From Anaerolineae bacterium (GTDB lineage: Bacteria > Chloroflexota > Anaerolineae > Aggregatilineales > Phototrophicaceae): a stretch of 44,871 nt of DNA. The stretch is taken from positions 1 to 44,871 of the forward strand of contig JALHNB010000056.1 in assembly GCA_022843745.1 (NCBI GenBank), given 5' to 3'. The position numbers and the translations under genes were made by a program. The notes under the pieces are model-generated. The model searched no databases and had not been told where the DNA came from. It was given only the letters and a program-made list of their open reading frames with translations. Below, piece after piece: positions 1 through 44,871 of the stretch (the first letter of the stretch is position 1; each line of letters begins with the position of its first letter).

Positions 1-38
1 ACTTAAGGATACCATTATTTTCTTAAGTTGGTGCATAT

Positions 39-60
39 GGGGCGGTTCGCGAACCGCCCC
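39..60. repeat. Perfect 22-bp palindrome, copy 1 of a dispersed GTAGGGGCG-type element
   Basis: The two 11-nt arms (GGGGCGGTTCG and its complement) are perfectly self-complementary. The element lies about 20 bp past the stop codon of the minus-strand LCP gene. Its right flank on the plus strand (55-71, CGCCCCTACGGGAAAAA) matches 10365-10381 in 16 of 17 positions, and a related element lies at 23207-23230. On the minus strand a T-run precedes the hairpin instead of following it, so it is not a textbook intrinsic terminator; a mobile or REP-like palindrome that also helps 3'-end formation is the better description. Confidence 0.6.
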
Positions 61-79
61 TACGGGAAAAAACACACCC

Positions 80-973
80 TTACTCGAATCGCCCTGCCAA
101 CCAGGGCGTGATTTGAGCGTAGTCGGGGATGGCGACTCCTTCAGCAGTCGCAGTAATTTTGTCGCGATCAATCACGAATTGTTCGAAGCGCCCACGATTC
201 AAAATGACAGGTGGCGCGAGTCGCAGCATATCCCAGACGGTGAGATTCGTATCCACCGAGCGATTCAAAACCGCAATCGCAGCAGGCCAATAAGCTGGAT
301 TTGCTAACCTTCCCAGAAGGGCTGAAACCACCTGCTGCTGGCGCTCGGCACGACGATAATCGTCGTCGGAATGACGGGTACGGGCATAGATCAGCGCGCG
401 TTCGCCATCCATGTGCTGTACGCCGGATTCGAAACGAATGCTGATAACGCCACCATCGGCTGTAGGGTAGAGATCATCGACAATGGTACGCTCCACATCA
501 ATCGTCAGCCCGCCAACGGCATCAATTAACTCGACAAAGCCGTTAAAATCCAGCCGCACGGTGCGCTCCATACTCACGCCAAAATTCTGCTTGATAGAAT
601 CCGCTAATAACCCCGACCCTCGCCCTTCCTGCTCCATCTCACCAAGCATGTTGACGGCGTTAATGCGCTGCATCCCGTAACCGGGGGTATCCAGTGAAAG
701 ATCGCGCGGAATTGACAATAGACTGACGCGCAATTGAGCCGGGTTAATTCCGACCAGGATGATGCTGTCCGCGCGGGCAAGCCAACCCTCCCCTTCGCGG
801 CTGTCCACCCCCATGACGAGAATATCAGTCTGTGGCGGCGGAAATACCAGATAGATAACCAGAGTCATGCCGCATAAGAACACGGGAGTGAGCAAAACGA
901 GCGCCAGAATAAGCAGCTTATTTTTTCGTAGTCTATCAGGAATCTTCATCCAAAGTTTATCAGCAAGCTTCAT
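80..973 (-). CDS. LytR-CpsA-Psr (LCP) family protein
   Basis: 297-aa membrane-anchored protein. Residues 19-44 form one membrane segment and the rest is extracellular. The LCP core is clear: DSR at 57-59, ARADSI at 66-71, SIPRD at 87-91, QRINA at 102-106, and the Arg/Asp-rich stretch ARTRHSDDDYRRAERQQ at 197-213. These Asp and Arg residues bind the pyrophosphate of polyprenyl-linked substrates in characterised LCP enzymes, which transfer glycopolymers from a lipid carrier to the cell wall or a protein. The real acceptor here is unknown. The start codon overlaps the stop of the upstream phosphofructokinase gene by 4 bp (ATGA), so the two are probably co-transcribed and translationally coupled. 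Length is at the short end for the family and there is no C-terminal LytR_C domain. Confidence 0.88.
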   Translation of the reverse strand: MKLADKLWMKIPDRLRKNKLLILALVLLTPVFLCGMTLVIYLVFPPPQTDILVMGVDSREGEGWLARADSIILVGINPAQLRVSLLSIPRDLSLDTPGYGMQRINAVNMLGEMEQEGRGSGLLADSIKQNFGVSMERTVRLDFNGFVELIDAVGGLTIDVERTIVDDLYPTADGGVISIRFESGVQHMDGERALIYARTRHSDDDYRRAERQQQVVSALLGRLANPAYWPAAIAVLNRSVDTNLTVWDMLRLAPPVILNRGRFEQFVIDRDKITATAEGVAIPDYAQITPWLAGRFE

Positions 974-2052
974 CCGAACACGATCCCCAGATCAAGCGCC
1001 ATCTGCACCATATCGCCCTTCGGATCGACAACTTTCATCTTAATCGCCTGCTCCATCGGGATATTGACCATCTGCGTCCCTTGCAAGGCAACCATATAAC
1101 CCCATTTTTCCTGCGCGACCAGATGCACCGCTGACGAGCCGAATCGAGTCGCCAGCCAGCGATCACGGGCCGTCGGTTGACCGCCGCGCTGGAGATGCCC
1201 CAGAACGGTGACACGCACCTCGGCGCTCACGCAGTCTGCCAGCATTCTCCCGACCATGTTTCCCATCCCGCCCAATCGCCCTTCCGACCTGCCTTCACCT
1301 TTAATGTAATAGGATTTTTCGCCATCAACAGGCCGCGCACCTTCGGCGACGACGATCAGGCTGTAGCGGCGGCCAGAAGCCTGCAAACGCTGAATTTTGT
1401 CGCACACTACATTGATATCAAAGGGGATTTCGGGGATTAAAATGGCATCAGCGCCGCCTGCCACGCCCGTTGTCAGCGCGATCCAGCCCGCGTGCCGCCC
1501 CATCACTTCCAGCACCATCGCGCGGTGATGGCTTTCGGCAGTCGTTTGCAGTTTATCGAGCGCTTCGGTAGCGGTGGTAAGGGCTGTATCAAAGCCAAAT
1601 GTGACATCGGTTTCGTTGAGATCGTTATCAATGGTTTTGGGAACGCCAACAATTTTCGCGCCCATCAAAACTAATTTATGGGCAATCGCCATTGTCCCAT
1701 CGCCGCCCGCGACGATCAGCGCATCCAGTTCGAGTTCAGCGATGCGGTCAAGCGCGTGTTGCGAGCCATCCACATATTCTACTGTTCCATCAATTTTTTC
1801 GACCCGCTGTGCAAATGGATTGCCGCGATTCGCCGCACCCAGAATCGTGCCGCCGCGCGGGAGCAAATCGCGGACACGAGATTCATCAAGCGGGATAGTC
1901 AAGAGTCCCTGATACAGGCCGTCAAAACCTTCCAGAATACCGATAACATCCCATCCGTAGCGACGTTTTGCTGTCAACACGACAGCACGAATCACAGCAT
2001 TCAGACCGGGCGCATCGCCGCCGCCCGTTAAAATTCCAATCCGCTTGGTCAT
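970..2052 (-). CDS. pfkA: 6-phosphofructokinase
   Basis: 360-aa phosphofructokinase that phosphorylates fructose 6-phosphate to fructose 1,6-bisphosphate. Visible motifs: N-terminal TGGGDAPGLNAVIR (9-22), GGDGT (116-120), PKTIDND (138-144, catalytic Asp pair), MGRHAGW (184-190) and GHLQRGG near the C-terminus. In this superfamily the residue at E. coli position 104 is Gly in ATP enzymes and Asp in PPi enzymes; here it is Gly, as in GGDGT. Position 124 is Lys, as in PPi enzymes. This Gly/Lys pairing is known from some group III ATP-PFKs, so ATP is the more likely donor. The effector site cannot be judged from sequence. It overlaps the downstream LCP gene by 4 bp and is preceded 81 bp upstream by a lipoprotein gene on the same strand. 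Confidence 0.93.
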   Translation of the reverse strand: MTKRIGILTGGGDAPGLNAVIRAVVLTAKRRYGWDVIGILEGFDGLYQGLLTIPLDESRVRDLLPRGGTILGAANRGNPFAQRVEKIDGTVEYVDGSQHALDRIAELELDALIVAGGDGTMAIAHKLVLMGAKIVGVPKTIDNDLNETDVTFGFDTALTTATEALDKLQTTAESHHRAMVLEVMGRHAGWIALTTGVAGGADAILIPEIPFDINVVCDKIQRLQASGRRYSLIVVAEGARPVDGEKSYYIKGEGRSEGRLGGMGNMVGRMLADCVSAEVRVTVLGHLQRGGQPTARDRWLATRFGSSAVHLVAQEKWGYMVALQGTQMVNIPMEQAIKMKVVDPKGDMVQMALDLGIVFG

Positions 2053-2133
2053 CGTTCCTCACTTCCGCGCAGCACGAGGCTATTGTAGCAGCGAACGATT
2101 AAATTTTGTTAGCCACGAATGACTTTAATGATT

Positions 2134-3012
2134 TTATTGAGTCAGCCAGCGATCCCAATCGACGCCGCCTGCTCTTAAAGTGAGGACACCGCCGCGCGAA
2201 TCACTCAAATAAACAGTGCCATCCTGTCCGACCTGCACCTGCGTGTTAAACGGCTCTTCCCATTCGCGCACTGACCAGCCTAAACGCCTTTGAATCGGCT
2301 GGCTGCCGCGCCAGAGTATGCCAAAACCACGTTTGGGCTGAAAGGTGTAAGGCGGGGCAAGATCATCCAGCGCCGGGTCAAGCGAGGGCATCCATTCTTC
2401 AAAACTATCCTGATAGACTTCCCAGCGGGGGAAATTGGCGCTGTCATAAAGCACATAAATCGCGTCCTGCTGCTGTATCCAGACCATAAAGCCCTGCTGG
2501 AACTGCTGGAGCGAAGCATAGGTATCCAAGGGCGCATTCATCGGGCAATCATTGGGGCGCGGCTGGATGAAAAACCAGGTCGCATTACATGGCTGCGGAT
2601 TCGTAGACGGCGAATTCACGGGAATAGCCGTCACGAAAACCGCCGTAGGCAGCGGTGGCATCGTAATTGTCGCCTGAAAAGTGGCGCTTGGCGGCGGTGT
2701 CTGGGTAAATGTCGCCGTTTGAGTGGGTGTTTGCGTAGGTGTTTTGCTGGGCGGCAGGGTTGGAGTCACCAGCACAAAATCTGCCTGAATCGTCGGGACT
2801 TGCAACGGCGAAGTGATTTCGGAGGTCGAAACCGGAATCACGACCAGCGTCGGTGTCGGGCTGAGGTAGCGTGTTGGTGCGGGCGTGGTCGGCGCAATCG
2901 TCACGTCCTGAACCAGACGCGGGCGCGAACCGTCAGCCACATTGCGGGCATCCGAGCCACAGGCTGCTAACATCAAAGCGAAAATGAACACCAGAAAGGG
3001 GCGTTTGCCCAT
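2134..3012 (-). CDS. Thr/Pro-rich lipoprotein of unknown function
   Basis: 292 aa. The N-terminus is a lipoprotein signal peptide: positive GKR, hydrophobic stretch, and a lipobox LAAC with Cys18 as the predicted lipidated residue. Residues about 35-130 are a low-complexity linker rich in Thr, Pro and Ser (repeats of TPTQTP type), typical of surface lipoproteins that need a spacer away from the membrane. The C-terminal half (about 140-292) is a compact domain rich in Trp and aromatic residues that I do not recognise. A good promoter (TTGCAC-N16-TATAAT) and a GAGGGG Shine-Dalgarno 5 nt before ATG support the start. The gene sits first in a possible lipoprotein-pfkA-LCP transcription unit. Confidence 0.75.
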   Translation of the reverse strand: MGKRPFLVFIFALMLAACGSDARNVADGSRPRLVQDVTIAPTTPAPTRYLSPTPTLVVIPVSTSEITSPLQVPTIQADFVLVTPTLPPSKTPTQTPTQTATFTQTPPPSATFQATITMPPLPTAVFVTAIPVNSPSTNPQPCNATWFFIQPRPNDCPMNAPLDTYASLQQFQQGFMVWIQQQDAIYVLYDSANFPRWEVYQDSFEEWMPSLDPALDDLAPPYTFQPKRGFGILWRGSQPIQRRLGWSVREWEEPFNTQVQVGQDGTVYLSDSRGGVLTLRAGGVDWDRWLTQ

Positions 3013-3045
3013 AAAAACCCCTCATTATGTAAGCAATTATCAGAC

Positions 3046-3073
3046 ATTATAGCTAGAAGCATCAGTTGTGCAA
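3046..3073 (-). promoter_or_regulatory. Sigma-70 type promoter of the lipoprotein gene
   Basis: On the minus strand TTGCAC (3073-3068) and TATAAT (3051-3046) are separated by 16 bp, ahead of the lipoprotein start at 3012. The -10 is a perfect consensus. The -35 lies inside the inverted repeat at 3066-3082. Confidence 0.6.
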
Positions 3074-3082
3074 TTGGCACAA
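3066..3082. promoter_or_regulatory. Operator-like inverted repeat over the -35 box
   Basis: TTGTGC and GCACAA, perfect 6-bp arms, are separated by AATTG. The repeat covers the -35 hexamer of the minus-strand lipoprotein promoter and lies in the 133-bp divergent gap before the gene at 3146. Position and symmetry suit a repressor site; the binding protein is unknown. Confidence 0.4.
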
Positions 3083-3145
3083 TCGTCCTAATGCTGTATG
3101 ATTACTCCACGATTGGGTTAACGATACGCGAAGATAGAGGCAATT

Positions 3146-3481
3146 ATGGCAGGGAAATCGGGTGCGGAAGCGCGCATTGAACGGCTGACGTGGGGGTTGC
3201 TGGTATTGGTTTTTGCCATCCTGTACGTCTCCGACACCATCGCGGCTTCGATACCGAACTGGGTCGTCCCGTTAGCGGGGGCGGTTATCCTGCTTGGCTC
3301 TGGCGTGTATCAGAATGGTCGGCGCTGGCGGGTCAGCCCCATAACCTGGATCGGCGGGATGCTGCTGCTCTTGTTCACGGCGATTGCAGTGTATATTAAC
3401 CCGAATCGCGAATGGATTGTCGAGTCGTTGATCGTGACAATGGTCGTGATTTTATTCGGTACGTTTGCAGGCGAAACTTAA
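3146..3481 (+). CDS. Small four-span membrane protein, unknown function
   Basis: 111 aa with a short charged N-terminus (AGKSGAEARIERL) followed by four hydrophobic segments at roughly 14-34, 38-54, 66-84 and 89-109. The start is supported by GAGG 5 nt before the ATG. No family was recognised. It is divergent from the lipoprotein gene and lies 79 bp upstream of a PucR regulator on the same strand, but a TTGACA box in that gap suggests the regulator has its own promoter. A small integral inner-membrane protein is all the sequence supports. Confidence 0.65.
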   Translation: MAGKSGAEARIERLTWGLLVLVFAILYVSDTIAASIPNWVVPLAGAVILLGSGVYQNGRRWRVSPITWIGGMLLLLFTAIAVYINPNREWIVESLIVTMVVILFGTFAGET

Positions 3482-3494
3482 GATCAGTATTTTG

Positions 3495-3523
3495 TTGACA
3501 AGCTATTTAAAATGCGTTATTCC
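3495..3523 (+). promoter_or_regulatory. Candidate promoter of the first PucR gene
   Basis: A perfect -35 TTGACA (3495-3500) is followed after 17 bp by TATTCC (3518-3523), a weak -10, 37 bp before the start at 3561. The -35 quality and spacing are good; the -10 is poor. Confidence 0.4.
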
Positions 3524-3560
3524 ATAAGCGTCTATTTGTGCAGATTGACCTGAAACTACG

Positions 3561-5207
3561 ATGACAGAAACAACCGAACGTATCACAGTTGAAGATGTCC
3601 GCAAATTAGCACTCCCTTTAGGCACACGGGTCATCGCTGGCGATGGTCAGCTTAACCAGCCTGTGGCCTGGACAACGGTCATTTACCCTGAAGATGGGAC
3701 AGCTTCCAAGTCTTTGCAGCGGGGTGAGATGATTCTGGTTGCTCCCAATACCAATAAGGAACAGCGCACAACAACCGATCTGGATGTTGTGCGCTGGGCA
3801 TCCGATATACACGCTTCGGCTGTTGTCCTGAGCGAAGCCCCTTCGCCCACAGCCATTGCGGAAGCGAACGCCTACGGGATGCCCGTTTTAACACTCCCCA
3901 GTGGCAGCCGTATTCGACTGGTGGAAAAGGCGATTGTCAGCCTGTTGGTTGACCGCAAAGGCCAGATCGAACGGCGTGGCACACAAATCTATCGCCAGTT
4001 GACTCAAATTTCGTCGCGCAACGAAGGCATGGCGGAATTGATTAGCGCGATGGCACGACTAACGAATAAATCAGTCGTTGTCCAGGACAAGCGCCTGCGG
4101 GTACTGTATAGCTCGGTTCAGCCCCAGTTCGTCGGCTATTGGGATGAAATCGAGCAGTTCCTTAAAAAGACCGATAATCTCCCTGTCGAGATTCAGGATC
4201 GTCATCGCGTCAGCGAAATGGATAACCCTGTTTTGATGCAGTCGCTCCCCTCCCCTGGGCTGGCGCGTCTGGTCTCGCCGATTGTGACGAAAGATATTGG
4301 GCGTGGGTTTTTGTCGATTATCGGCTGGGACAATAATCTGGACGATATTGATACACTGGTTGCCGAACATGGTGCTGCCGCCTGCGCGTTAGAAATGGCA
4401 AAAGCCAAAGCCATCAGCGACACCGAAAAGCGTCTGCGCGGGACATTTCTGGATCGCCTGCTGATTGGCGATGTCAGCCAGCAGGAAGCTATTCGCCAGG
4501 GCGAACGTTTTGAACACGATATGACGCAAACCCATCTGGCAATTGTGCTGGCGTGGCAGGGTGAAAAAACGTATTCGACTCGCCGCCTGGAAACACTTGT
4601 CAACGGCGTCGTGACCAGCCAGCGGATTAATGCACTGGTCTGGCAGCGTGAACGGGAAGAGGAAGTGCTCGTCTTTTTGGCTACGGAGTCGAAAAACCCG
4701 ATTGATTCCAGCCTGAAACTGGCGCACTCCATTACTACTGAAGTTCAACGGCAATATCCTCATGCGCGGGTCGCCCTTGGTCTGGGTCAAGAAGCGCGTG
4801 ATGTCGCGGGGTGGCGCACCAGCTACCGTGATGCGGTTCAGGCACTTGATCTGGCGCGGCGCTTGCAAACCGATACACCGCTGTATATTGGTGATCTGGG
4901 TGTCTATCAGCTTATTTTGAGCTTATCGGATCGTGAAAAACTGGTGGCATTCTGCGACAAAACTCTGGGAACGCTCCTAGAATATGATCTCCGCCAACAT
5001 GCGGATCTTATCAAAACGCTGGAGGCATTTTTTGCCTGTCATGGGAATTTGAGTGAAACAGCGGAGATGTTGATCGTTCACCGGAATACGCTGCTGTATC
5101 GCATGACTCGCATCAACGACATCGCGAGCATTGATTTAAAGCGTCCAGAAACCCGTCTCGCGCTGCATCTGGCACTGACGGTTCGTCGGCTGCTGATGCT
5201 CAGTTAA
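3561..5207 (+). CDS. PucR/CdaR-family transcriptional regulator
   Basis: 548 aa. The N-terminal domain (about 8-130) has the PucR_1 layout (VEDVRKLALPLGTRVIAG, then a segment about turning a service on and off by nucleoside-like ligands). The middle region (about 160-410) resembles the GAF/GGDEF-like sensor part of CdaR proteins. The C-terminus (about 487-545) is the PucR-type HTH_30 with the hallmark HGNLSETAEMLIVHRNTLLYRM, in which HRNTL-YRL is the family signature. Such proteins control purine catabolism, sugar-acid or amino-acid genes. A paralogue of almost identical length lies at 13371-15041. No strong Shine-Dalgarno is visible before the ATG. Its position directly upstream of gltB suggests, but does not prove, a role in nitrogen control. 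The stop codon lies in the first unit of a tandem repeat. Confidence 0.88.
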   Translation: MTETTERITVEDVRKLALPLGTRVIAGDGQLNQPVAWTTVIYPEDGTASKSLQRGEMILVAPNTNKEQRTTTDLDVVRWASDIHASAVVLSEAPSPTAIAEANAYGMPVLTLPSGSRIRLVEKAIVSLLVDRKGQIERRGTQIYRQLTQISSRNEGMAELISAMARLTNKSVVVQDKRLRVLYSSVQPQFVGYWDEIEQFLKKTDNLPVEIQDRHRVSEMDNPVLMQSLPSPGLARLVSPIVTKDIGRGFLSIIGWDNNLDDIDTLVAEHGAAACALEMAKAKAISDTEKRLRGTFLDRLLIGDVSQQEAIRQGERFEHDMTQTHLAIVLAWQGEKTYSTRRLETLVNGVVTSQRINALVWQREREEEVLVFLATESKNPIDSSLKLAHSITTEVQRQYPHARVALGLGQEARDVAGWRTSYRDAVQALDLARRLQTDTPLYIGDLGVYQLILSLSDREKLVAFCDKTLGTLLEYDLRQHADLIKTLEAFFACHGNLSETAEMLIVHRNTLLYRMTRINDIASIDLKRPETRLALHLALTVRRLLMLS

Positions 5208-5296
5208 TCGTTTATCCAAGACGATTGCTGATGCTCAGTTAATCATTTATCCAAGTCGTGGCTCATGCTCAGATAACCGTTTATCCAATATGCAAC
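5192..5296. repeat. Tandem repeat, three units of 34-35 bp
   Basis: Units begin at 5192, 5227 and 5261, each starting GCTGATGCTCAG or GCTCATGCTCAG, followed by TTAATC/ATAACC and TTTATCCAA. Units 1 and 2 differ at only a few positions; unit 3 is more diverged. Unit 1 contains the last codons and stop of the PucR gene, so the array looks like a duplication of the gene's 3' end. Just after the array (5303-5310) CTGAGCAT is an inverted copy of the ATGCTCAG core. There are no unique spacers, so this is not a CRISPR. Confidence 0.8.
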
Positions 5297-5590
5297 AAAA
5301 ACTGAGCATTTATCTGTCGATTTCATCATTGACTTTTTTGCCAGTTTTTTAAAGTATACAATTTCCACGCGCATTACTTTGTGCAAAATGCAACAATAAC
5401 CGCATGTCATTTGGGCTTGCGATTTTGGGGATTTAACTTTACTCTAGGATTCTTTATGCAAATTACCTCATCACACACGCCCTAGAATCTTGTAGTTTAT
5501 TTCATTTATTTTTGCAATAATTATCCTACCCCTATTATACATATTACAGGGTATTGATTCTCTGCTATTGCTAATTCCAGGAGGGACGCC
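5208..5590. promoter_or_regulatory. 383-bp regulatory gap between the PucR gene and gltB
   Basis: The left third holds the tandem repeats. The rest is AT-rich. At 5444-5456 and 5482-5494 there is an imperfect direct repeat, CTAGGATTCTTTA and CTAGAATCTTGTA, 38 bp apart and just upstream of the best gltB promoter candidate. A further TTGACT (5330-5335) and TATACA (5356-5361) pair has a 20-bp spacer, which is too long to be convincing. No small gene or RNA gene was recognised here. Confidence 0.5.
5512..5540 (+). promoter_or_regulatory. Candidate gltB promoter
   Basis: TTGCAA (5512-5517) and TTATAC (5535-5540) are separated by 17 bp, 51 bp before the TTG start of gltB. The imperfect CTAG direct repeats lie immediately upstream, as expected of activator sites. 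Confidence 0.4.
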
Positions 5591-8500
5591 TTGAATGAAG
5601 ATTACCACCCCCAAATCTCTGACGACCCCCAACGTCACCCTATTGATAAAAACGAACGCGATGCCTGCGCGTTAATTTGCGCTGTCCGTAAGGGCGGCGA
5701 GGCCACACACGGTAATGTAAAAAGAACGATTGAAGCGCTGGCCCGGATGGGACACCGCACCGGCTATATTGATGGCGAAGGTGACGGCGTTGGCATTCTG
5801 ACAGACATCCCGCGCCAATTGTGGACGAAGAAACTGGCACGCGCCGGACTGCGCTCATCCCTGGCATCGAACCAGAATTTCTGGGTCGCCCATCTGATGA
5901 TCCCTTCCGAAGCCCGCAACCGTACCAGCCATCTGGTCGATCAGATTTGTAAGCAAATCATTGCGGCTGGCCTGGAAGTATTGATGGATCATGCGGGTAA
6001 AGTTGACCAGCAGGTGTTGGGGCGCAGCGCCGCGAAAAACGAGCCAGTTTTCTGGCAAATCGCTGGCATGAACGGATCGGTTGCTCCAGAAAATCTCGAA
6101 CGCACGCTTTTTGATCTGCAAGTACGTCTGGAAGATGACCTCGGTGTACATTTCCCGTCATTTTCATCGCACAGTGTTGTCTATAAAGTGCAGGGGACAG
6201 TTGAAATTCTACGCCGCTATTACCCTGAACTGCGCGACCCGGACTATGCCTCAACGGTTACGCTCGGTCACGCGCGTTACAGCACCAATACCAATCCCAT
6301 TTTCGAGCGCGTTCAGCCTTTTAACGTGCTGGGTCACAACGGCGAATTCAACACGATCTCACGGTTCCGCATGGAAGCCGACATGCTCGGTATTGAACTC
6401 AGCCAAGACAACTCCGATTCGCAGGATGTTGACCGTGTGATGGAGGCGCTTTGTCGCCGCTTTGATTTGGACTTGATCGAAGCAATGGAATTGATTTTCC
6501 CTCCGTTTTCGCACGACCTCATTCAGAATTCGCCCGAAATCCACAAGATGCACGAACACATGCGACGCTCATTTGGGCCGTTCGCGCAGGGGCCAGCCGC
6601 TATCGCTGCCCGCCTGGGTGATTTGTGCGTATTCAGCGTCGATGCGCTCGGTTTACGTCCGCTGTGGTTTGGCGACACTGAAAAAGAATTTTTCGCCAGT
6701 TCAGAACGTGGCGTTTATCCACTCGATATGCTTTCATCCGACCCCAAGCCTCTGGCGCCCGGCGAAAAAATCGCTGTGCGAATCAAGCCAGGACGCGCGA
6801 TTGAGGTACTTGATTATCCCGCGATCCAGCGCCATGTGCTGAATCGCTATCGTGAGCGCGGCCTCCACTTCAACGAAGGCTCAAATGGGCTGTGGTCAGG
6901 CATTGATATGCCAATCACCCCGCAGCACAATGGCATCAATGGTAACGGTGACAACGGCGGCGCGATGCCTATCCCTGCCCCGGTTGCGATTGCTGAAGCT
7001 GAAGCCGGAACCCAAGCACAGGCCATACCAGCCATGCCAATGGTGATGACCGAGACTCGCGGCTATCCCTGGCACGAGAAGGTTGCCACCATCAACACCA
7101 ACACGATGGCGGCTCTGGGATGGGAACGCTATCACGTCAGCCTGGTCGAATCAATCACGGATGAGAAGAAAGAACAAATCGGTTCGCTCGGTTGGGACGG
7201 CCCACTGGCGGCGATCAGCCAGACGCGCGTGAACATCGCGGATTACTTTAAGGAAACAGTCGCAGTTGTCACCAACCCGGCGATTGACCGCGAACGTGAG
7301 GAAGCGCAGTTCTCGACACAGGTTTTAATCGGCGCACGTCCCGATGTCACACACGCCGCGAACCCGGATGAAATTCTGGTTGCACTCGAAACCCCGCTGC
7401 TGCTGGGTGGACACCCTGATCTGGGCAGCGCGGAGGATATGCAGTTAGTTGCCAGCCAGTATGGAACCCTGACCATTGAAGAACTTGTCGCCTTATTTGG
7501 AGACCGAGTCACCTTCCTTTCGATGAGCTGCGCACAGGACGAAGGCGTTGAGCAAGCCCTTCACCGTCTACAGGAAGCTGCTATTCACGCGGTTTCAAAT
7601 GGCGCACGATGCCTGATTCTGGACGACAATGATGTTTTTGGGGGCGAACGCTTGTGGCTCGACCCGATTTTGGTCACGTCCGCTATTGATCGCGCCCTGC
7701 GCCTCGCCAATCACACACCCAATTTACGCCGTCAAACGGGCATCGTGGTGCGCTCCGGCTCACTGCGTTCCCTGCATGATCTGGCGATGTGCATCAGCAT
7801 GGGCGCAAATGCCCTTGTTCCCTACGCGATGTATGCGGTTGGCATCAAGATCGCGCCACGTCCTTCAAAAGATGCCCTCGATTCTGAGCAGCTTATCACC
7901 TGGATGACCAAGTTGGTGGATGTTCTGACCATCGGTCTGCAAAAAGTGACATCCACGATTGGCTGCCACGAGCTGCGCGGCTACGGTCACTCTTTCAGTT
8001 CAGTTGGGCTGGCGACGAGCGTCGCGGCCTACTTCGATACGCCGAATTATTTTGGCTCTGAAGCACGCGGCCTTACCTGGGGTAGCCTGTTCAAGGACAT
8101 GGAAGAGCGCGGCGCGGAACTGCGTGGTGAGCAAACTGGCAAACTCGCTAACCCGGATCGCTTCTATCCAAAAATGTGGAAAAAAGCCGAATCGGTGGCT
8201 CACGGCGAGATGTCGCTGGAAGAATACACCGAATCGCTGCTCAACCTCGAAGACACGATTCCGATTGCGTTACGGCATGTGATGGGTCTTAAGACGACTG
8301 AAAACGATATTGACCCCGCCACTGTCGATACAACGATCAAGGCACAGGATCACACTCACGATATGCCCGTTTTGATCGGCGCGATGTCCTTCGGGTCACA
8401 GGGTGAACTGGCTTACAAAGCTTATGCTGAGGCAGCTTACCGCCTGAATATCATCTGCGTCAACGGTGAAGGCGGCGAACTGCCCGACGTGATGGGCAAA

Positions 8501-10309
8501 TATCCGCGCAATCGTGGGCAGCAGGTCGCGTCGGCACGTTTCGGTGTCAATATTGCCTTCCTGAACTCGTGCAATCTGCTGGAAATCAAGATCGGTCAGG
8601 GTGCGAAACCGGGCGAAGGTGGGCATCTGCCGGGCTTCAAAGTCACCGAACAGGTGGCGGCGGCGCGTGGCACGACCCCCGGCATCGGCCTGATCTCACC
8701 CAGCAATAACCATGATCTCTACTCGATTGAGGATTTGGCGCAGTTGATCGACGAACTTAAAACGGCGAATCCCTACGCGCGTGTCTCGGTCAAAATTCCT
8801 GTCGTCCCCGGTGTCGGCATCATCGCCGTCGGCGTGGCGAAAGCTGGCGCGGACATCATCAATATTACCGGCTATGAAGGCGGCACAGGCGCGGCGCGCG
8901 CTCATGCCCTGCGTTACGTTGGTCTGCCCGCCGAAATCGGCCTGTGGCTCTCACATCGCGCACTGACCGAAAGCGGCCTGCGTGATAAAGTTGAACTGTG
9001 GGCAGACGGCGGCATGAAAAGCGGACGTGATGTGCTGAAAATGCTGTGCCTGGGCGCGAATCGCGTCGGCTTTGGGACAATGGCGATGGTCGCTGTCGGC
9101 TGTACCATCTGCCGCAAATGTCATGAAGGCACGTGTCATGTCGGCATCACAACACACATCAAGACTGTTGAAGAAGCCACGATGAAAGGTCTGAAGTCGT
9201 TTGAACCGCGCGACTATGACCAGGCCGTCGAAAATATCTGCAACGTCTTCAGGATGGTGCAGGAAGATATTCAAAAATGGACAGCCAAGATGGGCTTCAC
9301 CAGTACACAAGAACTGGTTGGTCGCGCTGACCTGCTCGAACAGATTGGGATGATTGACTGTGTTGACCTCACCCCACTGACCATTCCTGTTCCGCCTATT
9401 CAGAGAAGCAAATTGCAGCCCGGTGTGGGCCGCCGCCTTACCCGTCCGCGTAACACACTCAGCAAACAAATTACCGCCGTTATCGCCCAATACGCAAAAG
9501 AAGGCGAAACGGAAATGACCTATGACGACGAGCGCGTGATGGCGGCTGACCGTGCGTTGGGTACGCATCTCTCCGGCGCACTCAAACGCCCGGATTTCCC
9601 GAATCGTCACGCAATTGAAGCGATCCATCTCAGCTTTAGCAACTCGGCTATCCCTGGAAACGGACTGGGCGCGTTCATCGACAAACCACTGAGCATTCTG
9701 GTCGAAGGTGGCGCACAGGATGGTGTCGCCAAGTGCGCTAAGGGCGGAAAAGTCACGATCCTCAAAGGGCTGAACCATAATGGTCAGCGACTTGATGGAT
9801 CAGTCGGCAAGAGCTTCGCTTATGGCGCTCAGGGCGGCAGTTTCATCGTGCAAGGTAATGCGGACACCCGCGCCTGTATCCGCTTCAGCGGTGCTGACGT
9901 GATCTTCGGTGGCGAAGTCAAAGAGCCTCTGCAAGACTGGCTCGGTGGCATCGGCGCACGCGCCAACCTGAAAGGCTATGCGTTCGAATACATGACCTCT
10001 GGACGCGCACTGGTGCTGGGCGATCCCGGCCCTTGGCTATGTTCCGGCATGACGGGCGGCGTAATTTATCAGCGCATCCAGCCCGATATGAATCTGACCG
10101 TTGACGCGATCCGACGGCGTATCGCGGCTGGCTCACCTGTCGATATTTTCCCACTCAATGATAACGACATCGAAAATGTCCACGAATTATTGAGCGCCTA
10201 TATCGAAACGCTGGAGAACAACAGCCAGGCCGAAGCGGTACAACATCTCTATGGGCTGTTGGGTCGTCCGCAGGATTATTTCGTCAAGGTTGCAGCCGCC
10301 AAGCACTAG
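5591..10309 (+). CDS. gltB: Glutamate synthase large subunit
   Basis: 1572 aa. Converts glutamine plus 2-oxoglutarate to two glutamates. The start is TTG with AGGAGGG (5579-5585) 5 nt upstream; the nearby ATG at 5595 is out of frame. Order of domains: class II glutamine amidotransferase (about 26-430) with Cys26 in ERDAC as the likely N-terminal nucleophile after propeptide removal, and RYSTNTNP plus GHNGEFNT; a low-complexity Gly/Asn/Ala/Pro linker near 445-485; central domain (about 490-780); FMN synthase domain (about 820-1200); 3Fe-4S ligands C1171-x5-C1177-x4-C1182 in CTICRKCHEGTC; GXGXG beta-helix domain at the end. No gltD small subunit lies in the window, so the electron-donating partner is elsewhere or is ferredoxin. 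Cys30 is an extra nearby cysteine. A strong terminator follows. Confidence 0.95.
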   Translation: MNEDYHPQISDDPQRHPIDKNERDACALICAVRKGGEATHGNVKRTIEALARMGHRTGYIDGEGDGVGILTDIPRQLWTKKLARAGLRSSLASNQNFWVAHLMIPSEARNRTSHLVDQICKQIIAAGLEVLMDHAGKVDQQVLGRSAAKNEPVFWQIAGMNGSVAPENLERTLFDLQVRLEDDLGVHFPSFSSHSVVYKVQGTVEILRRYYPELRDPDYASTVTLGHARYSTNTNPIFERVQPFNVLGHNGEFNTISRFRMEADMLGIELSQDNSDSQDVDRVMEALCRRFDLDLIEAMELIFPPFSHDLIQNSPEIHKMHEHMRRSFGPFAQGPAAIAARLGDLCVFSVDALGLRPLWFGDTEKEFFASSERGVYPLDMLSSDPKPLAPGEKIAVRIKPGRAIEVLDYPAIQRHVLNRYRERGLHFNEGSNGLWSGIDMPITPQHNGINGNGDNGGAMPIPAPVAIAEAEAGTQAQAIPAMPMVMTETRGYPWHEKVATINTNTMAALGWERYHVSLVESITDEKKEQIGSLGWDGPLAAISQTRVNIADYFKETVAVVTNPAIDREREEAQFSTQVLIGARPDVTHAANPDEILVALETPLLLGGHPDLGSAEDMQLVASQYGTLTIEELVALFGDRVTFLSMSCAQDEGVEQALHRLQEAAIHAVSNGARCLILDDNDVFGGERLWLDPILVTSAIDRALRLANHTPNLRRQTGIVVRSGSLRSLHDLAMCISMGANALVPYAMYAVGIKIAPRPSKDALDSEQLITWMTKLVDVLTIGLQKVTSTIGCHELRGYGHSFSSVGLATSVAAYFDTPNYFGSEARGLTWGSLFKDMEERGAELRGEQTGKLANPDRFYPKMWKKAESVAHGEMSLEEYTESLLNLEDTIPIALRHVMGLKTTENDIDPATVDTTIKAQDHTHDMPVLIGAMSFGSQGELAYKAYAEAAYRLNIICVNGEGGELPDVMGKYPRNRGQQVASARFGVNIAFLNSCNLLEIKIGQGAKPGEGGHLPGFKVTEQVAAARGTTPGIGLISPSNNHDLYSIEDLAQLIDELKTANPYARVSVKIPVVPGVGIIAVGVAKAGADIINITGYEGGTGAARAHALRYVGLPAEIGLWLSHRALTESGLRDKVELWADGGMKSGRDVLKMLCLGANRVGFGTMAMVAVGCTICRKCHEGTCHVGITTHIKTVEEATMKGLKSFEPRDYDQAVENICNVFRMVQEDIQKWTAKMGFTSTQELVGRADLLEQIGMIDCVDLTPLTIPVPPIQRSKLQPGVGRRLTRPRNTLSKQITAVIAQYAKEGETEMTYDDERVMAADRALGTHLSGALKRPDFPNRHAIEAIHLSFSNSAIPGNGLGAFIDKPLSILVEGGAQDGVAKCAKGGKVTILKGLNHNGQRLDGSVGKSFAYGAQGGSFIVQGNADTRACIRFSGADVIFGGEVKEPLQDWLGGIGARANLKGYAFEYMTSGRALVLGDPGPWLCSGMTGGVIYQRIQPDMNLTVDAIRRRIAAGSPVDIFPLNDNDIENVHELLSAYIETLENNSQAEAVQHLYGLLGRPQDYFVKVAAAKH

Positions 10310-10346
10310 ATAAAATGCTCTAGTAAATACCCGAATCTAACATTGC

Positions 10347-10371
10347 AGGGACAACTCGGCGAGTCGCCCCT
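10347..10371. repeat. Imperfect palindrome, copy 2 of the dispersed element
   Basis: Arms AGGGACAACTC and GAGTCGCCCCT pair at 9 of 11 positions, about 38 bp past the gltB stop. The right flank, CGCCCCTACAGGAAAAA at 10365-10381, matches 16 of 17 positions at 55-71, showing that the copies share sequence beyond the stem. Confidence 0.55.
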
Positions 10372-10376
10372 ACAGG

Positions 10377-10407
10377 AAAAATACCAGCTCACGTAGCTGG
10401 TATTTTT
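10377..10407. terminator. gltB: Bidirectional-looking intrinsic terminator after gltB
   Basis: A perfect 13-bp stem (AAAAATACCAGCT at 10377-10389 with its complement at 10395-10407) encloses the loop CACGT, and the stem ends in a T-run on the plus strand. The matching A-run makes it symmetrical. It separates gltB from the alkB promoter, whose -35 starts 2 bp later. Confidence 0.85.
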
Positions 10408-10408
10408 G

Positions 10409-10437
10409 TTGACAATTCGGCTCTCCAATGGTAAAAT
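10409..10437 (+). promoter_or_regulatory. Consensus promoter of the alkB-like gene
   Basis: TTGACA (10409-10414), 17-bp spacer, TAAAAT (10432-10437). The predicted transcript starts near 10443-10445, about 25 nt before the GTG at 10469. This excludes the upstream in-frame ATG at 10406 as the start. Confidence 0.75.
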
Positions 10438-10468
10438 TAGAACAAGTTTTCTAATCAAGGAGGGTGAT

Positions 10469-11068
10469 GTGATTGATGTCATTCGCAAGCTGACGATTAA
10501 AGAACAGCGTACTGTTTTACGCGAGTGCCAGAAGGTCATTCAATATGCGCCTCTTTCCAGAATGACGATGCCGACAGGGGCAGATTTTCAATATTTATGC
10601 ACCTCGGCAGGCGACTATGGACTTATTAGTGACCGCAAAGGGTATCGCTATGTCAGCAAAAATCCCATCACGGGCTTACGATTTCCCGCTATTCCAACAT
10701 TGATCCACCAGATCGCGCTCGAGGCTGCACAAAGCTGTGCGCTCAGAATTCGCCCGGAAACAGCGCTCGTCAATTGGTATGACGAAGATAGTCAGCTTGG
10801 CCTGCATCAGGATAGAACAGAAAGCACTGATGCGCCTGTTATCAGCATCAGCATCGGTGATGACTGCGTTTTTATCGTTGGTGGGCCGCAGCGATCTGAC
10901 CCCAGGCGAAAAATCACGCTCAAATCGGGCGATGTCTTCATCATGGGCGCTGAACATCGCTTCGTATTTCATGGGATTGAGAAAATTGTGCCGGGAACTG
11001 CTCCCAGTACCTTGGGGCTTAAGCAAAGCGGACGATTCAACATTAACATACGCCAGGTTTATCATTGA
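10469..11068 (+). CDS. alkB: AlkB-like 2OG-Fe(II) dioxygenase
   Basis: About 199 aa from a GTG start preceded by AAGGAGGG (10458-10464). Members remove methyl groups from N1-methyladenine and N3-methylcytosine in DNA or RNA by oxidation, using Fe(II) and 2-oxoglutarate. Iron ligands are H113 and D115 in GLHQDRTE and H168 in FVFHGI; the 2OG/substrate motif is R189-F-N191-I-N-I-R195, which matches the RxNxxxR signature of E. coli AlkB in spacing. The motif NWYDEDSQLGLHQD and the segment GDVFIMGAEHRF also follow AlkB closely. It is a single gene with its own promoter directly after the gltB terminator, and no ada or alkA neighbour is present. The protein is slightly shorter than E. coli AlkB (216 aa). 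Confidence 0.9.
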   Translation: MIDVIRKLTIKEQRTVLRECQKVIQYAPLSRMTMPTGADFQYLCTSAGDYGLISDRKGYRYVSKNPITGLRFPAIPTLIHQIALEAAQSCALRIRPETALVNWYDEDSQLGLHQDRTESTDAPVISISIGDDCVFIVGGPQRSDPRRKITLKSGDVFIMGAEHRFVFHGIEKIVPGTAPSTLGLKQSGRFNINIRQVYH

Positions 11069-11167
11069 CGGAAATCCAACCTTTTCTCCAGATGGCCTGA
11101 CGAAAATGCAACTTTTTTCTTCGGATGGCGTATTGAATGATATATACACAACTCACGGAGAAAAAAG

Positions 11168-11434
11168 ATGGCCGCTGAAAAAAGGCTGTATCGTTCGGTA
11201 ACTGACAAGCAAATTGCAGGTGTGTGCGGTGGGCTGGCGAAATACCTTAACCTTGACCCCACAATCGTGCGTATCGTTTTCCTCATCATTGCCTTCGCGG
11301 GTGGGCCTGGGGTGATCTTATACATCATTCTGGCGTTCGTTATCCCCGAAGAGCCAATGGACTTCAGCGTAAACACGAAGCGCAAACGTGACAAGGATAA
11401 CGAGGATAGCGGCGACGAGTCGGAAATTATATAG
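11168..11434 (+). CDS. PspC-domain membrane protein
   Basis: 88 aa. Residues 5-62 are a PspC domain: RLYRSVTDKQIAGVCGGLAK followed by YLNLDPTIVRIVF and a glycine-bearing hydrophobic segment ending FVIPEEP. One long membrane segment spans about 34-60, and the tail is highly charged (KRKRDKDNEDSGDES). PspC proteins take part in envelope-stress responses; in enterics PspC senses secretin stress, but small stand-alone PspC proteins in other phyla have no firm role. GGAG lies about 9 nt before the ATG. It is flanked by the alkB-like gene upstream and an intrinsic terminator downstream, so it is probably monocistronic or the last gene of a two-gene unit. Confidence 0.88.
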   Translation: MAAEKRLYRSVTDKQIAGVCGGLAKYLNLDPTIVRIVFLIIAFAGGPGVILYIILAFVIPEEPMDFSVNTKRKRDKDNEDSGDESEII

Positions 11435-11457
11435 TCAGCCAACATTCCGATAAACAT

Positions 11458-11492
11458 AAAAATCATCGACAGGTCAACGTCGATGATTTTTT
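11458..11492. terminator. Intrinsic terminator after the PspC gene
   Basis: A perfect 13-bp stem (AAAAATCATCGAC at 11458-11470, complement at 11479-11491) has an 8-nt loop and ends in a T-run. It lies 24 bp past the stop at 11434. Confidence 0.88.
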
Positions 11493-11575
11493 ATTAATAG
11501 GCTGGATGGCCTATAACGTGCCCAGAGTTTATGGGATAATCATTCACCTATTGGTCACACTCCGGATAACAATTT

Positions 11576-13357
11576 ATGGATTTGCAAATCGCGATCTTGC
11601 TGACCATCATCGGCGTTTCTCTGGTTCTGTTTTCATTTGAACGCTTCCCTGCCGATGTGATCGCGCTCGGTGTGATGCTCACCCTCATTCTTACGGGCTT
11701 GCTGACCCCCGAAGAAGCGTTTGCGGGATTTGGCAGTGATACGGTGATGCTCATTTTAGGGCTGCTCATCCTGACGGCAGCGCTGGAACGAACGGGCGTT
11801 GTTGAATCCGCTGGACGTTTAATCATGCGCTATCTGGGTGATAATCCCAACCGAACCCTGCTCATTATCATGACCGCCAGCGGGACATTGGGCGCATTTA
11901 TGAGCAACACTGCCTCAACCGCATTTTTTATCCCCATTGTTATCGGAGTCGTCCATCGCAAGCGTCTGAGCGCGTCCAAATTCCTGATGCCGCTGGCGTT
12001 TTCATCCATCCTGACCAGTTCGGTGACGCTCATCAGCACCTCGACCAATATCGTCGTCAGCGGCCTGATGACGCGCTACGGGTTGCCGCCGATGGGCATG
12101 TTTGAGTTAGCACCAGTCGGCATCCCCATCGCCATTGCCGGAATCCTGTATATGTATTTTATCGGGCAGCGCTTGATTCCAGACCGTGATAAACCCGATG
12201 AAGGCGACGATTATCTCAACCTGCGTCCCTATCTTACCGAAATCATGATCCTTCCCAAATCGACACTGATCGGCAAAACATTGGAACAATCCAATCTGGG
12301 TAAAGACCTGGACTTGAATGTGGTACGGATTGTGCGCAATAAAACCGAACATTTTATCGCAGGCGCGAATTCGGTTCTCCAGGAAGATGATGTCCTGCTG
12401 GTCGAGGGGTTACGCGAATCGATTCTAAAGATTAAAGATATTGTGGGCATCGACATTAAAGCCGATGTTAAACTTTCCGATCCACAGTTACAGACAGAGG
12501 ATATTGCACTGTCTGAAGTTCTCATTATGCCCGGCTCGACGCTCATCGGGCGAACACTGAAAGGTGTAGGGTTTCGCGAACGTTATGGCTTACAAGTGCT
12601 GGGAATCAATCGACACGACGCGATCATTCGCAGCAAAATCAGCCAGATCCCGCTGCGCGTAGGGGATGTACTGCTGGTGCAGGGGCGACGCGCCAATATT
12701 TCCCGTCTGGAACGCGATAAAACATCCCGCATCCTGGGGCCAGTCGATACGAAACGCCCCAATGTACAGCGAGCGTCAAGGGCGATTGTCATCTTTGTGC
12801 TGTCCATTGTCGCTGCGGCGTTGAACATCGTTCCGCTGCCTGTGGCGGTATTGTTGGGGACATTGGCGGCGTTTATCACACGCTGTATCACGCCGGAAGA
12901 GGCTTATCGCGAAATTGAGTGGAAGGCGCTGATTTTAATCGGCAGCATGTTGGCGATTGGCGCGGCGATGGAGCATACAGGCACGGCAGATTTTCTGGCA
13001 GCGAAAATTGTCGGTATGGTGGGCGAGACTGCCCCATTACTCCTGTTGACGGCCTTTTTTATACTGGTCGTCCTGCTCACACAGCCGATGTCTAATCAAG
13101 CCGCTGCGGTGGTGATCGTCCCGATTGCCCTGCAAACAGCGACACAGCTTGGCCTGAATCCGCGCACATTCGCCATGATGATCGCAGTAGCCGCCAGTTG
13201 TTCCTACCTCACGCCGCTTGAACCATCCTGCCTGATGGTATACGGGCCGGGACGCTACAAATTTATGGACTTTTTGAAGGTCGGAAGCCTGTTGACTATT
13301 CTGATCTACGTGATCGCGATTATTCTCGTGCCGCTGGTATGGCCGCTGCAAATCTAA
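11576..13357 (+). CDS. SLC13-family permease with two TrkA-C domains
   Basis: 593-aa inner-membrane transporter. Two hydrophobic halves (about 1-200 and 400-593) flank two cytosolic RCK_C/TrkA-C domains at about 218-290 (ILPKSTLIGKTL ... DDVLLVEG) and 312-385 (IMPGSTLIGRTL ... GDVLLVQG). The SNT motif typical of divalent anion:Na+ symporters is at 110-112 (SNTASTAFFIP), and a related SNQAAAVVIVP occurs in the second half. This architecture is shared with sulfate or silicate-type transporters of the SLC13/DASS group, so sulfate or a dicarboxylate is a plausible substrate but is not shown. The tandem TrkA-C domains suggest gating by a nucleotide or other small ligand. The start lacks a strong Shine-Dalgarno. 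It is isolated between a terminator and a convergent PucR gene. Confidence 0.9.
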   Translation: MDLQIAILLTIIGVSLVLFSFERFPADVIALGVMLTLILTGLLTPEEAFAGFGSDTVMLILGLLILTAALERTGVVESAGRLIMRYLGDNPNRTLLIIMTASGTLGAFMSNTASTAFFIPIVIGVVHRKRLSASKFLMPLAFSSILTSSVTLISTSTNIVVSGLMTRYGLPPMGMFELAPVGIPIAIAGILYMYFIGQRLIPDRDKPDEGDDYLNLRPYLTEIMILPKSTLIGKTLEQSNLGKDLDLNVVRIVRNKTEHFIAGANSVLQEDDVLLVEGLRESILKIKDIVGIDIKADVKLSDPQLQTEDIALSEVLIMPGSTLIGRTLKGVGFRERYGLQVLGINRHDAIIRSKISQIPLRVGDVLLVQGRRANISRLERDKTSRILGPVDTKRPNVQRASRAIVIFVLSIVAAALNIVPLPVAVLLGTLAAFITRCITPEEAYREIEWKALILIGSMLAIGAAMEHTGTADFLAAKIVGMVGETAPLLLLTAFFILVVLLTQPMSNQAAAVVIVPIALQTATQLGLNPRTFAMMIAVAASCSYLTPLEPSCLMVYGPGRYKFMDFLKVGSLLTILIYVIAIILVPLVWPLQI

Positions 13358-13370
13358 AAAGCGATAAAAC

Positions 13371-15041
13371 CTAAAGTGTGCTGCCCGGAATCGTCGCCAA
13401 CACACGCTGGATTTTTAGCGCCAAGTGTAAGATCAGGCGGTTCTCGGCATCATCCAGATCAAGCTCGGTCAGTTCGCTGATACGTTCGAGGCGATAAACC
13501 AGCGTATTGCGATGGACATCCAGGTCTTGCGCAGCTTTGGCGAGGTTGCCATTCGCCTGGAAAAAGCCATTGAGGGTACGCAGCAAATCCCCTTGCTTGC
13601 GCTCATCATGCTCGACCAGCGGGCCGAGTGTGGCTTCGTAAAACATTTTCAGATGATCGAGGTTGCGTTCCTTCAGGGCAAGGAGCAGTTGGTAGAGCTT
13701 GAGATCGCCGTAGAAGGTAGCCTGCTCCAAATCGCCCAACTCATTCGCGATGCTCATGGCATCTTTGGCTTCGCGGTAGGCCTCACGCAGCGAGGTCAGG
13801 CCACTTGTTGGACGGCTGATGCCAGCGCCAACCAGGCCACTTGGCGCACGAGTCGCCAGTTGATCGCGGACTTCTTCAATGATGCGGCGGATTCGCACGG
13901 CTTGGGCGGCGTTTTCCAACGGATATAAAGCGACGATAACATCCACATACTGCCCTACCGCACCATTCAATTGCCGACGTGTCAGATCATCGCGCACCAG
14001 CGGGATCAACGATTCTAATGGCAGCGGTGTTCCGGCAGCGGTCATCGCGCGAAAAACAGCCACCATACACAGCGAATTGGCATCGAAACCGGCTTGTTGG
14101 GCGCGGGTCGTCATCAGATCGTCATCGGCCTGTGTACCACTGAGCCACATTTGCACCCAGTCACCGCGCGTCTGCTCAACCGCAAAAGCAATCGCGCGGC
14201 TTTTTGCCATTTCGATGGCGCACACATCCGCGCCATAAGTCAGCACGAGACGATCAAAATCGTCCAGCGCATGACCGTTATTAACAACAGAGAGATAACC
14301 AGCGACACGCTTTTCGACTTTCAAAACAGTCGTGTGTCCGAGTGGACTGGAAACAATCGAACCCTCCGCCGATGGTGCATCCCGATTCAGCCAATTCTGA
14401 AATGCGCTGTAGGGCAAGCTCTGCATCATGGCACGTCCGCCAACCGCACGTCGCGCCATATTTGGGTAAACCTGTGCCATCAACACGCCCGCGTCATCAT
14501 GGACGACGACAGGCTTGGCAGTCGCACGCGCCATAATTTGCAACAGGCTGTTCAGATCGCGATTTTCAGCCGCTAACCGCGTCAGTTGGCGCTGAATTTC
14601 AATCGCCCGCTGCGTAAGCTGTGCCGTCTGGTTCACAATCAACGTCGTCACGGCGCGTTCGACACTGGTCAGATTGCTATCTTCGGAGAGCGCCAGCAGG
14701 CTCACGCCACGATCAGTCGCAACCGCGATTGCTTCTTCGGAAATATCGCCCTTTGCCGCAATCGCCTCGATTCCAGCATCAGCAAGGCTCTGAATAACCT
14801 CAGCCAGCGTAATACGGTTGCTGTAGGAGCGCAGGATTTCCAGCGAGATCAGTGCTAATTCACCGCCGTAAATTTCGGGGAAGGCAGGCGGCTGGGCGCG
14901 AACGGTCAGCGCCCAATTGATGGTTGTGTCAGCCGAACCCGTGAGGAGCGTTGTCCCCAGAGGAAGCGCAAATTGCAATAATGCTTGTATCGTAACGGTG
15001 TTGTTATTGGTCATTGAGAAAGCCCCAGAAAGTAATTTCAT
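13371..15041 (-). CDS. PucR/CdaR-family transcriptional regulator, second paralogue
   Basis: 556 aa from ATG 15041 (AGGA 8 nt upstream), or 547 aa from ATG 15014. The shorter form aligns best with the paralogue at 3561-5207 (548 aa): both begin MT..., reach ALPLGT at the same distance and have the same domain order. N-terminal PucR_1 (about 17-140), a sensor-like middle part, and a C-terminal HTH_30 at about 487-548 with NGNLAKAAQDLDVHRNTLVYRL. The gene converges on the SLC13 permease with a 13-bp gap and lies 207 bp downstream of ileS. The two paralogues differ considerably in the middle sensor region, so they probably answer different ligands. Which of the two start codons is used cannot be settled here. 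Confidence 0.88.
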   Translation of the reverse strand: MKLLSGAFSMTNNNTVTIQALLQFALPLGTTLLTGSADTTINWALTVRAQPPAFPEIYGGELALISLEILRSYSNRITLAEVIQSLADAGIEAIAAKGDISEEAIAVATDRGVSLLALSEDSNLTSVERAVTTLIVNQTAQLTQRAIEIQRQLTRLAAENRDLNSLLQIMARATAKPVVVHDDAGVLMAQVYPNMARRAVGGRAMMQSLPYSAFQNWLNRDAPSAEGSIVSSPLGHTTVLKVEKRVAGYLSVVNNGHALDDFDRLVLTYGADVCAIEMAKSRAIAFAVEQTRGDWVQMWLSGTQADDDLMTTRAQQAGFDANSLCMVAVFRAMTAAGTPLPLESLIPLVRDDLTRRQLNGAVGQYVDVIVALYPLENAAQAVRIRRIIEEVRDQLATRAPSGLVGAGISRPTSGLTSLREAYREAKDAMSIANELGDLEQATFYGDLKLYQLLLALKERNLDHLKMFYEATLGPLVEHDERKQGDLLRTLNGFFQANGNLAKAAQDLDVHRNTLVYRLERISELTELDLDDAENRLILHLALKIQRVLATIPGSTL

Positions 15042-15135
15042 TGTAGTGATCCTATCTCCGAGGCACTATGTAACTTCTCGACAATACCAAAGCGGCACTT
15101 TCAGCTACTATCACTAATATACAGTAAAACCGCAC

Positions 15136-15175
15136 GAAAAGAAACAGGGTAGACCCTTAAAACGAGCCTACCCTG
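15136..15175 (-). terminator. ileS: Intrinsic terminator of ileS
   Basis: On the minus strand CAGGGTAG (15175-15168) pairs perfectly with CTACCCTG (15152-15145) across a 15-nt loop and is followed by TTTCTTTTC. It lies about 75 bp past the ileS stop and upstream of the PucR promoter region. Confidence 0.65.
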
Positions 15176-15248
15176 CTTAATTCTACTAGCTAATGTGTCC
15201 AACTTGGTTTTGAGCGAATATCTTAAAACTCGCCAAAAACGGGTGAAT

Positions 15249-18200
15249 TTAGGCGCGTTTGACACCTAATGACAATTTCTCACCGTCGATGTCAAAATCT
15301 TCACGATGGAAACCGTCACTTGGCTCAGATTTCACCAGCGTTTCGCCCAACGTCTCGGAACGAATGTAATCGGCGAACTGTTCCACTGCCTGTGCTACTT
15401 TATCACTGGCAGTGTAGGTGATATGGATCATATCGCTGATGTTAAAATCGGCCTTCTTACGCATATCCTGGACACGGCGAATGACTTCACGCGCCAACCC
15501 TTCGCTGACCAATTCCGGTGTCAGGCGGGTATCCAGCACAGCGACATAGCCTGCGTCCTCGGCTGCCGAGTAACCCGGCATCACCTCGCGCAGCACCTTA
15601 ACTTCGACTTCCTCCGGTGTCACCTCGAAGGATTCGCCATCCAGCACAACCGTCGCATTTTCGCCACGAAGAAGCGTTTCAGCGTAGGGACGGATTGATT
15701 CCTGTGACCCTTCTCGCAAAGCGGCCTGGACCCGCCGGAAGTTATCGCCAAATTTCTTGCCGAGCAAGCGCGGGATCGGATTGAGATTGTAGACCGTTTT
15801 CACGCGGCTTTTGGCATCTTCGGCAGTCAATACCCCTACCGACTTCACATTCAGTTCGCCCCTGATAAGCGTTGCAAGGCTGCTGACAACTGCGGCCTCG
15901 GCAGCATCGCGGGTGGCATATTCCACCGATGCCAACGGCTGACGAACGCCCATTCTGACACTTTCACGGGCAGCGCGGCCCATGCTGACCAAACGCTGCG
16001 CCAGACGCATATCGTTGATGGCTTTCTCGTCGATCAGCGCGGGATCAAACTCCGGCCATTCCACCAGATGCACACTGATCGGCGCGTTGGGATCGACTTC
16101 TGTCACCAGATTGCGATAAAGCGCTTCACTCAGGAACGGCATAGCCGGGGCGATCAATTTAGCAACAGTCACCAAACATTCGTACAACGTAGCATAAGCA
16201 CCAAATTTTTCGCTGTCGCTCTCGGTTTTCCAGAAACGACGACGACTCAGGCGCACATACCAATTGCTCAACGCCTCCACAAATACCTGGATCGGACGTG
16301 TAGCATTGGGAACATCATAGGCCTCGTATGCTTCGGTCACTTCTTTGACCAATTGGTGCAATTCTGCCAATACCCATTGATCCAGCGGGTCGCGCTCGTC
16401 AACAGGTGGCTGTGGGCTGCTCGGTGTCCAGCCATCCAGATTGGCATAAGTGACGAAGAAGCTGTAGGTATTCCACAAGGTTGACCAGAACTTTTTGACA
16501 ACCTCACCAACTAAATCCGCCGAAAAACGCCGTGAGTCGCCGGGAGGGCCAGATGTATAGAGATACCAGCGGAACGCATCCGCGCCGTGAGCATCCAGCA
16601 CCGACCAGGGATCAACGATATTGCCCTTGCTCTTGGACATTTTCTGGCCTTCGCCGTCGAGGATATGTCCCAGGCAGATCACATTTTTGTAACTGACTTC
16701 TTCAAACAGCATCGTGCTGATGGCGTGCAGGCTGTAGAACCAGCCGCGCGTCTGGTCAATCGCTTCGCAGATGTAGTCTGCGGGGAACTGTTCTTCGAAC
16801 ATATCCTTATTGGCGTAAGGATAGCCCCATTGAGCGATAGGCATCGCGCCGCTGTCGAACCACACGTCGATCAATTCCGGCACACGGCGCATCGTCCCGC
16901 CCTTCCCATTCGGATTCGGGAAGGTGATTTCGTCCACATAAGGGCGATGCAAATCCAGTTCAGACAGATCGCGTCCGGCAAGGCTGCTCAATTCTTCGAC
17001 CCCACCGACGCACAACGTTTCGCCCGTTTTGTCATCCACCCATACGGGCAGCGGTGTTCCCCAGAATCGTTCACGTCCCAGCGCCCAGTCCTTGACATCA
17101 TCGAGCCAGTTACCGAAACGCCCATCCTTGATGTGATTGGGTACCCAGTTAATCTCCTGATTGAGCTGAACCAGCTTGTCGCGATAGGCTGTCGTGCGCA
17201 GGAACCAGCTATCACGCGCGAAATACAGCAGCGGCGTATGGCAACGCCAGCAAAACGGGTAGCTGTGTTCATAAAGCTGCGATTTATACAGCAGGCCGCG
17301 CGTTTTCAGATCACGCGAGATTTCGGGATCAGCATCTTTCACCCACATGCCGCGAAATTCGGTTACAGCGTCGATAAATGACCCATCTGTTGCAACCGTT
17401 TGAAGCACAGGCAGATTGTTCTTCTTGCTTACTTCCATATCGTCCGCGCCATAAGCCGGGGCGAGATGAACGATGCCCGTTCCGTCTGACGTGCTGACAA
17501 AATCGCCCGCCACGACATAGGCATAGTCTTTTTCAACGGGCAGGAACGTATAGAGCGGGCTGTAATGCTCACCCACCAAATCCTTGCCTTTAAAACGCTT
17601 GACGACCTTGTAGTTTTCCGGGTGGATCAGCACCTTCTCGACCAGATCGGCGGCAAGGATCAGATTTTCAGTACCGTCACCATTCGGGCCTTCGACCTGA
17701 ACGTAGTCGATTTTTTCGCCGACTGCCAGCGCCACATTGGCCGGGAGCGTCCAGGGTGTGGTCGTCCACGCCAGGAAATAAACACCGGGTTTATCCCGCA
17801 GCGGGAAGCGGACGAATACGCTGGGGTCTTTCACGTCCTCATAGCCCAGCGACACTTCGTGGCTGCTGAGAGGCGTACCGCAGCGTGCGCAGTAGGGAAC
17901 GACCTTTAGACCCTTATAGAGCAAGTCTTTTTGCCAGAACTGCTTGAGAATCCACCAGACGCTCTGGATGTAATCATTGGTGAAGGTGACATATGGGTTG
18001 TCGAGATCGGCCCAATACGCCGTGCGCTCGGTCAGCTTTTCCCAATCGCCGATATAGCGCAAGACGCTTTCCTTGCACTTCTTATTGAAGGCGGCGATGC
18101 CATATTCTTCGATCTCATGCTTATGCTTGATGCCGAGTTCTTTTTCGACTTCGATCTCGACGGGCAAGCCGTGTGTATCCCAACCGCTCCGGCGCAGGCT

Positions 18201-18434
18201 GTAATAACCGCGCATGGTCTTATAGCGGGGGAACATATCTTTAAACGAACGCGCGAGGACATGATGGCTACCGGGGCGACCATTCGCAGTCGGCGGGCCT
18301 TCGAAAAACACATAGGTCGGGCGACCCTTGCGTTCTTCCATCGTGCGCTGGAAGATTCGATTCAATTGCCAGAAACTGAGCTGATCGCGCTCCAATTTCT
18401 GGATGTCTACTTTCGGGTTTACTGCCTTGAACAT
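15249..18434 (-). CDS. ileS: Isoleucyl-tRNA synthetase, IleRS2-like, with GXHH signature
   Basis: 1061 aa from ATG 18434, which has GGAG 6 nt upstream and gives the usual MFKAVNPKVD start; an in-frame ATG at 18470 has no Shine-Dalgarno. Charges tRNA-Ile with isoleucine in the cytosol. The Rossmann core carries GPPTANGRPGSHH, so the class I HXGH motif reads G55-S-H-H58, with first and third residues swapped. KMSKS is intact at 598-602 (KMSKSKGNI). The editing CP1 domain (TTTPWTLPANVAL, with the threonine-rich patch) and the Cys-pair insertion CWRCHTPLLYF are present, and a long C-terminal anticodon domain fits the IleRS2 (eukaryote-like) type. No second ileS is seen in the window, so this may be the housekeeping enzyme. 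It ends with a terminator and has a long leader with a small upstream ORF. Confidence 0.95.
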   Translation of the reverse strand: MFKAVNPKVDIQKLERDQLSFWQLNRIFQRTMEERKGRPTYVFFEGPPTANGRPGSHHVLARSFKDMFPRYKTMRGYYSLRRSGWDTHGLPVEIEVEKELGIKHKHEIEEYGIAAFNKKCKESVLRYIGDWEKLTERTAYWADLDNPYVTFTNDYIQSVWWILKQFWQKDLLYKGLKVVPYCARCGTPLSSHEVSLGYEDVKDPSVFVRFPLRDKPGVYFLAWTTTPWTLPANVALAVGEKIDYVQVEGPNGDGTENLILAADLVEKVLIHPENYKVVKRFKGKDLVGEHYSPLYTFLPVEKDYAYVVAGDFVSTSDGTGIVHLAPAYGADDMEVSKKNNLPVLQTVATDGSFIDAVTEFRGMWVKDADPEISRDLKTRGLLYKSQLYEHSYPFCWRCHTPLLYFARDSWFLRTTAYRDKLVQLNQEINWVPNHIKDGRFGNWLDDVKDWALGRERFWGTPLPVWVDDKTGETLCVGGVEELSSLAGRDLSELDLHRPYVDEITFPNPNGKGGTMRRVPELIDVWFDSGAMPIAQWGYPYANKDMFEEQFPADYICEAIDQTRGWFYSLHAISTMLFEEVSYKNVICLGHILDGEGQKMSKSKGNIVDPWSVLDAHGADAFRWYLYTSGPPGDSRRFSADLVGEVVKKFWSTLWNTYSFFVTYANLDGWTPSSPQPPVDERDPLDQWVLAELHQLVKEVTEAYEAYDVPNATRPIQVFVEALSNWYVRLSRRRFWKTESDSEKFGAYATLYECLVTVAKLIAPAMPFLSEALYRNLVTEVDPNAPISVHLVEWPEFDPALIDEKAINDMRLAQRLVSMGRAARESVRMGVRQPLASVEYATRDAAEAAVVSSLATLIRGELNVKSVGVLTAEDAKSRVKTVYNLNPIPRLLGKKFGDNFRRVQAALREGSQESIRPYAETLLRGENATVVLDGESFEVTPEEVEVKVLREVMPGYSAAEDAGYVAVLDTRLTPELVSEGLAREVIRRVQDMRKKADFNISDMIHITYTASDKVAQAVEQFADYIRSETLGETLVKSEPSDGFHREDFDIDGEKLSLGVKRA

Positions 18435-18479
18435 GACATTCTCCATAGTCTGATTAATAGATCGGATCATTCAGGGTCG

Positions 18480-18542
18480 TTAGTGATCTATTCGAACCAG
18501 ACTGGCAATAACCCGCAATGTGAGCAAGTGCCTCACCATCAC
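18480..18542 (-). CDS. Candidate ileS leader peptide (20 codons)
   Basis: A short ORF starts at GTG 18542 (or ATG 18539) 7 (or 10) nt after a perfect AGGAGG (18555-18550) and stops at TAA 18482-18480, 45 nt before the chosen ileS start. The peptide reads MMVRHLLTLRVIASLVRIDH. It is rich in Leu, Val and Arg and has two Ile codons, ATT and the often rare ATA, in its second half. The Shine-Dalgarno is the best in the whole minus-strand region, better than that of ileS itself. A translated leader that couples ribosome progress to ileS expression is an inference; a chance ORF is possible because it is so short. Confidence 0.4.
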   Translation of the reverse strand: MMVRHLLTLRVIASLVRIDH

Positions 18543-18574
18543 GGTTACACCTCCTCGCAATAAGCGATTAAAAA

Positions 18575-18607
18575 TAGCTTTTAGCTGTTAGTCGTTAGCT
18601 TTTAGCT
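18575..18607. repeat. 12-bp direct repeat in the ileS leader
   Basis: TAGCTTTTAGCT occurs at 18575-18586 and again, identical, at 18596-18607, with a 9-bp gap. Each copy is nearly palindromic (AGCT at both ends), so the pair could also form alternative stems in RNA. Confidence 0.6.
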
Positions 18608-18660
18608 TAATGCAAATACGAAAATGCAAACATAGGGGTCTTACCCGAATGCACAAACGC

Positions 18661-18682
18661 AAAAGCACGGAAATTCCCGTGC
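18661..18682 (-). terminator. Probable terminator of the TPR operon
   Basis: GCACGG and CCGTGC pair around a 6-nt loop (18665-18682). On the minus strand the hairpin is followed by TTTTGCGTTT. It lies 88 bp past the last operon gene (stop at 18770). The stem is short, so the call is moderate. Confidence 0.5.
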
Positions 18683-18769
18683 CGCCTTGTTTTTAAATTC
18701 GATGCCAAAAGCTCGTGCCTAAATTATGGCTGAAATTGGGTGATTTCGGTAGGGCAAATAATTAGGGGT

Positions 18770-19288
18770 TTATGGATTTTCCGCGAAGCCTTCGGAGGGA
18801 TTTTCCGGCGGCAGCGCACCTGACCACGAAATTTCGCGTGAAAGTTCAACGTGAGTCTGACCGCCGTCGGCATGTCCAGCGCTTATAATTGCCCGCCAGC
18901 GCATCGCAAAAATCGAGAAGGTCATATCCGCTGAACAGGTCGCTACAGGCTGCCAGCCACCGCCAGCACGTGGCGCGAGCTTCTGGTCGTCAAAACACCA
19001 TACTGGCTCAACAACGCAGATACCGTCGTTTTCGTAATAAAAACTCACGACTTCACAGGCATTCATGTCGCTGCCATAGACCCATTCATCAATGCCATGT
19101 TCCACGCTGACGTGGGATAACTGCTGTGCGCCTGTGGGTAGAGGCGGTTCTGGCGGCGATAAAATTGCAACCAGAACGCCGATCACCTGTGTTCCGATAA
19201 CCAGCGCCAGAACCAATATCACCCCCAGCAAAACTAACAGCCAGGGGAATTTGCGGCTGGATTCATCAGGGCTGCCAGCGCTGGTCAT
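18770..19288 (-). CDS. Single-span membrane protein, unknown (operon gene 6)
   Basis: 172 aa: a short Ser/Lys-rich cytosolic head, one membrane segment at about 15-42, then an extracytoplasmic domain with several Cys (NACEVV, GICVVEPVWCFDD, VATCSAD) that could form disulfides. No family recognised. It overlaps the upstream gene by 23 bp, so the two are translationally linked. Both small proteins share the layout of an N-terminal anchor followed by an LS-x-VS ... EV-x-x-YY pattern, suggesting distant homology. Last gene of the six-gene operon. Confidence 0.6.
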   Translation of the reverse strand: MTSAGSPDESSRKFPWLLVLLGVILVLALVIGTQVIGVLVAILSPPEPPLPTGAQQLSHVSVEHGIDEWVYGSDMNACEVVSFYYENDGICVVEPVWCFDDQKLAPRAGGGWQPVATCSADMTFSIFAMRWRAIISAGHADGGQTHVELSREISWSGALPPENPSEGFAENP

Positions 19289-19772
19289 GTGAAATCACAG
19301 TCATGCCCAATGAATTCAACTCTGGATCATCACTGGCCACGCCGGGTTGAATCTTGACCACAGTCGTTTGGTTTGCATTCAGGCCGCTGCGCTCGAACAG
19401 GCACGTGATTTCATAAGGTACAACGCCGGGGCGATTTGAATCCGGGAAATCACCCGCGCTAGGATTGCGCTTGCATTGTTCCTCGCTGTTACCATACAAC
19501 TCGTTTAATTTTTGTTGGTAATAAGCCGCAACTTCTTCAGGGGTTGCGCCCTCTACCCGGTAGAACAGGGTACGACTTACCCGTGATAATTCATCCTGTC
19601 CCCAATCTTCAGCATTAGGATAGGGAGCAACGTCAAGTGGTGACTTAAATGAATTCTGGTCAACCTGAAAAGCTGCGATTCCCCCTACAACAAATATAAT
19701 GCCGACGACAGCGGCGATTGTCCCCACACGGACGACAGAAATTTTGCCATCTCGACCCAACATGAAAGACAT
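19266..19772 (-). CDS. Single-span membrane protein, unknown (operon gene 5)
   Basis: 168 aa with one membrane segment at about 15-36 and an extracytoplasmic domain containing LSRVSRTLFYRVEGATPEEV and two Cys (EEQCKRN, EITCLF). The VEGATPEEVAAYYQQKL stretch reads like a helix presented after the anchor. No family recognised. It lies 3 bp after the TPR gene upstream and overlaps the next gene by 23 bp, so it belongs to the same operon. Its arrangement resembles that of the neighbouring 172-aa protein. It could bind peptides or envelope polymers alongside the TPR proteins, but there is no direct evidence for that. Confidence 0.6.
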   Translation of the reverse strand: MSFMLGRDGKISVVRVGTIAAVVGIIFVVGGIAAFQVDQNSFKSPLDVAPYPNAEDWGQDELSRVSRTLFYRVEGATPEEVAAYYQQKLNELYGNSEEQCKRNPSAGDFPDSNRPGVVPYEITCLFERSGLNANQTTVVKIQPGVASDDPELNSLGMTVISHDQRWQP

Positions 19773-19775
19773 CGG

Positions 19776-20564
19776 TTATCTCTCCCTCATGAATGCTTGC
19801 ATTGCGCGTATATCATCAGCTAAATTTTGACCATATTCAGTATGGTCGTAGCGTTCAGCGTTGGCTTCCCAATACGGTAAGCCTTGCTCCAACAGCGCGA
19901 GCGCCGGGACGCTCCCTTCCCCCAGCCGGTATAGTAAATATTCAGCCATTAAGCGGCGATGTGGCTCCTGGGATGATGGTAAAGCAGCCTGCAACATCTG
20001 GCGTGCTTCTTCCGTTTCCCCTGCTCGATACAATGCCTCGCCTGCATCCAACTGCACGATGGGCGGCGCACCAACCGTGAGCGCCTGACGGATGGTTTCT
20101 GCCGCTTCGGTGTAATTTCCCTGTACAAGCAGTGTACGCCCAAAACCGTAAAGAGGAAAATGGTGATTTGGTTGGAGCATCAATGCTTCACGCAAAACAG
20201 TTTCGCTCTGGTCGAGGTTGCCAAGCTGCCGATGGGCATTTCCAAGCAGCGTTAAGGCGCGTACATCGGCTTTACCTGCTTCGCGCAGTTTTTCCAGAAT
20301 TTCACACGCTGCTTCAAAATCTTCGTCCAGATAATAGCGCTGTGCCTTCGTAAATGGCGTGACCATGCCACGATTCGCCCACATGGCAATAATCTGGATG
20401 GCGATCACGAGGCCAAAAAGCCCGATCATCGCGGGCAGGCGGGACTCAAAGGGGCCAAAAATGATAAACAGGATGTCGATGATGAGGAGTAAAATCGCCA
20501 GTATCAGAGCCGCGCGTGAAGTCCGATCCCATGTGCGCAGCATATTCAAAATTCGTCCGGTCAT
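19776..20564 (-). CDS. Membrane-anchored TPR protein (operon gene 4)
   Basis: 262 aa. Two adjacent hydrophobic segments (about 15-37 and 41-60) form a hairpin anchor; the rest (about 70-235) is a run of tetratricopeptide repeats, for example ALTLLGNAHRQLGNLDQSE with the usual A-x-x-x-Y/F and P positions such as LMLQPNHHFPLYGFGRTL. TPR domains bind other proteins and act as scaffolds. The soluble part follows two membrane segments, so by the positive-inside rule it is probably cytosolic. It begins 6 bp after gene 3 ends and gene 5 starts 3 bp after its stop, so it is co-transcribed with them. Confidence 0.75.
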   Translation of the reverse strand: MTGRILNMLRTWDRTSRAALILAILLLIIDILFIIFGPFESRLPAMIGLFGLVIAIQIIAMWANRGMVTPFTKAQRYYLDEDFEAACEILEKLREAGKADVRALTLLGNAHRQLGNLDQSETVLREALMLQPNHHFPLYGFGRTLLVQGNYTEAAETIRQALTVGAPPIVQLDAGEALYRAGETEEARQMLQAALPSSQEPHRRLMAEYLLYRLGEGSVPALALLEQGLPYWEANAERYDHTEYGQNLADDIRAMQAFMRER

Positions 20565-20570
20565 ATGCGT

Positions 20571-21449
20571 TTACCCCAGGTTGCCCGCGTCAGCATCGGC
20601 TAATGCTTGCTCAATCGCGGCAATTTCGTAGCGGATCGCCTGTCCATAGGCAGTGCCTTCCAGCGCATTCAAGCCGGATTTCCAGGCCGCCAACCCACCA
20701 CGTGCGCTCATCATCTTGGCGTTAGCCCGCACCGCTTGTTTGATCTCGCCTGCCGCCTGATACGCTTGAGTCAGATGATAGTAGACGCGCACACCATACA
20801 TAGCTGGCATCGCGTGAGTCGCGGCACGTTTGAAGGATTCAAGCGCGGCGGTTTCATCGCCCGCGAAATGTTGCAAAAAGCCTAGTTCTGCCCAAACAAT
20901 CGGTTGATCTGGCGCGAGTTCAAGCGCCCGCATCAATGAGCGTCCAGCCTCGTCGTAGGCCGCTTGCAAGCGATAACCATTGGCGAGGGTAATATAGGCA
21001 TCGGGGTCATTGGGGAACAGGCGTACTGAGCGATCCGCTGTTGCCTGGGCTTTGGCAAGCTGTCCCGTATAAGCGTAGGCGCTGGTCAGCAGCATCAGGA
21101 CTTCGGCGGTTTCCTTGCCTTCATTGATCGAACGCTCCAGCAGCGGAATGGCCTCGCGAAAATGAAAGGATTCGATGAGTCGATAGGCATCGCCATAACC
21201 TGAACCCTGCCGCCGCGATTGGCGCACCAGCAACCAACCCACCAGGGTGAACCATAATAAAAACATCATTGCTGCCAGACACAATCCACCCAGCGCCAAC
21301 TGGACGACAGGCGACAAACCATCATCCACTGGTAAGCGCTCCCGCGCCGTGACAACCTCAACGACGATGCCACCAATGAACACAAAAACGCCCGCCACGC
21401 CGAGTCCAAACGACACGAACAGAGCCAACCATTGCAGGCGACGGCTCAT
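20571..21449 (-). CDS. Membrane-anchored TPR protein (operon gene 3)
   Basis: 292 aa with two membrane segments (about 7-33 and 49-74) and then tetratricopeptide repeats over about 85-255 (LLTSAYAYTGQLAKAQATAD, AYITLANGYRLQAAYDEA, WAELGFLQHFAGDETAAL, VYYHLTQAYQAAGEIKQA). It overlaps gene 2 by 4 bp (ATGA), a sign of translational coupling. The same anchor-plus-TPR design as genes 2 and 4 suggests that these three paralogous scaffolds arose by duplication and may form one complex. The loop between the two membrane segments is short. No enzymatic domain is visible. Confidence 0.75.
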   Translation of the reverse strand: MSRRLQWLALFVSFGLGVAGVFVFIGGIVVEVVTARERLPVDDGLSPVVQLALGGLCLAAMMFLLWFTLVGWLLVRQSRRQGSGYGDAYRLIESFHFREAIPLLERSINEGKETAEVLMLLTSAYAYTGQLAKAQATADRSVRLFPNDPDAYITLANGYRLQAAYDEAGRSLMRALELAPDQPIVWAELGFLQHFAGDETAALESFKRAATHAMPAMYGVRVYYHLTQAYQAAGEIKQAVRANAKMMSARGGLAAWKSGLNALEGTAYGQAIRYEIAAIEQALADADAGNLG

Positions 21450-22438
21450 CGGGTCATCGCTTTCAGATCAGATTTGCCGTCGATCAAATCCTGCGCGGCC
21501 TGAATATCCGCTTCCAGTACCGCGCGTAAGGTGGCAGCTTCGGGATGTTCGAGCAGATTCTGCCATTCCTCCAGACCGTTTTTATGGCGTTTGATCTGGT
21601 CGATTTCGCGCTCCGCTGTTTCCAGGTCGCCTTTACGAGCATAGGCACGTGCGAGATAGAGATGAATCAGCAGACGATGGCGAATATCCGGCACTTTCAG
21701 TTCCAACGCTTGATTCAAATGTTCAATCGCCACATCCGGCAGCTTGAGGCGGTCTTCGATCATGCCCAGATTATAGGCGGCGACCCATTCCCCCGGCGCG
21801 AGTTCGTAAGCCCGCTGTCCGGCACGCTGCGCCTCGGTAAATTGACCGGATTGCAAAAACACTTCGGCGAGTCCGTTGTAGGCGACAGCCGATTCCGGCG
21901 ACACCTCGATCATTTGGGTGTAATCTTTTTTGGCGCGGTCTAATTTGCCCCACATGCGAAAGACTTCGGCGCGGAAACGATAATAACTTTCGTTGTCCGG
22001 CTCGTCCTTAATCAGAATGTCCATCGACTTGACCGATTCTTCGTACTCGCCTTTGCGCAGGTATTTGATCGCGTCCGTGTATTCTTTGGGGACGCGGCGG
22101 CGGAATAAAAATGCGCCTGCCACGATCCAGCCAACCGCAGCACCGAGCAGCGGCAGCAGCAAATTGGGCAGCACCGTGATGCCGAGCAAAAGCGCCCCAA
22201 TCGACGGCGCGAGAATGCTTGCCCAGCGCAAACGTTCTTCCTGGCGCAGCCGCCCGCCGAAAATGATCGCTGTTCCGACGATGAAAATGACCAGCATGAG
22301 CGTTTGTACGGGTGTCACCCATGTATTTTGTCCACCGACGGCATTCAAAACCAGGCTGATGAGGCCAGTAATGCCGAGCAACAGGATGAATGCCCGCACA
22401 CGCGCCGGGCCGAGGAAAATCTGAATCTGTTTAATCAT
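21446..22438 (-). CDS. Polytopic TPR membrane protein (operon gene 2)
   Basis: 330 aa. Four hydrophobic segments (about 16-35, 43-62, 72-91, 93-111) precede a cytosolic TPR region from about 117 to 285, with repeats such as YYRFRAEVFRMWGKLDRAKK, AYNGLAEVFLQSGQFTEAQR and AYNLGMIEDRLKLPDVAIEH. It overlaps gene 1 by 4 bp and gene 3 by 4 bp. It is the largest of the three TPR anchors. A role as the platform of an envelope-associated assembly is an inference from architecture only; I know of no named system with this exact order. Confidence 0.75.
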   Translation of the reverse strand: MIKQIQIFLGPARVRAFILLLGITGLISLVLNAVGGQNTWVTPVQTLMLVIFIVGTAIIFGGRLRQEERLRWASILAPSIGALLLGITVLPNLLLPLLGAAVGWIVAGAFLFRRRVPKEYTDAIKYLRKGEYEESVKSMDILIKDEPDNESYYRFRAEVFRMWGKLDRAKKDYTQMIEVSPESAVAYNGLAEVFLQSGQFTEAQRAGQRAYELAPGEWVAAYNLGMIEDRLKLPDVAIEHLNQALELKVPDIRHRLLIHLYLARAYARKGDLETAEREIDQIKRHKNGLEEWQNLLEHPEAATLRAVLEADIQAAQDLIDGKSDLKAMTR

Positions 22439-23166
22439 GGCTTCTTAAATTCGGGTCTGCGGGCATATTGGGTCAAAAGTATTGTCAAACCTCTGGTACT
22501 ATCAAGTCGTAAAAGCACATCATGTTCATCGAGCCACGCAACCGGCCATTCTTCCATTATAGGCATCGGGGATTCATAGCCGTGTGCTTCAAACAGTTTT
22601 CCGGTAATGGTGATGTTTCGCTTCTCAATAAAGCGTACAGCATCATAAGTATGGTTGAAACCGCGAAACGCATCGGTGGGCTGGTAAGGTTGATAGGCAT
22701 AAAATGGATTATAGGTGATGATTCGAATGTCCTGCTGCTCTGCTGCGGATTGTCCGATCAAAAAACCTCTGAAAAGTGCTGTTCCGGGAAATATGTGAGT
22801 GCCGGAATCGGCATTCATTTCTTCTATCGGCTGAATTTCCCCGTTGACGATGCGCGTAATCTGCACCCTGTCGTCGATGATGATATAACGCGCTTTCGCC
22901 TGTTTAATGACATCCTGTTGGCTGCCATAAGCATGAAGATCAAAGCGCTCGACACATCTACTGGCATTGAGCCATGCTTCAATTAAGAGACTTCGCCCGT
23001 CGGATTCTCGACCATCAAAATCAACACGAATAATCAGACCATTTCCAGGCTGCTCGTTGATACTCCACGATTCAACCACCCCAACCTGCTTCTCACCTCG
23101 AAAATGATTATATACACCGCTGGCGACAAATTTTTCGTGCGTTGAAACCGGGTGAAGCTGGCGCAT
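22435..23166 (-). CDS. Soluble protein of unknown function (operon gene 1)
   Basis: 243 aa, no signal peptide and no membrane segment. The sequence is rich in beta-strand patterns (VGVVESWSI, GLIIRVDFDGR, ARYIIIDDRVQITRI) and aromatic residues (YNPFYAYQPYQPTDAFRGF). No recognised family. Its stop overlaps the start of the first TPR gene by 4 bp, which makes it the head gene of the six-gene operon. Start supported by synteny rather than by a strong Shine-Dalgarno. It might carry the ligand-sensing or catalytic activity of the system; nothing in the sequence proves either. Confidence 0.55.
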   Translation of the reverse strand: MRQLHPVSTHEKFVASGVYNHFRGEKQVGVVESWSINEQPGNGLIIRVDFDGRESDGRSLLIEAWLNASRCVERFDLHAYGSQQDVIKQAKARYIIIDDRVQITRIVNGEIQPIEEMNADSGTHIFPGTALFRGFLIGQSAAEQQDIRIITYNPFYAYQPYQPTDAFRGFNHTYDAVRFIEKRNITITGKLFEAHGYESPMPIMEEWPVAWLDEHDVLLRLDSTRGLTILLTQYARRPEFKKP

Positions 23167-23206
23167 AATCCTGACTCATACAAAGACGATTCGGTGCGTC
23201 CATAAA

Positions 23207-23230
23207 GAGCGCATCGCGACGCGCCCTACA
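23207..23230. repeat. Imperfect palindrome, copy 3 of the dispersed element
   Basis: On the minus strand it reads TGTAGGGCGCGTCGCGATGC and runs on to GCTC, starting 2-3 bp after the AlaX stop. The GCGC arms and the inner TC/GA pairs match with one mismatch. Its GTAGGG start is shared with copy 1 read in the same sense, and all three copies lie just past a stop codon. Confidence 0.4.
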
Positions 23231-23232
23231 AT

Positions 23233-23937
23233 TTACTCAATCTCTAAATAGATACGCTTGTTGATGCCGCCTTTGCTCTTGTAATCGCTGATGCGCAGTT
23301 TTCCGACTTCGCGCGTGTTGGCGACGTGAGTCCCGCCGTCGGCCTGCAAATCCAGGCCGATAATTTCAACGGTGCGGACTTCGGGAATGCCTTCCGGCAG
23401 CAAATTAATTTTCGTGCGAATCAGGTCAGGAATCTGGAATGCAGCTTCACGCGGCAAAATTTTCACCCGTAAATCGCGCTCGGCGGCGACTTCGGCGTTA
23501 ATTTTGGCCTCGATTTCGCTGACAAGCTCTTTTTGCATCCGTTCAAACTCGAAATCCATGCGCCCTTGCAGCGGCTCCATGTTGCCACCTGTCACACTCG
23601 CGCTGTAATCGCGCCAGACCACGCCGCAGAGAATGTGCATCGCCGTGTGCGTTCGCATCAGTTTATAACGGCGCTCCCAATCGAGTATGCCGCGCACTTC
23701 CGTGCCGACTGCGGGTACATCACCGTCGATAACATGGATATTGCCACGCGCGACTTTCGTCACGGTGTAGGTCTTGTCAGGTGTGACGAGTACGCCAACA
23801 TCATTCGGCTGTCCGCCGCCACCGGGATAAAACGCCGTCTGGTCGAGCAGAACGCCGTGTTGTTCCTCGTCAATGCCAACGACCTTCGCCGTAAATTCTT
23901 TTAAATAACTGTCGGTTTGGTATAAAAGTTCAGTCAT
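23233..23937 (-). CDS. alaX: Stand-alone alanyl-tRNA editing protein (AlaX type)
   Basis: 234 aa. Hydrolyses Ser or Gly mischarged onto tRNA-Ala in trans. The AlaRS-like N-terminal part (DQTAFYPGGGGQPNDVG, 32-48) precedes the zinc motif H97-TAM-H101 and the second motif D200-GGTH204-VANT. In classic AlaRS the second motif is CxxxH; here the Cys is Asp200, as in many AlaX-M proteins, so editing activity is still expected. The protein has no catalytic charging domain. It is the third gene of a GNAT-GNAT-AlaX operon (2-bp gap from the gene before it) and is followed closely by a palindromic repeat. IleRS, CCA-adding enzyme and this editor make tRNA quality a recurring theme in the window, though they are in separate units. 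Confidence 0.88.
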   Translation of the reverse strand: MTELLYQTDSYLKEFTAKVVGIDEEQHGVLLDQTAFYPGGGGQPNDVGVLVTPDKTYTVTKVARGNIHVIDGDVPAVGTEVRGILDWERRYKLMRTHTAMHILCGVVWRDYSASVTGGNMEPLQGRMDFEFERMQKELVSEIEAKINAEVAAERDLRVKILPREAAFQIPDLIRTKINLLPEGIPEVRTVEIIGLDLQADGGTHVANTREVGKLRISDYKSKGGINKRIYLEIE

Positions 23938-23939
23938 TA

Positions 23940-24416
23940 TTATTCATCCTCTAATTCAGCGCGCATCCGAATCATCAGGCTGCGCCCATTGACGGCCTGC
24001 CAGAAAGCGATCCCGTCGGTGTTGCTGGAAGCGACATGCCACTCGAAATGACGCAAGCCCTTCGCACGGAACCATTCCCCCAGCGATTGCACCAGCGCCC
24101 GCCCGACTCCGCGCCCACGATATGGGGTATCGACGTAAATATCGGCCAGAAAGCCGCCGGATTCCTGTTCGAACATATCCGGCACAAGGTCTACCACAAC
24201 TCCCAGCACATAGCCGACAACCTGATTATCTTCCTCAGCTACCAGTACGCAGGTGTAGCGATCATAAAGACGGTCAGCAATCGTTCGTGCATAGAGTTTG
24301 CCACCATTGGGCGCGGCACGGGGCAGATCATCATCCAGTGCGCGGTGATAGGCCACCAGTTTTTCCCATAAATCACCGATCATCGCCGCATCATCCGCAG
24401 TTGCAGGTCGAATCAT
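23940..24416 (-). CDS. GNAT-family N-acetyltransferase
   Basis: 158 aa GNAT fold. Motif A with the acetyl-CoA pyrophosphate loop is DIYVDTPYRGRGVGRALVQS (111-130), where RGRGVGR is the Q/R-x-x-G-x-G/A signature. The N-terminal MIRPATADDAAMIGDLWEK and the end with IAFWQAVNG are also typical. Substrate unknown: it could be an amino group on a small molecule, antibiotic, protein or tRNA. Separated by 1 bp from the GNAT gene upstream and by 2 bp from AlaX downstream, so it is in the same operon. Confidence 0.85.
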   Translation of the reverse strand: MIRPATADDAAMIGDLWEKLVAYHRALDDDLPRAAPNGGKLYARTIADRLYDRYTCVLVAEEDNQVVGYVLGVVVDLVPDMFEQESGGFLADIYVDTPYRGRGVGRALVQSLGEWFRAKGLRHFEWHVASSNTDGIAFWQAVNGRSLMIRMRAELEDE

Positions 24417-24417
24417 T

Positions 24418-24888
24418 TTATTTTATCCACATGACATCGGTTAATTCTGTCGCGCCTAATGCCCGCCAAAACGCCTGCTCAACAGGTTGACGGCGTGGCA
24501 CATGGGCGATTAATTGGACAATCCCCTGTTCGCAGAACCAGCCACGCAGCGCTTCCAGCAATAATCGCCCCAAACCACTCTGATAACTGTGGACACCAAC
24601 GGCGATGTCCGTTATCACACCGATTCGTTCGGGCGAGATTCCAGGCGAACTGGATTGTATCCAGCCGATAATATAACCGACGATTTCGTCGTCTCGCAGT
24701 GCGACATTCATCCTACAGCAGTCGTTATTCAGCCACTCGCCCGCCGCATCTGACCAACGCGCACGCGCATCGGGCAGCAACGCCAATCGACGATCTGATT
24801 GCTGCTGTAAAATCATCTTTTCATGCCAGAGCATTGCCATTTTGGAAATGTCGGCGGTGTCCGCCGGGCGGATTATTACGTTGGGCAT
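24418..24888 (-). CDS. GNAT-family N-acetyltransferase, paralogue
   Basis: 156 aa GNAT fold, first gene of the operon. Motif A reads DIAVGVHSYQSGLGRLLLEA, where QSGLGR is the acetyl-CoA loop; the start VIIRPADTADISKMAMLWHEK and the C-terminal AFWRALGATELTDVMWIK match its neighbour in layout. Similarity to the gene downstream is moderate, so this is an old tandem duplication. It faces the large membrane-protein gene at 25027 across a 138-bp region with three 32-bp repeats. Confidence 0.85.
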   Translation of the reverse strand: MPNVIIRPADTADISKMAMLWHEKMILQQQSDRRLALLPDARARWSDAAGEWLNNDCCRMNVALRDDEIVGYIIGWIQSSSPGISPERIGVITDIAVGVHSYQSGLGRLLLEALRGWFCEQGIVQLIAHVPRRQPVEQAFWRALGATELTDVMWIK

Positions 24889-24915
24889 CTTCCCTCACCT
24901 ATGACTCGACAGGAT

Positions 24916-25011
24916 AGCACCGCAAGTCTTACAAATCAAGCGCATATAGCAGCGCAAGCTTCATAAATCAAGCGCGCACAGCATCGCAAGTCTCGTAATT
25001 CAAGCGCATCA
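24916..25011. repeat. Tandem repeat, three units of exactly 32 bp
   Basis: Units 24916-24947, 24948-24979 and 24980-25011 begin AGCACCGCAAG, AGCAGCGCAAG and AGCATCGCAAG, and each contains TCAAGCGC near its end. About two thirds of positions are shared by all three. The array fills the gap between divergent genes and ends 15 bp before the ATG at 25027. No unique spacers, so it is not a CRISPR. Confidence 0.85.
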
Positions 25012-25026
25012 TGTAGAATAAAATGT

Positions 25027-27315
25027 ATGGCACAACACATTGAAATTCCGATTGAAGACTTGCCCCGCTGGATGCAGCAAGCACGACGCGGCTGGGATTG
25101 GGGCTTTTTGCTGGTGATCGCAATCTGCATCATCGCCGCGTGGCCGTTTATCCTTCAGCCGGGGCTGCCGCGCACCAACGCCAGCGAAAATTTCGTGTTT
25201 ATGGCCTCCGATTTTAGCGATGCCCTGCGCGAAGGTCGGCTGTATCCGCGTTGGTCGCCTCATGCACTCAACGGCTATGGCGCACCCATTCCCAATTATT
25301 ACCCACCCCTGCCAGCCTACAGCGCCGCACTCATCACCGTTCTCGTAACCAACGATGTGGTACTGGCGGTGCGGATTGTTTATATTCTGGCGTTCTGTCT
25401 GGCGGGGACATCACTCTATCTGTTCGTCAACCGCCGTATGAATGCCGCCGCAGGATTCTTATCGGTTATTTTGCTGGTCTACAGCCCCTATTTTGGGCAG
25501 GTCGCGCCGCATATACAGGGTGATCTGTCCGGCATGGTTGCCCTGGCACTGCTGACGACCCTGCTGTGGCTGGTTGACCGCTTACTCACGATTAATCGCT
25601 CACAGGATACGCTGCTGACAGCACTCGTCTGCGCAGGGTTGTTTTTGACCGAGCCGCGTATCGCTCTGGTCGGCATAGTGCTGGTCGTTTTACTGATAGG
25701 TTATCATGCCTCTCTTCAGGGACGCCGCGCATCCTGGCTCCCAACTATTTTTAGCCTCATCGCCGGGATCGGCATTGCTGCATTCTACTGGCTGCCTGCG
25801 TTGGCTGAGTACGATTATGTTCAATGGCGTCCGCGACTCTACATAACCCCACTTCGACTAACGCTCGAAACGCTGATTTCGCCGTTGCGTCCTGTTGATC
25901 TGGCGGAACTTGCACCAACTCCACAATTGACTATCGGCATCATCGCCCTCATTTTTGCGATTTTGAGCCTGTTGACAGCCTTTATTATCCGCAAAGGCGT
26001 CGCTTTTTTATTGATGTTTTTAGTCGCCGGGTTCATTTTAGCAGGCGTGAGCGTGGTATTTTTCCCGACCCAGACCTGGCTGCTTGGCCCGATAGTGCTG
26101 CTCGTCGCTATCGGCGGAAGCGGGGTAATGGCGATTCGGGGATACCTCCCTTTGCGCTGGCAGCGAATCTCACTTGTCACGCTGCTGATCGTCGTGTTGG
26201 CGGCATCATCATCCGTCTGGCTGGCTCCGCGCTGGCTGGAATCCTTTGGTGACACCTCACCACTTCAGCAGATTCTTTATGAACAGGAAGGCAGTCCTGC
26301 GGCGGTTTTGCCACCGGATGCGCCAATTCCATCGACTATCTCCGAAACCCTTGCTCCAAATCGCTCACTCATCCGAGGCTATCAGGTACGCGCCATCAAC
26401 CGTATCGAATTTCAGCCGAGCAGCAATCTTGAAATCAGCGTCCTGCACCAATGGACACATGATTATGTTTTTCAAATTCGCTCAACTCGCATAACCCAAT
26501 TAGACCTTCTGACCGCCTATTTCCCCGGTTGGCAGGCGTTTCTGGATGACCAGCCGATCCCGCTGGGGCGGAATGAGCGAACTGGACTCATGAGTGTCGA
26601 AATCCCACCTGGCAACAGCCAACTGCACATCATTCTCGGCACAACACCCCTCCGGCAAAACGCCTGGCTGTTGAGTGCCTTTGCCCTGACATCAGCACTG
26701 CTCATTACCTGGCGACGTTTTCGACGACACGTTGACGGATGGGATATGCCAGACCTCCTCAGCTTGCAGGAGGTTCGCCTGACAGCCGTAACATTAGCCT
26801 GTTTTCTGCTCATTATCCGGCTGTTTGCCGCGCCCCTCTCACCGTTTACGTTCCATGCACGTCCCGGTTATGCACTCGATAATGCCATTTCGCTACGCAA
26901 CCGCACCGAAACAGGGCTTGAGGCCGTCGCGTATCGTCTCAATCGGACTGTTTTTCGCCCCGGCGATACGCTCAATTTAACACTCTACTGGCAAGCGCTG
27001 CGCTTTTTGCCCGCGAATTATCAAACGCAGGTTTATCTTCTGGATGCCAATCAAGAGATACGCTGGCATCGAACCGATTTCCGCACACCAGGGGGATACC
27101 CGACGCGCCGCTGGCTCACCTATCGCTACATAAGCGACCCCTACCAAATCGCTCTTTCGGACAGCATCATCCCCGGCGATTACCAGATTGCGATTGAAGT
27201 CTACTCCTGTGACATAACCTGCGACCCCAGTCAGCGCCTGACATTTTTTAATGCGCAGGGAATCACTATGGGGCAGGTTTTGCTGCTTCCAGCACCAATC
27301 ACGATTACAGAGTAG
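25027..27315 (+). CDS. Large membrane protein of the 6-pyruvoyl-tetrahydropterin-synthase-related (GT-C-like) type
   Basis: 762 aa. The first 460 residues hold about a dozen membrane segments after a cytosolic head (AQHIEIPIEDLPRWMQQARR). The first extracytoplasmic loop has DFSDALREGRLYPRWSPHAL and GYGAPIPNYYPPLPAYSA, the hallmark of this membrane family, in which an acidic residue after the first span is thought to be catalytic. The C-terminal part (about 460-620) is mostly soluble, and the end (about 640-760) is a beta-rich domain: VAYRLNRTVFRPGDTLNLTL ... GDYQIAIEVYS. A lipid-linked sugar transferase for the envelope is the likely role, by analogy. No strong Shine-Dalgarno precedes ATG 25027; TAGAAT at 25014-25019 could give a nearly leaderless transcript. 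Confidence 0.75.
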   Translation: MAQHIEIPIEDLPRWMQQARRGWDWGFLLVIAICIIAAWPFILQPGLPRTNASENFVFMASDFSDALREGRLYPRWSPHALNGYGAPIPNYYPPLPAYSAALITVLVTNDVVLAVRIVYILAFCLAGTSLYLFVNRRMNAAAGFLSVILLVYSPYFGQVAPHIQGDLSGMVALALLTTLLWLVDRLLTINRSQDTLLTALVCAGLFLTEPRIALVGIVLVVLLIGYHASLQGRRASWLPTIFSLIAGIGIAAFYWLPALAEYDYVQWRPRLYITPLRLTLETLISPLRPVDLAELAPTPQLTIGIIALIFAILSLLTAFIIRKGVAFLLMFLVAGFILAGVSVVFFPTQTWLLGPIVLLVAIGGSGVMAIRGYLPLRWQRISLVTLLIVVLAASSSVWLAPRWLESFGDTSPLQQILYEQEGSPAAVLPPDAPIPSTISETLAPNRSLIRGYQVRAINRIEFQPSSNLEISVLHQWTHDYVFQIRSTRITQLDLLTAYFPGWQAFLDDQPIPLGRNERTGLMSVEIPPGNSQLHIILGTTPLRQNAWLLSAFALTSALLITWRRFRRHVDGWDMPDLLSLQEVRLTAVTLACFLLIIRLFAAPLSPFTFHARPGYALDNAISLRNRTETGLEAVAYRLNRTVFRPGDTLNLTLYWQALRFLPANYQTQVYLLDANQEIRWHRTDFRTPGGYPTRRWLTYRYISDPYQIALSDSIIPGDYQIAIEVYSCDITCDPSQRLTFFNAQGITMGQVLLLPAPITITE

Positions 27316-27385
27316 CGATTTCTTGTCTTACTGCCAACTGCTCTGTACAATTTCAAATGTTTACAATCTGCTCTAGGAGTAAAGC

Positions 27386-27745
27386 ATGATGGCGAATCAA
27401 AACAGTAATGCCGAACGAATTGGTCAAGCGTGGAATCATCATCGTGAGGGACGAAACGATGCTTCTATCGCCGAATTTGAAGCGATCCTCAAACAAAACC
27501 CTAGTGATATAGATGCTAACTACGGGTTAGGATTGGCGCAGCGGGTAGCAGGACGCAAAGAAGCAGCTATCGAATCATTTCAGCGAGCCTATCAATTGGT
27601 TGAACAGGCAAAGGGCGCGTATCAATCAACACGCACGAGCGCTCAGAATGAAACCAATGTCAAAACACCGGAAGATGATCGTTTCCAGATGCTCAGTCGA
27701 ATGGTAAAACAGCGTTTGACTGAATTAGGTGCTAACCACCTTTAG
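27386..27745 (+). CDS. Small TPR protein
   Basis: 119 aa with no signal peptide. Residues 10-75 are about two tetratricopeptide repeats: AWNHHREGRNDASIAEFEAI followed by NYGLGLAQRVAGRKEAAIES. A charged tail (KTPEDDRFQMLSRMVKQRL) follows. Start supported by TAGGAG about 7 nt upstream of ATG. It is 70 bp after the large membrane-protein gene and about 100 bp before the URO-D gene, with a hairpin in the second gap. Likely a protein-protein adaptor; partner unknown. Confidence 0.75.
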   Translation: MMANQNSNAERIGQAWNHHREGRNDASIAEFEAILKQNPSDIDANYGLGLAQRVAGRKEAAIESFQRAYQLVEQAKGAYQSTRTSAQNETNVKTPEDDRFQMLSRMVKQRLTELGANHL

Positions 27746-27752
27746 TTTCTAC

Positions 27753-27821
27753 CCGTAAACCCTCACCCTACTCCCTCGGCATTCGTGTCATGGCGAGGGC
27801 TTTATGGAACAACGTTTACGG
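27753..27821. promoter_or_regulatory. Nested inverted repeat between the TPR and URO-D genes
   Basis: Outer arms CCGTAAAC (27753-27760) and GTTTACGG (27814-27821) are perfect complements. Inside, CCCTCG (27773-27778) pairs with CGAGGG (27794-27799). The structure lies 7 bp after the TPR gene stop and has no T-run, so a processing site or dispersed element is as likely as a terminator. Confidence 0.4.
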
Positions 27822-27848
27822 ATAAGCTCTTAGTAAACAAAGGCTGCC

Positions 27849-28841
27849 ATGAACAAACGCGAACGGCTCGAAAAGACCATCGCCGGGGAACAAACGGATC
27901 GGATTCCGGTGGCACTGTGGCGGCACTGGCCGGGTGATGACCAACGTGCAGCAGATCTGGCACGTTCAACCATCGAATTTCAAAAAACGTATGATTGGGA
28001 TTTCGTCAACGTCACACCTGCCAGCAGCTTTTGTGTCACCGACTTCGGTGTCCAGGACATCTGGGAAGGCAACCTGGAGGGTACGCGCAAATCCACACGT
28101 TATCCGGTGAATCGATCACTGGATTGGACGGAATTGCGGGCGCTCGACCCAACTCGCGGGGCTTTGGGTCGTCACATGGAATGTTTGCGCCTGATTGAGG
28201 GTGGTCTGGATATCCAGGCCATCCCGGTCATCCAGCCGATTTTTAGCCCGCTTGCCCAGGCACAACAGCTTTGTGGCACAGATATGCTGCTGCGCTACAT
28301 ACGCACGAACCCTGACCGCGTGCATACAGGATTGAATGTCATTACCGAAACAGTCTTACGGCTGATTGACGCACTCCGGCGCACGTCGATTGCGGGCATT
28401 TATTATGCTGTCCAACACGCCGATTATGATACGATGTCTGAAGAGGAATATAAGATTTTCGGTATGCCCTATGATCGCAAGATTCTTGATGCGCTGCCAG
28501 AAAAATGGTGGTTTAACATGCTGCACTTACATGGAAGCGCCCCCATGTTCCGGCTGGTGAGCGATTATCCTGTTCAGGCAGTTAACTGGCATGATCGCGA
28601 AGGGGAACCCGATCTCGCCAAAGGCAAATCGCAGATCGTCGGCGCGGTTTGTGGAGGGCTTTCGCAATGGGAACATGTCCACTTTGGCACACCATCGTCG
28701 ATCCGTGATACCGCGCGTGAAGCCATAACTCAAACGAATGGACGGCGATTCATCCTTTCGACAGGAGGGGCAGCGATGATTTCGACACCGCTGTCGAATA
28801 TCCGCGCCGTTCGTGAAGTTGTCGAAAATGGGGGAGCGTAA
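27849..28841 (+). CDS. Uroporphyrinogen decarboxylase (URO-D) family protein
   Basis: 330 aa with the URO-D barrel layout: N-terminal MNKRERLEKTIAGEQTDRIP, FVNVTPASSFCVTDFGV, a central repeat-like helical region, and C-terminal STGGAAMISTPLSNIRAVRE. The last motif replaces the usual GC-(x)-P-TP pocket of related methyltransferases. It is not the standard HemE: the strongly conserved N-terminal R-x-P-x-W segment of HemE is not obvious. Members of this family include corrinoid/methanol methyltransferases, so a methyl-transfer role is possible. It runs directly into rsmD (its stop at 28839-28841 is 1 bp before the rsmD start). Confidence 0.75.
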   Translation: MNKRERLEKTIAGEQTDRIPVALWRHWPGDDQRAADLARSTIEFQKTYDWDFVNVTPASSFCVTDFGVQDIWEGNLEGTRKSTRYPVNRSLDWTELRALDPTRGALGRHMECLRLIEGGLDIQAIPVIQPIFSPLAQAQQLCGTDMLLRYIRTNPDRVHTGLNVITETVLRLIDALRRTSIAGIYYAVQHADYDTMSEEEYKIFGMPYDRKILDALPEKWWFNMLHLHGSAPMFRLVSDYPVQAVNWHDREGEPDLAKGKSQIVGAVCGGLSQWEHVHFGTPSSIRDTAREAITQTNGRRFILSTGGAAMISTPLSNIRAVREVVENGGA

Positions 28842-28842
28842 G

Positions 28843-29433
28843 ATGTCGATTCGCGTCATTGCAGGCAGCGCAAAAGGCCGCCGTTTGAAAATGGTTCCGG
28901 GGGATACCACACGCCCGGTCATGGACAAAGTGAAGGAAGCCTGTTTCAGCATCCTCGGCAGGCAAATTGTTGGCTGCACATTTCTCGATCTTTTTGCCGG
29001 AACGGGAAGCGTTGGCATCGAGGCGCTCAGTCGCGGCGCAGAAAAAGCCGTCTTTGTCGAGATTGATCGAAAAGCAGCACAAATCATTCAGGAAAATCTT
29101 CAGCTCGTGGATATGGAAGATCAGGGTGTTGTGCGAAGAACCGACGTGTTGGCGTTTCTCAAGACCGATCCACCCGAAATTTACGACATTATCTATATCG
29201 CGCCGCCCCAATACAAAGGCTTATGGCAGCAAGCGTTGGCCGCATTGGACGCAAAACCAGCCTGGATTCCGGCAGGCACAACGGTGATTGTCCAGATTGA
29301 CCCCTCCGAAAAGCAACCGATTACCCTCGAACACCTTGCGCCAATTGACGAGCGTCGTTATGGTAATACACTGTTATGGTTTTTTGAGCCTCCTGAAGAA
29401 GTCTTGTCCGGCGAAACCGGGTCGAAGGATTAA
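28843..29433 (+). CDS. rsmD: 16S rRNA (guanine(966)-N2)-methyltransferase
   Basis: 196 aa from ATG 28843 (GGGGGAG upstream inside the preceding gene), giving the canonical MSIRVIAGSAKGRRLKMVPG; an earlier in-frame ATG at 28813 lies inside the URO-D gene. The SAM-binding loop is DLFAGTGSVGIEALSRGA (49-66), preceded by RPVMDKVKEACFSIL. It methylates G966 of 16S rRNA, in the 30S head. The usual motif IV DPP(Y/F) is instead A120-PPQY, so the expected catalytic Asp is missing in the position where it sits in E. coli RsmD. This may be a lineage-specific variant and not a loss of function. Start at 1 bp after the URO-D stop suggests co-transcription. Confidence 0.88.
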   Translation: MSIRVIAGSAKGRRLKMVPGDTTRPVMDKVKEACFSILGRQIVGCTFLDLFAGTGSVGIEALSRGAEKAVFVEIDRKAAQIIQENLQLVDMEDQGVVRRTDVLAFLKTDPPEIYDIIYIAPPQYKGLWQQALAALDAKPAWIPAGTTVIVQIDPSEKQPITLEHLAPIDERRYGNTLLWFFEPPEEVLSGETGSKD

Positions 29434-29438
29434 ATTAC

Positions 29439-29870
29439 GTGTCCGAGCAAAATAAATTAGAATCCATCGCAACCGAGGTTATTGAGACATTTGACATCAA
29501 AGCCCCGCCAATCCCAATCGAGAGTATGCTCCAGCATCCGAAACCGGATATGTGGCAGGAGGTCGATATTGCCAAATTATCCGGCGGCTTTTTAAGCGTA
29601 AAAGACATTTATTCGCCGCGAATGTCACTGGCGCGTTTGCTGGCTCGGCATATCGCCAGCAGCGAATGGGGTAAAACACACGAATTGCGGGAGATCGTGA
29701 AAAACGAAGATCAGATTTACGCCTTCGCCCGAATGTTGATTATGCCGATGGAAATGGTAAAAGCCCTCAGCAGCGGCGCACGCGCCCCAACAACGATGAG
29801 CTTTCATTTCGAAGTACCAGAAGAAGACGCGCGTTTACGCCTGATCGAATTAGCGAACTATTTGCGATGA
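29439..29870 (+). CDS. ImmA/IrrE-like protein with lost HEXXH
   Basis: 143 aa from GTG 29439, with AAGGA (29425-29429) 9 nt upstream. The order of helices resembles ImmA/IrrE (DUF955) metallopeptidases: an N-terminal VIETFDIKAPPIPIESML, then SPRMSLARLLARHIA where the HEXXH helix is expected, then DQIYAFARMLIMPMEMV, which matches the family's E-x-x-A-x-x-FA-x-x-LLMP-x-x-x-V block. In the expected HEXXH window the residues are R66-L-L-A-R70, so both His and the Glu are absent. It therefore looks like a catalytically dead relative, perhaps a regulator or binding partner. The stop region overlaps the convergent cca gene by 13 bp. Homology is inferred from pattern only. Confidence 0.55.
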   Translation: MSEQNKLESIATEVIETFDIKAPPIPIESMLQHPKPDMWQEVDIAKLSGGFLSVKDIYSPRMSLARLLARHIASSEWGKTHELREIVKNEDQIYAFARMLIMPMEMVKALSSGARAPTTMSFHFEVPEEDARLRLIELANYLR

Positions 29871-31327
29871 TTTCCGTCAAGATGCGCTCTGGCAATCTGT
29901 AATGCATCTTCGACGGTTCGTGCTTCGCCCGTAGCCTGAGCCTCGCGAATGCGCTCGATCAATTGACCGATGATCGGCCCTGGATTTAACTGAAGCGCTT
30001 GCATCAGTTGATTCCCGTCCAGCAGCGGGGTCGGCTCAACAATTTCATGATAGCGCTCAAAATATGCTTCAAATAAGATACGGATACGCTCTACCATGAT
30101 AAGCCATTCGGCCTGATTCAGTTCGCTGCCAGCCGCCCCAAGATATTCGGCTGTTGCCAGGAGACAGGCATCGATTCCGGCTGCACCTGTCTGCCACCAG
30201 AAGCGATGAATTTCCAACGCAGTCGCGTTCACCATCAGCAGCGGACGCATATAATTGCGAAGGATCGCGACTAAACGTTGCTTTTCGCCATTGCTCAGGT
30301 GGAGCGAGTCGGCGCGTTCCCCAGCTATTTTCGCGCCAGCGGCTTCACCCCCAGGCTGTATTTTGCCAATGTCGTGCAGCAGAGCCGCCAAAATCAGGAT
30401 TGTTTGATGCGGGCGTTCGTTCGGCCAGCGGGTATCAATATGGGCATTCAGTCGCGCTCGAAACGGGCTTAACTGCATCACCAGCATCCCTAATCCAAAC
30501 GAAGCGGCGGTATTATCAGAACGTGCCGGGCTGATGGCTTGTATCAGATTGGACAGCGCCTCAACGACCATCAAGGTATGCTGCCAGCTATCTTCAATTT
30601 TTCCTTGTGGCAGGCCATGCAGCGGTACAATTTCCGGGATAATTTCCGACAAAAAACCTAATGTATCCGCGACCCGCAGCGCCGAAGACGGTTTCGGCAC
30701 GGTCATCAGACGTACGAACTCGTCGCGGACACGTTCCTGAGACGATTCCCCCAGACGATCTTTTGCTGCACGAACATCCAGCAGGGTTTCCGCGTCGATT
30801 TTCATCCCAAGCTGAACACTCTGGCGCACAGCTCTTAACGCACGAATCGGGTCTGAGGCAACAGCAGATGACGCACACCGTCGAATCCGCTTATCTTGCA
30901 GATCGCGTTCGCCGCCAAGCGGGTCAATTAAAAGACTCAAGTCGCTGCGCAGATCGACAGCCATCGCGTTAATCGTAAAATCGCGATCTGACAGGTCAGC
31001 GAGAAGACCGTCACCCCGGAAACGCGCGACATCAATCGTAAGGCGACCATCAGCCGTCTCAACCAGGGCGCGTCCGACATCACGCTCGGAATCAAGCGCA
31101 AAAAAATCGCCGCGCAGATGGTTCGCGATTCGTCGCGCCAGCGCGATCCCCCCACTTTCGACAGCCAGATCGAGGTCTTTTAGTGGTTTCCCCAACAGAG
31201 CATCACGCACAGCGCCGCCGACAATATAAACGGGCAGCGCTGAATCGCTCAACCAATCGGCGAGGTCAAGAACAGCATCCGGCCAAATCAGCGGTCTATA
31301 TGGCTCACGCGGAGTCAGATCACTCAT
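29858..31327 (-). CDS. cca: CCA tRNA nucleotidyltransferase / poly(A) polymerase family protein with HD domain
   Basis: 489 aa. Adds or repairs the 3' CCA of tRNA. The polymerase head shows IVGGAVRDALLGKPLKDLDL (35-54), with D51 and D53 as catalytic metal ligands, then DFTINAMAVDL (116-126) and the base-selecting region up to about 220. A C-terminal HD domain follows (ALLHDIGK, H318-D319), typical of class II CCA enzymes with 2',3'-phosphodiesterase or phosphatase activity. Whether it makes full CCA, only CC or A, or poly(A) tails cannot be read from sequence, since split CC- and A-adding enzymes occur. It overlaps hpt by 8 bp and is probably in one unit with it. Confidence 0.88.
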   Translation of the reverse strand: MSDLTPREPYRPLIWPDAVLDLADWLSDSALPVYIVGGAVRDALLGKPLKDLDLAVESGGIALARRIANHLRGDFFALDSERDVGRALVETADGRLTIDVARFRGDGLLADLSDRDFTINAMAVDLRSDLSLLIDPLGGERDLQDKRIRRCASSAVASDPIRALRAVRQSVQLGMKIDAETLLDVRAAKDRLGESSQERVRDEFVRLMTVPKPSSALRVADTLGFLSEIIPEIVPLHGLPQGKIEDSWQHTLMVVEALSNLIQAISPARSDNTAASFGLGMLVMQLSPFRARLNAHIDTRWPNERPHQTILILAALLHDIGKIQPGGEAAGAKIAGERADSLHLSNGEKQRLVAILRNYMRPLLMVNATALEIHRFWWQTGAAGIDACLLATAEYLGAAGSELNQAEWLIMVERIRILFEAYFERYHEIVEPTPLLDGNQLMQALQLNPGPIIGQLIERIREAQATGEARTVEDALQIARAHLDGNHRK

Positions 31328-31880
31328 GCTTTAGCGCATCCAGGCTGACCACACCAATAAATGGCAGATTGCGGAATTTGTCGTCCAGGTCAAGCCCATA
31401 GCCAAAGACAAATTTGTCCTCGATCTGGAAGCCGGTGTAATCAACTGGGATTGGCACGGTGCGCCGCGAGGCTTTATCCAGAAGGGTACAAAGTTTCAGG
31501 CTTGCAGGCTTACGGGCTTCCAGCATATCCATCACAAATCGCAGCGTGTTACCGCTGTCAATAATGTCTTCCACAATCAAGATATGGCGATCACGAACCT
31601 GTACGCTCAAGTCCATTTCGATGCGGACGTTACCCGACGATTCACGTACCCCTTTGCCATAGCTCGAAATCGCCAGGAAGTCGATCTCGTGTGGTGTATC
31701 AATATGGCGCATCAAATCGGTCAAAAACATGACACCCCCTTTGAGGACGCAGATCAGGAGGAGATCGTCAAAAGCAGCATAATCATCTGAAATTTGCTGT
31801 CCAAGCTCAATGACACGTTTTTGGAGGGTCGATTCGTCAATCAGAATTTCTTGAAGATATTTTTCATAGGCGAGTGCCAT
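31320..31880 (-). CDS. hpt: Hypoxanthine phosphoribosyltransferase
   Basis: 186 aa. Salvages hypoxanthine and guanine to IMP and GMP with PRPP in the cytosol. The PRPP loop is VEDIIDSGNTL (103-113), with the acidic pair E104-D105; an N-terminal lid with LICVLKGGVMFLTDL (41-55) and the flexible loop around SSYGKGVRESSGNVRIE (72-88) match bacterial HPRTs. It overlaps cca by 8 bp. The FHA gene lies 63 bp upstream on the same strand without a clear terminator between, so the order FHA-hpt-cca may be one transcript. Confidence 0.92.
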   Translation of the reverse strand: MALAYEKYLQEILIDESTLQKRVIELGQQISDDYAAFDDLLLICVLKGGVMFLTDLMRHIDTPHEIDFLAISSYGKGVRESSGNVRIEMDLSVQVRDRHILIVEDIIDSGNTLRFVMDMLEARKPASLKLCTLLDKASRRTVPIPVDYTGFQIEDKFVFGYGLDLDDKFRNLPFIGVVSLDALKHE

Positions 31881-31943
31881 AGGGAGATGTCCTTACGAAG
31901 TGAAATACAGCTAAAGCTCAGGCACACGCGGATGATAACGCGA

Positions 31944-32450
31944 TTATCCAAACATGATCTGAACCGCGAGTCGTCCGAGAATAAATTCATCCCCTCGGCG
32001 AAGTATCTGCGGCTGATTGGGGGTCAGGCGTTCACCTTTAAAAAATGAACCATTGGTGCTGCCCAGGTCGATGATATACAGATGTCCGTCTTTGAATTCA
32101 AGCCGGGCGTGTTCGCGCGAAACCCCACGTTCCGATGCGCCAAAGCGTGTCAGGTCGATATTCGGGCGGGTGGTGCTTTTATGATCGGCGCGTCCCAGTG
32201 TAATTGAAAGGTTGTCCTTCAGATAAATCTGCTCGGTCATCCCCCGGATAATCAAAATGATCTCGTGTTCGGGTGTTGACGACAGGATGTCATCCTGATG
32301 CGCGGCATCGGCGAGACGACGGAGTCGGCTTGCTCCACCCGTCAGAATCAAAGTATCTGTTCCCGGAGATGACAGCGCGTTATCTTCGTCATGTGGCTGG
32401 AGTGGTGCAGTTTGTCCCAGATCAGAATCAGGTTGATCGTTCATTTTCAT
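31944..32450 (-). CDS. FHA-domain protein
   Basis: 168 aa. The C-terminal FHA domain (about 75-165) contains the phosphothreonine-binding core: ITLGRADHKST, then SERGVSREHARLEF with the conserved Ser-Arg-x-His, and IIDLGSTNGSF. The N-terminal 70 residues are acidic, polar and low in hydrophobic content (NDQPDSDLGQTAPLQPHDED), likely a flexible tail that could itself carry phosphorylation sites. FHA proteins read phosphothreonine and usually work with Ser/Thr kinases; no kinase lies in the window. A TATAAT box serves its promoter. Confidence 0.85.
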   Translation of the reverse strand: MKMNDQPDSDLGQTAPLQPHDEDNALSSPGTDTLILTGGASRLRRLADAAHQDDILSSTPEHEIILIIRGMTEQIYLKDNLSITLGRADHKSTTRPNIDLTRFGASERGVSREHARLEFKDGHLYIIDLGSTNGSFFKGERLTPNQPQILRRGDEFILGRLAVQIMFG

Positions 32451-32459
32451 TACAATTGG

Positions 32460-32511
32460 TTGTAAACTTGCAGATTACGTTCATTATAGCATTGTTTATG
32501 CCCTTACCAAA
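32460..32511. promoter_or_regulatory. Overlapping divergent promoters with a shared -10 core
   Basis: On the minus strand TTTGGT (32511-32506) and TATAAT (32488-32483) are 17 bp apart, ahead of the FHA gene. On the plus strand TTGTAA (32460-32465) and ATTATA (32483-32488) are 17 bp apart, ahead of the kinase gene. The -10 core is the same six base pairs read in both directions, so transcription in one direction should hinder the other. Confidence 0.45.
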
Positions 32512-32516
32512 GCATT

Positions 32517-34241
32517 ATGGTCACATTAATCAGCATCTCATCCCCACGTACCACAGTTTGTGTCACATTTCCCGATGGCCTGGTGCTGGAAGGGCCTATC
32601 GGTTCAACGGTTGAATCTTTCCTCATCGCCGCACAGCAGCACAGGCCAGAACAGCACAGCAGTACCCTGATGGGTGGGATTCTCGATGGCAGGCTGCGCG
32701 AATTATCCTATCCGATTGTGCAGGATGCAGTATTAGATTCGGTTTCGCTTTCCAGCAGTGACGGTGGCCGCATTTACCGTCGATCTCTGGCGATGCTGCT
32801 GGCAACCGCAATTGAGGAATTGTGGCCGGGTCAAAAAGTAACCGTTAATTATGCCGTTCCCGATGGTGGTTTCTATTGCAGACTTTTGCATCACCCACCA
32901 CTCGATTCTAATGAACTGGCGCGGCTCGAAAATCATATGCGTCAGATCGTCGCTGACAATGACCCGATTACCAAACGTGTTGTTCCATTGGACGAGGCGA
33001 CTGAGCTTTTTCGAGCGCGTCATGACGAAGACAAAGTACGCCTGCTGGAACAGCGCACCCGTAATGAACTGACCCTCTACACGCTGCGTGGGCGTGATGA
33101 CTATTATTACGGTTATATGGTTCCGTCAACGGGTTATCTTCAGGTATTCCGTCTCATGAGAGCCGATGGCGGCTTTATACTGCAATATCCACGCAAAGAA
33201 AATCCAACGATTCTGGGCGACCTGGCGGCAGCGGGAAAATTGACGCGCGTTTTTCAGGAAGCTGATGACTGGCTGCAACGCATGGAAATCGAAGACATCG
33301 GCAGCCTGAACCGCGCGGTGCGTGAAGACCGTGTGGCAGAACTCATTCTGGTGGCGGAAGCCCTCCACGAGCAGCGCATCGCCTATATCGCTCGCGAAAT
33401 TTACGATAAACACCAGACACAAGGTGTGCGATTGGTGCTGATTGCCGGGCCGACATCCTCCGGCAAAACGACATTTTCCAAGCGGCTGGCGATTCAACTC
33501 CTGGCGCATGGGCTGCGTCCATTCACGCTGGAACTCGACAATTATTTTGTCAACCGCGACCTGACACCCAAAGACAAAAATGGCGATTACGATTTTGAAG
33601 CGCTGCGGGCGGTAAATCTGGCGCTTTTCAACGAACACCTGCTCAGATTGATTGGTGGTGAGGAAGTACGGCTACCGCTTTTCGACTTTGTGCATGGCCT
33701 GAGTCTGGAAGGCGTGTTGGCGCGTCTGCGTGAAAATCAGATCATTATTGTTGAGGGGATTCACGGCCTGAATCCCTCGCTGGTGCCGGATATTCCCCCC
33801 AACGTCATTTATCGCGTCTACGTTTCGGCGCTCACCCAGCTTAATATCGACTCGCATAACCGTGTACCAACCACCGATGTGCGTCTGCTGCGTCGCATCG
33901 TTCGTGATGCCGCGCACCGGGGCAACTCGGCAACCGCTACCCTGCTGCGCTGGGAAAGTGTGCGCCGGGGCGAAAAGCTGAATATTTTCCCGTATCAGGA
34001 AAATGCCGATGCGATGTTTAATTCCGCGCTGATGTACGAACTGGCGGCGCTTCGGGCTTTGGCAGAGCCGCTGCTGCTCCAGGTAACACCCGCTACCCCG
34101 CCGCATATTGAGGCCAACCGCCTCTTGTCATTTTTGCGCTGGGTGCAGCCGCTTTCGCCCGATCAGGAAGCAATGATCCCGGACACGTCACTGCTGCGCG
34201 AATTTATCGGCGGCTCGATCTTGCAGGATTATCGTCCCTGA
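32517..34241 (+). CDS. udk: TGS-domain nucleoside (uridine) kinase family protein
   Basis: 574 aa in two parts. The N-terminal half (about 12-200) resembles the TGS and second-additional domains of ThrRS (VTFPDGLVLEGPIGSTVESF ...). The C-terminal half is a P-loop uridine kinase: Walker A G311-PTSSGKTT, then LDNYFVNRD, LPLFDF, the IIIVEGIHGL block and the RRIVRDAAHRG region used to bind the nucleoside. Such enzymes phosphorylate uridine and related nucleosides, but the physiological substrate of TGS-containing versions is uncertain, and ThrRS relation gives no clue to RNA binding. It is divergent from the FHA gene with a 66-bp gap and convergent with the next gene (8-bp gap). Confidence 0.88.
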   Translation: MVTLISISSPRTTVCVTFPDGLVLEGPIGSTVESFLIAAQQHRPEQHSSTLMGGILDGRLRELSYPIVQDAVLDSVSLSSSDGGRIYRRSLAMLLATAIEELWPGQKVTVNYAVPDGGFYCRLLHHPPLDSNELARLENHMRQIVADNDPITKRVVPLDEATELFRARHDEDKVRLLEQRTRNELTLYTLRGRDDYYYGYMVPSTGYLQVFRLMRADGGFILQYPRKENPTILGDLAAAGKLTRVFQEADDWLQRMEIEDIGSLNRAVREDRVAELILVAEALHEQRIAYIAREIYDKHQTQGVRLVLIAGPTSSGKTTFSKRLAIQLLAHGLRPFTLELDNYFVNRDLTPKDKNGDYDFEALRAVNLALFNEHLLRLIGGEEVRLPLFDFVHGLSLEGVLARLRENQIIIVEGIHGLNPSLVPDIPPNVIYRVYVSALTQLNIDSHNRVPTTDVRLLRRIVRDAAHRGNSATATLLRWESVRRGEKLNIFPYQENADAMFNSALMYELAALRALAEPLLLQVTPATPPHIEANRLLSFLRWVQPLSPDQEAMIPDTSLLREFIGGSILQDYRP

Positions 34242-34249
34242 AAAAGCTG

Positions 34250-36121
34250 TCACGTCGAGCGCGTAAACAGCACAGGCAAATTGTGCAGGATAACGATCAC
34301 CAGCGTGGCGACGACCAAACGCCACAAATTCGGATAACGCTGCCGCAGTTCCAGCAAAAAAACCCCGGCGAGGATCGCTGTCAGCGGAAAGATGTGGAGC
34401 AGATAGGTTGCTTTGATGGTGTCGCCATCAATATCGGGGTAGCGAATAATAAACCACAGATAGCCGGAAATCGAAACGACAACACATAAAAACAGAAATA
34501 CTAAAGCACCATTTTGCGAATCACTGTCGCCCCAGCGCCGCGCCAGAAATCTCAAGAAATACACTGCGCCAAGTCCGATTCCCAACAGCAAAATCAGAGT
34601 CGGAAAAAGTGAAACCGCGTTCACTCTGCCCATATAGGCCAGCAGATAATCCGGCATCGGCGAACTGGCAGACAGCACAAAAACACCTTCTGAGTCGCCC
34701 CAAATCTCTGTGTAGAACTTTGGAATCAGATGGTCGGAGACAGCTAACCCAAACGGCGATGTAAATAATCGCCCATCGCCAAGCCCGTAGTAAAAATCAG
34801 GCGGGTGATTATTAAGCGTAAAATTTGGCCTCGGCTGGCGGTTAAAGGCTGTTAATGTGCCATAGGACAGATAGAGATGGGCATAAAACCAGCCGCCGAC
34901 CACCATCGCGATCAGACCGGACAGAATCGCAAAGCGCATAAAATGTTGAACGTGGCAGCGACATTTCCATAAAAAGAGAATGCCCCATATCAACATTGCA
35001 ACCAGCGTGAACGCGCCCCACTGACGGCTCAACATGATGAGGCCGATAGCGATGCCCATTTTGACCGCATCTGATAATGATGGCTGATAATTTTGTCGAA
35101 AAATCATCAGCGTTTGGTAGATCAGATAAAGCGAAAACAGCACGACAAACGGCTCACCTCGCATCGCGCTCAACGATTTATAGTAGACGGGCAGCATCCC
35201 AAAGATCACCAGAGCGAGGATTTTGAGGTGCATATCATTCGGGCGAATGATGCCGCATATTTTGAGTAGATAGAAAGTAATGCCTAAAGACGCGATGACA
35301 TTTTGCAGTTGTCCGACTTTTTTCGCAGCCATTGAGCAGGTGTTATCGCAGGTTTCATTATTGCCGCGCAGCAGCCGGGACGTAAGCGCTGGCAGCACAT
35401 AGGACAGCGGCGGCGAAAACGCTTCATAGCTTTCATCCAGTGTCGGCAGCCGAAATTCCGCGAGTACATCGACATAAGCCAGATGCGCTGTTGCGTCATA
35501 GCCGATATTCGGATCGTGCCGGATCGTGTTGACCAGAACGATCAGATTGATGGCGAGAAAAACCACAACCAGAGCCACATTGAGCCGACCAAGCTGCTGA
35601 AACGGCTCTATAAGCGCATAGATAAGTTTGCGATTTTCCAGGTGAGACACGTCAAAACCAGCCGGAAACCGCACGACAAGCAGTACAAAAATCACACCCA
35701 AAATCAGTGGCAGCCCCAGATAAATGAGCATTGACTCGCCCACTTCAATTGTGATGGGGTATTCGTGCCACGTTTCGTCCGCCAACTGAACGCGCAGCAC
35801 CGGGGTTGAATAACTCGCGCCAGGTTTCACACACCACTCGCGCTGTTCCTGCCCAACGGTAGGGTTCAAACTCAGCCAGACTTCCCGAACGCCTTCAACA
35901 TCCCACTCAAGCAGTACGCACTCTCCTGCACCGAAAACCCGCGTCCGATCAGCCGAAAAGTGTATGGTTGAGTCGCCGATCTGGTCGGTCAGGGTAACGC
36001 CGGAGGGCAAATTTACAAAGATAAAGACAAAACTAACGACAAGCAGTGCGCTGGAAAGCAGCAATATGGCTGCACCAACGCGACTTCGAAAAAATCGCAT
36101 ATTGTTCACAACTTCTGACAT
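34250..36121 (-). CDS. Polytopic membrane protein of the GT-C (GT39/ArnT-like) type
   Basis: About 624 aa from ATG 36121 (ATG 36100 and 36133 are alternatives). Upstream in-frame codons back to 36175 lie before the likely transcription start, so they are not used. The N-terminal segment includes a first membrane span (14-37) and a beta-rich extracytoplasmic domain (about 40-120); then 9-11 spans. The loop motif IGYDATAHLAYVDVLAEFRLP with DESYEAFSPPLSYVLPA matches the first-loop Asp/Glu and PPL pattern of lipid-sugar dependent glycosyltransferases. The sugar acceptor is unknown. It converges on the nucleoside kinase gene and diverges from the Hsp70 gene. Confidence 0.75.
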   Translation of the reverse strand: MSEVVNNMRFFRSRVGAAILLLSSALLVVSFVFIFVNLPSGVTLTDQIGDSTIHFSADRTRVFGAGECVLLEWDVEGVREVWLSLNPTVGQEQREWCVKPGASYSTPVLRVQLADETWHEYPITIEVGESMLIYLGLPLILGVIFVLLVVRFPAGFDVSHLENRKLIYALIEPFQQLGRLNVALVVVFLAINLIVLVNTIRHDPNIGYDATAHLAYVDVLAEFRLPTLDESYEAFSPPLSYVLPALTSRLLRGNNETCDNTCSMAAKKVGQLQNVIASLGITFYLLKICGIIRPNDMHLKILALVIFGMLPVYYKSLSAMRGEPFVVLFSLYLIYQTLMIFRQNYQPSLSDAVKMGIAIGLIMLSRQWGAFTLVAMLIWGILFLWKCRCHVQHFMRFAILSGLIAMVVGGWFYAHLYLSYGTLTAFNRQPRPNFTLNNHPPDFYYGLGDGRLFTSPFGLAVSDHLIPKFYTEIWGDSEGVFVLSASSPMPDYLLAYMGRVNAVSLFPTLILLLGIGLGAVYFLRFLARRWGDSDSQNGALVFLFLCVVVSISGYLWFIIRYPDIDGDTIKATYLLHIFPLTAILAGVFLLELRQRYPNLWRLVVATLVIVILHNLPVLFTRST

Positions 36122-36154
36122 TAGGATTAACATTCGACGGAAAATTGAGCGCTC

Positions 36155-36160
36155 ATTATA
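36155..36160 (-). promoter_or_regulatory. -10 box of the GT-C-like gene
   Basis: A perfect TATAAT lies on the minus strand; no good -35 is at the right distance (ACTGAA at 17 bp). It places the transcript start near 36148, downstream of the longest in-frame ATG at 36175 and upstream of the ATGs at 36133, 36121 and 36100. Confidence 0.45.
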
Positions 36161-36270
36161 GCGTGGATATTCCAATCTTCAGTTACGAACAATTTCTCAT
36201 AACTATTCCACAAAAAAACCTGATATATACTGAAGTTAGGAAACACTAACAAACTTCCCACAGGATAAAC

Positions 36271-37869
36271 ATGGGTCACAAACTCGCCATTGATCTGGGT
36301 ACAACCAATACCGTCATCGCCCGTTGGGATGAAAGCGCCGCGCAGCCTGAAGTCGTTCGCATTCCGGGGCTGACAATTGCCGATGATGGGCGACCAGCGC
36401 TTGTACCGTCGCTGATTTACGTCCAGGACGGCAAAACAGGCAGCGTGAATATCGGCCAGGTCATCCGTGATAAAGGTTTGGATCGACAAACAGATAATCG
36501 TTTATTTCGCAATTTCAAACGCGGCATTGTCTCCGCACCCGCACCCGACCCACGCCTCATTGATGATGTTTTATGGGGCGACAAGGACGCAGGACGCAGC
36601 TTTGTCCGCACACTGATCGAAGCGATGCCTTACAAAAAAGATGATATTGACCAGCTTGTCCTCACCGCCCCCGTCGCCTCATTCGAGGGCTATCTGGCGT
36701 GGCTTAACGAAGTGATGGACGAACTGGCAGCCGAAAAAATCCGCATCGTGGACGAATCGACGGCGGCGGCTCTGGGCTATGCTGTCACCAAGCCCGGCGC
36801 GGTGGTGCTGGTGTTCGATTTTGGCGGCGGGACACTGGATTTATCGCTGGTACAGCTCCCGGAAAGCCGCGAAAAAACAGGCGGTATCCTGCGCTGGCTG
36901 CTCAAATCCAACGCGAACCAGCATTCCGCCAAAGTCATCGCAAAAGCCGGACGCATTATTGGCGGCAGTGATGTCGATCAATGGATGCTGGCGGACGTAT
37001 TGAAGCGCACGAACCTGACGACGCAAAACCTTGGCAGTGATTATCCGCGCTTGTTGACAGCCTGTGAACACGCAAAAATCGCGCTTTCCACTGAGGAAAC
37101 AGTGAATATTTCGTTTGGTGCAGGCGGCAAAACCTATGATGTGGTTTATACCCGTGATGAGCTTGAAGCGCTGCTCGATACGAATGGCTTTTTCAGTGCT
37201 TTGCGTCGTGTCGTCGATAAAGTCATGCACGTTGCCCGTCAGCGCGGTATTTTTAAAGAGGATATTCACTATGTGTTGATGGTCGGCGGCACATCGCTCA
37301 TGCCTTCTGTACAGGAAGCACTAGGGCTATATTTTACCGATATGGCCGTCCGCGCCGATAAGCCATTTACCGCCGTTGCGGAGGGTGCGTTACAAGTCGC
37401 GGCAGGCTTTGGCCTGGAAGATTATCTCGTTCACAGCTATGGCATCCGCCATCTCGACCCCGAAAGCGGCACACACGAGTACGACGAGATTATTCCAATG
37501 GGAAGCGGCTATCCGACACCAGCGCCGATTGAAGTTGTGCTGGGATCAGCGCATGACAATCAGGAATCGATTGAATTTGTGATCGGCGAAATCGACTCGG
37601 ATGCCGTCTCGATGATCGAAGTACAATACGAAAATGGGCAAGCGGTTTTCGTCGCTCAAGGCAACACCAGCGCACAGCAGATCATCCCACTCAACGAAGA
37701 AGGCGCACTCAATATCCTGGCGAAACTCGATCCCAAAGGCAAACCCGGCGAAGAACGCATCAAAGCGCAGTTCAGCATTGATGACCGCCGCCGTTTACGC
37801 CTGACCGTTACCGACCTGAAAACCAATAAACAACTGCTCAATGATGCGGTTGTCGCTACACTACGTTAG
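36271..37869 (+). CDS. Hsp70-family protein lacking the helical lid
   Basis: 532 aa, shorter than DnaK (about 610-640). The nucleotide-binding domain is complete: AIDLGTTNT (6-14), K83 in FRNFKRG at the DnaK catalytic-Lys position, DESTAAALGY (161-170), VFDFGGGTLDLSLV (181-194) and VLMVGGTSLMP (335-345). A beta-rich region follows (about 400-530) with QVSM/VQYENGQAVFVAQGN-like strands and ends without the alpha-helical lid and without an EEVD tail. The DnaK-type interdomain linker DLLLLD is not evident. So it should bind and hydrolyse ATP, but client trapping must differ from DnaK. AGGATAAAC precedes the ATG by a proper distance. It is followed at 8 bp by a HEAT-repeat gene. Confidence 0.88.
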   Translation: MGHKLAIDLGTTNTVIARWDESAAQPEVVRIPGLTIADDGRPALVPSLIYVQDGKTGSVNIGQVIRDKGLDRQTDNRLFRNFKRGIVSAPAPDPRLIDDVLWGDKDAGRSFVRTLIEAMPYKKDDIDQLVLTAPVASFEGYLAWLNEVMDELAAEKIRIVDESTAAALGYAVTKPGAVVLVFDFGGGTLDLSLVQLPESREKTGGILRWLLKSNANQHSAKVIAKAGRIIGGSDVDQWMLADVLKRTNLTTQNLGSDYPRLLTACEHAKIALSTEETVNISFGAGGKTYDVVYTRDELEALLDTNGFFSALRRVVDKVMHVARQRGIFKEDIHYVLMVGGTSLMPSVQEALGLYFTDMAVRADKPFTAVAEGALQVAAGFGLEDYLVHSYGIRHLDPESGTHEYDEIIPMGSGYPTPAPIEVVLGSAHDNQESIEFVIGEIDSDAVSMIEVQYENGQAVFVAQGNTSAQQIIPLNEEGALNILAKLDPKGKPGEERIKAQFSIDDRRRLRLTVTDLKTNKQLLNDAVVATLR

Positions 37870-37877
37870 GGGGTTTG

Positions 37878-39011
37878 ATGACCACAACAATCACCGGACG
37901 TGAACCACGCCTGGCATCTGGCACTGGCAAACAAGGACTGCGGCGGTTGTCGCTGCGCCGACTAGCGACGATGATTAACGTCCTGCCACCAGAAGCCATC
38001 TCGCTCGATGCTGCCGCCGAGATGCTGCGCAACGATGAATTTTTCGTGCGTTACAACGCCGCCAAAATGCTCGGACGGCGTGGAGATCGCGATGCCCGCA
38101 TGATTATGCAGGAGGCGCTGACCAATGGCGAACCGCCTTCGCGTGCCAGCGTCGCCCGCCATCTTTATGGCTTTTCGTGGTTTGCCGCCGAGCCACTCAT
38201 CAAACTGGCGCTCAAGGATAAAGATGCGCGTGTGCGTGAAGGCGCGATTTATGCCCTGTGTGATCTGCGCGAACTCAACGCCTACCAATTGCTGGTTGAG
38301 GCCCTGGCCAACGAAGTGGACGATGTGCGTTCAGCCGCCGCGTGGGGATTGCGCGATTGTCAGGACCCGGCAGCCGTCCCCGTGCTTCAGGTCGTCCTCA
38401 AGGCGCAAGACCCTGATGTGCGGATCAAAGCCTTAGAAGCATTAGGCGCGAATGACACGCCGGAAGCCATGCCCGTCGTCCGCAATGCGATGAACGACCC
38501 CGAACCGGATGTCAAATATGCGGCGACTCTCAGCCTGCTCGAACTAGCGGGCGAACAGTGGTTGCAGGAACTTTCGGGCATCATCGGGCGCACCAGCGGT
38601 GTCACGCTTCAACAAGTGCTGCGCGGATTCTTCCACGCCAGCAATTACCTGAAAATTGACATCGCCAAAAGCAAAACCGCCGACATGATGATCGACGCGC
38701 TGGAAACCGCCCTGCTGGATGATATGCCAGCCACACGTATGGCGGTGATCTGGCCGCTGGCGTGGATGCGCCACGAACGCACCCCAACGATCCTGCGGCA
38801 GGCTTATCGGCGCGAACGTGATGCGGATGTTAAAGCGCAAATGGTGCGTATCGCGACCAGCCTGATGGCCGAAAACACGGGCGCAGGCAGCGCTGTAAAT
38901 GTCGCACAGGAAATCTTGCAGGATGCGCTGCAAAGCAAAGATGAGCATGTGCGCCAGGTCGCCGAAGACATTGCTAAACGCTCAAAAGCATCGCCTGCGG
39001 CAGCGAGTTAA
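37878..39011 (+). CDS. HEAT-repeat protein paired with Hsp70
   Basis: 377 aa from ATG 37878 (AGGGGG at 37868-37873); TTG 37875 is an alternative. From about residue 25 to 260 there are HEAT (PBS-lyase-like) repeats, recognisable in AEMLRNDEFFVRYNAAKMLG, DARVREGAIYALCDL, DDVRSAAAWGLRD and DPDVRIKALEALGAN. The last third is also helical but more irregular. No catalytic domain or signal peptide. It starts 8 bp after the Hsp70 stop, so the two are one unit. In eukaryotes armadillo/HEAT proteins such as HspBP1 and Fes1 are exchange factors for Hsp70; a bacterial analogue here is an inference. It is also possible that the pair forms a scaffold-type unit with clients of its own. Confidence 0.8.
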   Translation: MTTTITGREPRLASGTGKQGLRRLSLRRLATMINVLPPEAISLDAAAEMLRNDEFFVRYNAAKMLGRRGDRDARMIMQEALTNGEPPSRASVARHLYGFSWFAAEPLIKLALKDKDARVREGAIYALCDLRELNAYQLLVEALANEVDDVRSAAAWGLRDCQDPAAVPVLQVVLKAQDPDVRIKALEALGANDTPEAMPVVRNAMNDPEPDVKYAATLSLLELAGEQWLQELSGIIGRTSGVTLQQVLRGFFHASNYLKIDIAKSKTADMMIDALETALLDDMPATRMAVIWPLAWMRHERTPTILRQAYRRERDADVKAQMVRIATSLMAENTGAGSAVNVAQEILQDALQSKDEHVRQVAEDIAKRSKASPAAAS

Positions 39012-39074
39012 CGCCAATTTGGAACTTCGCGCGGCATCTTATCGTCTTTGATTACACCACTAAAGGAGTCAATC

Positions 39075-40007
39075 ATGAACAGACGATGGATAGCAATCAC
39101 AGTCACTTTGATACTTTGTATGTTAGCAGCCTGCGCCTCGCAAAATGCCGCGCCAGAATTATCGTTAGTGTCGGGAACTGTCAATGAACCCGCGGGGGCA
39201 TTTGACCAGAGATCAGGGGAACAGCAAGGACAATCAGGCTATTATGCCGTAAATGAAGAAATCGCCGATGGGCAACAACCGAATGCGCCGCCTGAAGACC
39301 TGCTGCGTGTGATCCTCAAAAACGCATCGGTGAATATCACCGTCAATGATTCAACCGCCAAAGTTGCTGAAATTACCGCGATGGCCGAGGCAATGGGCGG
39401 CTGGGTCGTGTCGTCGAACAGCTACAGCAGCACCAATCATGCAGGCGAGCCTGTGACCTATGGCAGCATCACCGTTCGTGTTCCTGCCGAACGCCTGCAT
39501 GAGGCGATTGAGCGCATCAAAACCGATGTCATTTCAGTTGAGTCGGAAAGCATCAATGGGCAGGATGTCACGCAGGAATATGTTGATCTTTCCAGCCAAC
39601 TGACCAATTTGCAGGCCACCGAACGCCAGCTTCAGACGGTGATGGAGACTGCCCGCAGAGTCGAAGATGTCCTGGCTGTCCAGCGCGAATTGACCAATGT
39701 TCAGGGGCAGATTGAAGTTATCCAGGGCAGACTCAAATATTTTGATGAAGCGTCTACATTTTCGTCCATTCAAATTGAGATCAGGCCACCCATCCCCGGC
39801 GTTGTGGAAGCCCAGAATGCAGCCTGGAATCCTGGCGAAACTGTCGAAAACGCGCTGAGTGTTTTGCTCGGTGTGACGCAGTTTGTCGTTGACTCCGCCA
39901 TCACGATCATTATTGTGGGACTGCCATTTGTGCTGGTGATCGGCATTCCAGTGTGGCTGATCTGGCGTCGTCGCCGTATGATACGGTCATCGCAGCCAGC
40001 GACCTAA
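39075..40007 (+). CDS. DUF4349 lipoprotein
   Basis: 310 aa from ATG 39075, with AAAGGAG 7 nt upstream. A lipoprotein signal peptide ends in the lipobox LAAC with Cys20. The DUF4349 domain (about 70-250) reads LLRVILKNASVNITVNDSTA, then MAEAMGGWVVSSN, SITVRVPAERLHEAIERI, then a coiled-coil (LTNLQATERQLQTVMETARR, VQRELTNVQGQIEVIQGRL). A membrane segment follows near the C-terminus (about 282-302) and a basic end (WRRRRMI), so the protein is anchored by lipid at the N-terminus and by a helix at the C-terminus. DUF4349 proteins are uncharacterised. It follows the HEAT gene by 63 bp on the same strand and overlaps the convergent gene by 4 bp at its end. Confidence 0.85.
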   Translation: MNRRWIAITVTLILCMLAACASQNAAPELSLVSGTVNEPAGAFDQRSGEQQGQSGYYAVNEEIADGQQPNAPPEDLLRVILKNASVNITVNDSTAKVAEITAMAEAMGGWVVSSNSYSSTNHAGEPVTYGSITVRVPAERLHEAIERIKTDVISVESESINGQDVTQEYVDLSSQLTNLQATERQLQTVMETARRVEDVLAVQRELTNVQGQIEVIQGRLKYFDEASTFSSIQIEIRPPIPGVVEAQNAAWNPGETVENALSVLLGVTQFVVDSAITIIIVGLPFVLVIGIPVWLIWRRRRMIRSSQPAT

Positions 40008-41920
40008 AATCGCAGGGCATAAACAACGCCCTTCTCACCCTGGAATAAAAGCTGCAAGTCCAGCGCGGCCAATTCGTCAGACGATATCATCGTATCGTTT
40101 GGAATCAACAAAACCATAGGCCGTGCTGGATCGACTTGAAGAAACTCAGCAATTAAGTTTTCACGCTCGTCACTTGAGGTTCCATCCGCATAAAAAGCCT
40201 TCACGCGTTCAGCCCGCTGTGTGTAGTCCGATACGCCCGTGACAAAGCTGAAAAGCCGTCTCCCAGCATACGGCAGTCGTCCACTAATGGATGCAAGCAA
40301 CGCCGACTGTTCGACTGGCATCACCACAATTGTCCAATTGTTTGTCATCTCTCGCAGCCAGACATAAATATCCTGATAAATCTCTCGCTCGCTCACAATA
40401 TTCTGCCCATCATAGACAATTTTATTGATATTCTGGCTGGTAGAAACGATCCCCTGCTGCAACTCGACGGCATTTTTAATGCGTATCAAATCCGCATAGA
40501 TTAGATTCCCGATCACCAGCACGAAGACAACACCTGCAACCGCCTTCCGAAATAGAGAACCGTGATCGATCAAACGATGAATAACTGGCACAATCGTCAA
40601 GCAAATGAGAAATGACGACAGCAGCACAAATTTATATTGATTATCGCCGCGCAGTACCGAGATATAGGCCACACCACAGCCCAGAATTGCGCCAAAAGCT
40701 GTAAATATCAACAGACGATTCGACGTTTTGACAGCGTAAATGATGCCAACGATAAAAAAAGGAACGAGCGGATAGAATGCGCTAATTAACATCCCCAGAT
40801 TGGGCAAATCCGTTAACGATAAGCTGCCTGTCACACCATATGAGTTCGTCGTCTGGCGATAATAGGTCAGGCTGAGAAACGCAATAGATAGACTCAGCAC
40901 AATCAGAAATCCCAAATCCAGACGTGATAGTTTTATTTCGAATGTCTGATAGAGCGATGCAGCACGAGATCGAAAAGATTTTATGGGTGTGCGCACAAAG
41001 TCAAAACTATATGCCAGCATTATCGCCGGAAGCAGCACGATAATTGAAAATAATCCAGTGCCCAGGCTAAAGGCGATCCCTCCCGCCAGTGAAAACAAAA
41101 ACAGAATCATCAGGCTGGGGCGAATATAACCTTTGACCAATTGGACTGCCGCAAAAATACCCGCGACATAGTAAACCAGCGCCAGTGGAAAACTGGTAAA
41201 TGCCAGAAACTTGAACCATAAAGTCTGAATACGATCACCGATAAGAATCATATCTGCATCGTTCAGGCCGCCGATACCCCTGGCAAGAATATCGTCCAAA
41301 GCGTGAATTATTCCAAACAGGTTGATGCCAAAGACGACGAAAATCACCAGTAAATTAAATAAAAAGGGGTGCAGATGACCATAGCCAACTGCGCGAATAA
41401 TTTGCTTAACCCAGGCAAAAATGCTGATCAATGCCAACAGATTGAGAATGGAGGATAGCAGCGGCGGCGAAAGCTGAGTCAAGTTTGCAATCGTTGCCAG
41501 CAGTGCATGATACAGCCAATAATAATTCGGAGGATAACCGGGAAGGAATGGATTTTCCGGCGGCGCGATACCAGCAAGGATCTGGCTGGTATAACTGGTA
41601 TGAAGAACACCCTCGAAAAGCATCTGATAATAAGTGTTTGAAAAAACGATCAAAAAGCCGGGCACAAAAACCAGATAGGGGATACAGCCGATCCATTGAT
41701 CGCGCCAAGTGTGCTTCGGATTGAAGTCAATACCCCGTAAAAAATCTGGCTTTTTGACAATAAAAAAAGCCGCGCACAGCACTAAGCTCAGAGCGAAAAT
41801 CAGACCCCATATTTCAATGCTGGGTGATGTCACTAACGTCACGATAAATCCGATACCAACAAAAACAACCGGAAATATCACGATAAATGGATTCAGCACA
41901 CCATAGAAAAATCGCCGCAT
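40004..41920 (-). CDS. Polytopic membrane protein, GT-C-like (paralogue A)
   Basis: 638 aa with about 12-13 hydrophobic segments. A loop after the first pair of spans carries PPENPFLPGYPPNYYWLYHA, with acidic and Tyr-rich positions like those of multi-span proteins of the DUF2298/GT-C kind. The C-terminal 150 residues are a soluble extracytoplasmic domain (NNWTIVVMPVEQSALLA, PARPMVLLIPNDTMISSDEL). Close paralogue of the broken copy at 42011-43944; the two are in direct tandem. Function unknown: a lipid-linked sugar or polymer transferase is the best guess. It converges with the DUF4349 gene with a 4-bp overlap. The region just upstream of its ATG (GTTTCATGCG on the minus strand) is shared with its twin. 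Confidence 0.7.
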   Translation of the reverse strand: MRRFFYGVLNPFIVIFPVVFVGIGFIVTLVTSPSIEIWGLIFALSLVLCAAFFIVKKPDFLRGIDFNPKHTWRDQWIGCIPYLVFVPGFLIVFSNTYYQMLFEGVLHTSYTSQILAGIAPPENPFLPGYPPNYYWLYHALLATIANLTQLSPPLLSSILNLLALISIFAWVKQIIRAVGYGHLHPFLFNLLVIFVVFGINLFGIIHALDDILARGIGGLNDADMILIGDRIQTLWFKFLAFTSFPLALVYYVAGIFAAVQLVKGYIRPSLMILFLFSLAGGIAFSLGTGLFSIIVLLPAIMLAYSFDFVRTPIKSFRSRAASLYQTFEIKLSRLDLGFLIVLSLSIAFLSLTYYRQTTNSYGVTGSLSLTDLPNLGMLISAFYPLVPFFIVGIIYAVKTSNRLLIFTAFGAILGCGVAYISVLRGDNQYKFVLLSSFLICLTIVPVIHRLIDHGSLFRKAVAGVVFVLVIGNLIYADLIRIKNAVELQQGIVSTSQNINKIVYDGQNIVSEREIYQDIYVWLREMTNNWTIVVMPVEQSALLASISGRLPYAGRRLFSFVTGVSDYTQRAERVKAFYADGTSSDERENLIAEFLQVDPARPMVLLIPNDTMISSDELAALDLQLLFQGEKGVVYALRF

Positions 41921-42010
41921 GAAACTATACTTTCCAGTTAAAGGGATATAGCCACCTCAAGCCGAGCAGTAAGGGTTATAGTCTGCACAAGTGAGGTAGT
42001 GATGACTATC

Positions 42011-43132
42011 TTAACCATCGAATCGAAGGCCAAATGCATCGCCCTTTTCGCCTCGGAACAAAAGTGGCAAATTCAGCGCGGTCAATTGGTCAGACGGCAT
42101 CATCATATCGTGTGGAATTAACAAAATCATAGGCCGTGTTGGATCGAATTCAAGCAATTCAGCAATAATCTGCCGGCGATCATCGAAGCTGGTTTCAGGG
42201 GCAAAAAAAGTCTCAATCTGGTTCACGCGCACAGGATATTCAGGCACTCTTTTCACAAAAATGTACCGATCTGCTCCGGCATAGGGTAAACGAGCGCTAA
42301 TCATCGCCAGCCGGGACGAATGCGCAACTGGCATGACAACCACTGTGCGGGCAGGAGTCGATTCTCTCAACCATTCATAAACATCCTGATAGGGTTCTAT
42401 GCCACTGACAAGGTATCGCCCGTCATAGGTAATTTGATGGGTGTTTACAAGCCCTGCGTTCAAATCAAGAGCTTCTTTTATCCGCGTCGCCCCTGCATAG
42501 CTGACATTTAGTAAGGTCAACACGAGTAAAATTCCAGCCACACCCTTACCTAAGCGCTGATAAGTTGGGTTTTGAATACGATAGCTCAGATTATGAATAA
42601 TGGGAATGATCGTGAGGCAGATGAGAAAAGACGAGAGATGTATAAATTTGTACTGGTTATTGCCCCGCAGAACGGCCACATAAGAAATACCACACCCTAA
42701 AACTGCCGCCAGTCCCGTAAATAACATGGCGCGATTGCGGCTTTTAACTGCATAAATGAGTGCGACGACAAAAAACGGGAAAATGGGATAATACGTACTG
42801 AGGAGACTCTGAAGGTTTCGCTGGCTCGTGAGCGAAAAACTCCCTGTGATTTGATAGGATGCTGTCGCGCCGACATAGTATTTCCCCATCAGGAAAGCAG
42901 TTGCGATCCCCAATATTCCAAGCCACAATAACTCTGTTTTTGCAATATGTTCTCGAATAGCACGATAACCAACGCTTATCCGTGCAACGAGAAAATTGAA
43001 CCGGAGAGGCCTTATGGTGAGCAGTTCGCAAACAAGATACGCCCCGATCATTGCCGCAGGCAGCACAGTCACACTAAAGATGCCTGTACCCAGATTAAAC
43101 TCGACACCTCCCGCAATTGCAATTAGCATCAA
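42011..43132 (-). pseudogene. C-terminal part of the broken paralogue B
   Basis: 373 aa of open frame, from a TTG-ATG at 43132 with no Shine-Dalgarno. It corresponds to the second half of paralogue A, including the C-terminal soluble domain (RTVVVMPVAHSSRLAMISAR; PTRPMILLIPHDMMMPSDQL). In this frame coding sequence continues upstream through VYIRSSFLALMLIAIAGG, which lines up with GYIRPSLMILFLFSLAGG of paralogue A, so the true junction with the N-terminal half is at about 43157, in a different frame. The translated length of both halves together would equal that of paralogue A. Either a disrupted gene or an assembly error. Confidence 0.7.
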
Positions 43133-43134
43133 CG

Positions 43135-43944
43135 CTAAAAAACTGCTTCGAATATAAACTGAATTGAGGCAAAAATCCCCATCAGATAGTAAACGAGGGT
43201 TAATGGGAAACTATTAAAGGCGAGGAATTTAAACCAAAGGCTTCGCAGACGGCTGTCGCCCATCAGGATCATGTCACGGCTGATGTTGGTGCCAACACCA
43301 CCTGATAGAATGTCATCGGCAGCGTGAATAATGCCAAAAATATTCAGCCCAAACACCACGAAGATCACCATCAAATTAACGAGGAGTGGATGCTTATCCC
43401 CGTAACCTAGCGCACGAATGATTTGTTTTGTCCAGGCAAAGATACAGATGAGCGCCATGACGTTCAGCAGCGAGGAAATCAACGGTGGCGCGAGGTTGGT
43501 GACGTTGGCGAAAGTTGCGATCAGCGCGTGGTATAGCCAATAATAATTGGGTGGATAACCCGGTAAAAAAGGATTTTCCGGTGGGGTTGTCCCGACCAGG
43601 ATTTCATTGATATAGCTGGTATGGATATCGCCGTCAAAAACCATCTGAAAATGTGTATCGGAGAAAACAACCACCAACGCCGGGACAAAAATCAGATAAG
43701 GCGCGTAGCCAAGCCACCGATCCATTCGGCGGAAATGCGATACTTCTAAGTCTATCTCAAGCGAAAAATTCGGCTTTTTGATGGCGAAAAAGGCTGTACA
43801 AATAAGAAAACAGGCTGCAAAAGTCAGGCTCCATAACTCAATACTGACGGATGTAAACAACGATAGCCCGAACCCGACTCCAATGAAAACTGCCAGAAAT
43901 ATCGCAATGAACGGATTGGCTACATTGTAAAAAAACCATCGCAT
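43135..43944 (-). pseudogene. N-terminal part of the broken paralogue B
   Basis: 269 aa with the first six or seven spans and the loop motif PPENPFLPGYPPNYYWLYHA, identical to that of paralogue A. The frame follows paralogue A to GIFASIQ and then runs into a premature stop after IFEAVF. Relative to paralogue A about 10 nt are missing after the Gln codon (QLVKGYIR in A against Q, two bases, YIR here), which shifts the reading frame. The N-terminal half alone would lack the whole soluble domain. Start supported by GTTTC-ATG shared with its twin. Confidence 0.75.
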
Positions 43945-44035
43945 GAAACTTTAACCTTCGTTTTGGATAACGATGGGCTATCGTAACATATCCGATGGTG
44001 ATTTTCAGCTTTCCAAACGAAGCCAGAGGTTGGCT

Positions 44036-44266
44036 TTATTTCTTTTTCCAGTTACCGGAGCTTTCGTCCTTTTCGTAGACATTCTTCACGGCAGCCCAGG
44101 CAACGCGATGTGCAGTTTCCTCACGGGTCGCATCACCGCGACGATCTTCGGCATCTTTATACTGATCCCATGCGCTGTTGAAGGCTTCCTTATAAATCTC
44201 CTGCGCATGTTTGGGTAGGTTATCACGCACACTCTCCGGCAGTTCTTTGAGCTTTTCATAAGGCAT
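44036..44266 (-). CDS. ChaB-family protein
   Basis: 76 aa, soluble and highly charged, the full length of the ChaB domain: MPYEKLKELPESVRDNLPKH, then AQEIYKEAFNSAWDQY, then ETAHRVAWAAVKNVYEK. ChaB was named for a link to cation transport (ChaA) in E. coli, but its biochemical role is not established; the fold is a small helical bundle. GGAG lies about 7 nt before ATG. It is 14 bp after the Rieske gene on the same strand, so the two are probably co-transcribed, and there is no chaA nearby. Confidence 0.88.
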   Translation of the reverse strand: MPYEKLKELPESVRDNLPKHAQEIYKEAFNSAWDQYKDAEDRRGDATREETAHRVAWAAVKNVYEKDESSGNWKKK

Positions 44267-44280
44267 GATTTTCTCCTTTT

Positions 44281-44871
44281 CTACTTACGTTCACCTTCTG
44301 CTTGACTCTCAATACTCTCTTTATCTTCCGACTTCGAGACAGAATCAGCGTCTGAATTCTCCTGCTTGTTGGAGGTATTGTCTGTCCACAATTGCACCTC
44401 AATTTGATCGTTATGGGTGCGAACGCTGTACCGAGGCTGGTTAAATGTGGCTGGCCCATGAATAACCTCCCCATCTCGCAGATCAAAAATGGATTGATGC
44501 CAGGGACATTCGACACAGTTCCCATGCACGACTGTGCCTTCTTCAAGTGGGCCACCCGCGTGGCTGCACACTGCACCAATCGCGTAAATATTTTTCCCTT
44601 TACGAAACAAGAGAATTGACTCATCTCCAGCTTTTGCAGCGGTCAATGTGCCAGTTTTTAAATCTTTTTCCGCCATAACGGCTGTCCATCCGTCCAATTC
44701 GGCCTCTTTTGCATGATTAACACCTACACGATGTCGATAAACCATATCGCCACCGATCCAGGCACCCAAGGTTGAAAAGGCCAATCCCAATGCCGATAAC
44801 AAAAAAGCACTGCCTCTGTTCCGCTTCAGTCGCGCAACCATCGAAGCCGCGAAAAACAGAAAGGCAACCCC
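44281..44871 (-). CDS. DUF2231-Rieske [2Fe-2S] membrane protein, truncated by the window edge
   Basis: The frame stays open to the right edge (10 extra codons reading GVAFLFFAAS before the internal ATG at 44841), so the start is outside. The visible N-terminus (SALGLAFSTLGAWIGGDMVYRHRVGVNH) is the end of a DUF2231 membrane domain. A Rieske domain follows; numbered from ATG 44841, the cluster ligands are C92 and H94 in VCSHAGGPLEEG and C112 and H115 in CVECPWHQS. This type (not bc1) resembles ferredoxin-like oxidoreductase Rieske domains. The Ser/Glu/Lys-rich tail (KSEDKESIESQAEGERK) is probably disordered. Electron carrier for an unknown partner. The ChaB gene follows after 14 bp. Confidence 0.85.
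   Translation of the reverse strand, partial: GVAFLFFAASMVARLKRNRGSAFLLSALGLAFSTLGAWIGGDMVYRHRVGVNHAKEAELDGWTAVMAEKDLKTGTLTAAKAGDESILLFRKGKNIYAIGAVCSHAGGPLEEGTVVHGNCVECPWHQSIFDLRDGEVIHGPATFNQPRYSVRTHNDQIEVQLWTDNTSNKQENSDADSVSKSEDKESIESQAEGERK

Follow-up and report, generated by a model that had tools for sequence, protein, structure and literature searches.

A lid-less Hsp70 of an Anaerolineae bacterium and its linked HEAT-repeat partner with a conserved N-terminal tag

The Hsp70s are known for their promiscuity. The EEVD terminus is a feature of the eukaryotic cytosolic members, HspBP1 and Fes1 are armadillo nucleotide-exchange factors of eukaryotes, and HSPA14 is the animal counterpart of Ssz1. 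As described in passages of PMC7083937, the N-terminal LP-motif of Zuo1 binds the substrate-binding domain of the lid-less Ssz1 as a pseudo-substrate, Ssz1 binds ATP that it cannot hydrolyse, and Fes1, which has exchange activity, also possesses a flexible N-terminus that mimics substrate. GTPase-centred conflict-system neighbourhoods with HSP70 and GrpE are presented in passages of PMC7159879 that also mention HEAT repeats and the Chloroflexi, and these passages do not describe the operon or the tag reported here. Among the openly licensed PMC papers listed, we found nothing similar to the Hsp70-HEAT pair or its tag.

The window, the whole stretch of DNA that was analysed, comprises 44,871 nucleotides from an Anaerolineae bacterium (Chloroflexota, GTDB family Phototrophicaceae) and contains the following features:

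36271..37869, + strand: Hsp70 family protein of 532 residues without the helical lid (ORF list, Pfam, alignment and AlphaFold model)
37273..37305, + strand: codons of VLMVGGTSLMP (residues 335-345), which holds the ATP-site GG pair (from alignment with the DnaKs of this genome)
37420..37440, + strand: codons of DYLVHSY (residues 384-390), where DnaK has its DILLLDV linker (alignment)
37435..37866, + strand: beta substrate-binding domain (SBD-beta, about residues 389-530) to the last codon, with lid coding sequence absent after it
37875/37878..39011, + strand: HEAT-repeat partner, 377 residues from the ATG at 37878 or 378 from the TTG at 37875 (ORF list, Pfam and sequence)
37893..37913, + strand: codons of T-G-R-E-P-R-L (HEAT residues 6-12), the conserved N-terminal tag (conservation and pattern match in the genome itself)

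The initial annotation described an Hsp70 with a full ATPase domain, ending after its beta region with neither lid nor C-terminal EEVD, and followed 8 bp on by a HEAT-repeat gene. The Hsp70 is laid out as an ATPase domain (about residues 1-380), a linker region (DYLVHSY) and SBD-beta; it matches Pfam HSP70 (PF00012) with an E value of 4.8e-26 and is 29-31% identical over the aligned part to the two full-length DnaKs of its own genome. Residues 121-519 align to DnaK as far as the end of SBD-beta, where the protein stops at its last beta strand, and the DnaK lid aligns nearly all to gaps. The absence of the lid is also seen in an AlphaFold model built with an 18-row alignment, which past residue 388 has twelve strands, one four-residue helix (476-479) and no terminal helices. 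Residues 1-530 of this model match 5obu, a DnaK deletion mutant without SBD-alpha (Z 32.5, 441 aligned, rmsd 11.4), and Hsp70 ATPase domains match at Z values of about 32-33; with a mediocre mean pLDDT of 67.5 and parts of the SBD below 50, the prediction is adequate for the fold and inadequate for the pocket. The EEVD is indeed missing, but this is uninformative because both of the genome's full-length DnaKs end in EFTEA. As for the ATPase domain, all of the ATP-site residues are kept in the alignment (DnaK-equivalent D8, T11, T12, K70, E171, D194, GG and T199), whereas about 20 residues after K70, in subdomain IB, are missing relative to these DnaKs. The protein is thus like canonical DnaK in its ATPase domain and SBD-beta fold, and unlike it in lacking the lid, in its shortened IB and in its linker; the retained ATP-site residues set it apart from Ssz1.

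The ATG of the second gene lies 8 bases past the Hsp70 stop codon, as annotated, and its product matches HEAT_2 (E 3.4e-34, 117.4 bits). Matches to HEAT_2 and HEAT_PBS are above cut-off and that to Arm is just below it (20.4 bits, cut-off 20.6), a possible difference from the armadillo proteins HspBP1 and Fes1. The above-cut-off Pfam matches are all to HEAT-type repeats and no J domain is listed at E 0.1, a difference from the fungal Ssz1-Zuo1 complex (RAC), whose partner is a J-domain protein and which is not bacterial.

The pairing of the two genes is more than chance, and its conservation among relatives, proposed with the initial annotation as a check, is borne out with few exceptions. The HEAT gene lies directly 3′ of the Hsp70 gene in 17 of the 18 loci with the 3′ side covered (a 19-locus set minus one locus cut inside Hsp70). 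A census of the order, counted by hand over 154 genomes, found both genes in 36, Hsp70 alone in 10, HEAT alone in 7 and neither in 101 (Fisher p 4e-19, not corrected for kinship). In 34 of the 36 the genes are neighbours on one contig and one strand, two of these being fused; in G432 they are split by contig ends and in G440 they are truly apart. A single Hsp70-HEAT polypeptide is encoded in each of L086 (923 aa) and L119 (919 aa), and the tree, which leaves out L045 and whose label 'pair' includes both G440 and G493, requires two changes for these fusions, with well-supported branches forcing only one. Two further exceptions are G493, in which an HEAT orthologue is absent though the Hsp70 is present, and L045, with a 516-aa Hsp70 ORF and no HEAT gene downstream.

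The HEAT proteins begin with a conserved tag, T-G-x-E-P-x-L, of which E9, P10 and L12 are invariant in all 38 retained sequences, a set that omits L109 (a fragment) and L100, L112 and L113 (divergent, with the tag lost). These three positions score 0 bits and the adjoining positions 13-20 a mean of 2.6 bits. A strict match is present at 36 of the 39 loci with a scored N-terminus (16 loci of the 19-locus set are left out as repeated genomes, and G419 and G544 each count as two loci); in L113, which that tally counted as lacking its N-terminus, the N-terminus is present and the tag absent. L036 (G483; also L117), outside the 39 scored loci, bears TGREPRL, G425 has TRREPSL, and the fusions L086 and L119 retain the tag at an internal position as SGREPVL and SGCEPAL respectively. 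In a genome-wide search, a strict pattern has no match in either the window's genome (G000) or G407. A TGREP-type pattern, in which one position is fixed as R or S, some other first residues are admitted and the TRREPSL of G425 is missed, matches six times in the window's genome, equal to the six of the reversed control; of its 30 matches across six genomes, the only ones in which the motif lies no more than 50 residues from the start of an ORF belong to five HEAT genes and to two short ORFs of 80 and 55 aa, and we therefore claim no further tagged proteins there.

A related Hsp70 lies in a larger operon that also encodes a GrpE-like protein, DUF1257 and an AAA ATPase, and such GrpE-Hsp70-DUF1257-DUF2997-AAA clusters are found in families f91 and f95 of the order, in part in family f5 of the class, and on plasmid pPg_01 of Pseudanabaena galeata. 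They share with the window the same short type of Hsp70 (about 31-48% identity to the window's) and repeat-protein neighbours, whereas the window version consists of Hsp70 and HEAT only. The tag, often doubled, starts non-orthologous partners of the related Hsp70 (HEAT, response-regulator-HEAT and FGE-domain proteins). It occurs in 10 of 29 downstream ORFs, compared with a single one among 57 other ORFs at these eight loci and none of 526 background ORFs. A stricter pattern searched genome-wide gives 14 matches in G442 and G550 together and none when reversed; 13 of the 14 are near ORF starts, and Pfam assigns the tagged proteins of these genomes to the HEAT and FGE-domain types. At 57 pair loci (tblastn, E 1e-5, some genomes being represented twice) there is no match to AAA, DUF1257, DUF2997, GrpE-like or radical SAM, a weak response-regulator-HEAT match at L133, and FGE matches at L113 and L122, FGE therefore not being wholly confined to the larger version; DUF1257 and the larger operon's AAA are also absent from all 20 whole pair genomes. 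The pair loci keep the tag though the five unmatched parts are absent, and the Hsp70 is the sole looked-for part that is always retained.

Elsewhere the terminal peptides are of other kinds, N-terminal PGIG/PGMG in G112 and C-terminal FDI...[EG][FY]DI types in f5 and Pseudanabaena. An SBD-beta pocket arch [YW]-[DE]-E is present in most pair and f91 rows (not L100, L112 or L094) and absent from G112, f5 and the cyanobacterial row; among these few lineages, pocket residues do not clearly track tag type. Against the PADLOC defence models the window Hsp70 has no match at E 0.001, the HEAT protein matches parts of two large models, and IetA models are matched by a portion of the AAA of the relatives.

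The reading that we favour, tentatively and at somewhat less than an even chance, is that the pair forms a dedicated Hsp70-scaffold complex with the partner's tag as a built-in ligand. The lid-less Hsp70 would not be a general folding chaperone, and would instead bind partners bearing the N-terminal T-G-x-E-P-x-L, the tag docking on the open SBD-beta much as in yeast Ssz1-Zuo1. Binding and hydrolysis of ATP would tighten or release the grip on the tag. The HEAT solenoid would serve as a platform rather than as an exchange factor, and the Hsp70 would position this platform, maintain it in an active conformation or pass it to a target. The response-regulator partner in the relatives hints at signalling as the process served. 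The likeness to Ssz1-Zuo1, an Hsp70 without helical lid and a partner with a short N-terminal motif containing P and L, is likely to be convergence and not membership. In favour of the reading are the conserved linkage, the fusions, the conservation of the tag and its presence on non-orthologous partners; counting against it are the genomes in which the pairing is broken, the three divergent HEAT proteins without the tag, the equal number of matches of the tag-like pattern and its reversed control in the window's genome, and pocket residues that do not clearly follow tag type.

The tag could also have its receptor in the HEAT solenoid or in a different protein. We think it unlikely that the tag serves to address the protein elsewhere, be it to HEAT-HEAT assembly, a membrane or envelope target, or a protease or modifying enzyme, with the Hsp70 merely aiding HEAT folding. 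Such an address would agree with the radical-SAM-like and FGE-domain genes contained in f91 operons, and with the tagged HEAT and FGE-domain proteins of G442 and G550, which are encoded on contigs other than that of the Hsp70 locus. An AlphaFold model of the L037 Hsp70 and HEAT protein, linked by read-through of one stop codon (28-row alignment), likewise leaves the tag unplaced relative to SBD-beta: the joint is disordered, pLDDT is below 50 throughout the tag and linker (residues 534-566), and with a pTM of 0.43 and no confident inter-domain placement the model speaks neither for nor against contact, including the contact near the nucleotide domain whose absence the initial annotation named as a refutation. 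In favour of docking, its fold matches include, at rank 50, 6sr6, the RAC core with its pseudo-substrate. However, the tag stays at the pair loci even though radical SAM is missing from every one of the 57 and FGE from 55, and in both fusions it is internal yet conserved, as would not be expected of a signal that is cleaved off or works only at the N-terminus. One FGE-domain protein and one 179-aa protein without a Pfam match bear the tag and have no HEAT repeats, and a HEAT-only receptor role in cis therefore does not explain it.

The initial annotation offered the HEAT protein as either the Hsp70's own exchange factor or a client platform; a dedicated partner or platform fits the evidence, while the exchange role is weakened and now seems rather improbable. 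In that role the protein would act on this Hsp70 as HspBP1 and Fes1 do, its flexible N-terminus releasing substrate as in Fes1. As an alpha-solenoid with a flexible N-terminal peptide, the HEAT protein shares its layout with Fes1, whose N-terminus mimics substrate according to passages of PMC7083937; exchange activity is hypothetical here, and D8, K70 and T199 are retained in 51 of 53 Hsp70s by alignment. Because the 57 pair loci have no GrpE-like gene, the HEAT protein could have taken over this role in the two-gene form; in the window's genome the only GrpE-like match is a weak one (E 0.001, C3:60088) just before a DnaK match (C3:60739). Set against this, the larger operons carry HEAT partners and a GrpE-like protein together, and the common element among partners is the terminal peptide and not the fold. 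Moreover, the Hsp70s of L100 and L112 lack D8, T11, K70, both GG pairs and T199, though the alignment is unsure at such divergence; they cluster with the pair-type Hsp70s on a very long branch of the tree, and the HEAT gene still adjoins them, a further departure from HspBP1 and Fes1.

That the two proteins do not interact physically, and that their genes are paired merely through common descent of a stable neighbourhood, is very unlikely: upstream genes are conserved too (PRK/uridine-kinase-like, FHA, HPRT and CCA-adding-enzyme-like, with the kinase gene upstream of the pair in 11 of 19 loci), but the pair is present without that neighbourhood in the covered flanks of L046, L047, L095, L098, L115, L130 and L131, and the two fusions and the co-absence of both genes across the order also speak against it.

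Returning to the dedicated complex, we raise a broader possibility with appreciable doubt: that a class of bacterial Hsp70s has swapped promiscuous client binding for the reading of a genetically encoded address tag, with or without a GrpE-like protein of its own. The tag would be a terminal peptide on repeat and signalling proteins, with P-x-[LIM] as its core and in many cases a G, A or S next to it on the C-terminal side. The window would represent the minimal form with one chaperone and one client, f91 a form with one chaperone and many clients, the tagged proteins lying on several contigs, and other lineages would use other terminal peptides. The tag peptide, TITGREPRLASG, is short enough to test the docking idea directly. 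If the idea is true, the pair would have arrived by convergence at a counterpart of Ssz1-Zuo1 and Fes1 and would offer a compact two-protein system for probing the purpose of the lid. Recognition of partners by a peptide that is both conserved and transferable would make this bacterial Hsp70 a natural sequence-specific chaperone.

The gene pair and the gene next after it in the window are:

36271-37869, + strand: Hsp70-family gene, 532 aa (PF00012, E 4.8e-26)
37878-39011, + strand: HEAT-repeat gene, 377 aa; its ATG at 37878 lies 8 bases past the Hsp70 stop, the spacing given in the initial annotation
39081-40007: DUF4349 gene

A DUF4349 relative also follows the HEAT gene in two other loci (L032 and L101). 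A PRK/uridine-kinase-like gene, located upstream in 11 of 19 relative loci, lies 5′ of the window's pair together with an FHA protein and CCA-adding-enzyme-like and HPRT genes, the last two named by eye (29858-34241). Two adjoining ORFs (42011-43944; 373 and 269 aa), which lie in separate reading frames, resemble, by eye, a split copy of a 638-aa membrane protein encoded at 40004-41920.

The source genome, a 7.96 Mb draft of 98.6% completeness, contains two further Hsp70 matches, whose open frames span 638 and 639 aa; counted from the start, these encode full-length DnaKs (633 and 627 aa). Alignment with these DnaKs shows that the window Hsp70 keeps equivalents of DnaK D8, T11, T12, K70, E171, D194, the GG pairs and T199; among 53 relatives D8, K70 and T199 are each kept in 51, and the other ATP-site positions in 49-53. 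About 20 residues after K70 are absent in this alignment, and the linker is DYLVHSY, whereas that of DnaK is DILLLDV. The protein had been described as lacking both the helical lid and a C-terminal EEVD. The first point is borne out by the alignment, in which the chain stops at the last SBD-beta strand with the DnaK lid almost wholly opposite gaps, and by an AlphaFold model (mean pLDDT 67.5) that ends in strands; the second is correct but uninformative, because the source genome's own DnaKs also lack EEVD. Residues 1-530 of the model match a DnaK deletion mutant without SBD-alpha (Z 32.5, 441 aligned, rmsd 11.4, a large value whose probable cause is poor prediction or another arrangement of the domains), and the model also matches the ATPase domain of Ssz1 (Z 32.5, 338 aligned, rmsd 3.1).

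The 19 relative loci are all from Anaerolineae, Chloroflexi or taxa within them (one Aggregatilineales, one Phototrophicales). Sequence 3′ of the Hsp70 is available for 18 of them, and in 17 it includes a same-strand HEAT orthologue; L045 has none after its Hsp70, and in L033 the HEAT orthologue after the Hsp70 runs off the contig. Among 154 genomes of the order the Hsp70 is found in 46 (E 1e-40) and the HEAT protein in 43 (E 1e-20), with both in 36, Hsp70 only in 10, HEAT only in seven and neither in 101 (Fisher p 4e-19, a statistic that ignores kinship). By coordinates the two are neighbours in 34 of the 36 genomes with both; the linkage on which the initial reading of a pair hinged holds in relatives, with a few exceptions. 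The pair is split by contig ends in G432, and in G440 each gene has a long contig of its own. A single Hsp70-HEAT polypeptide is encoded in two genomes (L086, 923 aa; L119, 919 aa); on the tree, fusion takes two changes, although the branches with good support require just one. Draft or incomplete assemblies are common among these genomes, so a missing gene may reflect incompleteness. Eight of the 10 Hsp70-only genomes belong to families f91 and f95 of the same order, which have a larger operon; the remaining two are G496, truncated at the end of a contig, and G493, a genuine exception. Three HEAT-only genomes (G424, G466, G478) have the HEAT gene near a contig end, and the other four have a HEAT protein of low similarity, with a divergent Hsp70 adjoining in the three loci inspected (L100, L112 and L113, of which L113 is truncated where its contig begins). 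Just downstream of the L113 pair (2726-4267) is a 513-aa protein with TIR and FGE-sulfatase domains by Pfam.

The f91/f95 Hsp70s are 45-48% identical to that of the window. Contig permitting, they are preceded by AAA ATPase, DUF1257, DUF2997 and GrpE-like genes and followed by HEAT, response-regulator-HEAT, FGE-domain and radical-SAM-like genes. The GrpE match is above the Pfam cut-off in L090 (E 6e-8) and L093 (2e-7) and under it in L094 (3e-5) and L091 (0.008); the radical-SAM match falls short of its own cut-off. DUF1257 and the AAA protein are present in all four f91/f95 genomes searched and in none of 20 genomes with the pair; across 15 genomes searched, the GrpE-like protein is found at E <1e-70 only in G442, G550 and G439, the 10 pair genomes among them giving no match or weak ones. 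Of the larger-operon parts sought, the Hsp70 alone thus stays beside a tagged protein (described below) in the two-gene form.

These observations bear on the initial suggestion that the HEAT protein is an exchange factor or a client platform. In L100 (2816-4117) and L112 (3152-4456) the Hsp70-like proteins (433-434 aa, with an SBD-beta-like C-terminus) group with the pair-type Hsp70s of G440, G541 and G547 (SH-aLRT 97), but the branch involved is very long (5.5 changes per column) and their composition is unusual. They have lost ATP-site residues, although the alignment is unsure at such divergence, and yet the HEAT gene still adjoins. Since the larger operons moreover contain HEAT partners together with a GrpE-like protein, a role in nucleotide exchange on the pair Hsp70 is the weaker, though for the two-gene form still a possible, reading, and platform or client is the one we propose.

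That proposal centers on a short N-terminal tag, which in the window HEAT protein follows a short variable stretch and reads T-G-R-E-P-R-L. Of 39 N-termini scored at 41 HEAT loci, 36 match [ST]G.EP.[LMI] and one more is TRREPSL; L100 and L112 have SYAPALA and TYAPILA at this place. Across 38 aligned HEAT proteins (one fragment and three divergent rows left out, window added) E9, P10 and L12 never vary, whereas positions 13-20 average 2.6 bits. Both fusions retain the tag, although it is internal there, and so does G440 (L088), despite its separated genes; this counts against a nucleotide-level or signal-peptide origin.

In f91/f95 the tag, often doubled, is N-terminal on partners non-orthologous to the window HEAT protein. 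At eight such loci it occurs in 10 of 29 downstream ORFs versus one of 57 others, and at the remaining loci in none of 526 ORFs, HEAT orthologues excluded. A DNA-level search with [ST]G.EP.L..G gave four matches in G442, 10 in G550 and none in the window's own genome or G407; the reversed pattern, a control, had no match in these genomes. Thirteen of the 14 matches fall within 50 residues of an ORF start, and these 13 belong to nine distinct proteins; the eight analysed by Pfam (L137 assigned via a close relative in L091, L139 left out) comprise six HEAT, one response-regulator-HEAT and one FGE-domain protein.

More distant loci have other peptides. In G112, of the same class, the order is HEAT, HEAT, GrpE-like, Hsp70, pentapeptide, pentapeptide (L056, 2738-9712); all four repeat proteins have an N-terminal PGIG or PGMG peptide, and a genome search found no DUF1257 or AAA match. 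DUF1257 and AAA accompany the Hsp70 in G216, in G104 and on a Pseudanabaena galeata plasmid, where partners of WD40 or HEAT/WD40 type have a common C-terminal FDI...EFDI-type peptide. The plasmid cluster is:

8456-16613 of L191 (pPg_01): GrpE, short Hsp70, DUF1257, ATP-binding protein, DUF2997, AAA, WD40

Upstream of it, three repeat proteins have the C-terminus QFDIDIEDVSS.VQFSEFDIEIDG in common. Judged by eye over few loci, a terminal peptide on unlike repeat proteins appears to recur around this Hsp70 type, in different letters.

We found no published description in the openly licensed papers searched. The closest experimental precedent is RAC, in which the N-terminal LP-motif of Zuo1 sits in the SBD of lid-less Ssz1 as a pseudo-substrate (PMC7083937); the same paper describes how the exchange factor Fes1 mimics substrate with its flexible N-terminus. 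Lid-less Ssz1 and the Zuo1 motif resemble the window's lid-less Hsp70 and tagged HEAT protein. In a joined Hsp70-HEAT AlphaFold model the tag is disordered. By analogy with both precedents we propose that the GxEPxL tag may be a built-in ligand of the open substrate domain of the pair Hsp70, and that the HEAT solenoid would be a platform or client held by the Hsp70 via the tag.
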